Shown: positions 1-64,000 of the stretch, piece after piece
Position numbering within the stretch: the first letter of the stretch is position 1
How the letters are laid out: each line of letters starts with the position of its first letter
Assembly (NCBI RefSeq): GCF_011682175.1
Contig: NZ_WHJG01000006.1
Span: forward strand, 186,001-250,000
DNA: 64,000 nucleotides
Source: Massilia frigida
Lineage (GTDB): Bacteria > Pseudomonadota > Gammaproteobacteria > Burkholderiales > Burkholderiaceae_D
Reading direction: 5' to 3'
Notes under the pieces: generated by a model
Database searches by the model: none
What the model saw: the letters and a program-made list of their open reading frames with translations, nothing else
What the model was told of the DNA's origin: nothing
Made by a program: the position numbers and the translations under genes

Positions 1-8
1 CTACAGGC

Positions 9-2906
9 TTACTCGTAGTCGCTGATCGGCGCGCAGCCGCAGAACAGGTTGCGGTCGCCGTACACATTGTCGGCGCGGCCGACCGGCGGCCAGTACTTCT
101 GCTTGCGCAGCGACGCCACCGGGAAGGCAGCTACCTCACGGCTGTACTTGTGTTCCCAGACGTCGGCGGTGACCACTTCGGCGGTGTGCGGCGCACCCTT
201 GAGCGGGTTGTCCATGCGGTCGTATTCGCCGCGCTCGACCTTGACGATCTCGGCGTGGATCGCGATCATCGCATCGATGAAGCGGTCCATCTCGGCCTTC
301 GATTCGCTTTCGGTCGGCTCGATCATCAGGGTGCCCGGTACCGGGAAGCTCATCGTCGGCGCATGGAAACCGAAGTCCATCAGGCGCTTGGCCACGTCTT
401 CGTTGCTGATGCCGGTGGCGTCGGTGATCGGACGCAGGTCCAGGATGCACTCGTGCGCCACCAGGCCATCGTGGCCCGTGTACAGCACAGGGTAGTGCGG
501 CGCCAGGCGGCGCGCGATGTAGTTGGCGGCCAGGATTGCCGTTTCGGTGGCGGCGGTCAAGCCTTCGCCGCCCATCATCGCGATGTACATCCACGAGATC
601 GGCAAGATGCTGGCCGAGCCGAATGGCGCCGCGCTGACCGCGCCGATGCCGGCTTCGTCGCGCGTGTAGCCGCTCGAACGCTGGTTCGGCAAGAACTTGG
701 CCAGGTGCGCGCCCACGCCGATCGGACCGACGCCAGGGCCGCCGCCGCCGTGCGGAATGCAGAAGGTCTTGTGCAGGTTCAGGTGGCTCACATCGCCACC
801 GAAGCTGCCCGGTGCCGCCACGCCGACCAGCGCGTTCATGTTGGCGCCGTCGATGTAGACCTGGCCGCCGTGCGAATGGATGATCTCGCACAGCTCTTGA
901 ATGCCTTCCTCGAACACGCCGTGGGTCGACGGGTAGGTGACCATCACGCAGGCCAGGCTGGCGCTATGCTGTTCGGCCTTGGCGCGCAGGTCCGCCAGGT
1001 CGACGTTGCCGCGCTCGTCGCAGGCGGTGACGACCACCTTCATGCCGACCATATTGGCCGATGCCGGGTTGGTGCCGTGCGCCGAGGAGGGAATCAGGCA
1101 GATATTGCGGTGGCCTTCGCCGCGCGATTCATGGTAAGCCTTGATCACCAGCAGGCCCGCGTACTCGCCCTGCGAGCCGGCGTTCGGCTGCAGCGACACG
1201 GCGGCATAGCCGGTCAGCGCGCACAGCATGTCTTCCAGCTGGCCGATCATGTCGCGGTAGCCGACCGTTTGCGCGTCCGGCGCGAACGGGTGGATGTTGG
1301 AGAATTCGGGCCAGGTGACCGGGATCATTTCGCTGGTCGCGTTGAGCTTCATGGTGCACGAGCCAAGCGGGATCATGGTGCGGTCCAGCGCCAGGTCCTT
1401 GTCGGCCAGGCCGCGCAGGTAGCGCAGCATTTCGTGTTCCGCGTGGTAGCGGTTGAAGGTCGGGTGGGTCAGGTAGGTGCTGGTACGCGCCAGCGCTTCC
1501 GGATAGGCGTCCTGCGCGCTCGCTTCGATGGCATCAAAATCGGGCGAAGCAGGGGCGGTCGAGACGCCCTGGGCGAAGATGGTCCACAGCAGCGCAATGT
1601 CTTCGCGGGTGGTGGTTTCATCGAGCGAGATGCCGACGTGGCTGGCATCGACCTTGCGCAGGTTGACGCCATGTTCGATGGCGATCGCGTGCAGTTCGGC
1701 CGCGCGCGCACTCTTGATGGTGAGCGTGTCGAAATACGTCTTGTTGACGACGTCGTAGCCGAGCTGGCCGAGCTTGGCGGCCACGATGGCGGTGAAGCGG
1801 TGCACGCGGCGCGCGATGCGCTGCAAGCCTTCAGGACCGTGGTAGACCGCGTACATCGATGCCATCACCGCCAGCAGCACCTGCGCGGTGCAGATGTTGG
1901 AGGTGGCTTTTTCGCGGCGGATGTGCTGCTCGCGCGTTTGCAGCGCCAGGCGGTACGCCTTGTTGCCCTGGGCATCGATGGTCACGCCCACCAGGCGGCC
2001 GGCCATGCTGCGCTTGAATTCGTCGCGCGTGGCCAGGTAGCCGGCGTGCGGGCCGCCGAAACCGAGCGGCACGCCGAAGCGCTGGCTGTTACCGACGACG
2101 ACGTCGCAGCCCCAGTCGCCCGGCGGCGCCAGCAGGGTCAGTGCCAGCAGGTCGGCGCAAGCGATCACCATGGCGCCGGCCGCATGCAGTTTTTCGACGG
2201 CGGCGCGGTAGTCGCGTACATCGCCATTCACGCCCGGGTACTGGATCAGCACACCGAAGCAGGGCTCGGACAGGCCGGCGATGTCGGCCGCCGCGATGGT
2301 GCGCACTTCCACGCCGATCGGCTGGGCGCGCGTCTGCACCACTTCCAGCGTTTGCGGCAGCACGTCGTCGGCCACGTAGAACACGTTCGAGGCCGATTTG
2401 CCGACGCGCTGGATCAGCGTCATCGCTTCGGCGGCGGCGGTGCCTTCGTCGAGCATCGACGAGTTGGCGATGCCCATGCCGGTCAGGTCGGTGATCATTT
2501 GCTGGAAGTTCAGGATCGCTTCCAGGCGGCCTTGCGAAATCTCGGGCTGGTACGGCGTGTAGGCGGTGTACCAGGCCGGGTTTTCAAAGATATTGCGCAG
2601 GATGACGCCTGGCGTATGGCTGTTGAAGTAGCCCTGGCCGATCATCGACTTCATGACCTTGTTCTTGGCGGCCAGCGCCTTGAGTTTGCCCAGCGCAGCC
2701 TGTTCCGGCATCGGGTCGAAGAACTGGCCCAGTTCCAGCTTGCTCTTCTTGCGGATGTTGGCGGGCACGATGGCGTCGATCAGCGCCGCGCGCGATGGAT
2801 AGCCGAGCGTGGCCAGCATGGCTGCCTGTTCGGCGGTGGACGGGCCGATATGGCGCGGAATGAACGAATCGCGTGCTTCGAGTTGGGTCAGGCTGGTGCG
2901 GGTCAT
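9..2906 (-). CDS. gcvP: Glycine dehydrogenase (decarboxylating), P protein of the glycine cleavage system
   Basis: PLP-dependent P protein; it decarboxylates glycine in the cytoplasm and passes the aminomethyl group to the lipoyl arm of GcvH. The product is 965 aa, the usual size for the one-chain proteobacterial form. The N-terminal half opens with FIPRHIGPS near residue 15. The C-terminal half carries the PLP-binding lysine in HLNLHKTF (K713), followed by a glycine-rich run. It is the last gene of gcvT-gcvH-gcvP, 102 bp behind gcvH, with a GC-rich hairpin in the gap that could lower its expression relative to gcvH. The stop codon is 9 bases from the window edge, so the gene is complete. Expression should follow the glycine riboswitch ahead of gcvT. 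Confidence 0.97.
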
Positions 2907-2979
2907 GGTAGTCGGGGCCGAAAAAGGACTGCCACCGGCGCTGTCGGATACACGGCGCGGCGGCGGACTGGAAAGAAAC

Positions 2980-3000
2980 GGCCGCCAGCGGGCGGCGGCC
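2980..3000 (-). other. GC-rich hairpin between gcvH and gcvP
   Basis: On the minus strand GGCCGCC, a 7-nt loop, then GGCGGCC form a perfect 7-bp stem 9 bases after the gcvH stop, followed by a pyrimidine-rich stretch (GTTTCTTTCC). There is no clean U-run, so it is better read as a partial terminator or RNA-stabilising element than as a strong terminator. The function is inferred from position only. Confidence 0.4.
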
Positions 3001-3008
3001 AGGAGTTT

Positions 3009-3389
3009 TTATTCTGCGGTGGCTTTGCCGTAGGCAGCGGCGTCGAGCAGGCCATTGATGGCGCCGGCGTCGCTTGGTTTGAGCTTGAACAGCCAGGCCG
3101 CGAAGGCGTCGGTATTGATCGAGTCCGGCGCGTCGGCGACGGCGTCGTTGACGGCGATGCACTCGCCCGATACCGGCGCGTAGATGTCGCTGGCCGCTTT
3201 CACCGATTCGACCACGGCGGCGTCGTCGCCGGCGGTGAAGACCTTGCCTACCTTCGGCAGTTCGACGAAGACGATATCGCCCAGCGCGTCCTGCGCATAT
3301 TCGGTGATGCCGACGGTGAGGGTGCCGTCAGCTTCGGCGCGTACCCATTCGTGGGACTCGGTGTATTTCAGGTCGGCTGGGATGTTCAT
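3009..3389 (-). CDS. gcvH: Glycine cleavage system H protein
   Basis: Lipoyl carrier protein of 126 aa, the normal size for GcvH. It shuttles the aminomethyl intermediate between GcvP, GcvT and lipoamide dehydrogenase. The lipoylation lysine is K64 in the motif [15 protein letters not shown], typical of the family. The start ATG is preceded on the minus strand by AGAGG/TTGGAGCAAACATT, giving a GGAG ribosome site about 8 bases upstream. It lies 61 bp after gcvT and before gcvP in the same direction, so the three are read as one operon. Confidence 0.97.
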
Positions 3390-3450
3390 AATGTTTGCTC
3401 CAAGAGGTCGCGGTCGATGTAAATGCTACTTAATGAGTGTGTTGCCCCGA

Positions 3451-4569
3451 TCAGGCAGCGAGGATTTTACCGTTTCGCACGAACGGCAGCTTGATCACGC
3501 TGGCGGCGAGCTTTTTGTCGCGGATTTCAACGTGCACGGTGTCGCCCACGGCCACGCCCATCGGCACGCGCGCCAGGGCGATCGCTTCCTGCATGGTCGG
3601 GCTGAACGTGCCGCTGGTGATTTCGCCGGTGCTGCCATCCTGCGCGACCACTTTCTGGTGCGCGCGCAGGATGCCGCCTTTTTCGCGCAGGATCAGGCCC
3701 ACGTACTGCGCGTTCTGGCCCATCGCCTTGAGCGCGGTCTTGCCGATGAAGTCGCGCTCGGCGTTCAGGTCGACGGTCCAGGCCAGGCCGGCGTCAAGCG
3801 GGTTGACCGTGTCGTCCATGTCCTGTCCGTACAGATTCATGCCCGCTTCCAGGCGCAGCGTGTCGCGCGCGCCCAGGCCGGCCGGCTTGACGCCGGCGGC
3901 GACCAGCGCATTCCACAGCGCCTCGGCCTGGGAAGCGGGGAAGGCCAGCTCGAACCCGTCTTCGCCGGTGTAGCCGGTGCGCGCCACCATCACCTCGCCG
4001 AAGGCGGTGTCCTTGACGATGACGGCGTTGAACGGTTTGAGTGGCTCGGAAACAGCCTGGGTGGTCGGCAGCACCTGCCACACCTTGGCGCGCGCGTTCG
4101 GACCCTGGACGGCGATCAGCGCCATCGGCTCGTTGCCGTCGCGGCGCTGGGTGATGGTCACGCCGCTCCTGGTGGCGTGGTTCTGGGCGCTGATCCAGGC
4201 CACGTCTTTTTCGGCGGTGCCGGCGTTGACGACCAGGCGGAACCAGGTCTCGCTGAAGAAGTAGACGATCAGGTCGTCGATGACGAAGCCCTGCGGATTG
4301 AGCATGCATGAATACAGTGCCTTGCCGGCCACCTGCAGCTTGTCGACGTTATTGGCCAGCAGGCCGCGCAGGAAAGGGCGGGCGCTCTCGCCTTCGATAT
4401 CGACCACGCACATGTGCGAGACGTCGAACATGCCGACATCGCTGCGCACCCCGTGGTGTTCTTCGATTTGCGAGCCGTAGTTGACGGGCATGTCCCAGCC
4501 GCCGAAATCGACCATCTTGGCGCCGGCGGCGCGGTGTGCGGAATTGAGCGGGGTCGCTTTAAGCGTCAT
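3451..4569 (-). CDS. gcvT: Aminomethyltransferase, T protein of the glycine cleavage system
   Basis: Tetrahydrofolate-dependent T protein that releases ammonia from the aminomethyl group on GcvH and forms 5,10-methylene-THF. The chosen start (MTLKATPLN) gives 372 aa, the family's normal length. The reading frame stays open further upstream but runs into the riboswitch, so the longer version is rejected. Family landmarks include [13 protein letters not shown] near the N terminus, the folate-site region around DVSHM, and GYTGEDGFE in the middle. It is the first gene of the operon, directly downstream of a tandem glycine riboswitch, which would induce it when glycine is abundant. Confidence 0.96.
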
Positions 4570-4650
4570 GGAATCCTCAGGGCAGAATGAATGGGGGTAC
4601 GACGAGCAGACGTGGAGCGGCTCTTGCCGTTCCGGTATGCTTCGCGCCCC

Positions 4651-4846
4651 TCTGTCCTTGGTACCTGAGAGATAGCGGATTGACGTCCGCTTGCCCCTTC
4701 GGTGGGCCGCCGGCATGGTGCCGCGGCCGCTCTCCAGAGTTCAGCCGGTAGCGCTGCGCGCCGCCGACCCCTGACCGGTCCTTTTGCCTGAGAGTTTTTG
4801 GGTGATGCCCCTTCGGCGGCAGCGTGCGCTGCCCTCTCCCGATCAA
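4651..4846 (-). promoter_or_regulatory. Tandem glycine riboswitch (two aptamers) controlling gcvTHP
   Basis: Read on the minus strand, two glycine aptamer cores occur in tandem. The first (about 4846-4771) shows GGGAGAGGGC, CCGAAGGGGC and ACTCTCAGGCAAAAGGAC. The second (about 4741-4651) shows TGGAGAGCGG, CCGAAGGGGCAAG and ATCTCTCAGGTACCAAGGAC. These are the hallmark conserved blocks of the glycine riboswitch, and the tandem layout is the classical cooperative form. The element lies between a consensus promoter and the gcvT start. The roughly 80 bases between the second aptamer and the gcvT start codon would hold the expression platform, which was not resolved here. Confidence 0.95.
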
Positions 4847-4854
4847 GACTGTGG

Positions 4855-4883
4855 AGCATATGCCAGCAAGGCGTAACTGTCAA
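4855..4883 (-). promoter_or_regulatory. Sigma-70 promoter of the gcv operon
   Basis: On the minus strand a perfect -35 box TTGACA (4883-4878) is followed by a 17-base spacer and a -10 box TATGCT (4860-4855). The expected start of transcription lies a few bases before the first riboswitch aptamer, so box quality, spacing and position all agree. Confidence 0.8.
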
Positions 4884-4941
4884 CCTTGCCTGGGGTGCGC
4901 ACGAATGAGATACGCATGGAAAAACCCTGGCTCGTCCGATT

Positions 4942-4950
4942 TGTTAAAAT
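4942..4950 (+). promoter_or_regulatory. Extended -10 element upstream of the ClpP-like gene
   Basis: TGTTAAAAT (TG-n-TAAAAT) lies 28 bases before the ATG of the ClpP-like gene and matches the extended -10 pattern. No convincing -35 box is seen at the right distance. The same 9-base element recurs ahead of rpsB. Confidence 0.4.
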
Positions 4951-4978
4951 AATTCATCTACTTTGCGAGCAGACAGCC

Positions 4979-5539
4979 ATGAGCGAAGAAAAATCCACCA
5001 AAGAGACCGATGCCTGGTTCACCTTGTCGGGCGATGTCAACAGCGATATGGTGCACCGCGTGTTCGAGGCGGTGTCCGGCATGAGCGAAAACGGCGTCGA
5101 AACGGCGCACGTGCTGATCCAGTCGAACGGCGGCTACGTCAGCGACGGGCTGTGCCTGTACAACTTCCTGTCGAACTCGCCCGTCAAGTTTGTCATGTAC
5201 AACGCCGGGGCGGTGGCGTCGATCGCCGTCATCCTGTTTCTGTCCGGCACGCGCCGCTACGCCAGCGAGACTGCGCGCTTCATGGTGCACAAGTCGCATG
5301 CGACGGCCTCGCCCGGCGCGCGTCCGGATGCGCTCAATATCATCGTCGAAGGCTTGCGCGCCGACGATGCACGCACCGAATCGATCTTGCGCAAGCATAT
5401 CGAGTTGCTGCCGGAGCAGTGGGCAATCCACCAGTATTCCGATCTGCACCTGACCGCGCGCGATGCCAAGGTCGCCCGCATGATCAATGACGTGGCCGAC
5501 TTTGCGCCGCCCAAGGGCGTTCACATTCGCAATATCTGA
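4979..5539 (+). CDS. ClpP/crotonase-fold serine protease-like protein
   Basis: Protein of 186 aa with the ClpP-type fold signature. The catalytic serine sits in NAGAVASIAV (S81) and the histidine in RFMVHKSHA (H104); an acidic residue in DLHLTARDAK (D155 or D162) could complete the triad. The oxyanion-side glycine pair is present in QSNGGYVSDG. It is shorter and more diverged than housekeeping ClpP (about 200 aa) and is not next to clpX, so it is probably a secondary ClpP homologue. I chose ATG 4979 because the protein there begins MSEEKS and an upstream extended -10 would lie inside any longer version. It diverges from the gcv operon. The substrate is unknown. Confidence 0.8.
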   Translation: MSEEKSTKETDAWFTLSGDVNSDMVHRVFEAVSGMSENGVETAHVLIQSNGGYVSDGLCLYNFLSNSPVKFVMYNAGAVASIAVILFLSGTRRYASETARFMVHKSHATASPGARPDALNIIVEGLRADDARTESILRKHIELLPEQWAIHQYSDLHLTARDAKVARMINDVADFAPPKGVHIRNI

Positions 5540-5713
5540 ACGCGCCGCCGTGATTGGCCCTTGCCGTGCCGGCCGCAGCGGCCCGGTCCGGCGTCCGGCC
5601 AAAAAAAGAGCCTGTCAACGGCCGGGCCGATGCAGACTCTGTCTATTGTTCCCTGTTTAAATAGGGCATGGCGCCGCCCGCAAACCCGGCGACGCCCGCT
5701 GTGCTAGCGGTGA

Positions 5714-5992
5714 TCAGCGTTTGTCGCCGCCGCTTTTGCTGCCGCTGCTGCTGCCGGAATTCGATCCCGACTGCTTGCTGCCCGAGCCCGAACCGGATTG
5801 CTTCGAGCCGCTCTCCTTGTCGTCATTCTTGTGGCTTTGGCGGCCGGCTTCCACGTGCTGCTCATGGGTTCCGCCCTGGGTGCCGCCGCCGGAGCGCGAA
5901 CCGCTGCCGGAACCTTGCGAGCCCGATTGCTTGTTCGAGCTGGAACTATCGCTTTGCTTGCTGCCTTGACCGCTTTTCTGATTCGAGTTCAT
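5714..5992 (-). CDS. Small Ser/Gly/Lys-rich hydrophilic protein
   Basis: About 92 aa of low-complexity sequence made almost entirely of Ser, Gly, Lys and Gln, with SGSGSKQSGS-type repeats and a central segment HVEAGRQSHKNDD. This segment faintly recalls the KGG-type repeats of stress-associated small proteins. The AAAGGA ribosome site sits 6 bases from the second ATG (5992), so that start is preferred over the ATG two codons earlier (5998), which would abut it. No signal peptide or membrane segment is seen. It is probably a disordered, stress-related protein, but the assignment is a guess from composition; the clear ribosome site supports it being a real gene. Confidence 0.6.
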   Translation of the reverse strand: MNSNQKSGQGSKQSDSSSSNKQSGSQGSGSGSRSGGGTQGGTHEQHVEAGRQSHKNDDKESGSKQSGSGSGSKQSGSNSGSSSGSKSGGDKR

Positions 5993-6125
5993 GTCCATTC
6001 CTTTTCAAAGTTTGAAAATGTCGTGCTCGCCGGTGATGCTGATGGGGAGCTCTCTTCAGCGTTTCCGGTAACACAATCATGCGAGCCGCACCGTTGAAGA
6101 GGTATCGGAATTCACCTTGAACTTG

Positions 6126-6144
6126 TGTAGGAGGAGTTCCTACA
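6126..6144. other. 7-bp hairpin in the gap downstream of the truncated chemoreceptor
   Basis: TGTAGGA and TCCTACA form a perfect 7-bp stem around a 5-base loop in the 182-bp gap between the small Ser/Gly-rich protein gene and the truncated chemoreceptor gene. It is not followed by a T-run on either strand, so a terminator role is only possible. Nothing else was recognised in this gap. Confidence 0.3.
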
Positions 6145-6174
6145 GGATTGCAACTAATGCACAGCGGAAATCGT

Positions 6175-6777
6175 TCAGGATTGCGGCGGCAACTGCCCGG
6201 TGCGTGCCGCCTCGACTGCGGCATTGACGGCGAGAATGGTGGTGTGGAAGGCGAGGGCATCGATGATCCGGCTCAGCCGTGCAAGCCGGGCCGCCGCCTC
6301 GCCCGTTCCCGCCGCGGCGCTGCGCGGCGCCGGAACAGTGTGCGCCCGGGCGCTCCCATCGCCCGCGCCGTGGGTGGCGGCTGCGTCGCGCGGCGCGCCG
6401 CCCTCCATGGCACGCACGATCAGGCTGCGGCCGGCCGCGCCAGGCTTGCGCCGCAGCGGCGCCGCAGGCGCTACCGTCACTGCCCGCAGCCACAGCGCCA
6501 GCAGGATGGCTGCCGCCGCATTGGCGCCGATGCAAAACCAGACCCACAGGCGGGCGGCGGCGTAATCTTCCCCGGCGCACGCGGCGGCATCGTCGAGCGT
6601 GATCCCGGTCAAGGGGCCCAGGCTGCGGCCTAAACTTTGCAGCGCCGGCGCCGTTACCGCTTTCATCTGTTCAAGCTGACTCAGCAGTACAATGGAAAGC
6701 CAGGCACCCAGTCCGAGCACGATGGCAAAGCCCAGATACAGGGGGAACTTGAGATCGCGGCGGCACATCGTTATCAT
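6175..6777 (-). CDS. Truncated methyl-accepting chemotaxis protein-like membrane protein
   Basis: 200 aa from an ATG with a GAGGACT ribosome site 8 bases upstream. Two hydrophobic helices (residues about 10-33 and 77-97) flank a very short periplasmic segment. The C terminus contains IIDALAFHTTILAVNAAVEAA, which corresponds to the highly conserved hairpin tip of chemoreceptors that contacts CheA and CheW. The protein stops right after that tip (RTGQLPPQS), so the returning half of the cytoplasmic coiled coil is missing. A normal receptor is over 500 aa. It may be a decayed receptor or a membrane-anchored stub. No receptor sequence was found downstream in any frame I read. Confidence 0.65.
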   Translation of the reverse strand: MITMCRRDLKFPLYLGFAIVLGLGAWLSIVLLSQLEQMKAVTAPALQSLGRSLGPLTGITLDDAAACAGEDYAAARLWVWFCIGANAAAAILLALWLRAVTVAPAAPLRRKPGAAGRSLIVRAMEGGAPRDAAATHGAGDGSARAHTVPAPRSAAAGTGEAAARLARLSRIIDALAFHTTILAVNAAVEAARTGQLPPQS

Positions 6778-7036
6778 GGCGTAGTCCTCAAGAATAAAAT
6801 TGCTGTGTGGAATTGTGATTATCCTAGAGAAACTTCTGGCTTTGAATTTGTGTTCCATCAACAGTTCAAATGATGAAAACGGGCTTCCTCTGGAGGGAAA
6901 AGCAAGAGTGGACATGGAAATAATGCGGTTGAACAAAAAATAACGGGTTGTTTCAAATTTTCCCGTTGCCAGTCGGCAATAATGTGAGAGAATGTTTGTT
7001 ATGGCAAAAGATATCTAACCCCCCAACGAGCAGACA

Positions 7037-9460
7037 ATGGCTCCACCTTCACCGTCCGTAGCTGCAGCAAGGAAGACAGGTCCGTCGCGCCACGAGCTGT
7101 TGGAGGCGCTTGTCGCGACCGTGACCAAGCATGCCAACGACCACTTGATGGCGGTGGCGACACGTCTGGTTGCAAGCTTGCTCGATGTGACGGACCCGGC
7201 GCTCGATGCACGCTCCGTGTTCCAGCGGGTCAAGTCGGGGAATCTGCTAAAAAACAACACCTACGCTTTCTTTCATGTCGCTGCCGCCGGCATCGCTCGC
7301 GCCATGCGTGCCGAAGTCGACGTGCTATTGCCGCCGCTCAAAAAAGCCGCGCTAGCCTTGCCCACCTCGCTGGAATTGGTGCCCTACGAGGAAATGGATA
7401 GCCGCGTCGCCTTCGACGCCATCAGCCGTCCATTCGAAATGCAGTATGCGAGCCAGATCGCCACCCTGAATGTACGCCTCGGCTTCCTGCTGGAGCGCGA
7501 TGTGCTGCGCATCAGCCAGAATCCCTTCCGTCCCGAAATGTTCCTGTCGGCCTTGAACCAGGCCTGGCGTGAGTTCGAGCCGGACGAGGAGGCCCACGGG
7601 CTGATTCTGCCGATGCTGCGCCCGTCGCTGCTGTTCGACTTTGCGCCGATGTACGATGCGCTGTGCGACCTGCTGATGAACAAGGGCGTCCAGCCCGGCT
7701 CGGTGGACGCCTTCAAGATCAAGAAAACCGAAAGCGCGGCCGCAGCCAGGAAGGCGCGCGCCAGCGGCCAGGCCGAACTGGCCAAGCAGCTGCGCCAGTT
7801 CCTGCGCGACGACGACGATGACGCGCCCGCGTCCGGCTTCGATATCCCGATGATTCCCGACCTGCCGGCCATGGCGCCATCGGGCGGCGGCTGGCGTCCG
7901 AGCGGCGCCGCCGCCTTCCAGGGCGCGCCCGGCAGCGCGGGCGAGGCCAGTGTGCCGGCCGCGCCGTGGCATGGCGGCCCGGCGCCCCAGGGCGGTGCGC
8001 CAGGGCAGGGCGTGCACGCCGCGGGCGGTTTTGCGCCGGCCGCGTTTGGCGGCGGCGGGGGCATTGCCGCCGGCGGCTTCGGTCGCGCCATGGAGGGCGG
8101 CCAGGTGATGGTGCCCGCGTCCCTGCTGGAGATGCTCAAGGGTTTGCAGGGCCGCCTGCCGGAACAGTTCAGCAACGTGGCGCCGACCCCGGCCGAGGCG
8201 CAGGCGGGCAATGTGTTTTATCTGCCGCGCCTGAAGGAAAGCATCCCGAAAGGGGCCCTGTCGCGCGGCGATGAGAGCACCATCGACCTGTTGTCGAAGA
8301 TTTTCGAAACGGTGTTGCTCGACCCGAACATCCCGAAAGATTCGCGCGACCTGATCCAGTCGCTGCAGATTCCGGTGCTCAAGGCGGCGCTGGCCGACAA
8401 GAATTTCTTCTTCGAGGAAACGCACCCGGCGCGCCGCATGATCGACCTGATGTCGACCATGGGCCTGGAGCAGCGCTCCGGTCCGGACGATCCTGTGTTC
8501 CAGGTCATGCAGCGCAGCGTGGAGCGGGTCGGGCGCGACCAGGACGATGGCGGCGCGCCGGCCGACGTGTTCTCGAAAGTGGTGGCCGAGCTCGAAGAGA
8601 CGATGAAGGCCGAGGAAACGGCGGCAGCGACCGCCATCGCGGCGCCGATCGCCGCAGCCTTGCGCCAGGAAAAAGTCACCGCCGCGACACGCTCGGCCCG
8701 CAGCGCGGTCGCCGCGCGGGTTGGCAGCGGCCAGGTGGTCGCCATGCTGGAAACCTTCCTCGAAAACAAGTGGACCTCGGTGATGACGGTCGCCTACAGC
8801 GTCGAGGATGACAAGCCCGGCGCGGTCGGCAACGCCACCAAGACGATGGATGAGCTGATCTGGAGCGTCAAGCCGAAGATCACCCACGAACAGCGGCGCG
8901 ACCTGATCGGTAAGTTGCCGAGCCTGCTGGCAACCCTGAACAAATGGCTCGATGTGATCAAGTGGCAGGATGCCGACCGCATCCAGTTCTTTGCCGACCT
9001 GGCCGAGTGCCATGCGTCGATCGTGCGCGCGCCGCTCGACATCACGCCCGAACGCCAGCTCGAAATCGCCGTCGAAGTGGCCCAGCAAGACGCGATGCGC
9101 CGGCTGGAAAAGGAAAACGAAGCCCTGGCCGCCGCCGAGGAAGCCGCGCACGCCGAGCTGGACGACGCCGAACTGGGCGTCGACGCCCTCGAACGCAATA
9201 TGTGGATCGAATTTACCGATCCGGACGGCAGCATCCGCAAGGTCAAGCTGGCCTGGATCAGCCCGTTGCGGACCCTGTATATTTTCTCGACCGGTGCGCG
9301 CCAGGAAGCGTTTTCGCTTTCCTCCGACAAGCTCATCGAAGCGTACCGCGCCCAGCGCGTGCGCCTGATGAAGGTCGAGGGCGTGGTCGGACGCGCGCTG
9401 TCGCAGGCCATGGACGAAGCGCTCGGCGAGTCGGAAAAGGCGCAGTCGGTCGCCGCCTGA
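7037..9460 (+). CDS. DUF1631 family protein
   Basis: Large cytoplasmic protein of 807 aa matching the DUF1631 family by its N-terminal region (SVFQRVKSGNLLKNNTYAFF, then the PFRPEMFLSAL segment) and overall architecture. A glycine/alanine/proline-rich linker near residues 275-345 separates the two halves. The C-terminal part is helical and very acidic (about residues 680-720). It ends in a small beta-rich module (MWIEFTDPDGSIRKVKLAWI) reminiscent of a PilZ-like or Tudor-like barrel. The molecular function of the family is not established. The gene stands alone, is preceded by 259 bp shared with the divergent chemoreceptor remnant, and ends at a strong terminator. Confidence 0.8.
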   Translation: MAPPSPSVAAARKTGPSRHELLEALVATVTKHANDHLMAVATRLVASLLDVTDPALDARSVFQRVKSGNLLKNNTYAFFHVAAAGIARAMRAEVDVLLPPLKKAALALPTSLELVPYEEMDSRVAFDAISRPFEMQYASQIATLNVRLGFLLERDVLRISQNPFRPEMFLSALNQAWREFEPDEEAHGLILPMLRPSLLFDFAPMYDALCDLLMNKGVQPGSVDAFKIKKTESAAAARKARASGQAELAKQLRQFLRDDDDDAPASGFDIPMIPDLPAMAPSGGGWRPSGAAAFQGAPGSAGEASVPAAPWHGGPAPQGGAPGQGVHAAGGFAPAAFGGGGGIAAGGFGRAMEGGQVMVPASLLEMLKGLQGRLPEQFSNVAPTPAEAQAGNVFYLPRLKESIPKGALSRGDESTIDLLSKIFETVLLDPNIPKDSRDLIQSLQIPVLKAALADKNFFFEETHPARRMIDLMSTMGLEQRSGPDDPVFQVMQRSVERVGRDQDDGGAPADVFSKVVAELEETMKAEETAAATAIAAPIAAALRQEKVTAATRSARSAVAARVGSGQVVAMLETFLENKWTSVMTVAYSVEDDKPGAVGNATKTMDELIWSVKPKITHEQRRDLIGKLPSLLATLNKWLDVIKWQDADRIQFFADLAECHASIVRAPLDITPERQLEIAVEVAQQDAMRRLEKENEALAAAEEAAHAELDDAELGVDALERNMWIEFTDPDGSIRKVKLAWISPLRTLYIFSTGARQEAFSLSSDKLIEAYRAQRVRLMKVEGVVGRALSQAMDEALGESEKAQSVAA

Positions 9461-9525
9461 GGCGTGCGCCGGCACGCCTGATATCGTTGGCAATCCCATA
9501 TTATTAACATTGGCGTATCATTCGG

Positions 9526-9571
9526 GCCGGGCCTGATCGGCATTGCAGCGCCGGCCAGGCCCGGCTTTTTT
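9526..9571 (+). terminator. Rho-independent terminator after the DUF1631 gene
   Basis: GCCGGGCCTG (9526-9535) pairs perfectly with CAGGCCCGGC (9556-9565), followed at once by six T residues (9566-9571). The 20-base loop can itself pair further. It lies 66 bp after the DUF1631 stop and just before the PAP2-like gene. Confidence 0.85.
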
Positions 9572-9588
9572 CACTTCCGACCCTGTCT

Positions 9589-10257
9589 ATGAATTGGTAT
9601 CACCTTACCGCGCTGGGCGGCATCGCCGTCACCGCGCCCCTGGGCATCGCCATTGCCGTCTGGCTGGCCGCCGCCCACTGCCGCCGCCGCGCCCTGTACT
9701 GGTGCCTGCTGTTCGGCGCCACCCTGTTGATCGTCATCGCCAGCAAGATTGCCTTCCTCGGCTGGGGGATCGGCATCGAAGCTGTGCATTTCGCGGGCTT
9801 CAGCGGCCATGCCGCGCGCGCCGCGGCCGTGTTCCCGGTGGCCGCCTATCTGGCGCTGTGCGGGCGCGCCAAGGCCTGGCGCTACCTCGCGGTCGGCCTG
9901 GGCGTGGCGCTGGCGCTGGCCGTCACGCTTTCGCGCGTGATGGTCGACACCCATAGCGTCTCGGAAGCGATCCTCGGCTGCCTGCTCGGGCTGGCGTGCG
10001 CTGGCGCTTTCATCGCGCTGGTGCGCTCGAACCGCCAGTTCCAGCCCAGCCTGACCCTGATCGCGCTCACCTTGGCCGTACTGCTCATTCCCTACAAGGG
10101 CGAGCCGCACAATTCGCAGCAATGGATGACGGGCCTGGCGCTCGGTTTGTCCGGCGCCGACCGGGTCTACACGACCGCTACCTGGGGCCCGACGCGCAAT
10201 CCGTACTCGCCGCCATGTCCCAAGGCCGATCGTTACTTCAACTACGTCTGTTTTTAG
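9589..10257 (+). CDS. PAP2-like integral membrane protein (degenerate phosphatase motifs)
   Basis: 222 aa with about six hydrophobic segments. It carries reduced versions of the PAP2 (phosphatidic acid phosphatase) motifs: FSGHAAR at 71-77 for the usual PSGH, and SRVMVDTHSVSE at 115-126 for SR-x5-H-x3-D, with E126 in place of Asp. The first motif (K-x6-RP) lacks its RP pair. The C-terminal ~50 residues look extracytoplasmic and contain two cysteines (PPCPKADRYFNYVCF). It probably acted on a lipid phosphate or pyrophosphate at the inner membrane, but the altered motif makes activity uncertain. It is isolated by the terminator upstream. Confidence 0.7.
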   Translation: MNWYHLTALGGIAVTAPLGIAIAVWLAAAHCRRRALYWCLLFGATLLIVIASKIAFLGWGIGIEAVHFAGFSGHAARAAAVFPVAAYLALCGRAKAWRYLAVGLGVALALAVTLSRVMVDTHSVSEAILGCLLGLACAGAFIALVRSNRQFQPSLTLIALTLAVLLIPYKGEPHNSQQWMTGLALGLSGADRVYTTATWGPTRNPYSPPCPKADRYFNYVCF

Positions 10258-10380
10258 GCCCGACAAGCGCCGCCTGCCCGCCTGGAGCAACTGCGCGGGC
10301 GGGGCGACGGCTGTTCTCCGAAAACATGGCAACAAATGGTATGATGGACACCTTTAGGATTCCCGAGCTAGCTATACAAC

Positions 10381-13300
10381 GTGCGCCTGTCTTCCATTAA
10401 ATTGTCGGGATTTAAGTCTTTCGTCGATCCCACCAATTTCCAGGTGCCGGGGCAGCTGGTTGGCGTGGTCGGCCCCAATGGTTGCGGCAAGTCGAACATC
10501 ATCGACGCGGTGCGCTGGGTGCTGGGCGAATCGAAGGCCTCCGAGCTGCGCGGCGAGTCGATGCAGGACGTCATTTTCAACGGCTCGACCCACCGCAAGC
10601 CGGCCGGGCGCGCCTCGGTCGAACTGGTGTTCGACAATAACGACGGCAAGGCGTCCGGCCAGTGGGGCCAGTATGCCGAAATCGCCGTCAAGCGCACCCT
10701 CACGCGCGACGGCACCTCGACTTACTACATCAACAGCCAGCCGGTGCGCCGGCGCGATATCCAGGACATCTTCCTCGGCACCGGCCTGGGGCCGCGCGCC
10801 TACGCCATCATCGGCCAGGGCATGATCTCGCGCATCATCGAGTCGCGCCCGGAAGAACTGCGCGTGTTCCTCGAAGAAGCGGCCGGCGTGTCGAAGTACA
10901 AGGAGCGCCGGCGCGAGACCGAAAACCGCCTCAACGACACCCGCGAAAACCTGCTGCGCGTGGAAGACATCCTGCGCGAACTGAACGCCAACCTCGAAAA
11001 GCTCGAAGCGCAGGCGGTCGTCGCCAACAAATTCCATTCGCTGCAAGCGGACCAGGAAGAAAAGCAAAAACTGCTCTGGCTGCTGCGCAAGAACGAAGCG
11101 CAGACCGAGCAGAATCGCTTCTTCCGCGAGATGGAGCAGGCCCAGACCGACCTGGAGGAGCAGACGGCCAAGCTGCGCCACGTCGAACTCAATCTCGAAC
11201 ACATGCGCCAGGCGCATTTTTCGGTGGGCGACCGCCTGCACACGGCGCAGGGCCACCTGTACCAGACCAATGCCGAAATCGGCAGCCTGGAAGCGCAGAT
11301 CAAGTTCGTCATCGAATCGCGCAGCCGCCTGCAAAACCAGCTGGCCGCGCTCAACGCCCAGCGCAACCAGTGGCAGACCCAGGGCCAGGATGACCAGCAG
11401 CAGATCGAGGAAGCCGAGTACCTGCTCGAAGAACTGGGCGGACGCGTCGAGCAATCGCAGATGAACGCCGAAGCGCAGGGCGAGCGCCTGCCGGACCTGG
11501 ACGCGGCCTGGCGCGCGGCCCAGCACAAGACCACCGAATCGCGCGCCCGCATCATGCAGGCGCAGCAGCAGATCGAACTCGAATCGGCGCACCAGCGCAA
11601 TGCCTCGAACATCCTCAATGGTTTGCAAACGCGGCGCGAGCGCCTGCAGCAGGAAAAGAACGGCCTCAATCTGCCCGACAGCAGCCACCTGGCCAACCTG
11701 CGCATGCAGCTCGAAGAAAAGCAGCAGGCGCTGGAAGAGCAGACCATGCTGCTCGAAGAAGCGACTGAACAGCAGCAGCGCACCGAGGAAGAGCGCAGCG
11801 CCGCGCAGGCGCAGGTGAACCTTGAGACCGCAGCCAACGCGCAGCTCGAAGCGCGCCTGTCGGCCCTGAAGCAGATGCAGGAACGCGTGCAAACGCAGGG
11901 CAAGGTCCAGCCCTGGCTGCAAAAGCACGAACTCGACGCGCTGCCGCGCCTGTGGCACAAGCTGGGCATCGAACAGGGCTGGGAAACGGCGCTCGAATCG
12001 GTGCTGCGCGAGCGCACCGGCGCGCTCGAAATGTCGAACATCGACTGGGCCAAGGCCTTTTTCAGCGATGCGCCGCCGGCCAAGCTGGCGCTGTACGCGC
12101 CATCGCTGGCCGGCGCCGCCGCGCCGCTGGAAACGCCGGGCCTGAAATCCTTCGCCAGCCTGCTCAAGCTCAATGAACCGGGCCTGCGCGGCTTGCTGCA
12201 AGACTGGCTGCACAATGTCTTTGCCGCCGAAGACACCGCCAGCGCCTTTGCCGAGCGCGCGCGCCTGCCGCAGGGCGGTTCGTTCATCACGCGCCAGGGC
12301 CACGTGGTGACCCAGTCCAGCGTGCGTTTCTACGCGGCCGACAGCGAGCAGGATGGCATGCTCGGGCGCCAGCAAGAGATCGACAACATCGGCAAGCAGT
12401 TGCGCGCGCAAACCATGCTGGCCGACCAAGCGCGCGCCCGCGCGGTGCGCGCCGACGCCGCCATGTCGGACCTCACGCGCCGTTTGCAGGATGCGCGCCA
12501 GCGCGTCGCCACGCTCACGCAAGGCGTGCACGCGCTGCAAATCGAGGTGGTCAAGCAGTCCGAGGTCGAGGCGCGCTTCAACCAGCGCAGCACGCAGATC
12601 CAGGCCGACCTGGCCGAGATCGCGACGCAGGAAGCCGAGCAGCAGCAGGTCCGCATGGAGTCCGAAGAAAAATTCGAACAGCTCGACATGGAACTGGCCG
12701 AGCTGCAGGGCGCGCACGAAGATGGCCAGACCGATTTCCTGAACCGTGAACAGGCGCTGACGGACGCGCGCGAAAAGCTGCGCGAGCTCGAACGCGCGGC
12801 CCAGGAAGCGCAGTTCGCCGAAAAAACCCAGCGCAGCAAGATCGAGGAACTGCGCCGCAATATCGCCACCGCCACGCAGCAGGCATCCCAGGTGGGCGAG
12901 TCCATCGCGCTCGGCCAGATGGAGCTCGAAGCGCTGGAAAGCGGCGCCGCCAGCGATGGCCTGCAAGACTTGCTGGAGCGCCGCACCAACCAGGAAAAGG
13001 CGCTGTCGGACGCGCGCCATGAACTGGACCAGATCACGCAGCAGCTGCGCGCCGCCGAAGACACGCGCACCCAGTCCGAACGCAGCCTCCAGCCGCAGCG
13101 CGACAGGATCTCGGAAATGCAGCTCAAGGAGCAGGCTGCGCGCCTGAACCAGGAGCAGTTCGCCGAAGCGCTGAAAACGGTCGATGCCGACGAAGCGGCG
13201 CTCTCCGAAAAGCTGCACCCCGACATGAAGCCGTCCTACCTGCAGGGCGAGGTGACGCGTTTGACCAATGCCATTGCGCTGCTGGGCGCGGTCAACCTGG

Positions 13301-13908
13301 CCGCGCTGGACGAACTGGCGCAGGCGTCCGAGCGCAAGAACTTCCTCGACGCGCAGAACAATGACCTGAACGAAGCGATCAACACCCTGCAAGACGCCAT
13401 CGCCCGCATCGACAAGGAAACGCGCGAGCTGCTGCAGGATACCTTCGACAAGGTCAATTACCATTTTTCGGAACTGTTCCCGATCCTCTTCGGCGGCGGC
13501 AACGCCAGGCTGGTGATGACGGGCGACGAAATCCTCGACTCCGGCGTGCAGGTCATGGCGCAGCCGCCGGGCAAGAAGAACGCCACCATCCATTTGCTGT
13601 CGGGCGGCGAAAAAGCGCTGACCGCGACCGCGCTGGTATTTTCGATGTTCCGCCTCAATCCGGCCCCATTCTGCCTGCTCGACGAGGTCGATGCGCCGCT
13701 GGACGACGCCAACACCGAGCGCTTCTGCCGCATGGTAAAACGGATGTCCGACCATACTCAATTCCTTTTCATCTCGCACAATAAAATTGCGATGGAAATG
13801 GCCAATCAACTGATCGGTGTGACGATGCAGGAGCAGGGCGTATCGCGCATTGTGGCGGTGGACATGGAGTCCGCCGCGAATTTTGCTACCGAGGCACAAG
13901 CAGCATGA
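10381..13908 (+). CDS. smc: Chromosome partition protein SMC
   Basis: 1175-aa SMC ATPase that organises and segregates the chromosome. The N-terminal ATPase half has Walker A GPNGCGKSN (31-39). It is followed by a long Glu/Gln/Ala-rich coiled coil, a hinge around residues 500-600, a second coiled coil, and the C-terminal ABC signature LSGGEK (from residue 1073). Walker B CLLDEVD lies near 1097-1103. The start is GTG, chosen because MRLSSIKLSGFKSF is the canonical SMC N terminus. It heads a dense run smc-zipA-ligA-galU-def; the stop overlaps the zipA start by 4 bases, which implies translational coupling. Confidence 0.97.
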   Translation: MRLSSIKLSGFKSFVDPTNFQVPGQLVGVVGPNGCGKSNIIDAVRWVLGESKASELRGESMQDVIFNGSTHRKPAGRASVELVFDNNDGKASGQWGQYAEIAVKRTLTRDGTSTYYINSQPVRRRDIQDIFLGTGLGPRAYAIIGQGMISRIIESRPEELRVFLEEAAGVSKYKERRRETENRLNDTRENLLRVEDILRELNANLEKLEAQAVVANKFHSLQADQEEKQKLLWLLRKNEAQTEQNRFFREMEQAQTDLEEQTAKLRHVELNLEHMRQAHFSVGDRLHTAQGHLYQTNAEIGSLEAQIKFVIESRSRLQNQLAALNAQRNQWQTQGQDDQQQIEEAEYLLEELGGRVEQSQMNAEAQGERLPDLDAAWRAAQHKTTESRARIMQAQQQIELESAHQRNASNILNGLQTRRERLQQEKNGLNLPDSSHLANLRMQLEEKQQALEEQTMLLEEATEQQQRTEEERSAAQAQVNLETAANAQLEARLSALKQMQERVQTQGKVQPWLQKHELDALPRLWHKLGIEQGWETALESVLRERTGALEMSNIDWAKAFFSDAPPAKLALYAPSLAGAAAPLETPGLKSFASLLKLNEPGLRGLLQDWLHNVFAAEDTASAFAERARLPQGGSFITRQGHVVTQSSVRFYAADSEQDGMLGRQQEIDNIGKQLRAQTMLADQARARAVRADAAMSDLTRRLQDARQRVATLTQGVHALQIEVVKQSEVEARFNQRSTQIQADLAEIATQEAEQQQVRMESEEKFEQLDMELAELQGAHEDGQTDFLNREQALTDAREKLRELERAAQEAQFAEKTQRSKIEELRRNIATATQQASQVGESIALGQMELEALESGAASDGLQDLLERRTNQEKALSDARHELDQITQQLRAAEDTRTQSERSLQPQRDRISEMQLKEQAARLNQEQFAEALKTVDADEAALSEKLHPDMKPSYLQGEVTRLTNAIALLGAVNLAALDELAQASERKNFLDAQNNDLNEAINTLQDAIARIDKETRELLQDTFDKVNYHFSELFPILFGGGNARLVMTGDEILDSGVQVMAQPPGKKNATIHLLSGGEKALTATALVFSMFRLNPAPFCLLDEVDAPLDDANTERFCRMVKRMSDHTQFLFISHNKIAMEMANQLIGVTMQEQGVSRIVAVDMESAANFATEAQAA

Positions 13909-15038
13909 CTGATTTACAAATGAGCCTGATCGGCGCGGCCGGCGTATTCGTCGCCGGCGTCTTCGCGTACAACAAGTGGCAGGAGCACAAGGCCAAGAAG
14001 AGCGTCGAACGCGCCTTCGCGTCCGAGCACGACGACGTGCTGCTGCGCCCCGGCGACATCGTGCGCAGCGAACCGAGTTTCGACCTGAAACCGGCCCCGC
14101 CGGCGGACGATACGCCGGCAACTGCCGCAACGCCGGTCGCGGCGCCCGCCGCTGCGCATGCGGACGAGGCGGCGGAGGAGCCGGCCGCGCCGCTGGCCCC
14201 CGTGGCGGCGCCGGTCGAAGCGATCACCCCGGCCACCGAGCTGGCCACCAGCCTGGTCGACCCGCTGATCGATGTCCTGATTCCGCTGGCGCTGGAAGCG
14301 CCGGTGCGGGGCGACAAAATCCTGCCGGTCCTGCACACCCTGCGCCATGTCGGCAACAAGCCGGTGCACTTCATCGGCCTGCACGTCAACGGCGACTGGG
14401 AACCGATCGTCCACGGCGGCGTGTACACCAAGCTGCAGGCTGGCGTGCAGATGGCCAGCCGCACCACGGCGCTGAACGAACTCGAATACTCGGAGCTGGT
14501 CACGCGCCTGCGCGCGGTGGCCGACGATATCGGCGCCGAACCGGAAATCCCGGACATGATCGAAGTCATGGGCGAGTCGCGTACCTTGCACCGCTTCGTT
14601 TCCGGGCATGATGCCCAGCTGGGCGTGAACCTGTTGTCCTACGGCGCCCCGTGGTCGATCGCGACCCTGATCGGCGCGCTGGAGAAGCAGGGCTTCGACG
14701 TGCGTCCCGACGGGCGCTACATCATGCCCGATGGCGATGGCGGCCAGCTGTTCACGCTGACCACCAACGTCACCCTGGGCGCCGATACCACCTCGCGCCT
14801 GACGCTGCTGCTGGACGTGCCGTGCGTGGCGCCGGCGCGCGACGGCTTCGGCGCCATGCTCGCGTGCGCCAAGGCGCTGGTGGGACGCCTGGATGCCGTC
14901 ATCGTCGACGACAGCGACCAGGCCCTGACCGACCAGGCCCTTGCCGAAATCAACAGCCAGGTGCTCGATTTCTACCAGGAGATGGAAGCGGCCGACATTC
15001 CGGCCGGTTCGACGCGCGCCATGCGCTTGTTCAGCTAA
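13905..15038 (+). CDS. zipA: Cell division protein ZipA-like (FtsZ-binding)
   Basis: 377-aa protein with the ZipA layout: one N-terminal membrane helix (about residues 5-22), a Pro/Ala-rich flexible linker (residues about 60-110), and a C-terminal FtsZ-binding domain (about 240-370) with the FSPP-like beta-alpha fold region around MPDGDGGQLFTLTTNV. Function: tethers and stabilises the FtsZ ring at the inner membrane. It overlaps smc by ATGA and is followed 15 bp later by ligA. The smc-zipA-ligA order supports the call, since sequence conservation in ZipA is low. Confidence 0.88.
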   Translation: MTDLQMSLIGAAGVFVAGVFAYNKWQEHKAKKSVERAFASEHDDVLLRPGDIVRSEPSFDLKPAPPADDTPATAATPVAAPAAAHADEAAEEPAAPLAPVAAPVEAITPATELATSLVDPLIDVLIPLALEAPVRGDKILPVLHTLRHVGNKPVHFIGLHVNGDWEPIVHGGVYTKLQAGVQMASRTTALNELEYSELVTRLRAVADDIGAEPEIPDMIEVMGESRTLHRFVSGHDAQLGVNLLSYGAPWSIATLIGALEKQGFDVRPDGRYIMPDGDGGQLFTLTTNVTLGADTTSRLTLLLDVPCVAPARDGFGAMLACAKALVGRLDAVIVDDSDQALTDQALAEINSQVLDFYQEMEAADIPAGSTRAMRLFS

Positions 15039-18011
<2,973 letters not shown>

Positions 18012-18015
<4 letters not shown>

Positions 18016-18548
18016 CCGTCCGCGACATCCTCAAGATGGGCGATGCGCGCTTGCTGCGGGTGGCCGAACCGGTGCGCGAGTTCGGCACGCCGGCCATGGA
18101 GGCGCTGATCGCCGACATGTTCGACACCATGCACCATGCGAATGGCGCCGGGCTGGCCGCGCCGCAGATTGGCGTCAATCTGCAGCTGGTGATTTTCGGC
18201 TTCAAGGATAACCAGCGCTATCCGGACGCGCCGGCGGTGCCGCAGACGGTGCTGATCAATCCCGTGCTCACGCCCCTTTCCGACGACAAGGAAGAAGCCT
18301 TCGAAGGCTGCCTGTCGGTGCCGGGACTGCGCGGCAGCGTGCCGCGCTTCACGCAACTGCGCTATGAAGGCGTGGACCAGCATGGCAAGCGCATCGTGCG
18401 CGAGGTCGATGGTTTTCACGCGCGCGTGGTGCAGCACGAAGTCGACCACCTGCTCGGCATCCTGTACCCGATGCGGATCGAGGACTTCACCAAATTTGGC
18501 TACACGCAGGTCATGTTCCCCGACCTGGACCCTGACGACGACGATTGA
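18012..18548 (+). CDS. def: Peptide deformylase
   Basis: 178-aa metal enzyme that removes the formyl group from new polypeptides. All three signature motifs are intact: [10 protein letters not shown] (45-54), EGCLSVPG (98-105, metal-binding Cys100) and QHEVDHL with HEVDH at 142-146. The start ATG overlaps the galU stop as ATGA. It is not next to fmt, its frequent partner, so this may be one of two deformylases in the genome. Confidence 0.96.
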
Positions 18549-18553
18549 CCACC

Positions 18554-19066
18554 ATGATCTTGAAGAACTTGCCGGCCCTGGGCCTGGCGCTGCTGGCATG
18601 CGCACCGGCGCTGGCCGAAAATGTCACCACGCCGGACGCCACTGCCACGGCCTTCGACGGCAGCGAAAAGCGCAGCCAGGTATGGCTCACGAGCGGCTTT
18701 GCGACGCACCACTTCCAGAGCGACAAGCACCTCAACGGGCGCAATCCCGGCTTGGGCGTGGAGTATCGCCTGTCGGAATATTCGGCGCTCACGGCCGGCC
18801 GCTTTTTCAATAGCGACCGCCAGCACTCGAAGTATGTGGGGATGTATTACCAGCCCCTGTCGTACGCGGGCGTGCGCTTTGGCGCGGTGCTGGGCGGCTT
18901 CGATGGCTACCCCAAGATGCGCGGCGGCGGCTGGTTCCTGGCCGCGATTCCGACCGCCACCTTCGAGTACCAGCGCGTCGGCGTGAACGTGGCGCTCGTG
19001 CCGACCTATAAAGACCGCCTGCATGGCGGGATTTCGGTGCAGCTCAAACTCAAGCTGTTCGAGTAG
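18554..19066 (+). CDS. PagP-like outer membrane beta-barrel protein
   Basis: 170 aa with a clear signal peptide (MILKNLPALGLALLACAPALA, then ENVTT). The mature part has alternating hydrophobic strands with Gly/Tyr/Phe girdles (GLGVEYRLSEYSALTAGRFF, YAGVRFGAVLGG) and a terminal aromatic-type barrel strand LKLKLFE. The pattern resembles the small PagP-like barrels found in phages and proteobacteria. The catalytic residues of true lipid A palmitoyltransferase cannot be confirmed by eye. A TTG nine bases upstream could also start it. It follows def within a few bases, so it may be co-transcribed. Its last 17 bases overlap the convergent hydrolase gene. Confidence 0.65.
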   Translation: MILKNLPALGLALLACAPALAENVTTPDATATAFDGSEKRSQVWLTSGFATHHFQSDKHLNGRNPGLGVEYRLSEYSALTAGRFFNSDRQHSKYVGMYYQPLSYAGVRFGAVLGGFDGYPKMRGGGWFLAAIPTATFEYQRVGVNVALVPTYKDRLHGGISVQLKLKLFE

Positions 19067-19763
19067 CCTGCTTGAGGTGCTGTGCGAAAAAGGCCCGCGT
19101 CCTGTCGTTGGCCTGGGCGGCCGCCTGGGCGTCGAAATGCACGCCGTTCCAGCGCGCGAAGGCGTGGTTCTGGCCGGGATAGGTGAAGATCTGCACGCGC
19201 GGGTTGCCCTCGGCGGCCTTGACGATGGTGGCGCGCGCGCCGGCTGAAATATACTCGTCGGCTTCGCCCAGGTGCATCATCAGGGGGCAGGCCAGGGTCT
19301 CGAAGGCGTCGACGTGCTTCTCGGTGCCGCCGCCGTAGTAAGCCACCGCGCAATCGGGCCTGGCGCGGGTGGCGGTCAGGAAGGTCAGCAGGCCACCCAT
19401 GCAAAAGCCCATCACACCCGCCTTGCCGGTCGCGCCGGGCAGGGCGCGCGCCGCCGCCAGGGTGGCGGCGATATCATCCAAGCCCTTGTCCACGTCGAAC
19501 GCCTTTTTCAGCGCCATGGCCTTTTTCCATTCGAGGTCGCTCTTGTCGCTCAATTCCACGTTCGGTTCCAGGCGCCAGAACAGGTCGGGGCAGAGCGCGA
19601 TATAGCCTTGCGCGGCGAGACGGTCGCACGTTTCGCGCAGGTCGGCGTTGATGCCGAAGATCTCCTGCAGGACCACGATGGACGGGGCGGGCGTGGCGGC
19701 CGGACGGGCGACGTAGGCACTGAAACTGCCGTCCGGCGTGTCGATGGAGATGCGTTCGTTCAT
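19050..19763 (-). CDS. Dienelactone hydrolase family protein
   Basis: 237-aa alpha/beta hydrolase. The catalytic triad expected for dienelactone hydrolase is visible: Cys121 in GVMGFCMGG, Asp169 in GEADEY and His200 in PGQNHAF, with Glu34 in LQEIFGIN as the family's activating glutamate. It probably hydrolyses a lactone or small ester in the cytoplasm; there are no ring-cleavage genes nearby, so the substrate is open. The start is supported by a strong AAGGAGG ribosome site. It converges on the PagP-like gene with a 17-bp overlap. Confidence 0.9.
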   Translation of the reverse strand: MNERISIDTPDGSFSAYVARPAATPAPSIVVLQEIFGINADLRETCDRLAAQGYIALCPDLFWRLEPNVELSDKSDLEWKKAMALKKAFDVDKGLDDIAATLAAARALPGATGKAGVMGFCMGGLLTFLTATRARPDCAVAYYGGGTEKHVDAFETLACPLMMHLGEADEYISAGARATIVKAAEGNPRVQIFTYPGQNHAFARWNGVHFDAQAAAQANDRTRAFFAQHLKQATRTA

Positions 19764-19845
19764 GTGCGGCCTCCTTGCGCTGGTGATGAGACAATTGTGG
19801 CACAAACCGGCAAACCGGAACGCCCGCGTGGCGCGGGCGCCACCG

Positions 19846-21480
19846 TCAGCGCTTCACCTTCCCCAGCGGGTCACCCTTGTTCCAGGTTGGCATGGCGGCC
19901 GCATTGGCCACCTCGTAGCCGAGATTTAGCGTGAACTGCGCCTGCTGCACCATGCCGCGCAAATCCCACGCCGGGTTGTACTCGTCGCTGACCTGATGGT
20001 AGTGATCCTTGAAGCCGACCATCTTCGCGCTCGACGCGCCGTTGTCATGCTCGAACTCGAAGCTGCCGTCGCCCGAAAACACGGCCGAACCGACGTTAAA
20101 CGCCGGTACGCCCGCTTTCGCGAAATTGAAATGGTCGGCGCGGAAGTAAGCCCCGCCCAGGTCGGGCGTCTGCGGCGCCAGGCGCATCCCCATGGCCTTG
20201 GCCACCTTGGCGGCGCTGGCGTACAAACTGCTGCGCTGCGCGCCGGCCACGCCGATGTCGCGCGTGGGGCCGACGAAGTTCATGCTGTCCAGATTCAGGT
20301 CGGCCGCGGTATCGGCCAGCGGCCAGACCGGGTCGCGCACGTAAGCGAGGCTGCCGATCAAGCCTTGTTCCTCGGCGCACGGCCACAGGAAAATCTGGGT
20401 GCGGCGGGCCGGCTGGCGCACCGCCGCCTGCGCCATCGCCAGCAGGGCGGCGGAGCCGGACGCATTGTCGACCGCGCCATTCCAGATGTGATCCGGCTTG
20501 CCGTCGGCGCTGTCGATGCCGAGGTGGTCCCAGTGGGCCGAATAGATCACGGCCTGCTGCTTGAGCGTCGCATCGGTGCCGGGCACGATGCCGACCACGT
20601 TGAACTGCTCGACCGGGCGGATGGCGCTGTCGACGGCGACCCGGGCACGCGCTTTCAAATCGACCGCCTTGAAGCCGCGCACCTCGGCCCTGGCGCGCAG
20701 GGCGTCGAGATCCTGGCCGGCGGCGGCGAACAGGGCGCGCGCCGTCTCTTCCTGCAGCCAGCCTTGCAGCGCGTTGCCTTCGCCAGCCAGGTGGAACTGT
20801 TCCTTGCTCATGCCGTTGGCCGGCACGCTCCACGGGTAGGAGCTTGACTCGGTCGTGTGTATCAGCAGCACGCCGGCCGCGCCGCGCCGCAGCGCTTCTT
20901 CGTACTTGTACATCCAGCGGCCCGCATAGGTCAGTGACTTGCCGCCGAAGCGGTTCGGTTCCGCCGCCGTCGGTTTGGGGTCGTTGACCATCATGATCAG
21001 GAGCTTGCCCTTGACGTCGGTGCCCGCGTAGTCGTCCCAGCGTTCATCCTCGGCGCTGATGCCGTAGCCGACGAACAGCAGCGGCGCGTCGAAGCGGACT
21101 TTCGGCTTGCCGCTGGCATTGTTGAAAACGATCTCCTTGCCAAGCTGCGGCGCCAGCGTCTTGCCGCCCACCTCGAAGCGCACCGCGCTGGTGGGCAGGG
21201 TCTTGGTGCCGACCATGTTCACCGACTGGCGGTACACCTTCCCGACGCCGGGCAAGAGGCCGATCGCGGCGGCCTGGGTTTCGAGGTAGCGCACGGCCAG
21301 TTCGCCGCCGCGCTGGCCGGTGCCGCGCCCTTCGAGCATGTCGTCGGCCAGGAAGGACAGGTGGGCGCGCAGGGGCGCTTCGGCTACCTTCGGCGTGGCC
21401 GGCGCGGCGGCGCGTTTCTGGGCGAAGGCCGGCTGGCTTGCAAGGACGAGGCCGATGGCGAGTGCGGAAACGCGGCGCAT
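19846..21480 (-). CDS. Secreted M28 family zinc metallopeptidase
   Basis: 544 aa with an N-terminal signal peptide (MRRVSALAIGLVLASQPAFA). A PA-like insert is visible (about residues 110-270; SYPWSVP region), followed by the M28 di-zinc peptidase core. The core shows YSAHWDHLG, GAVDNASGSA, the catalytic pair in CAEEQGLIG, NLDSMN and the last zinc ligand in KDHYHQVSDE. It likely cleaves N-terminal residues from peptides in the periplasm or outside the cell. The start MRRVSAL is chosen because of GGAGTATCA just upstream and the signal peptide that follows; a longer frame upstream has neither. Confidence 0.92.
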   Translation of the reverse strand: MRRVSALAIGLVLASQPAFAQKRAAAPATPKVAEAPLRAHLSFLADDMLEGRGTGQRGGELAVRYLETQAAAIGLLPGVGKVYRQSVNMVGTKTLPTSAVRFEVGGKTLAPQLGKEIVFNNASGKPKVRFDAPLLFVGYGISAEDERWDDYAGTDVKGKLLIMMVNDPKPTAAEPNRFGGKSLTYAGRWMYKYEEALRRGAAGVLLIHTTESSSYPWSVPANGMSKEQFHLAGEGNALQGWLQEETARALFAAAGQDLDALRARAEVRGFKAVDLKARARVAVDSAIRPVEQFNVVGIVPGTDATLKQQAVIYSAHWDHLGIDSADGKPDHIWNGAVDNASGSAALLAMAQAAVRQPARRTQIFLWPCAEEQGLIGSLAYVRDPVWPLADTAADLNLDSMNFVGPTRDIGVAGAQRSSLYASAAKVAKAMGMRLAPQTPDLGGAYFRADHFNFAKAGVPAFNVGSAVFSGDGSFEFEHDNGASSAKMVGFKDHYHQVSDEYNPAWDLRGMVQQAQFTLNLGYEVANAAAMPTWNKGDPLGKVKR

Positions 21481-21693
21481 TGATACTCCAATGAAAATGT
21501 ACAGGGGGAGCATCGTGCCATGAATGGGGCAGGGGCGCAATCGGCCATCCTCGCGCACGGCAGTCGCCCCGTTGCTTCTCGCGCGCCAATCAATTACAAT
21601 TTTGCAACTTTATCGAGGCGCATGCTGATCTATGACACCCACTCTTCCCCGTATTGCCCTTGTTGCCGAAGCCAGCCCGAGCGGAGTACCGGC

Positions 21694-22581
21694 ATGATGC
21701 ATCTCAGCGCCGCGCTGGTGACGACCTACGGTCTGCTTGCGCTTGCCGTTTGTTCGGTGTGGCTGGCCCCGCTGACCCTGCGTTCCGGACTGGCGCTGCC
21801 GCCGTGGCTGTGCATGCTGACGCTGGCCTGCGCGAGCGGCGTGGCGACCGGCCTGCTGTCCCTGCCAGCCATCGCCGCACTGCTGGCGCTGGGCGCGCTG
21901 GCGTACGCCGCGCGGCGCAGCAAGAGCGGGCCGCTGCACGTGCTGCTGATGGTGGCGATGGGGTGCATGCTGCTGGCCATGTCGATGCACCGTTTTCCGG
22001 GCTTCGTCAATCCGCCGCTGGTGTCGGACCTGGTGATCAGCGCGGCGGCGGCGCCGGTGACGCAACGGCTCAATTTCGATACCGCCGCCGCCGGACTGAT
22101 CCTGTTCGCGCTGTTTTGCGTGCCGGCCCGTACCCGCGAGCAATGGCGCGAGGTGGGGCGGCATTCCTGGATCATCCTCGGCACGCCGCTGATCGTGCTG
22201 CCGGTCGGCTTGCTGGCGGGCTATGTCGATGTCGACCTCAAGCTGTCCGCGTACACGCTGTGGTTCATCGCGATCAATCTGCTGTTTACCTGCGTGACCG
22301 AGGAAGCGTTCTTCCGCGGCTTCATCCAGGAGCAGCTGACGCGCGCCATGCGCCGCTGGAAGGCCGGGCCGACGATCGCCCTGTGCGTGGCGGCGCTCCT
22401 GTTCGGGCTTGCGCATGCGCGCGGCGGGGCGCTGCTGGCTGGCCTGGCGGCCCTGGCGGGGCTGGGCTACGGATATGCCTACTTGCGCTCGAAGCGCATC
22501 GAAACGGCCATCCTGACCCACCTGGCGCTCAACAGCATCCACTTCATCGCGTTCACCTATCCACGCCTGGGCGCGGCCTGA
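21694..22581 (+). CDS. CPBP (CAAX/Abi) family intramembrane protease
   Basis: 295-aa protein with about eight hydrophobic helices. It carries the CPBP catalytic motifs: TEEAFFRGF (the EE-x3-R motif), FGLAHARGG, and HLALNSIHF near the C terminus. Such proteins are glutamate-type intramembrane proteases; roles range from prenyl-protein processing to bacteriocin self-protection, and nothing here identifies the substrate. The frame is open upstream, but MMHLS at 21694, with GGAG 9 bases before it, is the most natural start. Confidence 0.88.
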   Translation: MMHLSAALVTTYGLLALAVCSVWLAPLTLRSGLALPPWLCMLTLACASGVATGLLSLPAIAALLALGALAYAARRSKSGPLHVLLMVAMGCMLLAMSMHRFPGFVNPPLVSDLVISAAAAPVTQRLNFDTAAAGLILFALFCVPARTREQWREVGRHSWIILGTPLIVLPVGLLAGYVDVDLKLSAYTLWFIAINLLFTCVTEEAFFRGFIQEQLTRAMRRWKAGPTIALCVAALLFGLAHARGGALLAGLAALAGLGYGYAYLRSKRIETAILTHLALNSIHFIAFTYPRLGAA

Positions 22582-22584
22582 GGC

Positions 22585-22606
22585 GGCGCCAGCGTAGCCT
22601 GGCGCC
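22585..22606 (+). terminator. Hairpin after the CPBP protease gene
   Basis: GGCGCCAG (22585-22592) and CTGGCGCC (22599-22606) form a perfect 8-bp stem with a 6-base loop, starting 4 bases past the stop codon. No T-run follows directly, so it is a candidate factor-assisted terminator rather than a canonical one. Confidence 0.45.
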
Positions 22607-22730
22607 CGCTTCCTCATGAATCAATCCGCAATTTTGTTGTTGCGATAATGATTTGTAGGTGGCAATATGCTTGCTCAGCGGCTACAGATTCCTCTGTCGC
22701 GCCGCGATCTCATTCAATAAGGATAATTTC

Positions 22731-23420
22731 ATGAAACATTACAGCGCCGAATTTCTCGGAACCTTTTGGCTCGTGCTTGGCGGTTGCGGCAGTGCCGTGC
22801 TGGCGGCGGCATTTCCGGGCGTCGGCATCGGCTTGCATGGCGTCTCGCTGGCCTTCGGCCTGACGGTGCTCACCATGGCGTATGCGATCGGCCATATCTC
22901 GGGCTGCCACCTGAACCCGGCGGTATCGATCGGCTTGTGGGCGGGCGGACGCTTTCCGGCGTCGAAACTGTTGCCGTACATTGTAGCGCAGGTGATCGGC
23001 GCCATCGCCGCCGCTGGCGTGCTGTACGTTATCGCCAGCGGCGCCGCCGGCTTTGACGTGAGCAAGGGTTTCGCGTCCAACGGCTACGGCGACCATTCGC
23101 CGGGCGGCTACTCGCTGCTGGCGGCGCTGGTCACGGAAGTGGTCATGACGATGTTCTTCCTGATCGTGATCCTGGGCGCGACCGACAAGCGCGCGCCGGC
23201 CGGCTTCGCGCCGCTGCCGATCGGGCTGGCACTGACCCTGATCCACCTGATCAGCATTCCGGTCACCAACACCTCGGTCAACCCGGCGCGCAGCACCGGC
23301 GTGGCGCTGTTCGCGGGCGATTGGGCCATCGGCCAGCTGTGGCTGTTCTGGGTCGCGCCTATCGTTGGCGCGCTGCTGGGCGCGCTGGCCTACCGCTTCA
23401 TCGCCAGCGAAGACAAGTAA
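22731..23420 (+). CDS. aqpZ: Aquaporin Z
   Basis: 229-aa water channel of the inner membrane. Six membrane helices and both NPA half-helix motifs are present (NPA at 62-64 and 184-186). The selectivity-filter residues of a water-specific AqpZ are visible: F42, H172 and R187. The start is preceded by AAGGATAATTTC. It faces the Tc toxin operon tail to tail, with a strong hairpin between them. No partner genes are evident. Confidence 0.96.
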
Positions 23421-23439
23421 AGCCGGCACGACGCGCCAA

Positions 23440-23469
23440 TCCGGCGTGGCTCATGTCAGCCACGCCGGA
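23440..23469. terminator. 12-bp inverted repeat between aqpZ and the TcA gene (likely bidirectional terminator)
   Basis: TCCGGCGTGGCT (23440-23451) pairs perfectly with AGCCACGCCGGA (23458-23469) around a 6-base loop. It lies 20 bp after aqpZ and spans the TcA stop codon (23451-23453). Neither side has a strong T-run. The stem is long enough to protect or end both converging transcripts. Confidence 0.6.
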
Positions 23470-26400
23470 CGCAGTCCGGACGCGGTAAAGACGAGGATAA
23501 TGTCGTCCACGTTCGCCTCCTGGAACGATTCGCTGAGCGAAAAGCTCGAAAATTGATCGGTCGTTAGCGTAAATTTCCACAAGGCGCCTGTTCCTGCCGC
23601 TCCCCTCAACACGCTCCAGCTCGGTGTACCGGATTGCGTCGAACTGGCGAGCCCATGGATCAAGGCGGCCGCTGCACCCGTGGTCGGGGCCGCGCCCCCG
23701 GAAGGCGTCAACGCCGGCGCAACGAAGGCCGCCGGATAGCTGCCGTCCTTCAAGTGCATCGACAGCGCCACTTCATCGATCTGGAGATCGGACAGCCCTG
23801 CGGGAAACGATCGCGCATCCATATGGAGATCGATCTCGTACACGCCCGCACGCGAGGGATTGGACAGCTGATACCAGACGTCGGGCAGGTCGCGCCGCAC
23901 GCTATAGGTCAGATCGCCGCTCCAACGGCGCGGCAACTTCTTGATTACCCGGTCACGCAGTTCGTAGCTCATCAGCGCACTGTAATCAACGGTCAGCACC
24001 ACTTCGGCAAGCGTATCGAAAGCGAAGGGATTCGCGGCCGGTGGCAGTTCGAAGTACCAGGTCGTGTCCACGCCCGTTCCCTCGAAGGGGTATAGCATGT
24101 CCGGCTGGGCATCGAGTTCGAATACACCCGTGGCGGCCACGGGCGACGTCAGCGCGACGCTCTGGGGATCCTGGCGCACCACGACGGTCGGAAAGCCCGG
24201 CTCGGCGGTGACGACGCGCGACAGGCCGCCGTTGGTCAAGGTGGCGCGGATGCCCTGGCCTGGCGGGATGAGCGCGGCAACCGAGATGCGTGCACGCTTG
24301 AGCAAGCGCATATAGTGCCCCGGGAAGCCTTCATCGAACCATTGCATCGGTGTGGAAATGGTCAACACACCGGTACGCCGGAATTCCTCGAATTCAAGGG
24401 GCATCAGGCGGGAAAGCGAAAAACTCTGGCTCAGGTTTAGCAAGCGGCGTTCGGAACTGAAGGCTTGCTGGTCGAGCGTGTAGAGGTCTTGCAACAGCCG
24501 GGTCGACCCGCCGATCCCGCGCCGGTCCGGTGTGGCGCTGCCATCCGCCCCACCCGATGCTTCCGATGCAGATAACCAATAGTCTGACTTGATCTGACGC
24601 ACAGGCGTTTCCTGGCGTTCGAAGGCGAGTTGCAGTTCGGCCTGTTGTGCGGTACTGGCTGCCGTACGCAGGAAAAATGCATAGGTCTCGGCCAGCACCC
24701 CGGTCAGCCATTGGTAGAATTCGACGCTGGTAAATTTGTTATTGAGAAATGCCAGCATCTGGCGCGATTGGGTCAACTGGGTACGGGCGATCAGCGACTC
24801 TTGCACGGCGATGGCAATGCGATCGTCCGCGGCCACGAGCTGCTGCGTACCAATCATCACATCCTGCCTGGACAAGTCGTGTTGCAGCTGCCATTCCTGG
24901 GCCCTGCGCTCGTGCGAGGCGAGGATGCCGTTCAACTGGCTTCTGGTTTCCTGGTCAATCAGGAACCCCTGGGCTACCGCCTTGCCGGCGGCCGCAGCCG
25001 CGATGGTGACACCGAGTGCCATTTTGGCACCCGCCGATAGCACAGTCTCGATCAGGCCGGCCGCCACTTGTATCGCTTGCGTGCCACTCATGACCGCATC
25101 GGCAATATTCATGACCTGACGGCTCGTGCTCGACTCTTGAATATACTTCATTTGCAATCGTTCATGCTCGCTCGTGCCGGCGGCAAGCCAGCTTTGGTAC
25201 CGATCGGTCTGCATTTGCGAACGGCCTTGTTGCAGCTGCGCCAAAACCTTTCCTGTCCGGGCATCGTCCTCGCCTAACTGGCGCAGCGTGACGGTTTGTC
25301 CGGCGATTTCGGAAATGAAATTCTCGCGCATGAGTTTTTCGGCTTCCGCCTCGCCTTTTTCCATGACGGACAAATAGTGCGACTCGAACTGCTGGGCCTG
25401 TGCGGCCAATTGCCTGGCACGCTCCATCAATATCTTGAAGCGGTACGGTGTCGGCCTGGTCAGGCTCGATGCCGCGCCCGCATTCGGGCCCCGGGTCAGG
25501 TCCGGCGCCAAGGGTGTGCCTGAAAAACTCAAGCCGCGCCGCAATTTGCGTAAAGCGACATCGACGTGCGCCCGTTGTGCCGCCACGACCGGATTGGGCA
25601 GATAGGCCTGTTCCGGCCGCACCGGTTTCAGGTCGCGCAGTTCATCGAAGGCGAGCACTTGCCTGGCTTCCAGGTAGATCGACAGTGCCTTGTTGCGCGC
25701 GTCTTTGGTTCCTGCCGCATACTCGCCGTCCGCTTGCGCCAGCAGGCAGTGGGCGATCTGGGTGATCGTATGGCGCGTGTACGGATTGCCCCAGATGCGC
25801 TGGCCATTGTCGTCCGTCCGCAAGGCGACCGCATGCGGGTCGGTCAGTTCCAGGGTCCAGCGGTCATCGAAGAAGGGGGCCGGGGCTTGATGATCGTGTT
25901 CGCTCCTGAGCAAGGCGGCGCGCTTGCGTGCGGCTCCCGCCCGGCTCGCATCGAACACTTGCCGGTAGGTGTCGAGGGCGGAGGCATACAGTCCCGCCCT
26001 TTGCAGCGCGAGGCCGATTGCCATCGGCGCAAAATACTCGGCCTCGTCGCCGCCGAGCGCATTGCGTGCAAGGGTAAAGGCGGCCGGCGGCCTGGCCAGG
26101 CTGCCCGACGACAGCGGCTGCATGTTGCGCAATTCAGTTTGAAATGTTTCGAACGCGGCCGATCGTCCTTTCCTCAGCTCCGGGAACAAGAGATTTTCCG
26201 GATACAGATAGCTCAGCACTGCGGCGCGCCAGTGTCCATAGTTGCCCAGCCACTGCCATTCATCGTCGAATTGCTCGCGGTATTCGGGCTTGATGGTCCA
26301 GCGCCCGGCCACGTGACTTGCTTCGTACCATGCATGGCGAATGCCATTGATGAGTGTTTGCAAGCTGAGCGTCGCCTGTTCGAGCGGCGTGACCAAGGTG

Positions 26401-29384
26401 GCACTGGTCGCGGCAAAATCGACCAGCCAGCGTTCGGTCAACTGATCCATGCGTTGGGTTGCGAAAGGCAGCGCCGCGATCCCGAGCAAATCGTCGCGCA
26501 GCGAGGGCAGCGTGATGCGCTGCACCTCGCCCACCGAGCGTTCTTGCGCATCCCGGATGGTTTGCCAGGCCCGCAGCCTGCCGCCCAGGCGCCGCTCGAT
26601 GGCGGTTCTTTGCAGTGCGTTGCCGCGCCAGGGCAAGAAGCCGGACTTGTAGGAGCCGGGATGCCAGGCCGCCGCCGTTGTCGCGGTGGGCCAGAGGCGC
26701 GATCCGAGGGCCGTCTCCGCCTGTTTCCAGGGCGTGTAGCGGGTACGCACTTTCCATAATTGCGTGAGCAAATGGGCAAAGTCATTGCGTTCTTGCGGGC
26801 CAAGCGCGACAGTGAGCTGGTCGATGTACGCCAGCAGGCGCCGGAACATCTTGTGATCGAGGTGGAAATGCGCGAGTTCGGCGCCAATCGGTATCCCTGC
26901 TTTTTCCGCAATCGACAAGGCCTGTAATTTGCTCAGTTCGTCGCGCGAATAGACTTTGTCGAGCGCGGCAGCGGCCGACCCGGCGCCGAGCAGTGCAGCG
27001 AAGGCATCGAACTGCACCGTCAATTCCGTGCTGCGCGCGCGTAGCAGGGCTGACCAATCGAGCGCGGCAGGGGCGAGGTCCGCCATCTCCACCAGATCCG
27101 GATCGAGTTCCGGCGGCATGGCTTGCCGCGCGTCTTCCTGCGACCATCGATAGCTCAGATTGAAGCGCTGTGCCGACACGATCCCGGTGAAGTCGATGGG
27201 CAATTCCGACGGAAACTCTGGCGTGTAGGTAAGAGGCAATCCGAAGGCGCCTGCCAGCCACGGCTCGAACATGGTCGAGCCCGGTGGATAAGTGGGCATG
27301 ATGGTGGCCAGGTTGTCCCCGCTGGCGACCGGCGTGAGCAGTCCCAGGCGTTCGGCCAGGGCATGGCGCTGGGCGCCGGACAAGGCACCCAGTCCGCGCA
27401 GCTCTTCCAGCGAGGTACCCAGTCCGAGCAGCAAGGCCTCGTAGGCGGCTTCATGGTAGTCGGCAATCGGCGTTGCCGTCATGCCGAGGCGGCGATTCAA
27501 GGCCAGTTGTTCCACGTCTTCCGGCTGCAATGCATAGCCGTACAAGCGAAGTTCCGCGAATCCGCCCAGGTAGCTATTCGAGTAGGGACTCTTGCCGATA
27601 ATGAGGGGATCGGTATTGGCCACGACACTGCCCGCCAGTGTCACCTCGGCGTCCAGTTTGCCATCGATGTACAGCTTGAGTTGCCCGCCTGATTTTACAT
27701 AGGCAAGATGCGACCAGCGCTGGACCGGCAAGGTGCTTGCGGAGGCGCCGCCATCGTCCACATTGCCCGTTGTTGAAATACGAAAGTACACGGTATTCGA
27801 GTCGGGCATGAGCCACAGGCTGAAGGTGCGGTTCACATCCGTGGGCCATACTGGTTCATGCCCTTTGTACAGGATCTGGCGCCACGTGCCGTTGCCGGTA
27901 TCGTTCGGATATACCCAGCACGAGAGCGTGAAATCGCGCTCGTCGCGGCCGACTTCGAGCACCGGGCGGTGCGCGATCTGGGCGTACGATTCGCCGTCGA
28001 GCACCATGGCGCCCTCCATGTCGGTGCCTGGGGCGCCAACCATCCGGGCCACCACGTCGGCATAACGGCCGCTACCGTGATAGCCACCGTTCAGGTCGAA
28101 GCGTCCGGCCCGGTCGCGTACGCCGTCGGGTGCCTGCTGCGCCAGTTCCGAAAACGTCCAGCGTCCGATCAGGCTGGCCGTGTCGGCGGATTTGACATCC
28201 CGCAAGATCTGCACTGGCGTCAGCAGGTCGGAGACGGGCCGCCCGGCGGCGACCGAACCCGGTTGCGCGAGCTCGCCGAATGGCTGCCGAAATTCGCGCG
28301 TCAGATCGACGGCGCTTGCCGCGCCTGCGTTTGGGGTATCGCCGGTCAGCAGATGGCTGCGCGCGAAGCGCAGCAGTTCGTTGAGATAGGCTGAAGGGCT
28401 GAGCAACTCGTCGATCGACTTCGGCAGATACGAGGACACCACCTCGAACTGGCGTACCGCGATGCGCGCGCGCGTGTTACCCACCCCATCGGCCGCCGTC
28501 ATGGTCAGCTCGTACTGGCCATAGCTGGCCACGCTCAGCTCGAAAACCCAGGCGCCGCCGGCGACGTTGACCGGCACGTCGGTTTGTCCGGCGAACGAGT
28601 AGGTCAGCGTACCGTCCTTGTAGCCGCTTTGCGGATCGCTCACGGTGCCACGCACCGCCAGGGTCAATGGCAGTTGCCCCACCACGATTACCTGGTCTTC
28701 AGCCGGTTCGGTGATCGCGATGGCCGGATCGGTGAAGTCGCGCGTCTGGAAGTTGAATTGGGTGGTGGTGGTGACACCGAAGAAATCCGTGTCGTCGACC
28801 AGGATGGCCGGCCCCATGGGTGCGTATTTTCCCGGAAGGAAGGACGAGAAGGCGAGGGCGGCCAAGGGCGTACCCGGAGAACCTGTCTGGCGCGGCAAAA
28901 GATCGCCTTGCGCGCGAAGCTGCACGCCGATCGCGCGTGTGGGACTGCGCGGCAAGACCTCGATCTGCAAATGACGGCCGCCTTCCGGCAAGTCGATCAG
29001 TTGATTGCCGCTTGCGTCCAGGCCTTCCAGCTTGAGCGCGAGCGGCACCCGCAGGTTCGGTGCGATATTGAACGCGACGCTCTCCAGCACCTCGGCCTGG
29101 TCGAGCAGGGACACATCCGCATGGCCGGGCTTGCAAGAGGAAAAAGTAATTTTCCAGTCGCCGTTGTGATCGGTCCTTGTATTGCCTGTCTGATCGGGCG
29201 TATTCGCTTGCTTCAGCGTGACGGACAGCGGCGCGTTTCTGTAAGGGACCTCGATCGTATGCGTCGCCCCATGGCTGTTCTCGGTCTCGATCACCTCGAA
29301 CCAGCGACCCGCGCAAAACAAGCCATTTCCTTGCGCCGGACCCGCGACGAGCTGCCCGGCGGTGGGTGTTGCGATGAATGCCAT
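23451..29384 (-). CDS. Tc toxin TcA-like subunit (pore/adhesion component)
   Basis: 1977-aa protein of the insecticidal toxin-complex A class, which forms the pentameric pore that injects the TcB-TcC cocoon's cargo. Regions in order: an unusual N-terminal beta-rich part with Ig-like segments (about 40-110 and 220-315); a TcA-type helical segment SSYLPKSIDELLSPSAYLNELL cut here as residues about 317-338; a LamG/concanavalin-like domain (about 405-640); a long helical shell (about 680-1350); an alpha-helical coiled pore region with a small-residue stretch (about 1450-1530); and the TcB-binding C terminus (from about 1640, including MPLEFEEFRRTGVLTISTP). Usual TcA proteins are near 2500 aa, so this is a short version. 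The start has AAAGGAGACAGC upstream. It follows the TcB-TcC gene by 215 bp. Confidence 0.88.
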   Translation of the reverse strand: MAFIATPTAGQLVAGPAQGNGLFCAGRWFEVIETENSHGATHTIEVPYRNAPLSVTLKQANTPDQTGNTRTDHNGDWKITFSSCKPGHADVSLLDQAEVLESVAFNIAPNLRVPLALKLEGLDASGNQLIDLPEGGRHLQIEVLPRSPTRAIGVQLRAQGDLLPRQTGSPGTPLAALAFSSFLPGKYAPMGPAILVDDTDFFGVTTTTQFNFQTRDFTDPAIAITEPAEDQVIVVGQLPLTLAVRGTVSDPQSGYKDGTLTYSFAGQTDVPVNVAGGAWVFELSVASYGQYELTMTAADGVGNTRARIAVRQFEVVSSYLPKSIDELLSPSAYLNELLRFARSHLLTGDTPNAGAASAVDLTREFRQPFGELAQPGSVAAGRPVSDLLTPVQILRDVKSADTASLIGRWTFSELAQQAPDGVRDRAGRFDLNGGYHGSGRYADVVARMVGAPGTDMEGAMVLDGESYAQIAHRPVLEVGRDERDFTLSCWVYPNDTGNGTWRQILYKGHEPVWPTDVNRTFSLWLMPDSNTVYFRISTTGNVDDGGASASTLPVQRWSHLAYVKSGGQLKLYIDGKLDAEVTLAGSVVANTDPLIIGKSPYSNSYLGGFAELRLYGYALQPEDVEQLALNRRLGMTATPIADYHEAAYEALLLGLGTSLEELRGLGALSGAQRHALAERLGLLTPVASGDNLATIMPTYPPGSTMFEPWLAGAFGLPLTYTPEFPSELPIDFTGIVSAQRFNLSYRWSQEDARQAMPPELDPDLVEMADLAPAALDWSALLRARSTELTVQFDAFAALLGAGSAAAALDKVYSRDELSKLQALSIAEKAGIPIGAELAHFHLDHKMFRRLLAYIDQLTVALGPQERNDFAHLLTQLWKVRTRYTPWKQAETALGSRLWPTATTAAAWHPGSYKSGFLPWRGNALQRTAIERRLGGRLRAWQTIRDAQERSVGEVQRITLPSLRDDLLGIAALPFATQRMDQLTERWLVDFAATSATLVTPLEQATLSLQTLINGIRHAWYEASHVAGRWTIKPEYREQFDDEWQWLGNYGHWRAAVLSYLYPENLLFPELRKGRSAAFETFQTELRNMQPLSSGSLARPPAAFTLARNALGGDEAEYFAPMAIGLALQRAGLYASALDTYRQVFDASRAGAARKRAALLRSEHDHQAPAPFFDDRWTLELTDPHAVALRTDDNGQRIWGNPYTRHTITQIAHCLLAQADGEYAAGTKDARNKALSIYLEARQVLAFDELRDLKPVRPEQAYLPNPVVAAQRAHVDVALRKLRRGLSFSGTPLAPDLTRGPNAGAASSLTRPTPYRFKILMERARQLAAQAQQFESHYLSVMEKGEAEAEKLMRENFISEIAGQTVTLRQLGEDDARTGKVLAQLQQGRSQMQTDRYQSWLAAGTSEHERLQMKYIQESSTSRQVMNIADAVMSGTQAIQVAAGLIETVLSAGAKMALGVTIAAAAAGKAVAQGFLIDQETRSQLNGILASHERRAQEWQLQHDLSRQDVMIGTQQLVAADDRIAIAVQESLIARTQLTQSRQMLAFLNNKFTSVEFYQWLTGVLAETYAFFLRTAASTAQQAELQLAFERQETPVRQIKSDYWLSASEASGGADGSATPDRRGIGGSTRLLQDLYTLDQQAFSSERRLLNLSQSFSLSRLMPLEFEEFRRTGVLTISTPMQWFDEGFPGHYMRLLKRARISVAALIPPGQGIRATLTNGGLSRVVTAEPGFPTVVVRQDPQSVALTSPVAATGVFELDAQPDMLYPFEGTGVDTTWYFELPPAANPFAFDTLAEVVLTVDYSALMSYELRDRVIKKLPRRWSGDLTYSVRRDLPDVWYQLSNPSRAGVYEIDLHMDARSFPAGLSDLQIDEVALSMHLKDGSYPAAFVAPALTPSGGAAPTTGAAAALIHGLASSTQSGTPSWSVLRGAAGTGALWKFTLTTDQFSSFSLSESFQEANVDDIILVFTASGLRPAWLT

Positions 29385-29599
29385 GCTGTCTCCTTTGTTC
29401 GACGCTTCGATCCGGGCGGCGTTCCGGCTATCCGGGAGCGCATCGCGGCGGACGTGCCGCCGCGTCTATCCGGATTCAACATCGGTTTCTTCGTTCATTT
29501 GTCACGAACAAACAGCCTTTACCCCCGGTCCAGATCGCACTGCCTTGACGCCCTATTGCGGCCGTGGCATTCACCAGGCCGGCGCACCTGCCACCCTGG

Positions 29600-30526
29600 T
29601 CATGGTTGGAATACGCCGCGCATGCCATCGACCGCGCCCGACTCGATTCCCGCTTGCGCCGCTTTCCCGCCTATCCATGCCGCCGCGCCGCCCACCGCCA
29701 GGCCGACGAAAAAGCCCAAGGCGGCGCCGCCCGGACCCGCCGCGCCACCCAGCAGCGTCCCTTTGATCGCAAAGGAAAAGACCACGCCCGCAGCCAGGCC
29801 GGCGCCCCAGGCACCGGCTTGCCTGATCGCTTCATCCTCAAGAGGCCTCTGCGAACCGGTTTGCACCGACTCGGCGTAGGCCGCATCGAATGACAATTTC
29901 GTTTGAATCAGGGCCACGACGGTCATGGTGATGCCAGCCATTGACAGCGTCGCGCCCAGATTGGCCTGGCCACGCGGCCCGCGCAGCGATCTGGATACTT
30001 TCAAGGAATCATCATGCTTGACCGCATCGGCAAATTGGTCTCCCGCCGTGACATTGGCCTGGTATCTGGACCTGGTCGTCTCGTTGAGCCTCAGATTGTC
30101 GCCCGATAAAACCACTTCCGGTATCACTTCACCGGCCTTGGCGCCTTCGATCGCATGGTAGGCGGTGGAAGGATCCAAGGTGGCGTTGGCGCGGGCGGCG
30201 CGGATGTTCGTTACCAGCTGGCCGTAGTCGTTTTTTGCCGCACTGTCGAATGAGCTGATCCCCGCACCTGTTTCTTTTCCGCGAAAGGACTTCGACGTTC
30301 CAGTGCGCTCAGGCGCTTGCGAATGCTTGACTTCGCCCATGACGTTGACAGCGGCCTTGTCTTTTCCCACCACAAGGTGGGTATCGACACCGTTTTCCGT
30401 CAGACATTTTCCCTGTGGCGTGATGTCCGTGGTCGGTGCGACCTTTGAATACTTCTTCACCAAAATTTCAGTACCGGCTCGCTCGGCGGTAACGGCAGCT
30501 TCCACATTGACGTCGCCGGCCGCGTA
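29600..30526 (-). other. Variable C-terminal effector region of the TcB-TcC protein
   Basis: Codes for the last 308 residues (about 2177-2484), after the Rhs core ends at SDANG. The first ~160 residues show a PD-(D/E)xK-like spacing: an aspartate in NGVDTHLVV (tail residue 48), GEVKHS (E65 and K67 of the tail) and a downstream glutamine in YGQLVTNIR (Q103). The last ~120 residues are hydrophobic and glycine-rich (MAGITMTVVALI; GAGLAAGVVF to GGAAAWIGGKAA) and look like membrane-inserting or glycine-zipper helices. A nuclease-type effector is an inference from motif spacing only; a membrane-acting toxin is the main alternative. Confidence 0.5.
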
Positions 30527-33500
30527 GCCGTTTGCGTCGCTCAGCGTGATCGGTGAGCATCGCGCGAAAACGTAGAGATTCAAGCCATCGATGGGTCCAG
30601 CCGGATCGCACGAGATCCAGCGCGCCAGCGCGCCCGACAGGTAACGCACGCCATTCCGGTTCAAGCCGCTTTCCTCGTCTCGCTCCTTGCCCGCATAGCG
30701 GTATCGTTTTTTCCCGAAGCTGCCAAAACTCGTTTCGCCGTACGGGAAGAATTCTTCGCGGTTGATCCAGGCGCCGCTGCCGCCGACAACGACGGTACTG
30801 CTGCCCGCATGGTCGCCAAAGTGATACTGCACCGGATGGCCGCTGGCGCCGTCGCCGTCGAACGCGTCGCCGATACGCTCGATGGCGATGCGGCTTGCAC
30901 CGTCCATCACATGCACATGATTGTTTTCGCGAATGCCGCCCGGCTTGACTTCCCTGTGCTGCTCGAACGTCTCGCCAAGATAGGTCGTGGTGGTGTAACT
31001 GCCGCTTTTCCAGACGAGTTTCTTCACGCGCATGCCGGCGGAATCGTACAGATAGAGTGCGTAGAGACTCGGCCCGGAGGCGCCGGCCTGGATGCGAAAC
31101 GCTTTCATGCGGTCGGCGTGATCCCAGTCGGCATGGCGTTCGGCATGTTCCTGCGTCATATTGCCGTTGCCGTCAAAAGCGTGCGACAGCGCCGCTGCCG
31201 CCTCATTGCCGAAGTGCGTCAAGCGGTTGCCGCCACTTCCCCAATCGGGGGCAATGCCGCCGGCGGCCTGCGCGATCTTGTCGTTCCATTGCGCCGGGTT
31301 GAATCCGGCCATGCCGAAATGACGTGACCAGACGCTGGCGCCATCTCGCCGGTGGATCAACTTCAACATATTGCCGGCGGCATCGTATGCATAATCCTCG
31401 TCATACAGCGAGGTCATGTCCGGCGCATTGTCCTGGTCGGGCGAGCCATGATTGCCCGAGTTAAAGCCGGCACGCGCGTCATCGCTGGCGGCGCGCGGCA
31501 CGCCGATGGCGCTGCTTTCGCGGCCGCTGGCCGATGCCAGCCGGTACAGCGGGTCATAGGTGAATTCGCGCACCAGCGCATCGCCCGCGGCCAGCAGGGT
31601 CTGCAATGCGGGATAGAGCAGGGCGCGCGGATTGTTGCGTACGCCGCAACCCGGGGTCCGATCGGTGGTACGCACGATATTGCCGCCCAGGTCATATTGG
31701 TAAGCCAGGTCTTGCAGCACCGCGCCGCCTGGCTGGTAGGCCAGATCACTCGCCCGGGAATAGCCTTCCGTACGCATTCTCAACAAACCGAAGGTCGCCG
31801 GATCGTAGGCGTAGCGCTTGATCTTTCCATTGCCGTAGGCGATGAAGGTGCGCTGTCCCCTGGCGTTGTAGGCCAGCCGTTGCACGTAAGTTTGCCGCGC
31901 ACCGGCGTCATTTGCCCCCAGCGGGCCTTCGAGATCGACCCGCTCCAGCGCCCCGGCGCGGTCGTAGCCGGGCCGCAGGCGGTAGCGCTCGCCGTTGGCG
32001 GCTTGCGGATAGTCGGACCACTTGATGCGGTTCATCGCGTCGTACGCGTTGCGGGTACGGTACTCGGCGGCGTCCAGCATGCCGGCCGGCGCGCCGTTCC
32101 AGTCGACACGGGGAGCGCTCAAGTCCCAGGCCGTCCCGGTCTGCGCGCGCAGGTTGGCAAGCATGAAGTCGTCCGACAGCACGCTACGGCGGGAATCGAG
32201 CACATTGCCTTTGAAATCGTAGTCGGCAATGGTGATGACACCGGCTTCGTCATGGTGCCGGTACAGCTTGCCCAAGAGGTTGTGCTCGGCCGACGCGGCC
32301 AGGCTGGGGTCGTCGCCGTAGAGGCATTTTTCGCGCAGTGTGAGCGCATCGGCAGCGCTGTCGCGCGCCCACAGTCCCAGCGGGCGATTGAGTTCATCGT
32401 AGCGGCGCAGGCTGCATGCGCCCTTGGCGTCCATGCTTTCGATGGCACTGCCAAGCGCATTGAATACAACCTGGCTGGTCCCGGCATCGATGTTCTCGGT
32501 GCGTAAAGCGTGCCTGGCAAGGTCGTAGGCGTATTCAAAGGCGTAACGGCCCAGCGGGTCGATAATGAGCAGCAAATCGCCCTGGACGTCGTACGCGGAG
32601 ACGGTCAGGTGCTCGTCGATGGCGGCCAGCGCCGTGGGACGATGCCGCGCCACCGCGCCGACGGTGCGTCCCAGGGCGTCGATCATGATACTGGACGGCG
32701 TATTCCAGTGGTGCCGGTAGCGTAGCGCCGCGCTGTCGCCGGCATGGGTGCGGCCGGCATTATCGTTCGGATCGTAGGTGTAGGCTTCCCATGGCGTCGG
32801 GATGAAGTTGAACGGGTCGTCCAGGCTGGCCGGCACGCCGAACAGGACACGCCGCTCGGAGCCGTCCGGATTGACCGTGCGGATCACCTGGCCGCGCGGG
32901 TCGTAATACATCTGCGCATGCACACCGCGCTGCGCATCGGCCTGCGCCTCGTACGCCCATCCCTGCGAGAAAAACGGTTCGTACTTCTCGACCGGTTTTC
33001 CCTTGTTGTCATACACCTGCCAGCCGCTGACCAGGACGTTGGGACGGTCGACATCGGCGTTGACAGTGGCGGCCAGCGGAGCGCCGTGCGCTTCATTCTG
33101 GTCAGGCGATAAAATGCCGTCGCCGAAGCGTACCGATGCGCCTTGCTTACGGGTCTGGATGACACGGCCGAATCCATCGGAATAGTCGCGCGACTCGATC
33201 GTTTCACCGGTGTCGTCGGGGTCGGTGTCGTGATAAACCCGCTGGATGGTCCGCGTATGAATCGGCTGGCCCGAGCGCTGGAAGGCCAGGAAATCGTACG
33301 AGCGCCTGCTGCCGGAACTGCTGCCATCGCCTTCGCCATGCTTGCCCTTGACCCAGGTATCGGTAACGAACCCCGCAGGCGAAAATGCCACTTCGCTGAC
33401 ATTTCCATTTGGATCGATCACCTTGCGCGGACGAAGCACACGCAAGTTGTACTCGGCCGTGACGGACATGCCGCGGGCGTCGCGTAGCTGAAGCGGAAGG

Positions 33501-36500
33501 AACAGGAAGTCGTCGTAGCGCTCGATCCTGGTTTCGTGGTCGAGCGCATCGCGCATCGCCACCGGCAAGCCGCGCGGATTGGCGGCGCCATCCTGGAAAT
33601 CGAACTTGTGTTGTCCGGTGCTGGCATAGTAGCCGGGAACATAGCCGGCGACATGGTTGCGCTTGTCCAGATACCCATGGTCCGCGCCGAAACCGGCTGG
33701 CGCACCGGACGGCGACGCAGCCGTGCCGCCGAGATAGGCGGGGCGCCGCGTGGTGCCGTCAACATGGTAGACACGGTCCAGGATCTCATCGGTGACGACC
33801 AGGGACTCGGATCGGGTCAGGGCGCCGTAGCGACCCGCCAGGCCCAGCGCTTCGCCCTGGTAAGCCGCTCCATCGTAGTAGCTCAGCGCATGCGCGATGA
33901 TGCGGTAGCCGGCCGGATTGCCTTGCTCGGGCTGCCAGCTTGTCAGGCTGGCCTCGAACTGCCGGTGCAGTGCTTCTGCAAGCTGCATGTGATCGCGTAA
34001 AACGGCAAGGACATCGGCGGGCTGCGTCTCCACCACCCGCGCCGCAGGCACGAGCGCGAAACCGGTGCTGCGCGCGATGCGGTTGCAGATGCGGCTCGCC
34101 GGGCTCGTGGCTTGTGTCGCATACGCGCTGCACGTATGCGTGGCAAGAACAGCGGCTTGATCCGTCGGACTGTTTTCGCGCTGCGGCAAACGCTTGAGGC
34201 TACGGCGCGGCATCGCGAGCGCGCTGTGGATCAAGGGTTGACCGTAATCATCGTATTGGCTGGAGAAACTGAATGTCGTCAAGGGATCGTCACCCCGTTC
34301 CCACTGCGTGGTGCGCTGTACCGTACTGTGCGCGAAAAAAACGCGGGCGCGCGCCGGCGCGGGGCCGCCGGCGGCCGGTTCTTCGCGCAGCCCGTATGCG
34401 TGTTCCGTGACGGTGTACGGCCGCTCTTCCAGCGCCGCCCCATCCAGGGCGAACAGTTCGCTGCGCAAGATCCTGCCGCGCAGCGCGCGTAACGCGTCGC
34501 GCTTGGCGCGGCGATGCGGCAAGGTGCTGGTAAACGCATCGACCGCCGCGCTGTGCTTGAGCAGCTGCGGATCACCCGGCCAGTATTCGCTGGTGAAATC
34601 GCGCTCTGGCCAATCGCCGGACTCCGCGCCGGCCGGACCTTGATGAAACCATGTCCTGGTGAGCGTGGGCGCCGAAAAGAAGCGCCGCTCGACGCTGGCG
34701 AAAAAGGCCTCGGCGCCATGCAGGCCGGCTGCGTTATATTTTGCGAAGGAAACGGTATCGATCTGCTCCACCATGCCAAAGCCGCGAAACTCGCGCTCGG
34801 CGCCATCCCAGTAGCCGTGGTGGTAGCGATATTCCGTGGTGAGTTTTCCCTGGGAGATCTGGTCGAGCACCTCGACGCGCGTCACTACCTGTACCGGAAA
34901 CGGCAAGGGCGTGCGCCAGGCGGTCGCCCGGTCGGCCTGATCGCGCACATACTCGCGCGTGGAGGAGGCATATTCCACGCTGGTGACAGCGCCGATATGG
35001 TTGTTCATGCCGGTCAGGAGATACGGCTTTACCGCGCCGGTGAAATCGAGGAAGAAATAGCGATCGCGGCTGCCGCCACGCGCATCCTGGGTCCACAGCA
35101 CCCCGCTCACGCCGGTTCCCAGCAGGTCGACCAGACGCACGCTATCGTTGTCGGTGACCTGCGGGGTGCCGTGGATCACGACCGGCGCGCTCCAGCCGTT
35201 GCCGCACTGGTTAATCCAGAGCGTCAACCGGCCCTGTTCGATATACACGATATCGGCAATCCCGTCGCCATCGACATCGCCGATCAGCAGGCGGCGCGGA
35301 TCGTAGTCGACCGGCAGATGCGGTGCATCGCGCATGTGCACGCGTGGACCGAACTCGCCGTAGCCGAGGTTCGGCCAGTAATCGATCCGGGCATTGTGGA
35401 CCAGTACAACATCCTGCATGCCGTCGCCCGTCATGTCGGCCCACCTCACGCGCGGATCGGAGAAACTGGCGGGGAATCCGTCAGGGCGCCGCTCGACAAA
35501 GCGCACGTGATCCGTGCCCGGCTGCCATCCCTGGAGCGGATCGTTGAAGTAGCATTCCAGCCGTGTGGCGGCACGAATGGCATCGGTGACGCCATCGCCA
35601 TCGAGGTCGACCAGGTGCACTTCCGGATCCTCCAAGTTGAAGCCCGGGGCCTGGCGATAGCGCTGAAAGGATTTTTTGCGGTCCCAGGCCCCCTGGAACG
35701 TGGCCGCGTAATAGCCGGACAACTCGGCGTTTGTCACCAGCAGGTCGCTGCGCCCGTCGCCATTGGCATCGATCAGCTGGACGCCACGATCGGAAAGGCG
35801 CAGGCCGGCAGGGGCGTCCGGCATGGCGCGCGGCAGGTCGAACTGGCCGCCGCCGAGGTTGCGCCAATAGCGCACGCTGTCGCCCATTTCAAACAGGTCC
35901 GGCAGACCGTTTCCGGACAGGTCGACCAGGGCGATATCCGGATTGGCTAGCGACACAGGGGGCAGGTTTTGTCCGATCACCGCCGCAAATTTTCGCTGCC
36001 GCGGTTCGAAACTGCTGTAGGTGAATTCAACAGGCGGCAATTCGCGGGCCGGCCGATTGTCATCGTCGTAACCGATGACGTCGATCAGGCTCATCAGCGA
36101 CATCGCATTCAGCGGCAGGCGCTCTGGCAGATCGGGCAAGTCGGTACGCTCATCGAGATAGATCAGTTCAAGCGCTCGCACCAGTTGTTCGCGCGCCGGT
36201 ACGGGACGGGTCTTGACCACGATCCATTTGCAGCGGCGCCGGGTGCGGATCTGGAAGCCTGCGCGGCCCTCCGAGAAGGGATCGGGACGTTCGCGCGCCG
36301 CACTTGCCCCGGGAGGAGGGACATCGTTGTCGTATAAAAAATCGACATGCACCAGATAGTGCAGCTGGCCGGCGGAATCCGGATAGTCGACATAACGGAT
36401 TTGCTTGAGATAAAGCTGGTCCCATTCCAGCGCACCGGCATCGCCCTGGTCGCGCACATAGGCGTACTCGATGCGGTTGCCGAAAGGGTCGACCGTGCAG

Positions 36501-37054
36501 CTCAGGTTCCAGGTGAATACCTTGCGCCGGTCGCCAGGGTTGGCGATGACTGCCGGATCGTTTCCCGCCATTCCGGGCGTGCCGTAAAAGCTGGTCAAGC
36601 CATCTTTCGTTTGCACTTGCCAGTAATCGTTGCCGGCCTCATGAAAACGATCGATCAGCGCAAACAAGCCTTCGGCCCTGGGCCGGTAGCGCTGGGCGCC
36701 GGGCGGCCCACCATCGACCGGAACCAGGTCTTCGGCGCCGAACAGCATGAACACGTCGGGTTTGATCGAGCTGGCACCGGCATTGTCGCGATAGCGCGGA
36801 ATGCCTTGGGAGGTTTTGCGGCTGAGCGCAGGGATGCCAGTCGACCAGCCGGCGCCGAAGGCACCGTTTCCATGACCGGTGCTGAACGATAATCCGAGCT
36901 GTGGCTGGAAGCCGTTGCGCCCTGGCGGTAGCGGGACTGGAATCGAGAAGTTGCCGGTGCCAGTGTAGAGGTCCGGCGAAAATTTCTCGCTCAAGCCTTT
37001 CAGTGCGCCTCCTCCCTGTGGAAGAGAAATTGTGGCAGAATTATCACTGGCCAT
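29600..37054 (-). CDS. Fused Tc toxin TcB-TcC protein (SpvB/Rhs cocoon with C-terminal effector)
   Basis: 2484 aa, equal to a TcB (about 1470) joined to a TcC (about 960), which in many systems are separate genes. In order: an SpvB-like N terminus (KGLSEKFSPDLYTGTGNFS onward); FG-GAP/VCBS propeller repeats with DxDGDG motifs (about 370-600); TcB middle domains (about 690-1040); Rhs/YD repeats (about 1280-2050); the Rhs core with GKERDEESGLNRNGVRYLSG near 2125 and DPAGPIDGLNLY; then a ~308-residue variable tail. The Rhs cocoon of such proteins encloses the cleaved C-terminal effector and delivers it through TcA. Start MASDNSATIS; the 171-bp gap to the upstream GH43 gene could hold the promoter. 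The tail is annotated separately. Confidence 0.9.
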   Translation of the reverse strand: MASDNSATISLPQGGGALKGLSEKFSPDLYTGTGNFSIPVPLPPGRNGFQPQLGLSFSTGHGNGAFGAGWSTGIPALSRKTSQGIPRYRDNAGASSIKPDVFMLFGAEDLVPVDGGPPGAQRYRPRAEGLFALIDRFHEAGNDYWQVQTKDGLTSFYGTPGMAGNDPAVIANPGDRRKVFTWNLSCTVDPFGNRIEYAYVRDQGDAGALEWDQLYLKQIRYVDYPDSAGQLHYLVHVDFLYDNDVPPPGASAARERPDPFSEGRAGFQIRTRRRCKWIVVKTRPVPAREQLVRALELIYLDERTDLPDLPERLPLNAMSLMSLIDVIGYDDDNRPARELPPVEFTYSSFEPRQRKFAAVIGQNLPPVSLANPDIALVDLSGNGLPDLFEMGDSVRYWRNLGGGQFDLPRAMPDAPAGLRLSDRGVQLIDANGDGRSDLLVTNAELSGYYAATFQGAWDRKKSFQRYRQAPGFNLEDPEVHLVDLDGDGVTDAIRAATRLECYFNDPLQGWQPGTDHVRFVERRPDGFPASFSDPRVRWADMTGDGMQDVVLVHNARIDYWPNLGYGEFGPRVHMRDAPHLPVDYDPRRLLIGDVDGDGIADIVYIEQGRLTLWINQCGNGWSAPVVIHGTPQVTDNDSVRLVDLLGTGVSGVLWTQDARGGSRDRYFFLDFTGAVKPYLLTGMNNHIGAVTSVEYASSTREYVRDQADRATAWRTPLPFPVQVVTRVEVLDQISQGKLTTEYRYHHGYWDGAEREFRGFGMVEQIDTVSFAKYNAAGLHGAEAFFASVERRFFSAPTLTRTWFHQGPAGAESGDWPERDFTSEYWPGDPQLLKHSAAVDAFTSTLPHRRAKRDALRALRGRILRSELFALDGAALEERPYTVTEHAYGLREEPAAGGPAPARARVFFAHSTVQRTTQWERGDDPLTTFSFSSQYDDYGQPLIHSALAMPRRSLKRLPQRENSPTDQAAVLATHTCSAYATQATSPASRICNRIARSTGFALVPAARVVETQPADVLAVLRDHMQLAEALHRQFEASLTSWQPEQGNPAGYRIIAHALSYYDGAAYQGEALGLAGRYGALTRSESLVVTDEILDRVYHVDGTTRRPAYLGGTAASPSGAPAGFGADHGYLDKRNHVAGYVPGYYASTGQHKFDFQDGAANPRGLPVAMRDALDHETRIERYDDFLFLPLQLRDARGMSVTAEYNLRVLRPRKVIDPNGNVSEVAFSPAGFVTDTWVKGKHGEGDGSSSGSRRSYDFLAFQRSGQPIHTRTIQRVYHDTDPDDTGETIESRDYSDGFGRVIQTRKQGASVRFGDGILSPDQNEAHGAPLAATVNADVDRPNVLVSGWQVYDNKGKPVEKYEPFFSQGWAYEAQADAQRGVHAQMYYDPRGQVIRTVNPDGSERRVLFGVPASLDDPFNFIPTPWEAYTYDPNDNAGRTHAGDSAALRYRHHWNTPSSIMIDALGRTVGAVARHRPTALAAIDEHLTVSAYDVQGDLLLIIDPLGRYAFEYAYDLARHALRTENIDAGTSQVVFNALGSAIESMDAKGACSLRRYDELNRPLGLWARDSAADALTLREKCLYGDDPSLAASAEHNLLGKLYRHHDEAGVITIADYDFKGNVLDSRRSVLSDDFMLANLRAQTGTAWDLSAPRVDWNGAPAGMLDAAEYRTRNAYDAMNRIKWSDYPQAANGERYRLRPGYDRAGALERVDLEGPLGANDAGARQTYVQRLAYNARGQRTFIAYGNGKIKRYAYDPATFGLLRMRTEGYSRASDLAYQPGGAVLQDLAYQYDLGGNIVRTTDRTPGCGVRNNPRALLYPALQTLLAAGDALVREFTYDPLYRLASASGRESSAIGVPRAASDDARAGFNSGNHGSPDQDNAPDMTSLYDEDYAYDAAGNMLKLIHRRDGASVWSRHFGMAGFNPAQWNDKIAQAAGGIAPDWGSGGNRLTHFGNEAAAALSHAFDGNGNMTQEHAERHADWDHADRMKAFRIQAGASGPSLYALYLYDSAGMRVKKLVWKSGSYTTTTYLGETFEQHREVKPGGIRENNHVHVMDGASRIAIERIGDAFDGDGASGHPVQYHFGDHAGSSTVVVGGSGAWINREEFFPYGETSFGSFGKKRYRYAGKERDEESGLNRNGVRYLSGALARWISCDPAGPIDGLNLYVFARCSPITLSDANGYAAGDVNVEAAVTAERAGTEILVKKYSKVAPTTDITPQGKCLTENGVDTHLVVGKDKAAVNVMGEVKHSQAPERTGTSKSFRGKETGAGISSFDSAAKNDYGQLVTNIRAARANATLDPSTAYHAIEGAKAGEVIPEVVLSGDNLRLNETTRSRYQANVTAGDQFADAVKHDDSLKVSRSLRGPRGQANLGATLSMAGITMTVVALIQTKLSFDAAYAESVQTGSQRPLEDEAIRQAGAWGAGLAAGVVFSFAIKGTLLGGAAGPGGAALGFFVGLAVGGAAAWIGGKAAQAGIESGAVDGMRGVFQP

Positions 37055-37225
37055 CTGACCCCCGCCCGTGCTGATGGTTGATGTCGGTTGAGTTACATTA
37101 CCAAGTCATAAACGAGTGTGGGTGACGGACTGCGCTTTGTCAATGTTAGCTGGTCGTACGTGGCCGGATTCGGACAGCCAGCGTTTGCCACCCCTCACTC
37201 ACACCGCTGAGCTCCGGCCTGCTGT

Positions 37226-38698
37226 CTAGTTGGCCCGCTCAAGGCGCCAGCGTTGCGGCGCCAGTCCATTGGCAGTCCACTGCTGGATCACGGCGCCGTC
37301 GAGCAGGCTGCCATCGCGGTTGTCGAGCATCAGCCCACTGTTGCGGTTGCGCACGCCGACATGCTGGGTCGTGCCCGGCACCAATTGCCACTGCTGGTTG
37401 TAGGTCGCCGCGTAAGGATAGGTCTTGAGCGCCACTCCGGGCGCGGTGCTGTGGCCCGCCACGTCGACCACATTGCCGTTGTAGTTCGAGCTGAGCTTGA
37501 ACCATGCGCCGTCGACCGGGTCGAGCGACCACAACTGGTCGGAATTGTTGAGGTTGGTGAATTGCCAGATGGCGGCGCCGTTGGCTGCGGCGGCGCGGTC
37601 AACGCTCATGACCTTGCCGCTGGCCTCGTTGCGCACGCGGTACCAGATCGTGCCGCTTCCTTCACCCGATGGCCGCGTCACGGGCGTGCCGGCAGCGACC
37701 GGCGCGCCGATCACCGGAACGTCGCCATTCCAGCTCACCTTCTGGATGCGCGTGGTGCGCGCGTCGCCGCAGCCCTGGCCGTTGGCCGGATTGGCATGGT
37801 AGACGATCCAGTCTTCGGTGCCGTCGGGCGACTTGGTAAAGCCGTTGTGGCCGGGGCCGAAGGCGCCGTTGCCCTTTTGTAGGATCGGCGTGGCCGCCTT
37901 GCTCCAGTTGGACGGCATGGTCAGGTCCGCGCCCAGGTTGGCGGTCAGCAGGCCGAGCTTGTAATCGTCGGTCCAGCAGCCGCTGGCCGAGATACTCATG
38001 TGCACCTTGTTGCCGTGCACGATAAATGCAGGCGCCTCGTTGACCGCCGCGCCGGATTTTTCCCAGGCGAGAGTCGGGGTGGAAATGATCGCGCCCTTGC
38101 CGATGAGCGTGGTCGGACTGCTCATGCGTGCGATCTTGATGCGCTGCGGTTGTCCGCCGGAGATGTCCGACCAGGCCATGTAGAGCTGGCCGTTGATGGT
38201 GGCCACGGTCTGGTCGATTGCCCAGCTATCCTCGCTGTCGGCCACCTTGACCGGTGCGCTCCAGGTGCCTGTGGTCGGATCGGCGCTGGGGTTGCGGATG
38301 GCAAACACGCGGTGCTGGTTGTCGGTGCCGGCTCCCGAAAAATAGATGTACCAGGCGCCGTTGATATGGTTGATCTCGGGCGCCCAGATTTCCTTGCTGG
38401 TGCAGTTGTTGCCGCTGCAGGCCGCTGTCTTGACGAACACCGTGACCGGCGTGCGCGCGCCGATGCCGGACAGCGAGGGCGACTTGCGCAATTCCAGCTT
38501 GTCCCAACCGGGCGCGGTGGACACGAAGTAGTAATTGCCATCGCTGTGGCGCATGACGTGGGGATCGGCCGAGGAGGTGGTAGCTGGTCCGACCGGATTG
38601 ATGAAGGTGGTCGAGGCGGCGCTGGCAAAGGCAGGCAGGAACAGGGCGGCGAGGCAGGCGGCGAGCCGGCGCGCCGGGATGACAGGGTGTTTCAACAT
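37226..38698 (-). CDS. Secreted GH43 family glycosidase with ricin-type lectin domain
   Basis: 490 aa with a signal peptide (LAACLAALFLPAFASA). Residues about 30-345 form a five-bladed propeller of the GH43 arabinosidase/xylosidase class: the general base aspartate in SSADPHVMRH, IWAPEINHINGAWYIYFSG, SWAIDQTV and a glutamate in NEAPAFIVHG. The C-terminal ~140 residues have the QxW repeats of a ricin-type beta-trefoil (SGKVMSVDRAAAANGAAI; YNQQWQLVPG; APQRWRLE). It probably trims arabinose- or xylose-containing plant polysaccharide outside the cell. The start has GGAGACTGCCA upstream. No other carbohydrate genes are adjacent. Confidence 0.88.
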   Translation of the reverse strand: MLKHPVIPARRLAACLAALFLPAFASAASTTFINPVGPATTSSADPHVMRHSDGNYYFVSTAPGWDKLELRKSPSLSGIGARTPVTVFVKTAACSGNNCTSKEIWAPEINHINGAWYIYFSGAGTDNQHRVFAIRNPSADPTTGTWSAPVKVADSEDSWAIDQTVATINGQLYMAWSDISGGQPQRIKIARMSSPTTLIGKGAIISTPTLAWEKSGAAVNEAPAFIVHGNKVHMSISASGCWTDDYKLGLLTANLGADLTMPSNWSKAATPILQKGNGAFGPGHNGFTKSPDGTEDWIVYHANPANGQGCGDARTTRIQKVSWNGDVPVIGAPVAAGTPVTRPSGEGSGTIWYRVRNEASGKVMSVDRAAAANGAAIWQFTNLNNSDQLWSLDPVDGAWFKLSSNYNGNVVDVAGHSTAPGVALKTYPYAATYNQQWQLVPGTTQHVGVRNRNSGLMLDNRDGSLLDGAVIQQWTANGLAPQRWRLERAN

Positions 38699-38987
38699 TG
38701 GCAGTCTCCATGGGTGGACCGCCGCCCTGGGGGGCGGACGGTACGGCCATGGTGGGCCACGGCTCGCCAGCGGAGTATGGTCGTCGGTTCAAGGACCGTC
38801 CAATCCCAAAGTGGACATCGCGCACGACAAAAAAGTGATCGCAGGTTGTGCTTGTTACCTCGGTTCTCACCGTGCGCTGCTGACAGGCGCGCGGGGCACC
38901 TTTATTGATGCGATGCGGACGATAAGCCGACCGGGCCGGGCCCGTCCCGTCAGGCTAGAAAGCGAAGCGCCGGCTCGACAGCTGCTA
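38699..38987. other. Intergenic region upstream of the GH43 gene, containing repeat copy 1
   Basis: No convincing gene. The first ~100 bp presumably hold the GH43 promoter (minus strand), though no clear boxes were found. The 40-bp direct repeat copy 1 lies at 38836-38875. An open frame runs through on the plus strand into the protease remnant but has no start context. Confidence 0.5.
38836..38875 (+). repeat. Imperfect 40-bp direct repeat, copy 1 (left of the RiPP cluster)
   Basis: The 40 bases match 50873-50912 at 35 positions in the same orientation; longest shared block TTGTGCTTGTTAC. The similarity ends sharply on both sides. In frame, the two copies would read VIAGCACYLGSHRA and LIADCACYVGSHHA, so a coding origin is possible, but no gene was recognised around either copy. 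Together they bracket the whole RiPP cluster. Confidence 0.7.
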
Positions 38988-39400
38988 ATGGGACATCCAG
39001 AAGCCGTCGCCGTCATCAACGGGGATATTGAGATGGCGATAACAAGCGAATCAAGGAAAATCATGCAGGCCCACCGTATCGGTCGGCTGGAGTCGGGGAG
39101 CGGCACTCCGATCGGTTCTGCCGCCGTGGTCGGCGGGGCCGGATCCTTACCGCGGGGCACGTCATCCTCGCAACGACCGCCGACTCGATCAAGTTCGTCC
39201 CCGGCTACTCTGCCTCGGAACTCGCCAGCACAAATCAAGATCGCTCAAAAGGGAACTCAGGCGGTCCTCGCCGGGCGGTTCGGACGCAAGCGTCCTATAT
39301 CGTCGAGCTTACTTCGGGTGAGCATAAAACTCAGTACGGCCCGTTCGGGAGCGACTACGACGTCATGAACGCGGGGGGGGCTAGGCGATGGTGGATCTGA
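38988..39400 (+). pseudogene. Decayed trypsin-like serine protease gene fragment
   Basis: From ATG 38988 the frame reads MGHPEAVAVINGDIEMAI and reaches RIGRLESGSGTPIG, typical of the start of a secreted S1-type protease domain. Around 39142 the similarity jumps frame to ILTAGHVILATTADSIKFVPGY (from 39143; the His-motif block), shown here to residue 22 of that block only in part. It then passes directly to KGNSGGP (the catalytic serine motif) and ends at TGA 39398-39400. The stretch between the His and Ser motifs that should hold the catalytic Asp is missing. One frameshift and one internal deletion make it non-functional. Confidence 0.55.
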
Positions 39401-39691
39401 TTGCCTTGGCAAGACTCGACATCGACACCACCATTGATGCCAACCCGCCCGACAACGCTTCATCGCACATTTGCTGCAATCTTACCCATTTCTGCGTAAA
39501 ACAGCACAATCATGCCAAAAGCATAAAAATAATAAAAAACAAATATTTAATGTGGGCATTTTTGCTTAAGATGCATTCCGTCGAGCATTAGTCCATCTGC
39601 AAGCACTTTTCCGGTTGAGGTGTGAGCGATGGCTGCGACTTGATGACGTTAGTTGGAATTTTCCTTTACTTAAACTTATAAGAGATAAGCC
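39401..39691 (+). promoter_or_regulatory. AT-rich upstream region of the RiPP precursor gene
   Basis: This gap contains the most AT-rich stretch noticed in the window (about 39500-39560, a run of A/T around AATAATAAAAAACAAATA), standing out against the GC-rich surroundings. A promoter for the precursor is expected here. TTGGAA (39654-39659) with TATAAG (39678-39683) is a possible pair, but its start of transcription would leave almost no leader before the ATG at 39692, so I do not commit to it. No gene was seen. Confidence 0.45.
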
Positions 39692-39871
39692 ATGAACAAA
39701 GCCATGAACGAAACGATGATTAACTCGATTGAAGCCGAAGAGATCAACGCCGCAGAACTCGACCTTTTCGCTGAAGAAATCGAAGTCCGTGGCAACGCTG
39801 TTGCTGTTGCCAGCACTGCCAGCAGCCTCAGCACCGCAGCTTCCATCAGCACCTCGGCCTGCCTCGCCTAA
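39692..39871 (+). CDS. RiPP precursor peptide, thiopeptide/azole-peptide type (59 aa)
   Basis: Very short gene directly ahead of a YcaO/LanB cluster. The 59-aa product has a leader (residues 1 to about 40) rich in Glu/Asp/Ala with the pattern EEINAAELDLFAEEIEVRG, typical of thiopeptide-class leaders. It has a Ser/Thr-rich tail STASSLSTAASISTSACLA (41-59) holding 7 Ser, 3 Thr and one Cys (C57). These are the residues that YcaO enzymes cyclise and LanB enzymes dehydrate. Cleavage near VAVA-S is inferred. AAGAGATAAG precedes ATG 39692; an internal ATG at 39704 is a weaker alternative. The gene is followed by a hairpin and 490 bp without genes, consistent with a separately abundant precursor mRNA. 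Confidence 0.85.
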   Translation: MNKAMNETMINSIEAEEINAAELDLFAEEIEVRGNAVAVASTASSLSTAASISTSACLA

Positions 39872-40361
39872 GTGTTAAAAGCGGCGTACCTGCGATCAGG
39901 TACGTCGCCAGCATCGAACGCCTGCGCGGGCGGTATGAGCGCAGTCGGGTCTCGCGTCACGACAAGCTTCGGGCTCACGCAAATTCCCGCTCGATGGGGA
40001 GATCATTGCGCGCCAACTCGCGCGGCCTGATCTGGTGCACACCAATAAAGCAGCCGAACAAGCTTTGCGTCATTGGCCGTGCGCGCATCATCCGCGTGCC
40101 ACCGGCAGTGAGGCGGGCCGGACGCATTCGCGCGGCTGACAAACGTGAACGGAACTTGCCGAAAGCAGTCGATTTCCTCGGGGGGCGTCATTGCCGCTTT
40201 CCGTAAGAACTTGACCATCGCGTCCTGCCAGGGGATGAACGACGACGTATTTGCAGCATGTCGCCGTACCGAATTCCTTGGAAATTTCTGATCGCTATTT
40301 CTGTAAGCGCCCCTCTGGGGCATATCACCCTGGGTTACAACATGTTCGAATTGACATTACG
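39872..40361 (+). other. 490-bp gap between the precursor gene and the biosynthetic genes
   Basis: Contains the hairpin at 39883-39909 and nothing else recognisable. Short open frames exist on both strands (for example minus 40323-40003) but have no family resemblance or ribosome site. It could hold a second promoter for the enzyme genes or a leader RNA; a small third gene cannot be excluded. Confidence 0.45.
39883..39909 (+). promoter_or_regulatory. Hairpin after the precursor gene (possible attenuator or mRNA end)
   Basis: CGTACCT (39885-39891) and AGGTACG (39898-39904) form a perfect 7-bp stem with a 6-base loop, extendable by GG/CC pairs past a bulge. It starts 12 bases after the precursor stop. 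No T-run follows. Such a hairpin between precursor and enzyme genes often limits read-through or stabilises the precursor message, but that role is inferred. Confidence 0.5.
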
Positions 40362-40964
40362 ATGCCTTTCCAAGACTTAGATCCGCCCGAATCCCGTTTG
40401 CATTGCGACCTCGTTGCTTATAGTCCCGTTTGCGCAGCGCTGGCCGATGATCTGATCTCATGCTGGCCAAATTCACGCACGCCTGCGGCGCTGGAACTGG
40501 ACGGTGCTGTATTGCCCCAGTGGCTGCATTCGCATGCCGTTCAAGGTTGGGTGCTGCTGCTCACCGCCGAAGCGGCCGATGCGCCGGTCCTGGACTTCAA
40601 CCGATGGCTCGTGGCTCGCCATGCGCGTACGCTGATTGTTCTCGCTCGGCCCGACAGTCTTTGGGCACTTCGGCGCGACGACGCCCGTGTCTCGCCATGT
40701 GTGGCCTGTCTGTGCAGTCAGGGCGAATTCCTGCCGCGACATGCCGCCACTCCCTCGCCCAGCACGCGCGATAGCGCGCAGTCGTTGTCGCACTGGATCG
40801 GCGAACAGATGGCGGAGAATCAGGGCGGGGAACATTGCGCCTTGCATCCTGTGCTCGCAGGGCCGGATGCACGTACCTGCCAGATCCTGCAAGACCCACT
40901 TTGCCCCGGCTGCTCGATGCATGCAGTGCGGCCCAATCACGTCTACTTTACAGCCGACTCATGA
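40362..40964 (+). CDS. Small E1-like zinc-binding protein fragment of the RiPP cluster
   Basis: 200 aa. It resembles only the C-terminal part of the ThiF/E1-like proteins that partner YcaO enzymes: a FNRWLVARHARTLIVLARP strand-helix segment, then two CxxC pairs (C113/C116 in SPCVACLC and C181/C184 in PLCPGC) that would bind structural zinc. The N-terminal ~60 residues are not recognisable as a leader-binding domain. It may be a degenerate partner that complements the separate E1-like protein two genes on. Start MPFQDLDPPES is chosen as the ATG that leaves the E1-like part intact; its ribosome site is weak. It overlaps the YcaO start by ATGA, implying coupled translation. Confidence 0.6.
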   Translation: MPFQDLDPPESRLHCDLVAYSPVCAALADDLISCWPNSRTPAALELDGAVLPQWLHSHAVQGWVLLLTAEAADAPVLDFNRWLVARHARTLIVLARPDSLWALRRDDARVSPCVACLCSQGEFLPRHAATPSPSTRDSAQSLSHWIGEQMAENQGGEHCALHPVLAGPDARTCQILQDPLCPGCSMHAVRPNHVYFTADS

Positions 40965-42304
40965 GAAAAAACGGTTATCTTGACGCAGGGGAGTTACTCG
41001 AGCGCACCGCGCCACTGGTCGACGCGGAAACCGGGCTGATCGCCCCACCAGCGGAGATTCCGGTCGAGTGCGGCGAGGCCGACATCGTCGTCTATTCGTC
41101 GACAGTCTCCTGGCTACCGCACGCTCAAGCGCATATCACGCTCGCCCTGGACAAGTCCCAAAGCCTGGCTGGCTCAGGATCCTCGACGCAACGCAAGTGG
41201 GCCAAGGCCAAGGCGATTTGCGAGGCCTTGGAACGTTACTGCAATTGTTCGTTTGACGAGCGGCGCGTCGTCACCGCGACGCGCGACGAACTGGGCGGCG
41301 AGGCCCTCGATCTGTGCCGCTTTGCGCACGCGTCGCGCAGCGAATCCAACGATGGCAGCGCACTGCCCCGCAACGACGTGCCTATACGCTGGTTACAAGG
41401 CTATTCGCTTACCCATCGTCGCCCCGCGTATGTGCCCTTTGGCGCGGTCTATGTCAGCTCCGCTTACCAGTGGCAGGGTGAGGCGTTTATCCAACCGATC
41501 AGTTCCGGCAGTGCGATCGCGGCCAGTTACGAACGTGCTTGCGCCACCGCGATCATGGAGCTGATCGAGCGCGACACGCTCACGCTCACGTGGCTGCATC
41601 AACTACCGCTGTCACACATAGACATTGATGAAAGCGCCGGTCCCGAGCTACGTGAACGTCTGGCGCGCGCGCAAGCAAGCGGCATCGAGACCTATTTCTT
41701 TGACGCCACGACCGACTTGGGCATGCCCAGCGCCTACTGCCTGCAATGGCAGCCGGAGGGGGAAGTGGCGATGATGGCGATGGCCGCTACGCGCTTTGAC
41801 ATCGAAGACGCGCTCGTGCGCGTCATTGACGAGGCAGCGTCCTCGCGTGCGGCAATCGCGCCACTGTCACGCCGACCCCGCCTCTATAACCCACTTGATT
41901 TCCGGACCTTCACGCGTCTGACCGATGGCGCGGTGTACTACGCGGACCCGGCGCATCGCGCGGCCTTCGATTTCCTGCTGCAATCGCCGCACAGGATCGA
42001 CTTGGCAACGCTCAAGCGGCGCCAGGCAAGCGCGCCAGAAGATGATCATGAGATGCTGGATCGCCTGGTGTCGCGTTTTGCCGAACTCGACTACGAACTA
42101 TGCGTCGTCGATCAAACCGTCGGGCCGGTCGCCGACTGTGGGCTGTTCGCCGTGCGCGTCGTCGCACCGGATCTGCTCCCGCTCACCGTTAACTACAACC
42201 TCAAATTCGGCGCCGCGCCACGTCTCTATGAAGCCCCGAAACGAATGGGCCACCGCGCCAAGTCCTACGCCGAATTCAACCGCTGGCCACAACCCTTTGC
42301 ATAA
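40961..42304 (+). CDS. YcaO-type cyclodehydratase (azoline-forming, D protein)
   Basis: 447-aa YcaO protein. Using ATP it activates backbone amides so that Cys, Ser or Thr side chains cyclise to azolines in the precursor. The ATP-binding signature is intact: SSTQRKWAKAKAICEALERY at residues 74-93 and, later, YERACATAIMELIERDT with its glutamates. The C terminus ends RWPQPFA, a proline-containing tail like that of peptide-modifying YcaO proteins. The start ATG overlaps the preceding gene by 4 bases. The E1-like partner needed to bind the leader is supplied by the next gene and by the fused protein at the end of the cluster. Confidence 0.93.
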   Translation: MRKNGYLDAGELLERTAPLVDAETGLIAPPAEIPVECGEADIVVYSSTVSWLPHAQAHITLALDKSQSLAGSGSSTQRKWAKAKAICEALERYCNCSFDERRVVTATRDELGGEALDLCRFAHASRSESNDGSALPRNDVPIRWLQGYSLTHRRPAYVPFGAVYVSSAYQWQGEAFIQPISSGSAIAASYERACATAIMELIERDTLTLTWLHQLPLSHIDIDESAGPELRERLARAQASGIETYFFDATTDLGMPSAYCLQWQPEGEVAMMAMAATRFDIEDALVRVIDEAASSRAAIAPLSRRPRLYNPLDFRTFTRLTDGAVYYADPAHRAAFDFLLQSPHRIDLATLKRRQASAPEDDHEMLDRLVSRFAELDYELCVVDQTVGPVADCGLFAVRVVAPDLLPLTVNYNLKFGAAPRLYEAPKRMGHRAKSYAEFNRWPQPFA

Positions 42305-42308
42305 GCAC

Positions 42309-43166
42309 ATGTTTACAAATACATTCGAGCTTGCAGCATCAAACTGGCATACACTTTATTTGCAGCGCGTCGATGCCCGCCACGCAGACGACGCCCATGT
42401 CACCGATCTTGTGCAGCGACGCTTGAGCAAAGCGCGTGTGAGCTTGATCGTCGACAGCGGCATGGCTGTTCCGGTGCTGCACGCGCTCAAGCACCTGCAA
42501 CTTGGCCATCTCTGCGTCGCACCGCTAGACCCAGGGGCAATGTCGGTACTGGCACATGAACTGCCAGCGGCGACGGCTACGCAGTCGGTCATCGCCAGAC
42601 CCGTGTTCGATAACAGGACATTTACATTGGGCTTGTATGACATTGATCTCGTTGCGGTCGCGCTGACACGCCCACATCCGCAACAACTTGCCTCCATCAA
42701 CGCCATTGCAGTGCGACACGGAATTCCCGTCTGCCCGGTACTGCTCGACGGTGCGCGAGTTGAGCTCGGCCCAACCGTCATGCCGGGTGCCAGCGCCTGC
42801 CTGGCCTGTGCCGAGGTGCGCAGCGCCGCCAATGCAGCGCACATCGAAGCGTGGGAAGCCGAGCGTCAATTCCATGACCGCAATCCGGGCTTTGAGGCGC
42901 CCGGCCGATTCGATAGTCTTGCGCGCGTGGCGGCATCCATGCTGGCGCTTGAAATCAGTGCCTTGATCGGCGGAGCGCGCGCGCCTGCCGCCGTCAATCG
43001 CCTCGTCAGCTACGACCTGACGACGTCTTCAAAGTCTCACCCATTCATCCCTTATTACGAATGGTGTCAGGTGTGTCGTCCACCCATGCGGCCAGGCACG
43101 CGCAGTACGCATTTCGAGGACTTCTTGCTCAGACGCAAAGTAAAATTAACAAGGAGCACTTCATGA
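42309..43166 (+). CDS. E1-like (Ocin-ThiF) partner protein of the YcaO cyclodehydratase
   Basis: 285 aa. A Rossmann-like core (SLIVDSGMAVPVLHALKHL, then YDIDLVAVALTRP) is followed by the tetra-cysteine zinc site of this family: C164/C167 in SACLAC and C253/C256 in WCQVC. Such proteins lack adenylating activity but stimulate the YcaO enzyme and often carry the leader-binding domain; here the N terminus is too short to show a clear winged-helix domain. It starts 4 bases after the YcaO stop and ends in a 4-base overlap (ATGA) with the SagB gene, whose AAGGAG site lies inside this coding region. Confidence 0.85.
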   Translation: MFTNTFELAASNWHTLYLQRVDARHADDAHVTDLVQRRLSKARVSLIVDSGMAVPVLHALKHLQLGHLCVAPLDPGAMSVLAHELPAATATQSVIARPVFDNRTFTLGLYDIDLVAVALTRPHPQQLASINAIAVRHGIPVCPVLLDGARVELGPTVMPGASACLACAEVRSAANAAHIEAWEAERQFHDRNPGFEAPGRFDSLARVAASMLALEISALIGGARAPAAVNRLVSYDLTTSSKSHPFIPYYEWCQVCRPPMRPGTRSTHFEDFLLRRKVKLTRSTS

Positions 43167-44029
43167 GCCGCCTCGACGCGCGCGAAGGCATAGGTAGTAA
43201 CCTCAGCCTGCTACTACACCACGCTACGCGCAACGTTCCCGGCGTGCGTGAGTTCCAGGGCGCTCCCTCATGCGCCGAGCCACTCGGCTGGATCAAGGGC
43301 GCCTTTCACCCGTCCAAGGCGGGTGCATGCATCGACTTGCTCTCCCATCTCGGTGCATCGGCCAGTTCCGACGAGCCGCCCATTGCCGCCGCGCTGGCGC
43401 AGCGCCAAAGTACCCGCTCCTACTCGGAGCGGCCGTTGACTCTGAACGACGTGGCGCGCTTCTTGCACTGGGCCTATCCAGCGCAGGTGCGCACGCCTGG
43501 CGATGCGCCATCCGCACAACCGCATCGCACGCTGCAAGCCTGGAATGGCCACGTTACCATGGTGCGCCAAGTCATGCTGGCACTGCGGGTGGATGGCCTA
43601 GCGCCTGGGGCCTATCTCGTGGATGAGCAAAATTTGACCTTGGTGCAACTCAATGCCGATGCCACGCGTATTCCGGATCTGCTGGAAACGGCCTGCTTCC
43701 AGGCCGAATTCAGAAGCGCGGCTTCCTTGTTCCTGATGGTCGGTTCGCTCGCGGATGCCATCGAACGTTACGGCGACCGTGGCTACCGTTACATGTTGCT
43801 CGAAGACGGGGTGCAATTGCAGCGCAATGGCATCGCCTGCGCGGCCCTGGGCTTCGCAGGTAGCATCACCGCCAGCTTCTCTCAGGATAGCTGGGATGGC
43901 TGGCTGGGGCTCGATGGCTTCCACGCCAGCGTGCTCAATGGCTATGCTTTGGGACATAGCGAGCGCCCCAAGGCGCTCGCAGCTGCCATGGCACAGGCGA
44001 GTCAAAAGGCAGTCCATGCAAGTGAATGA
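43163..44029 (+). CDS. SagB-type FMN-dependent azoline dehydrogenase
   Basis: 288-aa nitroreductase-fold protein. SagB/ThcOx enzymes use FMN to oxidise azolines to aromatic oxazoles or thiazoles. The hallmark N-terminal FMN motif RQSTRSYSERPLTLNDVARF begins at residue 81, and the middle has the GAYLVDEQNLTLV segment of this subgroup. A good AAGGAG ribosome site lies 6 bases before ATG 43163. It is one of two SagB-like domains in the cluster; the other is fused to an E1-like domain at 48873-50711. It overlaps the next gene by 14 bases. Confidence 0.88.
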   Translation: MSRLDAREGIGSNLSLLLHHATRNVPGVREFQGAPSCAEPLGWIKGAFHPSKAGACIDLLSHLGASASSDEPPIAAALAQRQSTRSYSERPLTLNDVARFLHWAYPAQVRTPGDAPSAQPHRTLQAWNGHVTMVRQVMLALRVDGLAPGAYLVDEQNLTLVQLNADATRIPDLLETACFQAEFRSAASLFLMVGSLADAIERYGDRGYRYMLLEDGVQLQRNGIACAALGFAGSITASFSQDSWDGWLGLDGFHASVLNGYALGHSERPKALAAAMAQASQKAVHASE

Positions 44030-45164
44030 GGAAAGCGCATCGGCGCAGCATCGTCCGCGCGCGCTACCGGGCTTCCTGGCCAGCCCGTACGGCGATCAGT
44101 CCCGCTATCTGGTCAAGGACGCCAATCTCACGCACTACATGCTCACCAACGCGCTGGGCGTGCGCGTGCTCGAGTTGGCCAACGGCGAGCGCACCCTGGC
44201 CGAGATTGCCACATCGCTCAGCGGCGGCAGCCCGGTCCGGCTCAAGCCCCAACGCCTGACCGCGTTCCTCGATGAAGGTGCGCGACTGTGTCTGATCGAT
44301 CCCGCCAGTTGGCCAACGCCTGCCACCGGCAAGGCCCAGGGCGAGCCCCAGTCCTTTATCCAGATCGATGCCGCGCTCGCCTGGCTGGACACTTACCGGG
44401 TCTGGTGGCTCAACCCGGGCACAAAACTGGCGGCACTGGCGCTCACTGCGGCTGGAATCGTGCAATTGTTTCTTTACCCGCGTGACGGCGGCCTGCTCGC
44501 TCCGCTGCAGATGATCACTTTCACACCGGCCGATGCGATGCTGCTCTTGTTGCCGCTCATTGCCATCGTCGAAATTGCGTTGCACGAACTTGCCCATGCC
44601 CTTGCATGCCATCTCTATGGCGCACGAACGCGTGGCTTTGCCTTCAAGTTGATGTGGGGCATCGTACCGTCCATCATTACCGATACGCTCGATGCACACA
44701 GCATTGCAAACAAATACCAGCGCATGTTCGTGTCCTTTGCCGGACCGATGGTCAACCTCGTGTCATTCGGGATCGTCATGACGCTTTATCATGCGCTTGA
44801 CCCAACGAGCGTCGCTGCGCGGATGCTGCTGGCTTACTCCGGATTCCAATTGGCGATCATCGCTGTGACGCTGAACCCGTTTCTGCTCAGCATGGACGGG
44901 TATTGGATCGCCGCCGATTATCTCGAACAGCCCAATCTGCGCAAGCTCGCCATGGCACACCTTCGGGACGGCTTGAGCCGATTGCCTGGCCTGGGGCGCT
45001 GGCGCAAACGCGCCAGCGCCACGCATAGCGCACGGGCAGCTGTCGGCTATGCGCTATACGCTGCGGTGGCCTTATGCTGGACCGGACTCGTCGTCGCATG
45101 CTTCGGCTATGAATTAGTGCGCCTCCTGTGGAGCGCGCTCCAACACCTGCCTTGGGGATCTTGA
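44016..45164 (+). CDS. PqqD-like/M50 site-2-protease family membrane protein of the RiPP cluster
   Basis: 382 aa. Residues about 35-97 resemble a PqqD-like winged helix (NLTHYMLTNALGVRVLEL then GERTLAEIATSL), the fold that binds RiPP leader peptides. The rest is a membrane zinc protease with HELAH (190-194) and the second metal motif NPFLLSMDGYW (287-297), spread over about six hydrophobic helices. It may remove the leader peptide at the membrane or take part in export. No ABC transporter is present in the cluster, so this is the only gene that could link maturation with release. It overlaps sagB-like by 14 bases and precedes the LanB gene by 5. Confidence 0.85.
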   Translation: MQVNEESASAQHRPRALPGFLASPYGDQSRYLVKDANLTHYMLTNALGVRVLELANGERTLAEIATSLSGGSPVRLKPQRLTAFLDEGARLCLIDPASWPTPATGKAQGEPQSFIQIDAALAWLDTYRVWWLNPGTKLAALALTAAGIVQLFLYPRDGGLLAPLQMITFTPADAMLLLLPLIAIVEIALHELAHALACHLYGARTRGFAFKLMWGIVPSIITDTLDAHSIANKYQRMFVSFAGPMVNLVSFGIVMTLYHALDPTSVAARMLLAYSGFQLAIIAVTLNPFLLSMDGYWIAADYLEQPNLRKLAMAHLRDGLSRLPGLGRWRKRASATHSARAAVGYALYAAVALCWTGLVVACFGYELVRLLWSALQHLPWGS

Positions 45165-45169
45165 GACGC

Positions 45170-47851
45170 ATGAAACAAGAACAATTTGACACGAGCGGCG
45201 CGGGTTCAGGCGGCGCTGTGCGCCTTCCCGCCTGGCAACTCGACGGCCCGGCACTGTTGAGGCTAGCCGCATTCCCGGCCAGCCGCCTGAACACGCTGAC
45301 CATGCCGCAGAGTGTGGCGTGGCAGCGGCGTCTTGCCGGACAGGAAAACTTGCTTGACGTTGAGCGCAGCTATGTCTGCGAGCGTATCCTCTTCCAGGCG
45401 GCCGGCACGTTTGAAGGTAGCAACAAGTCGGCGCTGGTCGCCATCAAGCGCAAGCTCCACAACAGGCTTTCTCTCCAGGCCGGGGATTGGGTCGTGCTGG
45501 CCTTGCTGCCAGGCTTGCGCGAGCGCCGCCTGGTGCGGCGCTACACCCACCGCCTTGAGCGCCTTGAACGCTGGAAAAAAGAAGCGAGGCACGTTTTTGC
45601 CGCGGAACTGACGCGTCAACGCTGCCGCCTGCAAGATCTGGTCACCAAGCCCGATTTCTTGCTTGGTCTGCAACTACACAATACGAGCCTCGCCGCCCAC
45701 GCGCGTAAATTGGCATGTGTGGAGCCTGATAACTGGCGCAAGGCCGAGCGCAATACTGAAGCCACGCTGATGCGTTACGTCGCGCGCGCCACCGCCAAGA
45801 CCAGCCCATTCGGACGCTGGGGCCTGGTGGCCCCGCTGGCCACCGGGACCGCCAAACCGGAACACTGCCCGACGACCGGATTGGTGCTTGATGCGCGGGC
45901 CGCGTGCATTGAAGTACGCTCCCGCCTTAATTTGCAACTGTGCGCGCGCATCGCAGCGAGTTTGCAAGCTCGCTACGCGATCACTGATCAACTGCCGCTG
46001 ACCCCCAACCCAACGCGTTTTCGCGAAGGCCAGGCTATCGGCTTTTTCAGTGCGGCAACGGCGGGCGTGAATATCGCCTATTCCAGACTACGCAGCGGCC
46101 CGCTCTCGGCGCCGGTCGAGCAACTGTTGACCTTGCTGGAGAACGCCACCAGGGGGCTGAGCAAGGCGGACTGGATTGACCAGGCACGGCGCCACCCGGA
46201 ATTAGCTTCCCTGGGAGGCGACAAGGTAAGCTCCCTCATCAGCCAGGTGCACCGCTCTGGCCTGGTGCAAAGCGCCTCACTGTTGCCCAGCGACGCACTG
46301 GACGGCTTGTCGACCTTCGCCCGCCGCGCGCACGCGATGCTTGGCACGCAAATACAGCCAGCATGCGACGCGCTGCATGAACTTGAAGCGCTGGGGCAGG
46401 AGTACGCCACGCGGGACGTTGCGGGACGTGACGCGGCACGCACCCGCATCGTGCAGTTGTGCGCGGCACTGGGGGTGGACGATATCGACGGCATCGCGCC
46501 CGTGATCGAGGACAGTATTGTGCATGGCGTTGAGGCAGACCTGGGTTCGCGCCTCAGGCTCGCGTTGGAACATCAACTTGGCCCCTTGCTGAGCCTTTTC
46601 GCCCGACGCGATAGCAACGGCCTGCACCATCGCATGCTGGTCGACATCTTCGTCGCCAGCTACGGGGTAGGCGGACGCTGCGGCAATCCTGCGCATTTTG
46701 CCGCCCAAGCGCTGCGCCTGTGCGAACGGCACAGGACCGACGATACGCACATCTTTCCGCGCTTTGCCCAGGCCAGGGCCGCGTACGCCAGCTTTATGCA
46801 CACGTTCGCGGCGCTTGCCGAATCAAAGCACAGTGAAGTGTCGCTCTGCGAGCAAGACTTGCAACAGCTCGCGCAAACCTGTATGGCCGCCGATCATGCG
46901 ACCGGGGTGCCGCGCCGCCTTGGCGTGCTGGTGCAAGTCGCTGCGGCGAGTGCGGAGGCGATGGAATGTGGTGAGTTCGATCTGATTATCAATCAAACCT
47001 TGCCTGGTTGGGGACGCTTTTATACACGCTATGCTCAGTTGATCGACAATCCTGCCTGGGTCGATGCCCTGCGCGCGGTGCTGCAACGACTGCAATCGGT
47101 AAGCGGCAACGAAATACTGGAGCTGCAAACGACGCTGCAGCACAACGCGCATGTGCATCCGGCGCTGACGCCGCGGGCTTTGTCCATGCCGGGTGAATCT
47201 TCCGCGCGCGCCGACCTGCTCGCATTGGACGGCTTGACGGTGGAACACGATGCGGCAAGCGATACGCTACGCTTTGCTTACGATGGGCAAGCGGTACTGC
47301 CGCTGTACATGGGCTGCCTGCACACGATGTCGCTGCCACCGGTGCAACGTGTCCTGTCCGATGCCGTGGCCCCCTATGCTTATCAAGCGGAGGCGAGTAA
47401 CCTGGTCGACTTCATCGAGCGTCAAGCCAGGCCGTGCACCTCGACGGTACGTATCTACCCGCGCCTGCGTTACGGGCGCGTGATCCTGCAGCGCAGGTCC
47501 TGGGCGGTCGATGTCACGGCACTGCCGGAGCATACTGCGGACGATTACACCTTGTTCAGCGCCTATCAGCACTGGCAAAGCGTACACGGATTGCCTGACC
47601 GCGTTTATGTTCGGGTGATCCTGCGCAAACCTGGCGAGCCGGGCCGCATCCGTGATCACAAGCCCGTTTACCTCGAGTTCGCCAACCAGCTGCTGCTGCG
47701 CAGCTTTATTGCCGGTCTCGATAGCGCGAGTGTACAAACCTTGATCTTCGAGGAAGCGCTGCCCGACCCCGAGCTTTCCGTCGTCGATCTTGGCCTGGGT
47801 GGACCGCACGTCGTCGAGTTGCAGCTAGAGCTGGAGGAAGTGCTGCCATGA
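45170..47851 (+). CDS. LanB-type dehydratase, glutamylation protein (split form)
   Basis: 893 aa, corresponding to the N-terminal glutamylation domain of class I lantibiotic dehydratases, which use glutamyl-tRNA to glutamylate Ser and Thr before elimination. The family hallmark lies at residues 202-217 (RYVARATAKTSPFGRW; usual form R-x-x-x-R-x-TPFG). The elimination domain is not part of this protein; it is the next gene, as in thiopeptide and goadsporin clusters. The stop overlaps the next start by 4 bases. Its presence predicts Dha/Dhb residues in the Ser/Thr-rich precursor tail. Confidence 0.9.
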   Translation: MKQEQFDTSGAGSGGAVRLPAWQLDGPALLRLAAFPASRLNTLTMPQSVAWQRRLAGQENLLDVERSYVCERILFQAAGTFEGSNKSALVAIKRKLHNRLSLQAGDWVVLALLPGLRERRLVRRYTHRLERLERWKKEARHVFAAELTRQRCRLQDLVTKPDFLLGLQLHNTSLAAHARKLACVEPDNWRKAERNTEATLMRYVARATAKTSPFGRWGLVAPLATGTAKPEHCPTTGLVLDARAACIEVRSRLNLQLCARIAASLQARYAITDQLPLTPNPTRFREGQAIGFFSAATAGVNIAYSRLRSGPLSAPVEQLLTLLENATRGLSKADWIDQARRHPELASLGGDKVSSLISQVHRSGLVQSASLLPSDALDGLSTFARRAHAMLGTQIQPACDALHELEALGQEYATRDVAGRDAARTRIVQLCAALGVDDIDGIAPVIEDSIVHGVEADLGSRLRLALEHQLGPLLSLFARRDSNGLHHRMLVDIFVASYGVGGRCGNPAHFAAQALRLCERHRTDDTHIFPRFAQARAAYASFMHTFAALAESKHSEVSLCEQDLQQLAQTCMAADHATGVPRRLGVLVQVAAASAEAMECGEFDLIINQTLPGWGRFYTRYAQLIDNPAWVDALRAVLQRLQSVSGNEILELQTTLQHNAHVHPALTPRALSMPGESSARADLLALDGLTVEHDAASDTLRFAYDGQAVLPLYMGCLHTMSLPPVQRVLSDAVAPYAYQAEASNLVDFIERQARPCTSTVRIYPRLRYGRVILQRRSWAVDVTALPEHTADDYTLFSAYQHWQSVHGLPDRVYVRVILRKPGEPGRIRDHKPVYLEFANQLLLRSFIAGLDSASVQTLIFEEALPDPELSVVDLGLGGPHVVELQLELEEVLP

Positions 47852-48876
47852 CGCTGATGCAGGCAGATGCGCTGCAAGCTCCTTCCACGTCCGGTCACGG
47901 TGATCCCGGGAACGCGATAGTGCGCCCGCCACAGCGACGCAACGCGGACGATTGGGTCTACGCCCAACTGTTCCTGTCTCCGGAACTGTCATCGAGAGAC
48001 CTCGTGCCCGCTGCGGACGAGATTCTGTTTGACATTTTGGCGCCGCTGTTTGCCGCGTGGAAGGCCCAGGGGCACACCTGGTTCTTCATCCGTTATCAGG
48101 AACACGGATACCACCTGCGGCTACGAGTTCATGCGGAGTCGGCCATGCACCGTGCGCGGATCAAGGTGCGCTTGAGTAGCGCGTTGGCCGCGCCGCTCGC
48201 GCGTGGTGCGCAGTTGCGCTTTGCCAAGTACGAACCGGAGATCGACAAGTATTGTGGGCCGCATGGCAATAGCCTCGCCGAGCAACATTTTTGCGCCAGC
48301 AGCGTCGTGTCATTGCGCATTTTGGCTGACGACAGCACCCCCCTGACCGAACGCGCTTTGCGCTTGCTGGCAAGCACGCTGGAAACGACAGGCTTGGACG
48401 CGGCGCAAAGCATTAGCTGGTGTCGCGCCTATTACGACTACTGGTGGCGAGCATTTGGCCTACCGCCCGCCTACGAACAGAAGGACGAGGCGATGTTCCA
48501 ACATTCGCGCGGCGCGATTGCCAGTAAGTTCAGTGCGGCTCAACAAGCGGGCACCGATGGTTCGCCAAGAAACATCGCATGGCTGCACGACTGGACTCGC
48601 GCTCTCAAGCAAGATATTCACGCTCTGAAAGACCTCGAAGGCGGCCGCGTCCTGGTTGATCCAATCCGCCAACGCGACAGTGCGCACACATGCTACCCCT
48701 ATCCAGTGACCGATCTGAGCATGCTGCCTAATTTCTGGCACATGCTCTGTAACCGGCTCGGTGTTTCGGTACGCCAGGAAATGCAGCTGGTTTATTGCCT
48801 GATGCGCCACCTGACCGTGCAGCACGGTATCGAGCCTACCCCAATGACCATGAGTTTAATTTCCGACAAGACATGA
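47848..48876 (+). CDS. SpaB_C-type protein (glutamate elimination or pyridine-forming enzyme)
   Basis: 342 aa of the SpaB_C/thiopeptide-type family. Visible family blocks: FFIRYQEHGYHLRLRV (79-94, with R91-x-R93), YEPEIDKYCG (128-137) and FWHMLCNRLG (296-305, H298). The RxR pair and the histidine correspond, as I recall, to residues needed for glutamate elimination in NisB, favouring an elimination role; a lysine stands where NisB-like proteins usually have arginine in the Y-x-x-E-x-x-RYG motif. The same fold also makes the central pyridine of thiopeptides, so either role is possible. It is the only such gene in the cluster. It overlaps both neighbours by 4 bases. Confidence 0.82.
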   Translation: MTLMQADALQAPSTSGHGDPGNAIVRPPQRRNADDWVYAQLFLSPELSSRDLVPAADEILFDILAPLFAAWKAQGHTWFFIRYQEHGYHLRLRVHAESAMHRARIKVRLSSALAAPLARGAQLRFAKYEPEIDKYCGPHGNSLAEQHFCASSVVSLRILADDSTPLTERALRLLASTLETTGLDAAQSISWCRAYYDYWWRAFGLPPAYEQKDEAMFQHSRGAIASKFSAAQQAGTDGSPRNIAWLHDWTRALKQDIHALKDLEGGRVLVDPIRQRDSAHTCYPYPVTDLSMLPNFWHMLCNRLGVSVRQEMQLVYCLMRHLTVQHGIEPTPMTMSLISDKT

Positions 48877-50711
48877 CTACAATTATCGATTTCCAGGCGG
48901 CGTTGGTGAGCCTATCGGCCGAGCCGTCCGATCCGCAAATGCGGCTTCCGATGCATCCCAAACTGGTAGCAGGTGTTCAGCCAGTCTGGCACAGCCGCGA
49001 ATGCCTGATCATGGTGGGCGGTCCAACAACGATCACGCTGCGTGGGAAAGCGGTTTCGGTCGTCCTTCCTTCGCTCCTGCCGCTGTTGGACGGCACACGC
49101 ACGCTGGCGCAGATTGGCGAGCAGATGCGCGGTATCGGCGCACGTGCCGTTCAGCAGGCTTTGATGCTGCTCTTCATGCGTGGCTTGCTGGTGGGAGAAC
49201 CCGTGCCATGCACCGACCCACTGCAGCTCGAACTCGAACGCGACGCGCGTTGGCGGCGTCTGCTCAATACCTACGAGCGGTATCTGGACGAGACCCGCGT
49301 TTGCCAGTCCGCCGGCGCAGTCCTCGCCGCGATGCGGCGTGGCAAGCTTCTCCTGATCAGCGATAGCGGGTACGCCATTACCGTGCTCAAGGCACTAAAG
49401 GAGCTCGGGCTCGGTTGCGCAACCCTGCTCACGCCGCACGCCGACTTGGTGGAACAGGCAACGGCCTTGTCCGATGCCAGTTGGGACCTGAAGGTACAGC
49501 AGCAGCCTCTCGATGCGCTGCTTGCGGCGAACGATGAACACGATGCAGTGTGCGCCTTCATCAGTGCAGAGCCGGCCGTCGAACGCGCGCTAGCGCTCGG
49601 CGATGCGCTGCATGGCCAGCGCCTGCTCTACGCAGTGCTTGGCGAGCGCGAGCTACGCATCGGCCCTTGCGTCGATGTGCCATCCTCGGCTTGCCTGCAT
49701 TGCGCCAAGGCGAGCGGCACGTTCGAGCGAGGCAACGACAGGCATTACGGGGCGTTGGAACTGGAGTTAGGTGCCGAACGCGTGGCCCATAAGCTCTTGC
49801 AGCTCTTCACGCACGTCGTCGCAATCGACAGCATTGAGCGCAGCGAAACACTGGACAGCGATACCTTGGTGTTTACCGCCCAGCCCGTATTTCGCCAATT
49901 CGGCTGCTCTCACTGCGCGCCCTTGAGTGCATCGTGGCCTGAGCGTCCCGGTCTGGATTTAGGGGGGGCACGGTTGGCCCCGCTACCCTGGTTTTACCAC
50001 CGCAGTAGCCAACATGCGGCGTATGCGATGGCGCCCAAGGGGCACCAGGTGCATTACGCGAGCAAGAACAAGCAAGCCAGTGCCGGTGGCTATAAGATCT
50101 ACCGCTCAAGGCCGAGCACGGCGCTAGCCGAGCTGGATAAGCAATCCCCCCGCTTCGCACAGCTGTCGCAGCTGCTGGGCTCGGCCGTGGGGCGCCGCGT
50201 CTGGCAAGCTGGGCCAAACTTGAGCTTCGCGCTGCGCTTGACGCCCAGCGGCGGCAACATGTCCTCGCAGAATGTGTACGTACTATCCTATGAAGAACAC
50301 ACGCGCGGTTGCTATTACTTCAACCCACGCGGATATTGGCAGCGCTTGGCCGATCACGCGCCGGCATTGACGCAGCTCGGTCTGCTTTGTGATGGTGACT
50401 TGCAGCCGCGCTTTGCGTTGCTGCTGACCTGTTCGCATGCGCGGCTCGAGTCCAAGTACAATAATGCCGCCTACCGTTATGCCTTTTATGACGCTGGGAC
50501 GCTTGTCGCAAGCTTGCAAGCCTTGGCACCGCAACATGAATTTATTTGCCATACCAGCGCCCATTTCGACGACGATGCGGTTGCGGCATTGTTTGGCGGT
50601 TTGCAAACCAACGAATTCGCCACTGCCGTCGTTGTTCTGACGGACGCCTCTCTGACTGCAATACCGAATCAAGTCAATGCAGACACGAACATGTTCGCCG
50701 CCAACGAATAG
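48873..50711 (+). CDS. Fused leader-binding E1-like and SagB-like protein
   Basis: 612 aa with three parts. Residues about 28-110 look like a PqqD-type winged helix (RRE) that would bind the leader. Residues about 125-390 are an E1/ThiF-like domain with zinc cysteines C274/C277 (ACLHC) and C345/C348 (GCSHC). Residues about 400-600 are a SagB/nitroreductase-like domain (GGYKIYRSRPSTALAEL; RLTPSGGNMSSQNVYVLS; RLESKYNNAAYRYAFYDAG). It probably recruits the precursor to the YcaO enzyme and may help oxidise azolines. It is the last gene of the cluster and overlaps the preceding gene by ATGA. No terminator is seen after it. Confidence 0.82.
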   Translation: MTTIIDFQAALVSLSAEPSDPQMRLPMHPKLVAGVQPVWHSRECLIMVGGPTTITLRGKAVSVVLPSLLPLLDGTRTLAQIGEQMRGIGARAVQQALMLLFMRGLLVGEPVPCTDPLQLELERDARWRRLLNTYERYLDETRVCQSAGAVLAAMRRGKLLLISDSGYAITVLKALKELGLGCATLLTPHADLVEQATALSDASWDLKVQQQPLDALLAANDEHDAVCAFISAEPAVERALALGDALHGQRLLYAVLGERELRIGPCVDVPSSACLHCAKASGTFERGNDRHYGALELELGAERVAHKLLQLFTHVVAIDSIERSETLDSDTLVFTAQPVFRQFGCSHCAPLSASWPERPGLDLGGARLAPLPWFYHRSSQHAAYAMAPKGHQVHYASKNKQASAGGYKIYRSRPSTALAELDKQSPRFAQLSQLLGSAVGRRVWQAGPNLSFALRLTPSGGNMSSQNVYVLSYEEHTRGCYYFNPRGYWQRLADHAPALTQLGLLCDGDLQPRFALLLTCSHARLESKYNNAAYRYAFYDAGTLVASLQALAPQHEFICHTSAHFDDDAVAALFGGLQTNEFATAVVVLTDASLTAIPNQVNADTNMFAANE

Positions 50712-50993
50712 GATTCATCTGGCCTTCCGGCTGCACTGGACTTGGCGCGGCCTGCTTAGCGGCAGATCAACGCGGTTGGACTGCGCCAGTCGCACGGCCC
50801 CCGACGGCAGCCGCGCCGACGCCAGTTTCGTGGCCGGGGTCTTGCTCGACAAGTGCGCGCGCCACCAGCCCTTGATCGCAGATTGTGCTTGTTACGTCGG
50901 CTCGCACCATGCCTGCACCCATGGATGCGTGAGCAGTCCGGGGGCGGCATGGCGAAGCAGGGCGATGAACTGGTCGCGAAAGACAATGAGCAT
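50712..50993. other. Intergenic region at the right end of the RiPP cluster, with repeat copy 2
   Basis: 282 bp between the last RiPP gene (plus) and the convergent pseudouridine synthase gene (minus). It contains the second copy of the 40-bp repeat and no recognisable gene or T-tailed hairpin. Short open frames here have no ribosome site. Confidence 0.5.
50873..50912 (+). repeat. Imperfect 40-bp direct repeat, copy 2 (right of the RiPP cluster)
   Basis: Matches 38836-38875 at 35 of 40 positions in the same orientation; the five differences are single substitutions with no gaps. It lies 161 bp beyond the end of the RiPP cluster. It could be an old target duplication, an attachment-site remnant or a dispersed genomic repeat. 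Confidence 0.7.
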
Positions 50994-51740
50994 TCAGAAC
51001 TGCTCGTCAGGCCGCAGATAGCGCCATTGCCCGACCGGCAGGTCGCCCAGCTTGACCTTGCCGATACGCACGCGTTTCAGGCCAAGCACTTTCAATCCCA
51101 CCATATCGCACATGCGGCGGATCTGGCGCTTCTTGCCTTCTCTCAAGGTGAAGCTGAGCTGGTCGTCATTCTGCCAGCGCACCTTGGCCGCCAGCAGCGG
51201 CTTGCCGTCCATCCACAAGCCGAAGCACAGCTTCTTCAGGTCCGATTCCGGCAGCTTGCCTTCCTTGGTGTACTGCACGCGCACCAGGTATTCCTTTTCG
51301 ATGGCGGTATCCTGACCGATCAGGGTTTTCGCCACGCGCCCATCCTGCGTGAGGATCAGCAGCCCGACCGAATCGATGTCGAGCCGTCCGGCCGGCACCA
51401 GCGAGCGCAATTGGGTCGGGTGGAAGGTTTCCGGCGACGGGTCGTCGGCCCAGCGGTTCTCGGCCTTGATCAGCGCCACGGCCGGGGTGTAGCCATCTTC
51501 GGCCTGGCCGCTGACATAGCCCATCGGTTTGTTGATCAGCACGGTAACGCGCTTGGATTGCTCGGCCGCGGCCTGGCGCTCGACGGTGATTTTCTGGTGC
51601 GGCAGCACTTTGCTGCCCAGTTCGGAGATGACCTGGCCATCGACCCGCACCCAGCCGCGGGCGATCCATTCATCGGCTTCGCGGCGCGACGAGAGCCCCA
51701 GTTCGGACATGCGTTTGGAGAGGCGTACTAATTCAGTCAT
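50994..51740 (-). CDS. Pseudouridine synthase, RsuA/RluB/E/F family (likely RluF)
   Basis: 248 aa. An N-terminal S4 RNA-binding domain (RLSKRMSELGLSSRREADEWI) is followed by the synthase core with the catalytic aspartate in AGRLDIDSVGLLILT and the C-terminal REGKKRQIRRMCDMVGLKV block. The enzyme converts uridine to pseudouridine in 23S rRNA. The single S4 domain and the IGKVKLGDLPVGQWRYL ending look most like RluF, but subfamily choice by eye is uncertain. It is the third gene after map and glnD on the minus strand, 51 bp behind glnD. Confidence 0.85.
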   Translation of the reverse strand: MTELVRLSKRMSELGLSSRREADEWIARGWVRVDGQVISELGSKVLPHQKITVERQAAAEQSKRVTVLINKPMGYVSGQAEDGYTPAVALIKAENRWADDPSPETFHPTQLRSLVPAGRLDIDSVGLLILTQDGRVAKTLIGQDTAIEKEYLVRVQYTKEGKLPESDLKKLCFGLWMDGKPLLAAKVRWQNDDQLSFTLREGKKRQIRRMCDMVGLKVLGLKRVRIGKVKLGDLPVGQWRYLRPDEQF

Positions 51741-51791
51741 GGCTTGCTTTTAAGGTTACTTAAAGGGTTACTGGAAAGGGAAATCTGGATA

Positions 51792-54374
51792 TCACACGCG
51801 CAGCGCGTCGAGCAGGTCGGTTTCGAGCTGGATCTGGTTGCGTGCGTTGTTGAGCACGGCGCCGTCGACCAGGAACACGTCTTCCACGCGCTCGCCCAGG
51901 GTCATGATCTTGGCCGTGTGCAGGTTGATGCGGTAGCGCGCGAGCACATTGGCGATGGCGTACAGCAGCCCGGTACGGTCGTTGGCGGCAATCGACAGCA
52001 GGTAATACTGGCCGCGCTCGTCGGGCCGCAAATCGACCGTCGGCGTGAGCGGGAAGGTGCGCGACAGGCGCGAGAGGCGCCCGCGCGTGGGCGCCGGCAA
52101 GGGCGCCTGCGAAGTCAGCAGTTCGCAAATCTCGTGCTCGATCAGGTTGATGATGTCGCGGTAACTCTTGGCGAAGCTCTGCTCGGTCACCATGAAGGTG
52201 TCGAGCGCGTAGCCGTGCCGGGTCGTATGGATCTTGGCGTCGAGAATGCTGAAATTCTTGCGGTCGAAATAGCTGCAAATGCGTGCGAACAGGTCGGGCT
52301 GGTCCTTGACGTAGACGGCCACCTGCAAGCCTTCGCCAATCGGCGCCAGGCGGCATTTGACGACCGGCGTGACGCTGCCCAGCTTATCCCACAGGCAGCG
52401 GGTCTGCCAGGCGATGTCGGAAGCGTCGTGGCGCAAAAAGTAGGCGACGTCGAGCTGCTTCCACAGGTCGACATGGGCGATGTCGGGCAGGCCGTACAGG
52501 CGCAGCGTGGCCATCGCTTCTTCCTGGCGGTTTTTCAGTTCGCGGTCGGCCGAATGCGGCTCGCCCCCCAGCACGCGCAGGGTCACGCGGTACAGGTCTT
52601 CGAGCAGCTTGGCCTTCCACGCGTTCCACACCTTGGGGCTGGTGCCGCGGATATCGGCAACCGTGAGCAGGTATAGCGCGGTCAGGTGGCGCTCGTCCTT
52701 GACCACTTTGGCGAAGCTTTCGATCACGTCCGGGTCCGACAGGTCCTGCTTTTGCGCGACCTGCGACATGGTCAGGTGGTTCTCGACCAGGAAGACCACC
52801 AGTTCGGTATCTTCCGAGCCGATGGCGTGCTCTTCGCAGAACTGGGCGGCGTCCACGGTGCCGAGCTTGGAATGGTCGCCGCCACGGCCCTTGGCGATGT
52901 CGTGGAACAGCGCGGCCACGTACAGCAGCCAGGACTTGCGGAAGTTGGCGATCAGCTGGCTGCAGAACGGGTATTCGTGCGCGTGCTCGGTCATCGTGAA
53001 GCGGCGCATGTTGCGCACCACCATCAGGATATGCTGGTCGACCGTGTACACATGGAACAGGTCGTGCTGCATCTGGCCCACGATGCGGCGGAAGTTGGGC
53101 AGGTAGCGTCCCAGGATGCTGGTGTCGTTCATGCGCCGCAGCGCGTGCACCAGGCCCACCGGCGCTTGCAGGATGCGCAGGAAGAGGGCGCGGTTGACCG
53201 GATCTTCGCGGAATTTGGTGTCGATCTCGAAGCGCGCGTGCCACAGCGCGCGCATGGTGCGCGCCGTCATGCCCTTGAGGTGAGGGCGCTCGGTCATCAG
53301 CACGAACACTTCCAGCACCGTCGACGGTTGCCGGGTGAAGGTGTGGTCGTGCGCGATGTCGATCAGGCCGTTGACATCGTTGAAGCGCTCGTTGATCGCC
53401 TCGGCCTCGTTGGCCTCGGGGAATAGCTGCGCTTCGATATTTTGCAGCATGATGGTGTTGAGCTGGGTGACCGTCTTGGCCGCCCAGTAATAGCGCTGCA
53501 TCAGGTATTCGCTGGCGCGGCGCGCGTTGATGCCTTCGCCGGTGGTTTTCAGGCCGAAGCTTTCCGCGATCGGCGTCTGGACGTCGAACACCAGGCGGTC
53601 TTCGCGCCGGTTGGCGTGCAGGTGCAGGCGCACGCGGATATCCTTGAAGGCGCGCTCCTTTTCCATCAGCTGGCGCGCTTCGGTCTGGGTGATCAGGCCG
53701 CGCGTGGCCAGCTGGCCCCAGGAATTGGCCAGCCCGGCCGCCTTGGCCACCCACAGGATGACTTGCAGGTCGCGCAGGCCGCCCGGGCTTTCCTTGACGT
53801 TCGGTTCCAGCGAGAAGGCCGTGTCTTCGTATTTGGCGTGGCGCAGGCGCATTTCGGCCGCCTTGGCGTGGAAAAACGCGCGCGGGTCGAGCGCACCGAG
53901 GTAACGCTCCTGCAATTGCTCGAACAGGTGCGCGTCGCCGCACACCAGGCGCGCCTCTAACAGGCTCGTTTGCACCGTGATGTCGGCCTTCGACTCGCTC
54001 ATGCACTCGTCGATGGTGCGGATGCTGTGGCCGATTTCCAGGCCCAGGTCCCACAGCATCTGCACCAGCTCTTCCAGCTTGGCCTGGGTGATGGCGTCGG
54101 CAGGTTCGCCCAGCAAGATCAGCAGGTCGACATCAGAGTACGGAAACAGTTCGCCGCGCCCGTAGCCGCCCACGCCTACCAGTGCGGTGGAGGCGGGCAG
54201 GCCGACCGTTTGCCACGCTTCGGTCAGTACCTCGTCGACGCTGTGGCGCAGGCCGCGCAGCAGCTTTTCGGGCTTGCCGTCGGCACGGAAGGCGGCGATC
54301 AGCAGCGTCCGCTCCGCCTTCAGCCTTTGCTTGAGGAGGTCGCGGGACTGCTTCTTGAGCGCGGCGGCGGGCAT
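51792..54374 (-). CDS. glnD: Bifunctional [protein-PII] uridylyltransferase/uridylyl-removing enzyme
   Basis: 860-aa nitrogen sensor that uridylylates PII proteins when glutamine is low and removes the group when it is high. Domains in order: nucleotidyltransferase with [19 protein letters not shown] (catalytic GG and DxD), a helical PII-interaction region, an HD domain for removal ([15 protein letters not shown] around residue 490), and two C-terminal ACT domains that sense glutamine. All motifs are intact and the length is normal. It starts 12 bp after map, so map-glnD are read together. Confidence 0.96.
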
Positions 54375-54386
54375 GGCGGCTTGGCC

Positions 54387-55214
54387 TCAGGCCGTGACGG
54401 CGGCGCTGGCCGGGATGATGAAGGCCGGCGGCGGCGGCGAGCCGGCCGAGACGGTCAGCACTTCGTAGCCGGTGTCGGTGACGAGAATGGTGTGTTCCCA
54501 CTGGGCGGACGGCTTCTTGTCCTTGGTCTTGATGGTCCAGCCATCGCCCATTTCCTTGATCTCGCGGCGGCCGGCGTTGATCATCGGCTCGATGGTGAAG
54601 ATCATGCCCGCTTCCAGGCGCTCCAGCGTACCTGGACGGCCGTAGTGCAAGACCTGCGGCTCTTCGTGGAAGACCTTGCCGATGCCGTGGCCGCAAAATT
54701 CGCGCACCACGCTGTAGCCGTTCTTTTCGGCGTGCTGCTGGATAACGTGGCCGATGTCGCCCAGGTGCGCGCCCGGCTTGACCTGGGCAATGCCGAGCCA
54801 CATGCATTCGTAGGTGACTTCGGAGAGGCGCTTGCCCAGAATGGTTGGCTTGCCGACCAGGAACATGCGGCTGTTGTCGCCGTGGTAGCCATCCTTGATG
54901 ACAGTGATGTCGAGGTTGACCATGTCGCCATCCTTGAGCACCTTGTCGCCCGGGATGCCGTGGCAGATCACGTCGTTGACGGAGGTGCAGATGGCTTTCG
55001 GGTAGGGCGTGTAGCCCGGCGGGCAATAGTTGAGCGGGGCGGGGATGGTGCCCTGCACGTTGACCATGTATTCATGGCAAAGACGGTCCAGTTCGCCAGT
55101 GGTGACGCCGACCTTGACGAAGGGCGTGATGTAGTCGAGCACTTCGGAGCCGAGGCGGCCGGCGATGCGCATGCCTTCGATGTCGGCGGGAGTTTTGATC
55201 GAGATGTTGGACAT
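54387..55214 (-). CDS. map: Methionine aminopeptidase, type I
   Basis: 275 aa. Removes the initiator methionine from new proteins. The five metal ligands of the pita-bread fold are present: aspartates in NLDITVI and YHGDNSR, histidine in FCGHGIG, and glutamates in TIEPM and WEHTI. The C-terminal ~18 residues (SPPPPAFIIPASAAVTA) are a short Pro/Ala extension. Start MSNISIK is preferred over a TTG three codons earlier. It is divergent from rpsB, a common arrangement in proteobacteria. Confidence 0.95.
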   Translation of the reverse strand: MSNISIKTPADIEGMRIAGRLGSEVLDYITPFVKVGVTTGELDRLCHEYMVNVQGTIPAPLNYCPPGYTPYPKAICTSVNDVICHGIPGDKVLKDGDMVNLDITVIKDGYHGDNSRMFLVGKPTILGKRLSEVTYECMWLGIAQVKPGAHLGDIGHVIQQHAEKNGYSVVREFCGHGIGKVFHEEPQVLHYGRPGTLERLEAGMIFTIEPMINAGRREIKEMGDGWTIKTKDKKPSAQWEHTILVTDTGYEVLTVSAGSPPPPAFIIPASAAVTA

Positions 55215-55577
55215 AGTTAGCAATCGGCAATAAATCGGTAAGAATCAGTAACAGCGGGAGGATGGTGCGAAAACCCGTGCAAATATGGCGACCATTATAA
55301 GGGATAACTCCGCGTCGTTCCTGCGAGGCTGCCCGGTTGCGCTCGCCGCCCCACTTGACGTAGCCACCCATCGTTCCCGCCGAGTGCCGCCTTGGCGCGC
55401 GAACGACGGGGGACTTGAAGTAATCCCCAAATGCGGTTAGAATCTCGGGTTGCTTGAATTCGCTTTCGGGCAATGTTGTTAAGTAATGCCACAAATCTTG
55501 TTAAAATCGCGAATCCGGTCGCAAAGGGTGCCTGTATGGTGACTGACCGGATTCCAGACCCAACCCTGGAGAATTAC
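55215..55577. other. Divergent map-rpsB intergenic region
   Basis: 363 bp holding the opposing promoters of map and rpsB and the rpsB 5' leader of about 65 bases after the extended -10. The leader may bind ribosomal protein S2 for feedback control, as known in other proteobacteria, but no structure was resolved here. No gene was seen. Confidence 0.5.
55499..55507 (+). promoter_or_regulatory. Extended -10 promoter element of rpsB
   Basis: TGTTAAAAT (TG-n-TAAAAT) lies 70 bases before the rpsB start codon. TTGTTA at 55476-55481 is a possible -35, though at 20 bases the spacing is long, which an extended -10 tolerates. Confidence 0.45.
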
Positions 55578-56327
55578 ATGTCCGTAACAATGCGTGAAAT
55601 GCTGGAAGCCGGTGTCCACTTCGGTCACCAAACCCGTTTTTGGAACCCAAAAATGGCGCCGTTCATTTTCGGCCACCGCAACAAGATTCATATCATCAAC
55701 TTGGAAAAGACGATGGGTATGTATCAGGAAGCCATGAAAACCATCAAGCAAGTCGCGTCCAACCGCGGCACGATCCTGATGGTCGGCACCAAGCGTCAAG
55801 CGCGCGAAATCATCGCCGCTGAAGCTGCACGTGCTGGCGTTCCTTTCGTCGACCAGCGCTGGTTGGGCGGCATGCTGACCAACTTCAAGACCATCAAGAC
55901 CTCGATCAAGCGCCTGAAAGACATGGAAGCCCAGGTTGAAGACGGTTCGGTTGAGAAGCTGTCGAAAAAAGAAGGCCTGATGTTCCAGCGCGAAATGGTC
56001 AAGCTGCAAAAAGCCATCGGCGGTATCAAGGACATGGGCGGCGTTCCTGACGCAATCTTCGTCGTCGACGTCGGCTACCACAAAGGCGCGATCACCGAAG
56101 CCGGCAAGCTGGGCATCCCTGTTATCGGCATCGTCGATACCAACCACTCGCCAGAAGGCGTGACCCACGTCATTCCAGGCAACGACGATTCGTCCAAAGC
56201 CATCATGCTGTACGCCCGTGGCGTTGCTGATGCGATCCTGGAAGGCCGTGCAAACGCCTCCAACGAAATCGTTGAGCTGGTTAAATCGGCTGGCGACGAG
56301 TTCGTCGAAGTCTCCGAGCAGGCTTAA
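55578..56327 (+). CDS. rpsB: 30S ribosomal protein S2
   Basis: 249 aa, normal size. N terminus [20 protein letters not shown] and the [13 protein letters not shown] block are diagnostic of S2, which binds the neck of the 30S subunit and recruits S1. The start has TGGAGAATTAC upstream; the open frame extends further 5' but without S2 similarity. It is followed by a terminator hairpin and tsf. Codon use is noticeably more biased than in neighbouring genes, as expected for a highly expressed gene. Confidence 0.98.
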
Positions 56328-56356
56328 TTGCTTCAGGCGCCAGGCGCCGCGGAAAT

Positions 56357-56389
56357 CAAAAGGGGTAGCAGCAGCTCCCCCTTTTTTTT
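56357..56389 (+). terminator. Terminator/attenuator between rpsB and tsf
   Basis: An AAAAGGGG arm pairs with CCCCCTTTT around AGCAGCAGCT, followed by eight T residues. It lies about 30 bases after the rpsB stop and likely lets part of transcription through into tsf, giving different levels of S2 and EF-Ts. Confidence 0.8.
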
Positions 56390-56422
56390 AAACAGAATAT
56401 GTCACAAATTTAGGAGAAACAC

Positions 56423-57331
56423 ATGGCAGCGATTACAGCAGCGATGGTAGGCGAACTGCGCGCGAAAACCGACGCGCCAATGATGCAATGCAAAAAAGCA
56501 CTGACCGAAGCCGATGGCGACATGGCACGTGCTGAAGAAATCCTGCGCGTCAAACTGGGCACCAAAGCAACCAGCAACGCAACCCGCATCACCGCTGAAG
56601 GCGTTGTAGCAACCTTCATCGCTGGCAATGTCGGCGCCCTGGTTGAAGTCAACAGCGAAACCGACTTCGTTGCCAAGAACGATGACTTCCTGGCCCTGGC
56701 GAACAACGCCGCGCGCCTGGTTGCCGAAAACAACCCGGCCGACGTCGCCGCCCTGCTGGCCCTGCCACTCGATGGCAAGACCCTGGACGAAGTGCGTATC
56801 GCCCTGATCGGCAAGATCGGCGAGAACATGACGATCCGCCGCTTCCAGCGTTTCGACACCACCGGCAAGCTGGCATCGTACCTGCACGGCACCCGTATCG
56901 GTGTCGTGGTCGAGTTCGAAGGCGCCGACGAGCAAGTTGGTAAAGACGTGGCCATGCACATTGCTGCAATGAAGCCAGTGTCGCTGTCGTCGGACCAGGT
57001 GCCTGCTGAACTGATCGAAAAAGAGCGTTCGGTTGCTGCTCTGAAAGCTCAGGAAGATGCGGACGTCGCGGTTGCCGCCGGCAAGCCAGTGCAGTCGCCG
57101 GAAATCCTGGCCAAGCGCCTGGAAGGCTCGATCCAGAAGTATCTGAAAGAAGTGTCGCTGCTGAACCAATCGTTCGTCAAGAACGACAAGCAATCGATCG
57201 AACAGATGCTGAAAGAAAAAAACACCACCGTGAAAGCATTCACGATGTATGTTGTTGGTGAAGGCATCGAGAAAAAGCAAGACGATTTCGCTGCCGAGGT
57301 TGCGGCGCAAATGGCTGCTAACAAGCAGTAA
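56423..57331 (+). CDS. tsf: Elongation factor Ts
   Basis: 302-aa nucleotide exchange factor for EF-Tu. The N-terminal UBA-like module ([19 protein letters not shown] and the following MQCKKAL) and the core motif [11 protein letters not shown] are intact. The start has TTAGGAGAAACAC upstream. It lies between two terminator hairpins in the conserved order rpsB-tsf-pyrH-frr. Confidence 0.98.
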
Positions 57332-57340
57332 GTGTGAAAG

Positions 57341-57363
57341 CGGGCCGGAAGGCCCGTTTTTTT
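57341..57363 (+). terminator. Rho-independent terminator after tsf
   Basis: CGGGCC (57341-57346) and GGCCCG (57351-57356) form a perfect 6-bp stem with a 4-base loop, followed by seven T residues (57357-57363), 9 bases after the tsf stop. Confidence 0.88.
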
Positions 57364-57433
57364 AATCTGCGCACATGAAAGTGTGCGCACGGCAAGACCG
57401 AATACAAACCGTCATTTTTTGGAGCCCACCCCC

Positions 57434-58150
57434 ATGTCGAAACCAGCCTACAAACGCGTACTCCTGAAATTGTCTGGCGAAGCACTGATGGGCGATGATC
57501 CTTACGGCATCAACCGCGCGACGATCGAGCGCATGGTCGCCGATGTCGCGGAAGTAGCGAACCTGGGCGTGGAACTGGCCGTCGTCATTGGCGGCGGCAA
57601 CATCTTCCGTGGCGTCGCGCCCGGTGCCCAGGGCATGGACCGCGCCACTGCCGATTACATGGGCATGCTGGCCACCGTGATGAACGCGCTGGCCCTGGCT
57701 GACGCCATGCGCCACGTCGGCATCGTCGCCCGCGTCATGTCGGCCATCGCCATCGAGCAGGTGGTCGAGCCTTATGTGCGCCCGAAAGCGCTGCAATACC
57801 TGGAAGAGGGCAAGGTCGTCGTGTTCGCCGCCGGCACCGGCAATCCTTTCTTCACCACCGATACCGCCGCCGCCTTGCGCGGTTCGGAAATCAGCGCCGA
57901 AATCGTGCTCAAGGCCACCAAGGTCGACGGTGTCTACACCGCCGACCCGAAGAAGGACCCGAACGCCACCCGCTACGAGTCGATTACGTTCGACGAAGCC
58001 ATTTCCAAGCACTTGCAGGTGATGGATGCGACCGCGTTCGCGCTGTGCCGCGACCAGAAACTGCCGATCAAGGTGTTCTCCATCGTCAAGCCGGGCGCGC
58101 TCAAGCGCGTGATCATGGGCGAAGACGAAGGTACACTGGTACACGTTTAA
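57434..58150 (+). CDS. pyrH: UMP kinase
   Basis: 238-aa hexameric bacterial UMP kinase that makes UDP for RNA and sugar-nucleotide synthesis. Motifs: [10 protein letters not shown] at the N terminus, [11 protein letters not shown], and [16 protein letters not shown] binding nucleotide. The start [12 protein letters not shown] has GGAG 9 bases upstream. It begins after the tsf terminator, so it probably has its own promoter as well as read-through. Confidence 0.97.
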
Positions 58151-58177
58151 TATCATTCAGAGCTACAGGAGAGCAGC

Positions 58178-58738
58178 ATGACTATCGCTGACGTCAAGAA
58201 AAACGCGCAAGAGCGCATGAACAAGTCGATCGATACCCTCAAGGCCGACCTGGCCAAGGTCCGCACCGGCCGCGCCCACACCGGCATCCTCGATCACATC
58301 ATGGTCGATTACTATGGTTCGGCCACCGCGCTGACCCAGATCGCCAACGTGACCCTGATCGACGCCCGCACCATCGGCGTGCAGCCGTGGGAAAAGAAGA
58401 TGCTGACCACGGTGGAAAAAGCCATTCGCGATGCCGACCTCGGTCTCAATCCTTCGTCGCAGGGCGACATGATCCGCGTGCCGACCCCGCCGCTGACCGA
58501 AGAACGCCGCAAGGAAATGGTCAAGCTGGTCAAGGGCGAGGCGGAAGATGCCAAGATCGCGATCCGGAATATCCGCCGCGATGCCAACGAGTCGCTCAAA
58601 AAGCTGGTCAAGGACAAGGCTTGCTCGGAAGATGATGAGCGCCGCGCATCCGACGAAATCCAGAAACTGACCGACAAGTTCGTCATTGATGTCGATAAAA
58701 TGGTTGCTGAAAAAGAAAAAGAAGTCCTGACGGTGTAG
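58178..58738 (+). CDS. frr: Ribosome recycling factor
   Basis: 186 aa, the usual length. It splits post-termination ribosomes together with EF-G. The opening ([20 protein letters not shown]), [11 protein letters not shown] and IRNIRRDAN are family-typical. A strong AGGAGAGC ribosome site precedes ATG 58178. It lies 27 bp after pyrH. Confidence 0.98.
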
Positions 58739-58827
58739 AGTAAGAGGACGCGAAGGCAGGGTCTGCCCACGCGGAGGCGGACCCAAGCGTCCGCTTCCCA
58801 TGCATTTGTTCTAGATAGTCTGGATTT

Positions 58828-59580
58828 ATGATCTATAAAAGTTCGACGACAGCAGTACCCGAAGTAGCCCGCGTGCCGCGCCACGTTGCGATCATCATGG
58901 ACGGCAACGGCCGCTGGGCCACCAAGCGCTTCTTGCCGCGCGTGGCTGGCCACGTCAAGGGCGTCGAAGCCGTGCGCGGCTGCGTGGAAGCGTGCATCCA
59001 GCGCGGCATCGAATACCTCACCCTGTTCGCCTTTTCTTCCGAAAACTGGCGCCGCCCCGAAGAAGAAGTCTCGCTCCTGATGCGCCTGTTCGTCACCGCG
59101 CTCGAACGCGAAGTGGCGAAGATGCACGCAAACAATATTCGCCTGAAAGTCGTGGGCGATTTGTCGCGTTTCGATTCCAAGCTGCAAGACATGATTGCCT
59201 CGGCCGAGCGCCGCACCGCCAACAATACGCGCCTGACGGTGACCATCTGCGCCAATTACGGCGGCCGCTGGGACATCATGCAGGCCACCAGCAAGATGGT
59301 GGCCGCCCATCCCGGCCTGACCAGTTTCAGCGAAGAGCAGCTGGCCACCCACCTGGCCATGGCGTACGCGCCCGAGCCCGACCTGTTCATCCGCACCGGC
59401 GGGGAAGAACGCATTTCCAACTTCCTGCTGTGGCAACTGGCCTATTCGGAACTGTATTTCACCGATACCTACTGGCCCGATTTCTCGATCGAGTCCCTGG
59501 ATGCGGCGATCGCGTCCTATCAAAGCCGCGAGCGCCGCTTCGGGCGCACCGGCGATCAACTGGCTGAAAAGAAAAGCTGA
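58828..59580 (+). CDS. uppS: Isoprenyl transferase (undecaprenyl diphosphate synthase)
   Basis: 250-aa cis-prenyltransferase that makes the C55 lipid carrier for peptidoglycan and O-antigen. Signature [10 protein letters not shown] with the catalytic aspartate lies near residue 21; the C-terminal [15 protein letters not shown] and the acidic [12 protein letters not shown] blocks are intact. The ATG follows an 89-bp gap after frr with a weak hairpin; its ribosome site is weak. The stop overlaps cdsA by one base. Confidence 0.96.
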
Positions 59581-60413
59581 TGCTAATTACCCGGATCATC
59601 ACCGCCGTCGTGTTGCTTGTCGTCTTGCTGGCGGTGCTGTTCGGTGGGTATTACCCCGCCTTCGCCGCAGTGGTGCTGCTATTCCTGACGGCCGCCATCA
59701 CCGAAAGCTTTCAGCTGTTCAAGTCCTCGCGCAAGCAAGCCTTCCTGGTCGCCCTGTTCTGGAGCGCCGCCTTCGCCTACGCCTTCCTGTACCAGGCCAA
59801 TAGCGCCGTCAAGTTCTGGTTCGGCTTGTCGACCTTGCTGTGGCTGTTCCGTTTCGTGCCCTCGCTCAAGACCGGCCTGCCGCCGGCCGAAGGCGGGCGC
59901 AATACCATCCTCGCCACCATGTATGCGGTCTCGATCGTGGCCTGCTTTGCCGCCATTGTGGTGTTCTTCAACCGTTCGGCGGTGTACCTGCTGTCGGTGC
60001 TGGCGCTGGTCTGGATCGCCGACATCGGCGCCTATTTCTCCGGCAAGGCCTTCGGCAAGCGCAAGCTGGCGCCATCGATCTCGCCCGGCAAATCGTGGGA
60101 AGGCGCCATCGGCGGCGGCATTGCCGTGCTGCTGATCGCCAGCGCCTCCATCCTGTTCGGCGGCCCGGTACTGGCCGACACCTTCGCCGCCGCACTCCAG
60201 GCCAAGCTGGGCTGGGTCGGCGCGCTGGCGGTGCTGGTGGTGATCGTCGCCGCCAGCGTGGTCGGCGACCTGTTCGAATCGCAGCTCAAGCGCCGCGCCG
60301 GCGTCAAGGATAGCAGTAATCTGCTGCCCGGCCACGGCGGCGTGCTCGACCGGATCGATGCGCTGATCCCGGTGCTGCCGCTCGCGGCCCTGATCCATAC
60401 CGGGCTGCTCTGA
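59580..60413 (+). CDS. cdsA: Phosphatidate cytidylyltransferase
   Basis: 277-aa inner-membrane enzyme making CDP-diacylglycerol, the precursor of all phospholipids. About seven hydrophobic segments; the C-terminal signature is intact with SPGKSWEGAIGG, then VVGDLFESQLKRRAGVKDS and LPGHGGVLDRIDAL. The start ATG shares its A with the uppS stop (TGATG), implying coupling. It sits in the conserved uppS-cdsA-dxr-rseP-bamA block. Confidence 0.96.
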   Translation: MLITRIITAVVLLVVLLAVLFGGYYPAFAAVVLLFLTAAITESFQLFKSSRKQAFLVALFWSAAFAYAFLYQANSAVKFWFGLSTLLWLFRFVPSLKTGLPPAEGGRNTILATMYAVSIVACFAAIVVFFNRSAVYLLSVLALVWIADIGAYFSGKAFGKRKLAPSISPGKSWEGAIGGGIAVLLIASASILFGGPVLADTFAAALQAKLGWVGALAVLVVIVAASVVGDLFESQLKRRAGVKDSSNLLPGHGGVLDRIDALIPVLPLAALIHTGLL

Positions 60414-60434
60414 ACGAAGTTTGAAAGCACAACT

Positions 60435-61616
60435 ATGCAACGCATCACCATTCTAGGCGCCACCGGTTCGATCGGCGTGTCCACCCTGGACGTGCTTGCA
60501 CGCCATCCCGATAAATACCAGGTGTATGCGCTCAGCGCGCATGCCAAGGTGGAAGAGCTGGCCGAGCAGTGCGCGCGCTTCCGTCCGGCGCGCGCCGTGG
60601 TCGGCAGCGCCGATGCCGCCGCCCGCCTGGGCGTCCTGCTGCGCGAGCGCGGCCTGGGCACCCAGGTCGAGCACGGCGAAGCGGCGCTCTGTTCGATCGC
60701 CGCCAGCGGCGACACCGATACCGTGATGGCCGCCATCGTCGGCGCCGCCGGCCTGGCCCCGACCCTGGCCGCAGCCCGTGCCGGCAAGAAGATCTTGCTT
60801 GCGAACAAGGAAGCGCTGGTCATGTCCGGCCAGCTGTTCATGGACGCGGTGCATGAGCACGGCGCCACCTTGCTGCCGATCGATAGCGAGCACAATGCGA
60901 TTTTCCAGTCGCTGCCGCACGCGTACGCGCGCAAACCCGGCGCGGCCGGCGTGGCCAAGATCCTCCTGACCGCCTCCGGCGGCCCGTTCCTGAACCGCGC
61001 GGTCGACACGCTCGAACACGTCACCCCGGACGAAGCCTGCAAGCACCCGAACTGGGTCATGGGGCGCAAGATTTCGGTCGACTCGGCCACCATGATGAAC
61101 AAGGGCCTGGAAGTGATCGAGGCGCACTGGCTGTTCGGCGCGCCGGCCGCGCTGATCGAGGTGGTGATCCATCCGCAAAGCGTGATCCATTCGATGGTCT
61201 CTTACGTGGACGGCTCGGTCATCGCCGAACTGGGCAACCCCGACATGCGCACCCCGATCGCCAACGCCCTCGCATTTCCCGAGCGTATCGAGTCCGGCGT
61301 GGCCCAGCTCGACCTGACCAGCATCGGCACCCTGCAATTCCACAAGCCCGATTTGGCGCGCTTTCCCTGCCTGGCGCTGGCCTTCGAGTCGCTTGACGCG
61401 GGCGGCACCGCGCCGGCCCTGCTCAATGCGGCCAACGAAGTGGCGGTGCAAGCCTTCCTGGAGCGCCGCATCGGCTTTCGCGACATCGATCGCGTGATCG
61501 CGCGCGTCATGCACGAGAACGAACACCACGCGGCGAGCAGCATCGGCGCCGTGATGGAGTGCGATGCGCGCGCCCGCGCCGCCGCCGGCAGCATCGTGGC
61601 CGGCCTGGCCAGATGA
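60435..61616 (+). CDS. dxr: 1-deoxy-D-xylulose 5-phosphate reductoisomerase
   Basis: 393-aa NADPH-dependent second enzyme of the MEP isoprenoid pathway. NADPH loop [14 protein letters not shown] is at the N terminus; [20 protein letters not shown] and the lid region [20 protein letters not shown] are present. It supplies precursors that UppS, two genes upstream, extends. The stop overlaps rseP as ATGA. Confidence 0.97.
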
Positions 61617-63007
61617 CGTTCCTCACCACCGTCCTGGCGTTCCTGTGTTCGCTGGGACCGCTGATCATCTTTCACGAACTGGGCCACTACACGGTGGCCC
61701 GCCTGTGCGGCGTCAAGGTGCTGCGCTTTTCGCTCGGCTTCGGCAAGGTCATCTGGTCGCGCCGTTTCGGCGCCGACCAGACCGAGTGGGTCATTTCCAT
61801 GCTCCCGCTGGGCGGCTACGTGCGCATGCTCGATGACCGCGACCCCGACACCCGCGCCACCAGCGAAGCCGACCAGGCCCGCGAATACACGCGCAAGAAC
61901 GTGTGGCAGCGGATCGCCATCGTTGCCGCCGGTCCGCTCGCCAACTTCCTGCTGGCCATCGCCGTATTCGGCGGCCTGTACATGGTCGGCATTGACGAGA
62001 TCGGTACCCGCGTGCGCGCCATGGCCGAGACCACGCCCGCTTTCCAGGCCGGCTTGCGCGGCGGCGACCGCATCGTCGGCGTCAATGGCGTGCCGGTCAC
62101 CACCTTTTCCGAACTGCGCTGGGAAGTCCTGAAAGCGGTGCTCGACAAGGGCGGTGTGCGCCTCGACGCGACCGGACCGGGCGGGGCGCGCTACAGCGCC
62201 ACCCTGGCACCAGCCGCCCTGGCCGGCAAGGATCTCGAACACGACTTGCTCGGCGAGCTAGGCATTTCCATGTTCCGCGCTCCGGTGTCCATCCGCAAGA
62301 TTCCCGATGCCAGCGGTCCGGCCGGCCGGGCCGGGATGCGCCCGGGCGACCGCGTGCTCAGCGTCGACGGCAAGCCCTTGCCGGACGGCGCCGCGCTGAT
62401 GGCCCTGATTGCCCAATCCTGCGGACGCACGCTGGAATTCGGGATCGAACGCGATGGCCGTCCCCTGGTCCTGGCGCTCACGCCGGAATTGAATAAAGAT
62501 ACTAATCGCTACCGCATCAATGCCGAATTGCTGTCCTTGTTCGAGATGGTCAAGGTCACGCTCGGCCCGCTCGACGCCGTGGTGGCCGGTGCCAACATGA
62601 CCTGGCAGCAAAGCGTGATGAGCCTGAAAATGATCGGCAAGATGGTCACCGGGCAGGTGTCGCTCGCCAATCTGACCGGCGTGGTCACGATTGCCGACTA
62701 CGCAGGCAAGACCGCGCGCATGGGGCCGATTGAATTCTTGAGCTTTATTGCCGTCGTCAGCGTCAGTCTTGGGGTGATGAATCTGTTACCAATTCCGGTT
62801 CTGGACGGTGGTCTTTTGCTGTATTATTCGCTGGAAGTTTTGACCGGGCGCCGCCTGCCGGACCGGATAGTCGAGCTGGCGCAGCGCGCCGGCATCGTGT
62901 TTTTGGTGATGCTGATGGCGCTGGCGCTCTTCAATGATACGATGCGCCTGCTGCGACCGGCGCCCACGCCTCCCGCAAATACATATGTACGTTGTCCAAA
63001 CGATTGA
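61613..63007 (+). CDS. rseP: RIP metalloprotease RseP (site-2 protease)
   Basis: 464-aa inner-membrane zinc protease that cleaves anti-sigma factor RseA in the envelope stress response and clears signal peptides. HELGH at residues 21-25 binds zinc; two periplasmic PDZ regions (about 120-290) include [13 protein letters not shown] and [13 protein letters not shown]; the second metal motif is [11 protein letters not shown]. Start [10 protein letters not shown] overlaps the dxr stop by 4 bases. It precedes bamA in the usual order. Confidence 0.96.
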
Positions 63008-63024
63008 CCCATTGAATAACCCCA

Positions 63025-64000
63025 ATGAAATTAAATTCTGAACGTATTGCCTTGCCTTTCTTTCGTCGCAGCTTGATTTGCGCTGCCGTCCTGGCGATGT
63101 GCGCCGGACAAGCCCTTGCAGTGAACCCGTTCGTGGTCAAGGATATCCGGGTCGAGGGCATCCAGCGTACCGAAGCCGGTACCGTGTTCAGCTACCTGCC
63201 GGTGCGCGTGGGCGAAACGTTCAACGATGAAAAGAGTATCGCCGCCATCAAGGCGCTGTACGCGACCGGCTTCTTCAAGGACGTGCGCCTGGAAGAAGAA
63301 AAGGGCGTGCTGGTCGTGCTGGTCGAGGAACGCCCGGCGATCGCCACCGTGGACTTTACCGGCACCAAGGAATTCGAGAAGGACGTGCTGGTCAAGGCGC
63401 TCAAGGAAATCGGCGTCGGCGAGACCAAGATTTTCGATAAAGCGTCGGTCGACCGCGCCGAGCAGGAACTCAAGCGCCAGTACCTGTCGCACGGCCTGTA
63501 CGGCGTCAAGATCACCACCACCGTGACGCCGATCGAACGCAATCGCGTCACCGTCATGTTCAACGTGGACGAGGGCGAGGTCGCGCGCATCAAGCAGATC
63601 AGCATCGTCGGCAACAAGACCTTCTCGGACAAGGAACTGCGCGAAGTCCTGCAGCTCGGTACTTCCGGCTGGTTCACCTGGTACACCAAGGCCGACCAGT
63701 ATTCCAAGACCAAGCTGACCGGCGACATCGAGTCGATCAAGTCGTTCTACCTGAACCGCGGCTACCTGGAAGCGAACATCGAATCGACCCAGGTCTCGAT
63801 CACGCCCGACAAAAAAGATATTTACCTGACGATCAACATCACCGAAGGCGAGAAGTACACCGTCTCCGGCATCAAGCTCGAAGGCGAAATGTTCGGGCGC
63901 GAGGAAGAGCTCAAGGAACTGGTGCGCCTGCGCGTGGGCCAGACCTATTCGGGCGAGCTGCTCACGGCCAGTAACAAGCTCATTTCGGACCGCATGGGCA
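63025..64000 (+). CDS. bamA: Outer membrane assembly factor BamA (partial, cut by window end)
   Basis: First 325 residues of BamA, the barrel that inserts outer-membrane proteins. The N-terminal signal peptide (SLICAAVLAMCAGQALA) is followed by FVVKDIRVEGIQRTEAGTVF, the start of POTRA 1, then further POTRA repeats (for example EGEVARIKQISIVGNKTFS). The barrel lies beyond the window. It begins 17 bp after rseP. Confidence 0.96.
   Translation, partial: MKLNSERIALPFFRRSLICAAVLAMCAGQALAVNPFVVKDIRVEGIQRTEAGTVFSYLPVRVGETFNDEKSIAAIKALYATGFFKDVRLEEEKGVLVVLVEERPAIATVDFTGTKEFEKDVLVKALKEIGVGETKIFDKASVDRAEQELKRQYLSHGLYGVKITTTVTPIERNRVTVMFNVDEGEVARIKQISIVGNKTFSDKELREVLQLGTSGWFTWYTKADQYSKTKLTGDIESIKSFYLNRGYLEANIESTQVSITPDKKDIYLTINITEGEKYTVSGIKLEGEMFGREEELKELVRLRVGQTYSGELLTASNKLISDRMG

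Follow-up and report, generated by a model that had tools for sequence, protein, structure and literature searches.

A probable accessory RiPP island for a linear azole- and dehydroamino acid-containing peptide in Massilia frigida

A set of nine genes in the Massilia frigida genome probably represents an accessory RiPP island that directs the synthesis of a linear peptide with azol(in)es and dehydroamino acids, and a reduced representative of a subclade of such clusters in Gram-negative bacteria. The genes lie within a 64,000-base stretch of DNA (the window, to which all coordinates refer) that an earlier sequence-only reading had placed in a betaproteobacterium, as the rpoB protein confirms with 99.5% identity to its Massilia rubra counterpart. 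The central claim of that reading, that a Gram-negative host carries an azole and dehydration RiPP cluster with a split LanB, is supported. No description of this cluster was found in the literature searched, in keeping with the reading's impression that the organization and product are undescribed. Azole RiPPs with a split LanB and a common leader motif make up a wide family that spans Bacillota, Actinomycetota and alpha-, beta- and gammaproteobacteria, for which no characterised product was found in the same literature.

Results

Nine co-directional, full-length genes were called on the plus strand between 39692 and 50711, one fewer than the ten elements counted earlier, though the single direction then reported was correct. 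Five of the eight junctions are overlaps (4, 4, 14, 4 and 4 bases), two leave short gaps (4 and 5 bases), and one, between the precursor and the next gene, leaves 490 bases; the mostly 4-14 base overlaps first described hold for those five junctions. Every component that had been named (precursor, YcaO, E1-like, SagB, M50, split LanB and E1/SagB) is present.

Family scores were judged against the curated cut-offs of the NCBIfam/TIGR and Pfam models. The YcaO cyclodehydratase (40961-42304) is a discrete, unfused 447-aa protein of the SagD type that scores 259 bits with TIGR03604 (cut-off 219) and 207 bits with PF02624. It is followed by a second E1-like protein of the TOMM precursor leader peptide-binding family (42309-43166; TIGR03882 52 bits, cut-off 36.9) and by a SagB-type azoline dehydrogenase (43163-44029), which exceeds the cut-off of PF00881 (38.5 against 23.5 bits) and falls under that of TIGR03605 (54.5 against 78.4). 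The split dehydratase comprises LanB-N, the glutamyl-tRNA-dependent glutamylation domain (45170-47851; PF04738 126 bits, cut-off 28), and LanB-C, the glutamate elimination domain (47848-48876; PF14028 134 bits, cut-off 24; TIGR03891 107 bits, cut-off 48). The last gene (48873-50711) encodes a fused E1-like and SagB dehydrogenase protein (E1/SagB) with 26.8 bits to PF00881 (cut-off 23.5); TIGR03605 (56 bits, cut-off 78.4) and TIGR03882 (16.7 bits, cut-off 36.9) are both under threshold.

A membrane protease of the M50 (site-2) type, the presumed leader peptidase, is encoded at 44016-45164. Its family scores lie below the cut-offs (PF02163 21.9 bits against 27.2; NF041824 daptide_HExxH 86 bits against 300), but the HELAH motif is nevertheless in the sequence. 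Its N-terminus gives a weak PqqD-like match (E 0.061), and the domain search returned only sub-threshold matches for PqqD and RRE domains. The gene after the precursor (40362-40964, start codon uncertain) encodes B200, which we interpret as a very divergent E1-like partner from its position in the locus and its C-terminal motif. B200 has no family match in NCBIfam/TIGR or Pfam and no BLAST match at E 1e-3 across nine loci. By eye, it shares a C-terminal DPxCPxC motif with the same-position proteins of two related loci (L029 and L030), which score 19.7 and 30.0 bits with TIGR03882, under the cut-off of 36.9. The goadsporin cluster carries an acetyltransferase and an Ffh-type immunity gene; no acetyltransferase family was detected among the nine cluster proteins (NCBIfam/Pfam).

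The 59-aa RiPP precursor (39692-39871) was recognised by its leader motif, LDLFAEEI (39758-39781), and by a precursor profile. Beyond a putative cleavage site, its core is about NAVAVASTASSLSTAASISTSACLA (39794-39868), of which 44% is Ser, Thr and Cys (seven Ser, three Thr and a single Cys, Cys57). Without modification, this core has a calculated monoisotopic mass of 2253.116 Da. NF033482 ('thiocillin family RiPP') gave 20.1 bits, under its curated cut-off of 25; the Roseateles type-2 and Stenotrophomonas type-1 precursors gave 30.4 and 20.7 bits. A profile of ten precursors of the clade, the window's own included, retrieved the precursor from the 7.8-Mb genome at E 3.4e-16, against 1.25 and 2.62 for the two other matches, and the peptide aligns with the precursors that four relatives encode ahead of YcaO, which together place it beyond chance. 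A precursor unconserved among relatives, named beforehand as a refutation, was thus not what we found.

Directly 3' of the precursor lies a 12-bp hairpin on the plus strand (39881-39908) with one G-U pair and no T-run. The surrounding bases (39860-39930) fold with -30.6 kcal/mol (z -2.66), which 1 of 200 shuffles equalled. A promoter and terminator scan found nothing, including no terminator-like site at the hairpin, which is possibly an attenuator or a processing site.

The whole cluster is enclosed by a 12,149-base segment (38845-50993) that is missing from M. mucilaginosa, where the matches to 37226-38844 (90%) and 50994-57000 (93%) lie 8 bases apart. An imperfect direct repeat on the plus strand accompanies the segment: the left copy (38836-38880, 45 columns) spans its left edge and the right copy (50873-50916) lies 77 bases inside its right edge. 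The copies are identical in 39 of 45 columns, and the core pattern of the repeat occurs twice in the window against 0 expected from shuffles. A protease-like reading of 38845-39390 (TAGHVI...GNSGG) was dropped because Pfam support was nil.

Relatives were sought by scanning genome contigs with an alignment of four YcaO sequences and with two peptide patterns, a two-pattern scan that misses members; 56 of 166 candidate stretches were confirmed. Enzyme profiles for these loci were seeded from the window, Anoxybacillus and Paracoccus; the B200 columns were left unused, B200 of the window having been grouped there with proteins closer to the second E1-like protein. A four-enzyme core is shared by 22 of the 56 YcaO loci, and 14 of those 22 are proteobacterial, contrary to the rarity in Gram-negative bacteria that the sequence-only reading implied. 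The window cluster belongs to an unnamed group, defined here by YcaO, LanB-N, LanB-C, an M50 protease and the leader motif. A recognisable precursor with an LDLFAEEL-like leader occurs in 18 of the 22 core loci; the precursor profile, seeded from four of them, found 14 of the remaining 18 at E <= 1e-3 and missed L038, L047, L049 (at a contig edge) and L061 (0.22). At this threshold it also matched five of the 34 other loci (L028, L035, L050, L076 and L080). Since the Paenibacillus loci L035, L050 and L076 have the leader and an M50 protease but no LanB in the stretch examined, this leader also occurs outside LanB clusters. Small frames in two of the 56 (L064 and L066), which we take to be berninamycin-like, gave weak precursor-profile matches (E 0.04-0.09).

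The four nearest relatives (Roseateles, Stenotrophomonas, Aestuariibacter and a gammaproteobacterial MAG) have two precursor types; three of them, those with complete loci, also encode a MacAB-like exporter and two extra enzymes of the SpaB_C fold, named X1 and X2. All of these additions are missing from the window cluster, whose single precursor has a shorter core. In a tree built without the near copies L032, L039, L049 and L072, the window groups with Roseateles (UFBoot 89) and forms the longest branch in its clade. Because the tree joins these two, the presence of X1, X2 and MacAB is likely ancestral, with loss in the window line; with one precursor, a shorter core and none of the extras, the cluster looks reduced and is probably a linearised descendant.

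Of 392 genomes of the family, order and phylum compared with LanB-C, 13 gave matches, the own genome included; the other 12 are weak (best 48.7 bits against 792.8 for self) and lie in frames of 325-1159 aa. LanB-N matched the own genome only, in 399 and in 398 genomes (draws that partly overlap). These results point to no close orthologue in the sampled genomes. Among plasmid records, 10 matched LanB-N, 78 YcaO and one E1/SagB, leading to the Anoxybacillus and Paracoccus clusters.

Searches with Lant_dehydr_C and an X1 profile found no paralogue resembling a [4+2] pyridine synthase in the cluster or genome. The genome encodes one Lant_dehydr_C protein, and the sole match of the X1 profile is LanB-C (21.9 bits). 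Applied to the three relatives whose loci are complete, the profile retrieved X1 (its own seeds) and the non-seed X2 (E 4e-33, 4e-25 and 2e-12), including the Roseateles X2 that PF14028 alone misses. The island holds no remnant of X1, X2, Yip1 or MacAB, apart from the X1/X2 matches to LanB-C. The earlier thiopeptide assignment is therefore not supported, as this class-defining enzyme was not found by the searches of the cluster and genome.

Residues E131, K134 and H298 of LanB-C align with E823, R826 and H961 of NisB, and the YxPExxKY elimination motif is present in LanB-C and absent from X1/X2. A profile of the window LanB-C and five relatives (A4) scored 60, 56 and 50 bits with MibB, MadB and NisB, and lower with TsrE/TsrL (30) and TbtD (22). 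For the predicted LanB-C model (pLDDT 82), Foldseek ranked MadB, MibB and NisB at the top and VIA ranked TsrL/PbtD at the top. For the X1 model (pLDDT 69), Foldseek placed TbtD first (E 1.8e-5) and MadB next (2.4e-5), and VIA gave a tie between NisB (16.4) and TbtD (15.5). LanB-C scores 28.4 bits with NF045556, whose cut-off is 325.

Discussion

The best reading of the gene content is that the product is a linear peptide with azol(in)es and dehydroamino acids, derived from the precursor in this island. The E1-like and PqqD-like proteins would bind the LDLFAEEI leader, and YcaO with its E1-like partners would cyclise Cys57 and some of the core Ser and Thr, the resulting azolines being oxidised to azoles by the two SagB domains. 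LanB-N would glutamylate further Ser/Thr via glutamyl-tRNA, LanB-C would remove glutamate to give Dha/Dhb, and the membrane M50 protease would cleave off the leader. The peptide would stay linear because the [4+2] enzyme is lacking.

A true thiopeptide, closed either by a highly divergent [4+2] enzyme encoded outside the cluster or by a LanB-C that performs both elimination and cycloaddition, is highly unlikely. In structure, the LanB-C model resembles PbtD/TbtD/TsrL no less than it does elimination domains; LanB-C also has a measurable NF045556 score, and the nearest relatives have pyridine-synthase-like paralogues. Against this stand the genome searches that returned LanB-C alone, its retained elimination motif, and a core with one Cys. 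That same Cys among many Ser/Thr, beside a split LanB, might suggest addition of an unmodified Cys to Dha to form a lanthionine-like ring, but we give this the slightest probability of all, as a LanC-type cyclase is absent among the nine proteins (Pfam), and YcaO with two SagB domains suggests conversion of the Cys to thiazole.

Decay of a larger Gram-negative cluster to a remnant without product is also unlikely. It would account for the long branch and for what has been lost by comparison with the three complete relatives: X1 and X2, the exporter, the second precursor and the end of the core. Yet about 11 kb of full-length frames with five translational overlaps persists; YcaO retains 35 of 36 residues that are invariant in the other 20 compared sequences, and M50 and LanB-N retain 7 of 8 and 21 of 21 invariant residues (counted without the near copies and the Stappia locus L047). 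As a further and rather improbable reading, the Roseateles, Stenotrophomonas and Aestuariibacter products might be two-component thiopeptide-like macrocycles, with X1 and X2 as one [4+2]-type enzyme per precursor type and MacAB for export; the Massilia cluster would then be a natural knock-down of that pathway, stripped of both ring-closing enzymes, of one precursor and of the final, C-terminal third of the core, yet maintained for a linear azole-dehydro peptide. Comparing Massilia with Roseateles amounts to a natural experiment on how a probably macrocyclic pathway turns linear, and X1 and X2 stand out as candidate enzymes for new [4+2] reactions, or other reactions of the SpaB_C fold, in Gram-negative bacteria.

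According to the relevant passages of PMC4603692 and PMC10676384, goadsporin and the spongiicolazolicins combine azoles made by YcaO and dehydrogenase with dehydroamino acids made by split LanB. Judged from its genes alone, the window cluster shares this logic, linear and without a [4+2] enzyme, and to that extent the goadsporin-type label stands. The window cluster departs from goadsporin in the absent acetyltransferase, the discrete YcaO (goadsporin has a fused cyclodehydratase in the PMC4603692 account), the two separate E1-like proteins, the E1/SagB fusion and the M50 protease. The thiopeptides berninamycin and TP-1161, in the same account, have a discrete cyclodehydratase; they resemble the window in this and in their split LanB, but differ in that the window genome has no detectable pyridine synthase. 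Coryneazolisins, presented there as uncharacterised, combine YcaO with lanthipeptide-type dehydratases without a [4+2] enzyme, and are set apart by description through two YcaO proteins and different precursors. Dehydrazoles (carnazolamide) also carry azoles and dehydroalanines in one peptide, but in the passages of PMC10676384 that treat them dehydration falls to a LanM-like DUF4135 protein and the leader is nitrile-hydratase-like, both absent among the nine window proteins (Pfam). Judged by the passages describing them, two further clusters seem unlike that of the window: the one in Pseudomonas Os17 (PMC7726476) and the Massilia antibiotica 'thiopeptide' (PMC7988111), which has OsmC/YcaO and NTF2 genes.

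Two uncharacterised clusters, one on pDSM15939_1 of Anoxybacillus and the other on pAMI4 of Paracoccus aminophilus, with the annotations 'thiocillin family RiPP' and 'thiopeptide-type bacteriocin biosynthesis protein', have a similar enzyme set and an LDLFAEEL-type leader. Their YcaO proteins are 37% and 34% identical to that of the window, gene order and cores differ, and ABC transporter genes adjoin both clusters.

Organization of the cluster and its predicted product

The rpoB protein encoded in the host genome (7.79 Mb in 255 contigs) is 99.5% identical to its Massilia rubra counterpart and 94.8% identical to the one from Duganella sp. 1411, and a 7-kb rpoB region has 95.6% DNA identity to M. 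rubra; the host is therefore a Massilia-like betaproteobacterium. Nine intact genes occupy window positions 39692-50711 on the + strand, in the order precursor, B200 (a divergent E1-like protein), YcaO, a second E1-like protein, SagB, M50 protease, LanB-N and LanB-C (the glutamylation and glutamate elimination halves of a split dehydratase) and an E1/SagB fusion. Neighboring genes overlap by 4 or 14 bases at five of the eight junctions and stand 4 and 5 bases apart at two others; 490 bases containing a hairpin separate the precursor from the enzyme genes.

Catalytic steps were assigned throughout from family membership. The presumed core of 25 residues holds 7 Ser, 3 Thr and 1 Cys. Most likely, YcaO and its E1-like partners would form azolines at Cys57 and some Ser/Thr residues, the two SagB domains would oxidize these azolines, LanB-N and LanB-C would convert other Ser/Thr residues to Dha/Dhb, and the M50 protease would remove the leader, leaving a predicted product that probably remains linear.

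We file the cluster as a variant of the azole-plus-split-LanB kind for which no earlier description was found. To the sequence-only reading its product and organization had appeared undescribed, and this agrees with our search of the open-access literature, which returned no description of the cluster or its relatives. The same reading had proposed a thiopeptide/goadsporin-type cluster; as PMC9247985 treats the six-membered ring from a [4+2] cycloaddition as class-defining for thiopeptides, the cluster is not placed in that class. The kind to which it is assigned is represented by goadsporin, for which PMC4603692 describes dose-dependent activity.

Comparison with the nearest relatives

The closest YcaO proteins are those of Roseateles terrae (56% identity), a gamma MAG (52%), Stenotrophomonas (49%) and Aestuariibacter (49%). 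All four loci carry precursors of types 1 and 2, with two type 2 copies in Aestuariibacter. The window precursor is of the shared type 1; its core ends ...STSACLA, whereas those of the relatives continue with another Cys/Ser-bearing stretch. The gamma MAG contig stops after LanB-N. In the three complete loci of the four, an extra SpaB_C-fold enzyme, X1, lies between LanB-N and LanB-C and a second, X2, follows E1/SagB; downstream of X2 are a Yip1-type membrane protein, a MacA-like protein and a MacB-like ATPase and permease, recognized by Pfam in Stenotrophomonas and by BLAST in Roseateles and Aestuariibacter. None of these genes was found in the window, to which the MacAB search was confined, and the X1 profile found neither X1 nor X2 anywhere in the genome. 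In a tree of YcaO, M50 and LanB-N, the window pairs with Roseateles (UFBoot 89) and the other three relatives lie next to this pair, which makes loss of the extra genes on the way to the window cluster the simpler explanation.

LanB-C is, with fair confidence, the elimination enzyme. Its residues E131, K134 and H298 align with NisB E823, R826 and H961, which we take to serve elimination, and with the LanB-C profile MibB, MadB and NisB score far higher than TsrE/TsrL and TbtD. The RYxxGxH and NRxG motifs are present in X1 and X2, but YxPExxKYGG is missing; among solved structures TbtD is nearest to the X1 profile (E 0.0036), and Foldseek also ranks it first by a small margin. Against this division of elimination and cyclization, VIA-align places TsrL and PbtD slightly ahead for LanB-C and ties elimination domains with pyridine synthases for X1, and NF045556 gives LanB-C 28.4 bits, no lower than the 25.4 bits of Roseateles X1. 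X1 and X2 are treated, with low confidence, as candidate cyclases.

The window branch in the tree of YcaO, M50 and LanB-N is twice as long as that of Roseateles, a point in favor of a dead remnant. However, the frames are full-length, and of the residues invariant in the other 20 sequences (Stappia left out) the window keeps 35/36 in YcaO, 7/8 in M50 and 21/21 in LanB-N, which argues against decay despite the long branch.

Boundaries and neighborhood of the island

In M. mucilaginosa, the counterparts of window 37226-38844 (90%) and 50994-57000 (93%) are only 8 bases apart, delimiting an island of 12,149 bases (38845-50993) that comprises the cluster and short edges. The right flank is present in M. 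rubra and Duganella sp. 1411, and the island was not found in either, save for matches of ~50 bases or shorter. An imperfect direct repeat (39/45 columns) has one copy across the left edge and the other 77 bases inside the right edge. Both gain in the window lineage and loss in M. mucilaginosa are possible; gain is favored because sampling of other genomes across the family, order and phylum did not turn up the cluster.

Upstream lie two large Tc-type toxin-family genes (23451-37054, - strand), one with a TcA TcB-binding domain and the other with SpvB/TcdB and RHS domains, followed by a GH43-ricin-lectin gene (37226-38698). A protease-like TAGHVI...GNSGG reading at the left edge (38845-39390) had no family support and was rejected. 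Another place in this genome, G000:C220:354-488, matches the stretch directly upstream of the precursor (about 39508-39639) at 76% identity; the two may have a regulatory or mobile sequence in common. Near 55363-55413, a ~40-base interspersed repeat recurs at many sites in the M. rubra and M. mucilaginosa genomes.

Family of related loci

The window cluster is a member of a family rather than a singleton. Four aligned YcaO proteins, used to scan genome contigs, yielded 56 loci; with a 30-bit minimum for the profile scores, YcaO, LanB-N, LanB-C and M50 were all present in 22 of them: three from Bacillota, four from Actinomycetota, one from a Dehalococcoidia MAG and 14 from proteobacteria (Stenotrophomonas, Roseateles, Aestuariibacter, two Serratia, Pseudomonas viridiflava, Rosenbergiella, Stappia, two Paracoccus onubensis, two Roseivivax, a beta MAG and a gamma MAG). 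Plasmids yielded two more clusters, in Anoxybacillus amylolyticus and Paracoccus aminophilus. In the latter, ABC transporter genes and a second YcaO accompanied by TfuA come after the cluster (L025 15166-20001), and a thioamide might therefore be added there.

Candidate precursors with LDLFAEEL leaders or variants were detected in 18 of the 22 four-enzyme loci (precursor profile, E <= 1e-3; four of the 18 supplied profile seeds). The profile also matches 5 of the remaining 34 loci, three of them Paenibacillus with M50 and no LanB seen; the leader is thus not confined to LanB clusters. Bacillus atrophaeus and Bacillus sp. N13C7 carry five different precursors in tandem (L031 14507-15465, L032 14508-15456).

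Weak precursor-profile matches near related Streptomyces YcaO genes (L064 8477-8752, L066 8469-8696) are berninamycin-like small frames with SCTTxSVSTSSSSSSS. The window's genome has two more YcaO genes, L001 (G000:C219) and L002 (G000:C66), neither of which matched any of the six loci it was compared with at E 1e-15, those of M. rubra, M. mucilaginosa and Duganella among them. A second YcaO family occurs in Duganella, Massilia and a Sphingomonadales genome (L074 6677-6919, L077 350-628, L052 6155-6433), at loci where the profiles found no LanB; weakly matching small frames with Gly/Thr/Cys-rich repeat ends, e.g. AGTAGTFGTAGGCIGTVGSFGSANC, lie near the YcaO and a large E1/SagB-like gene.
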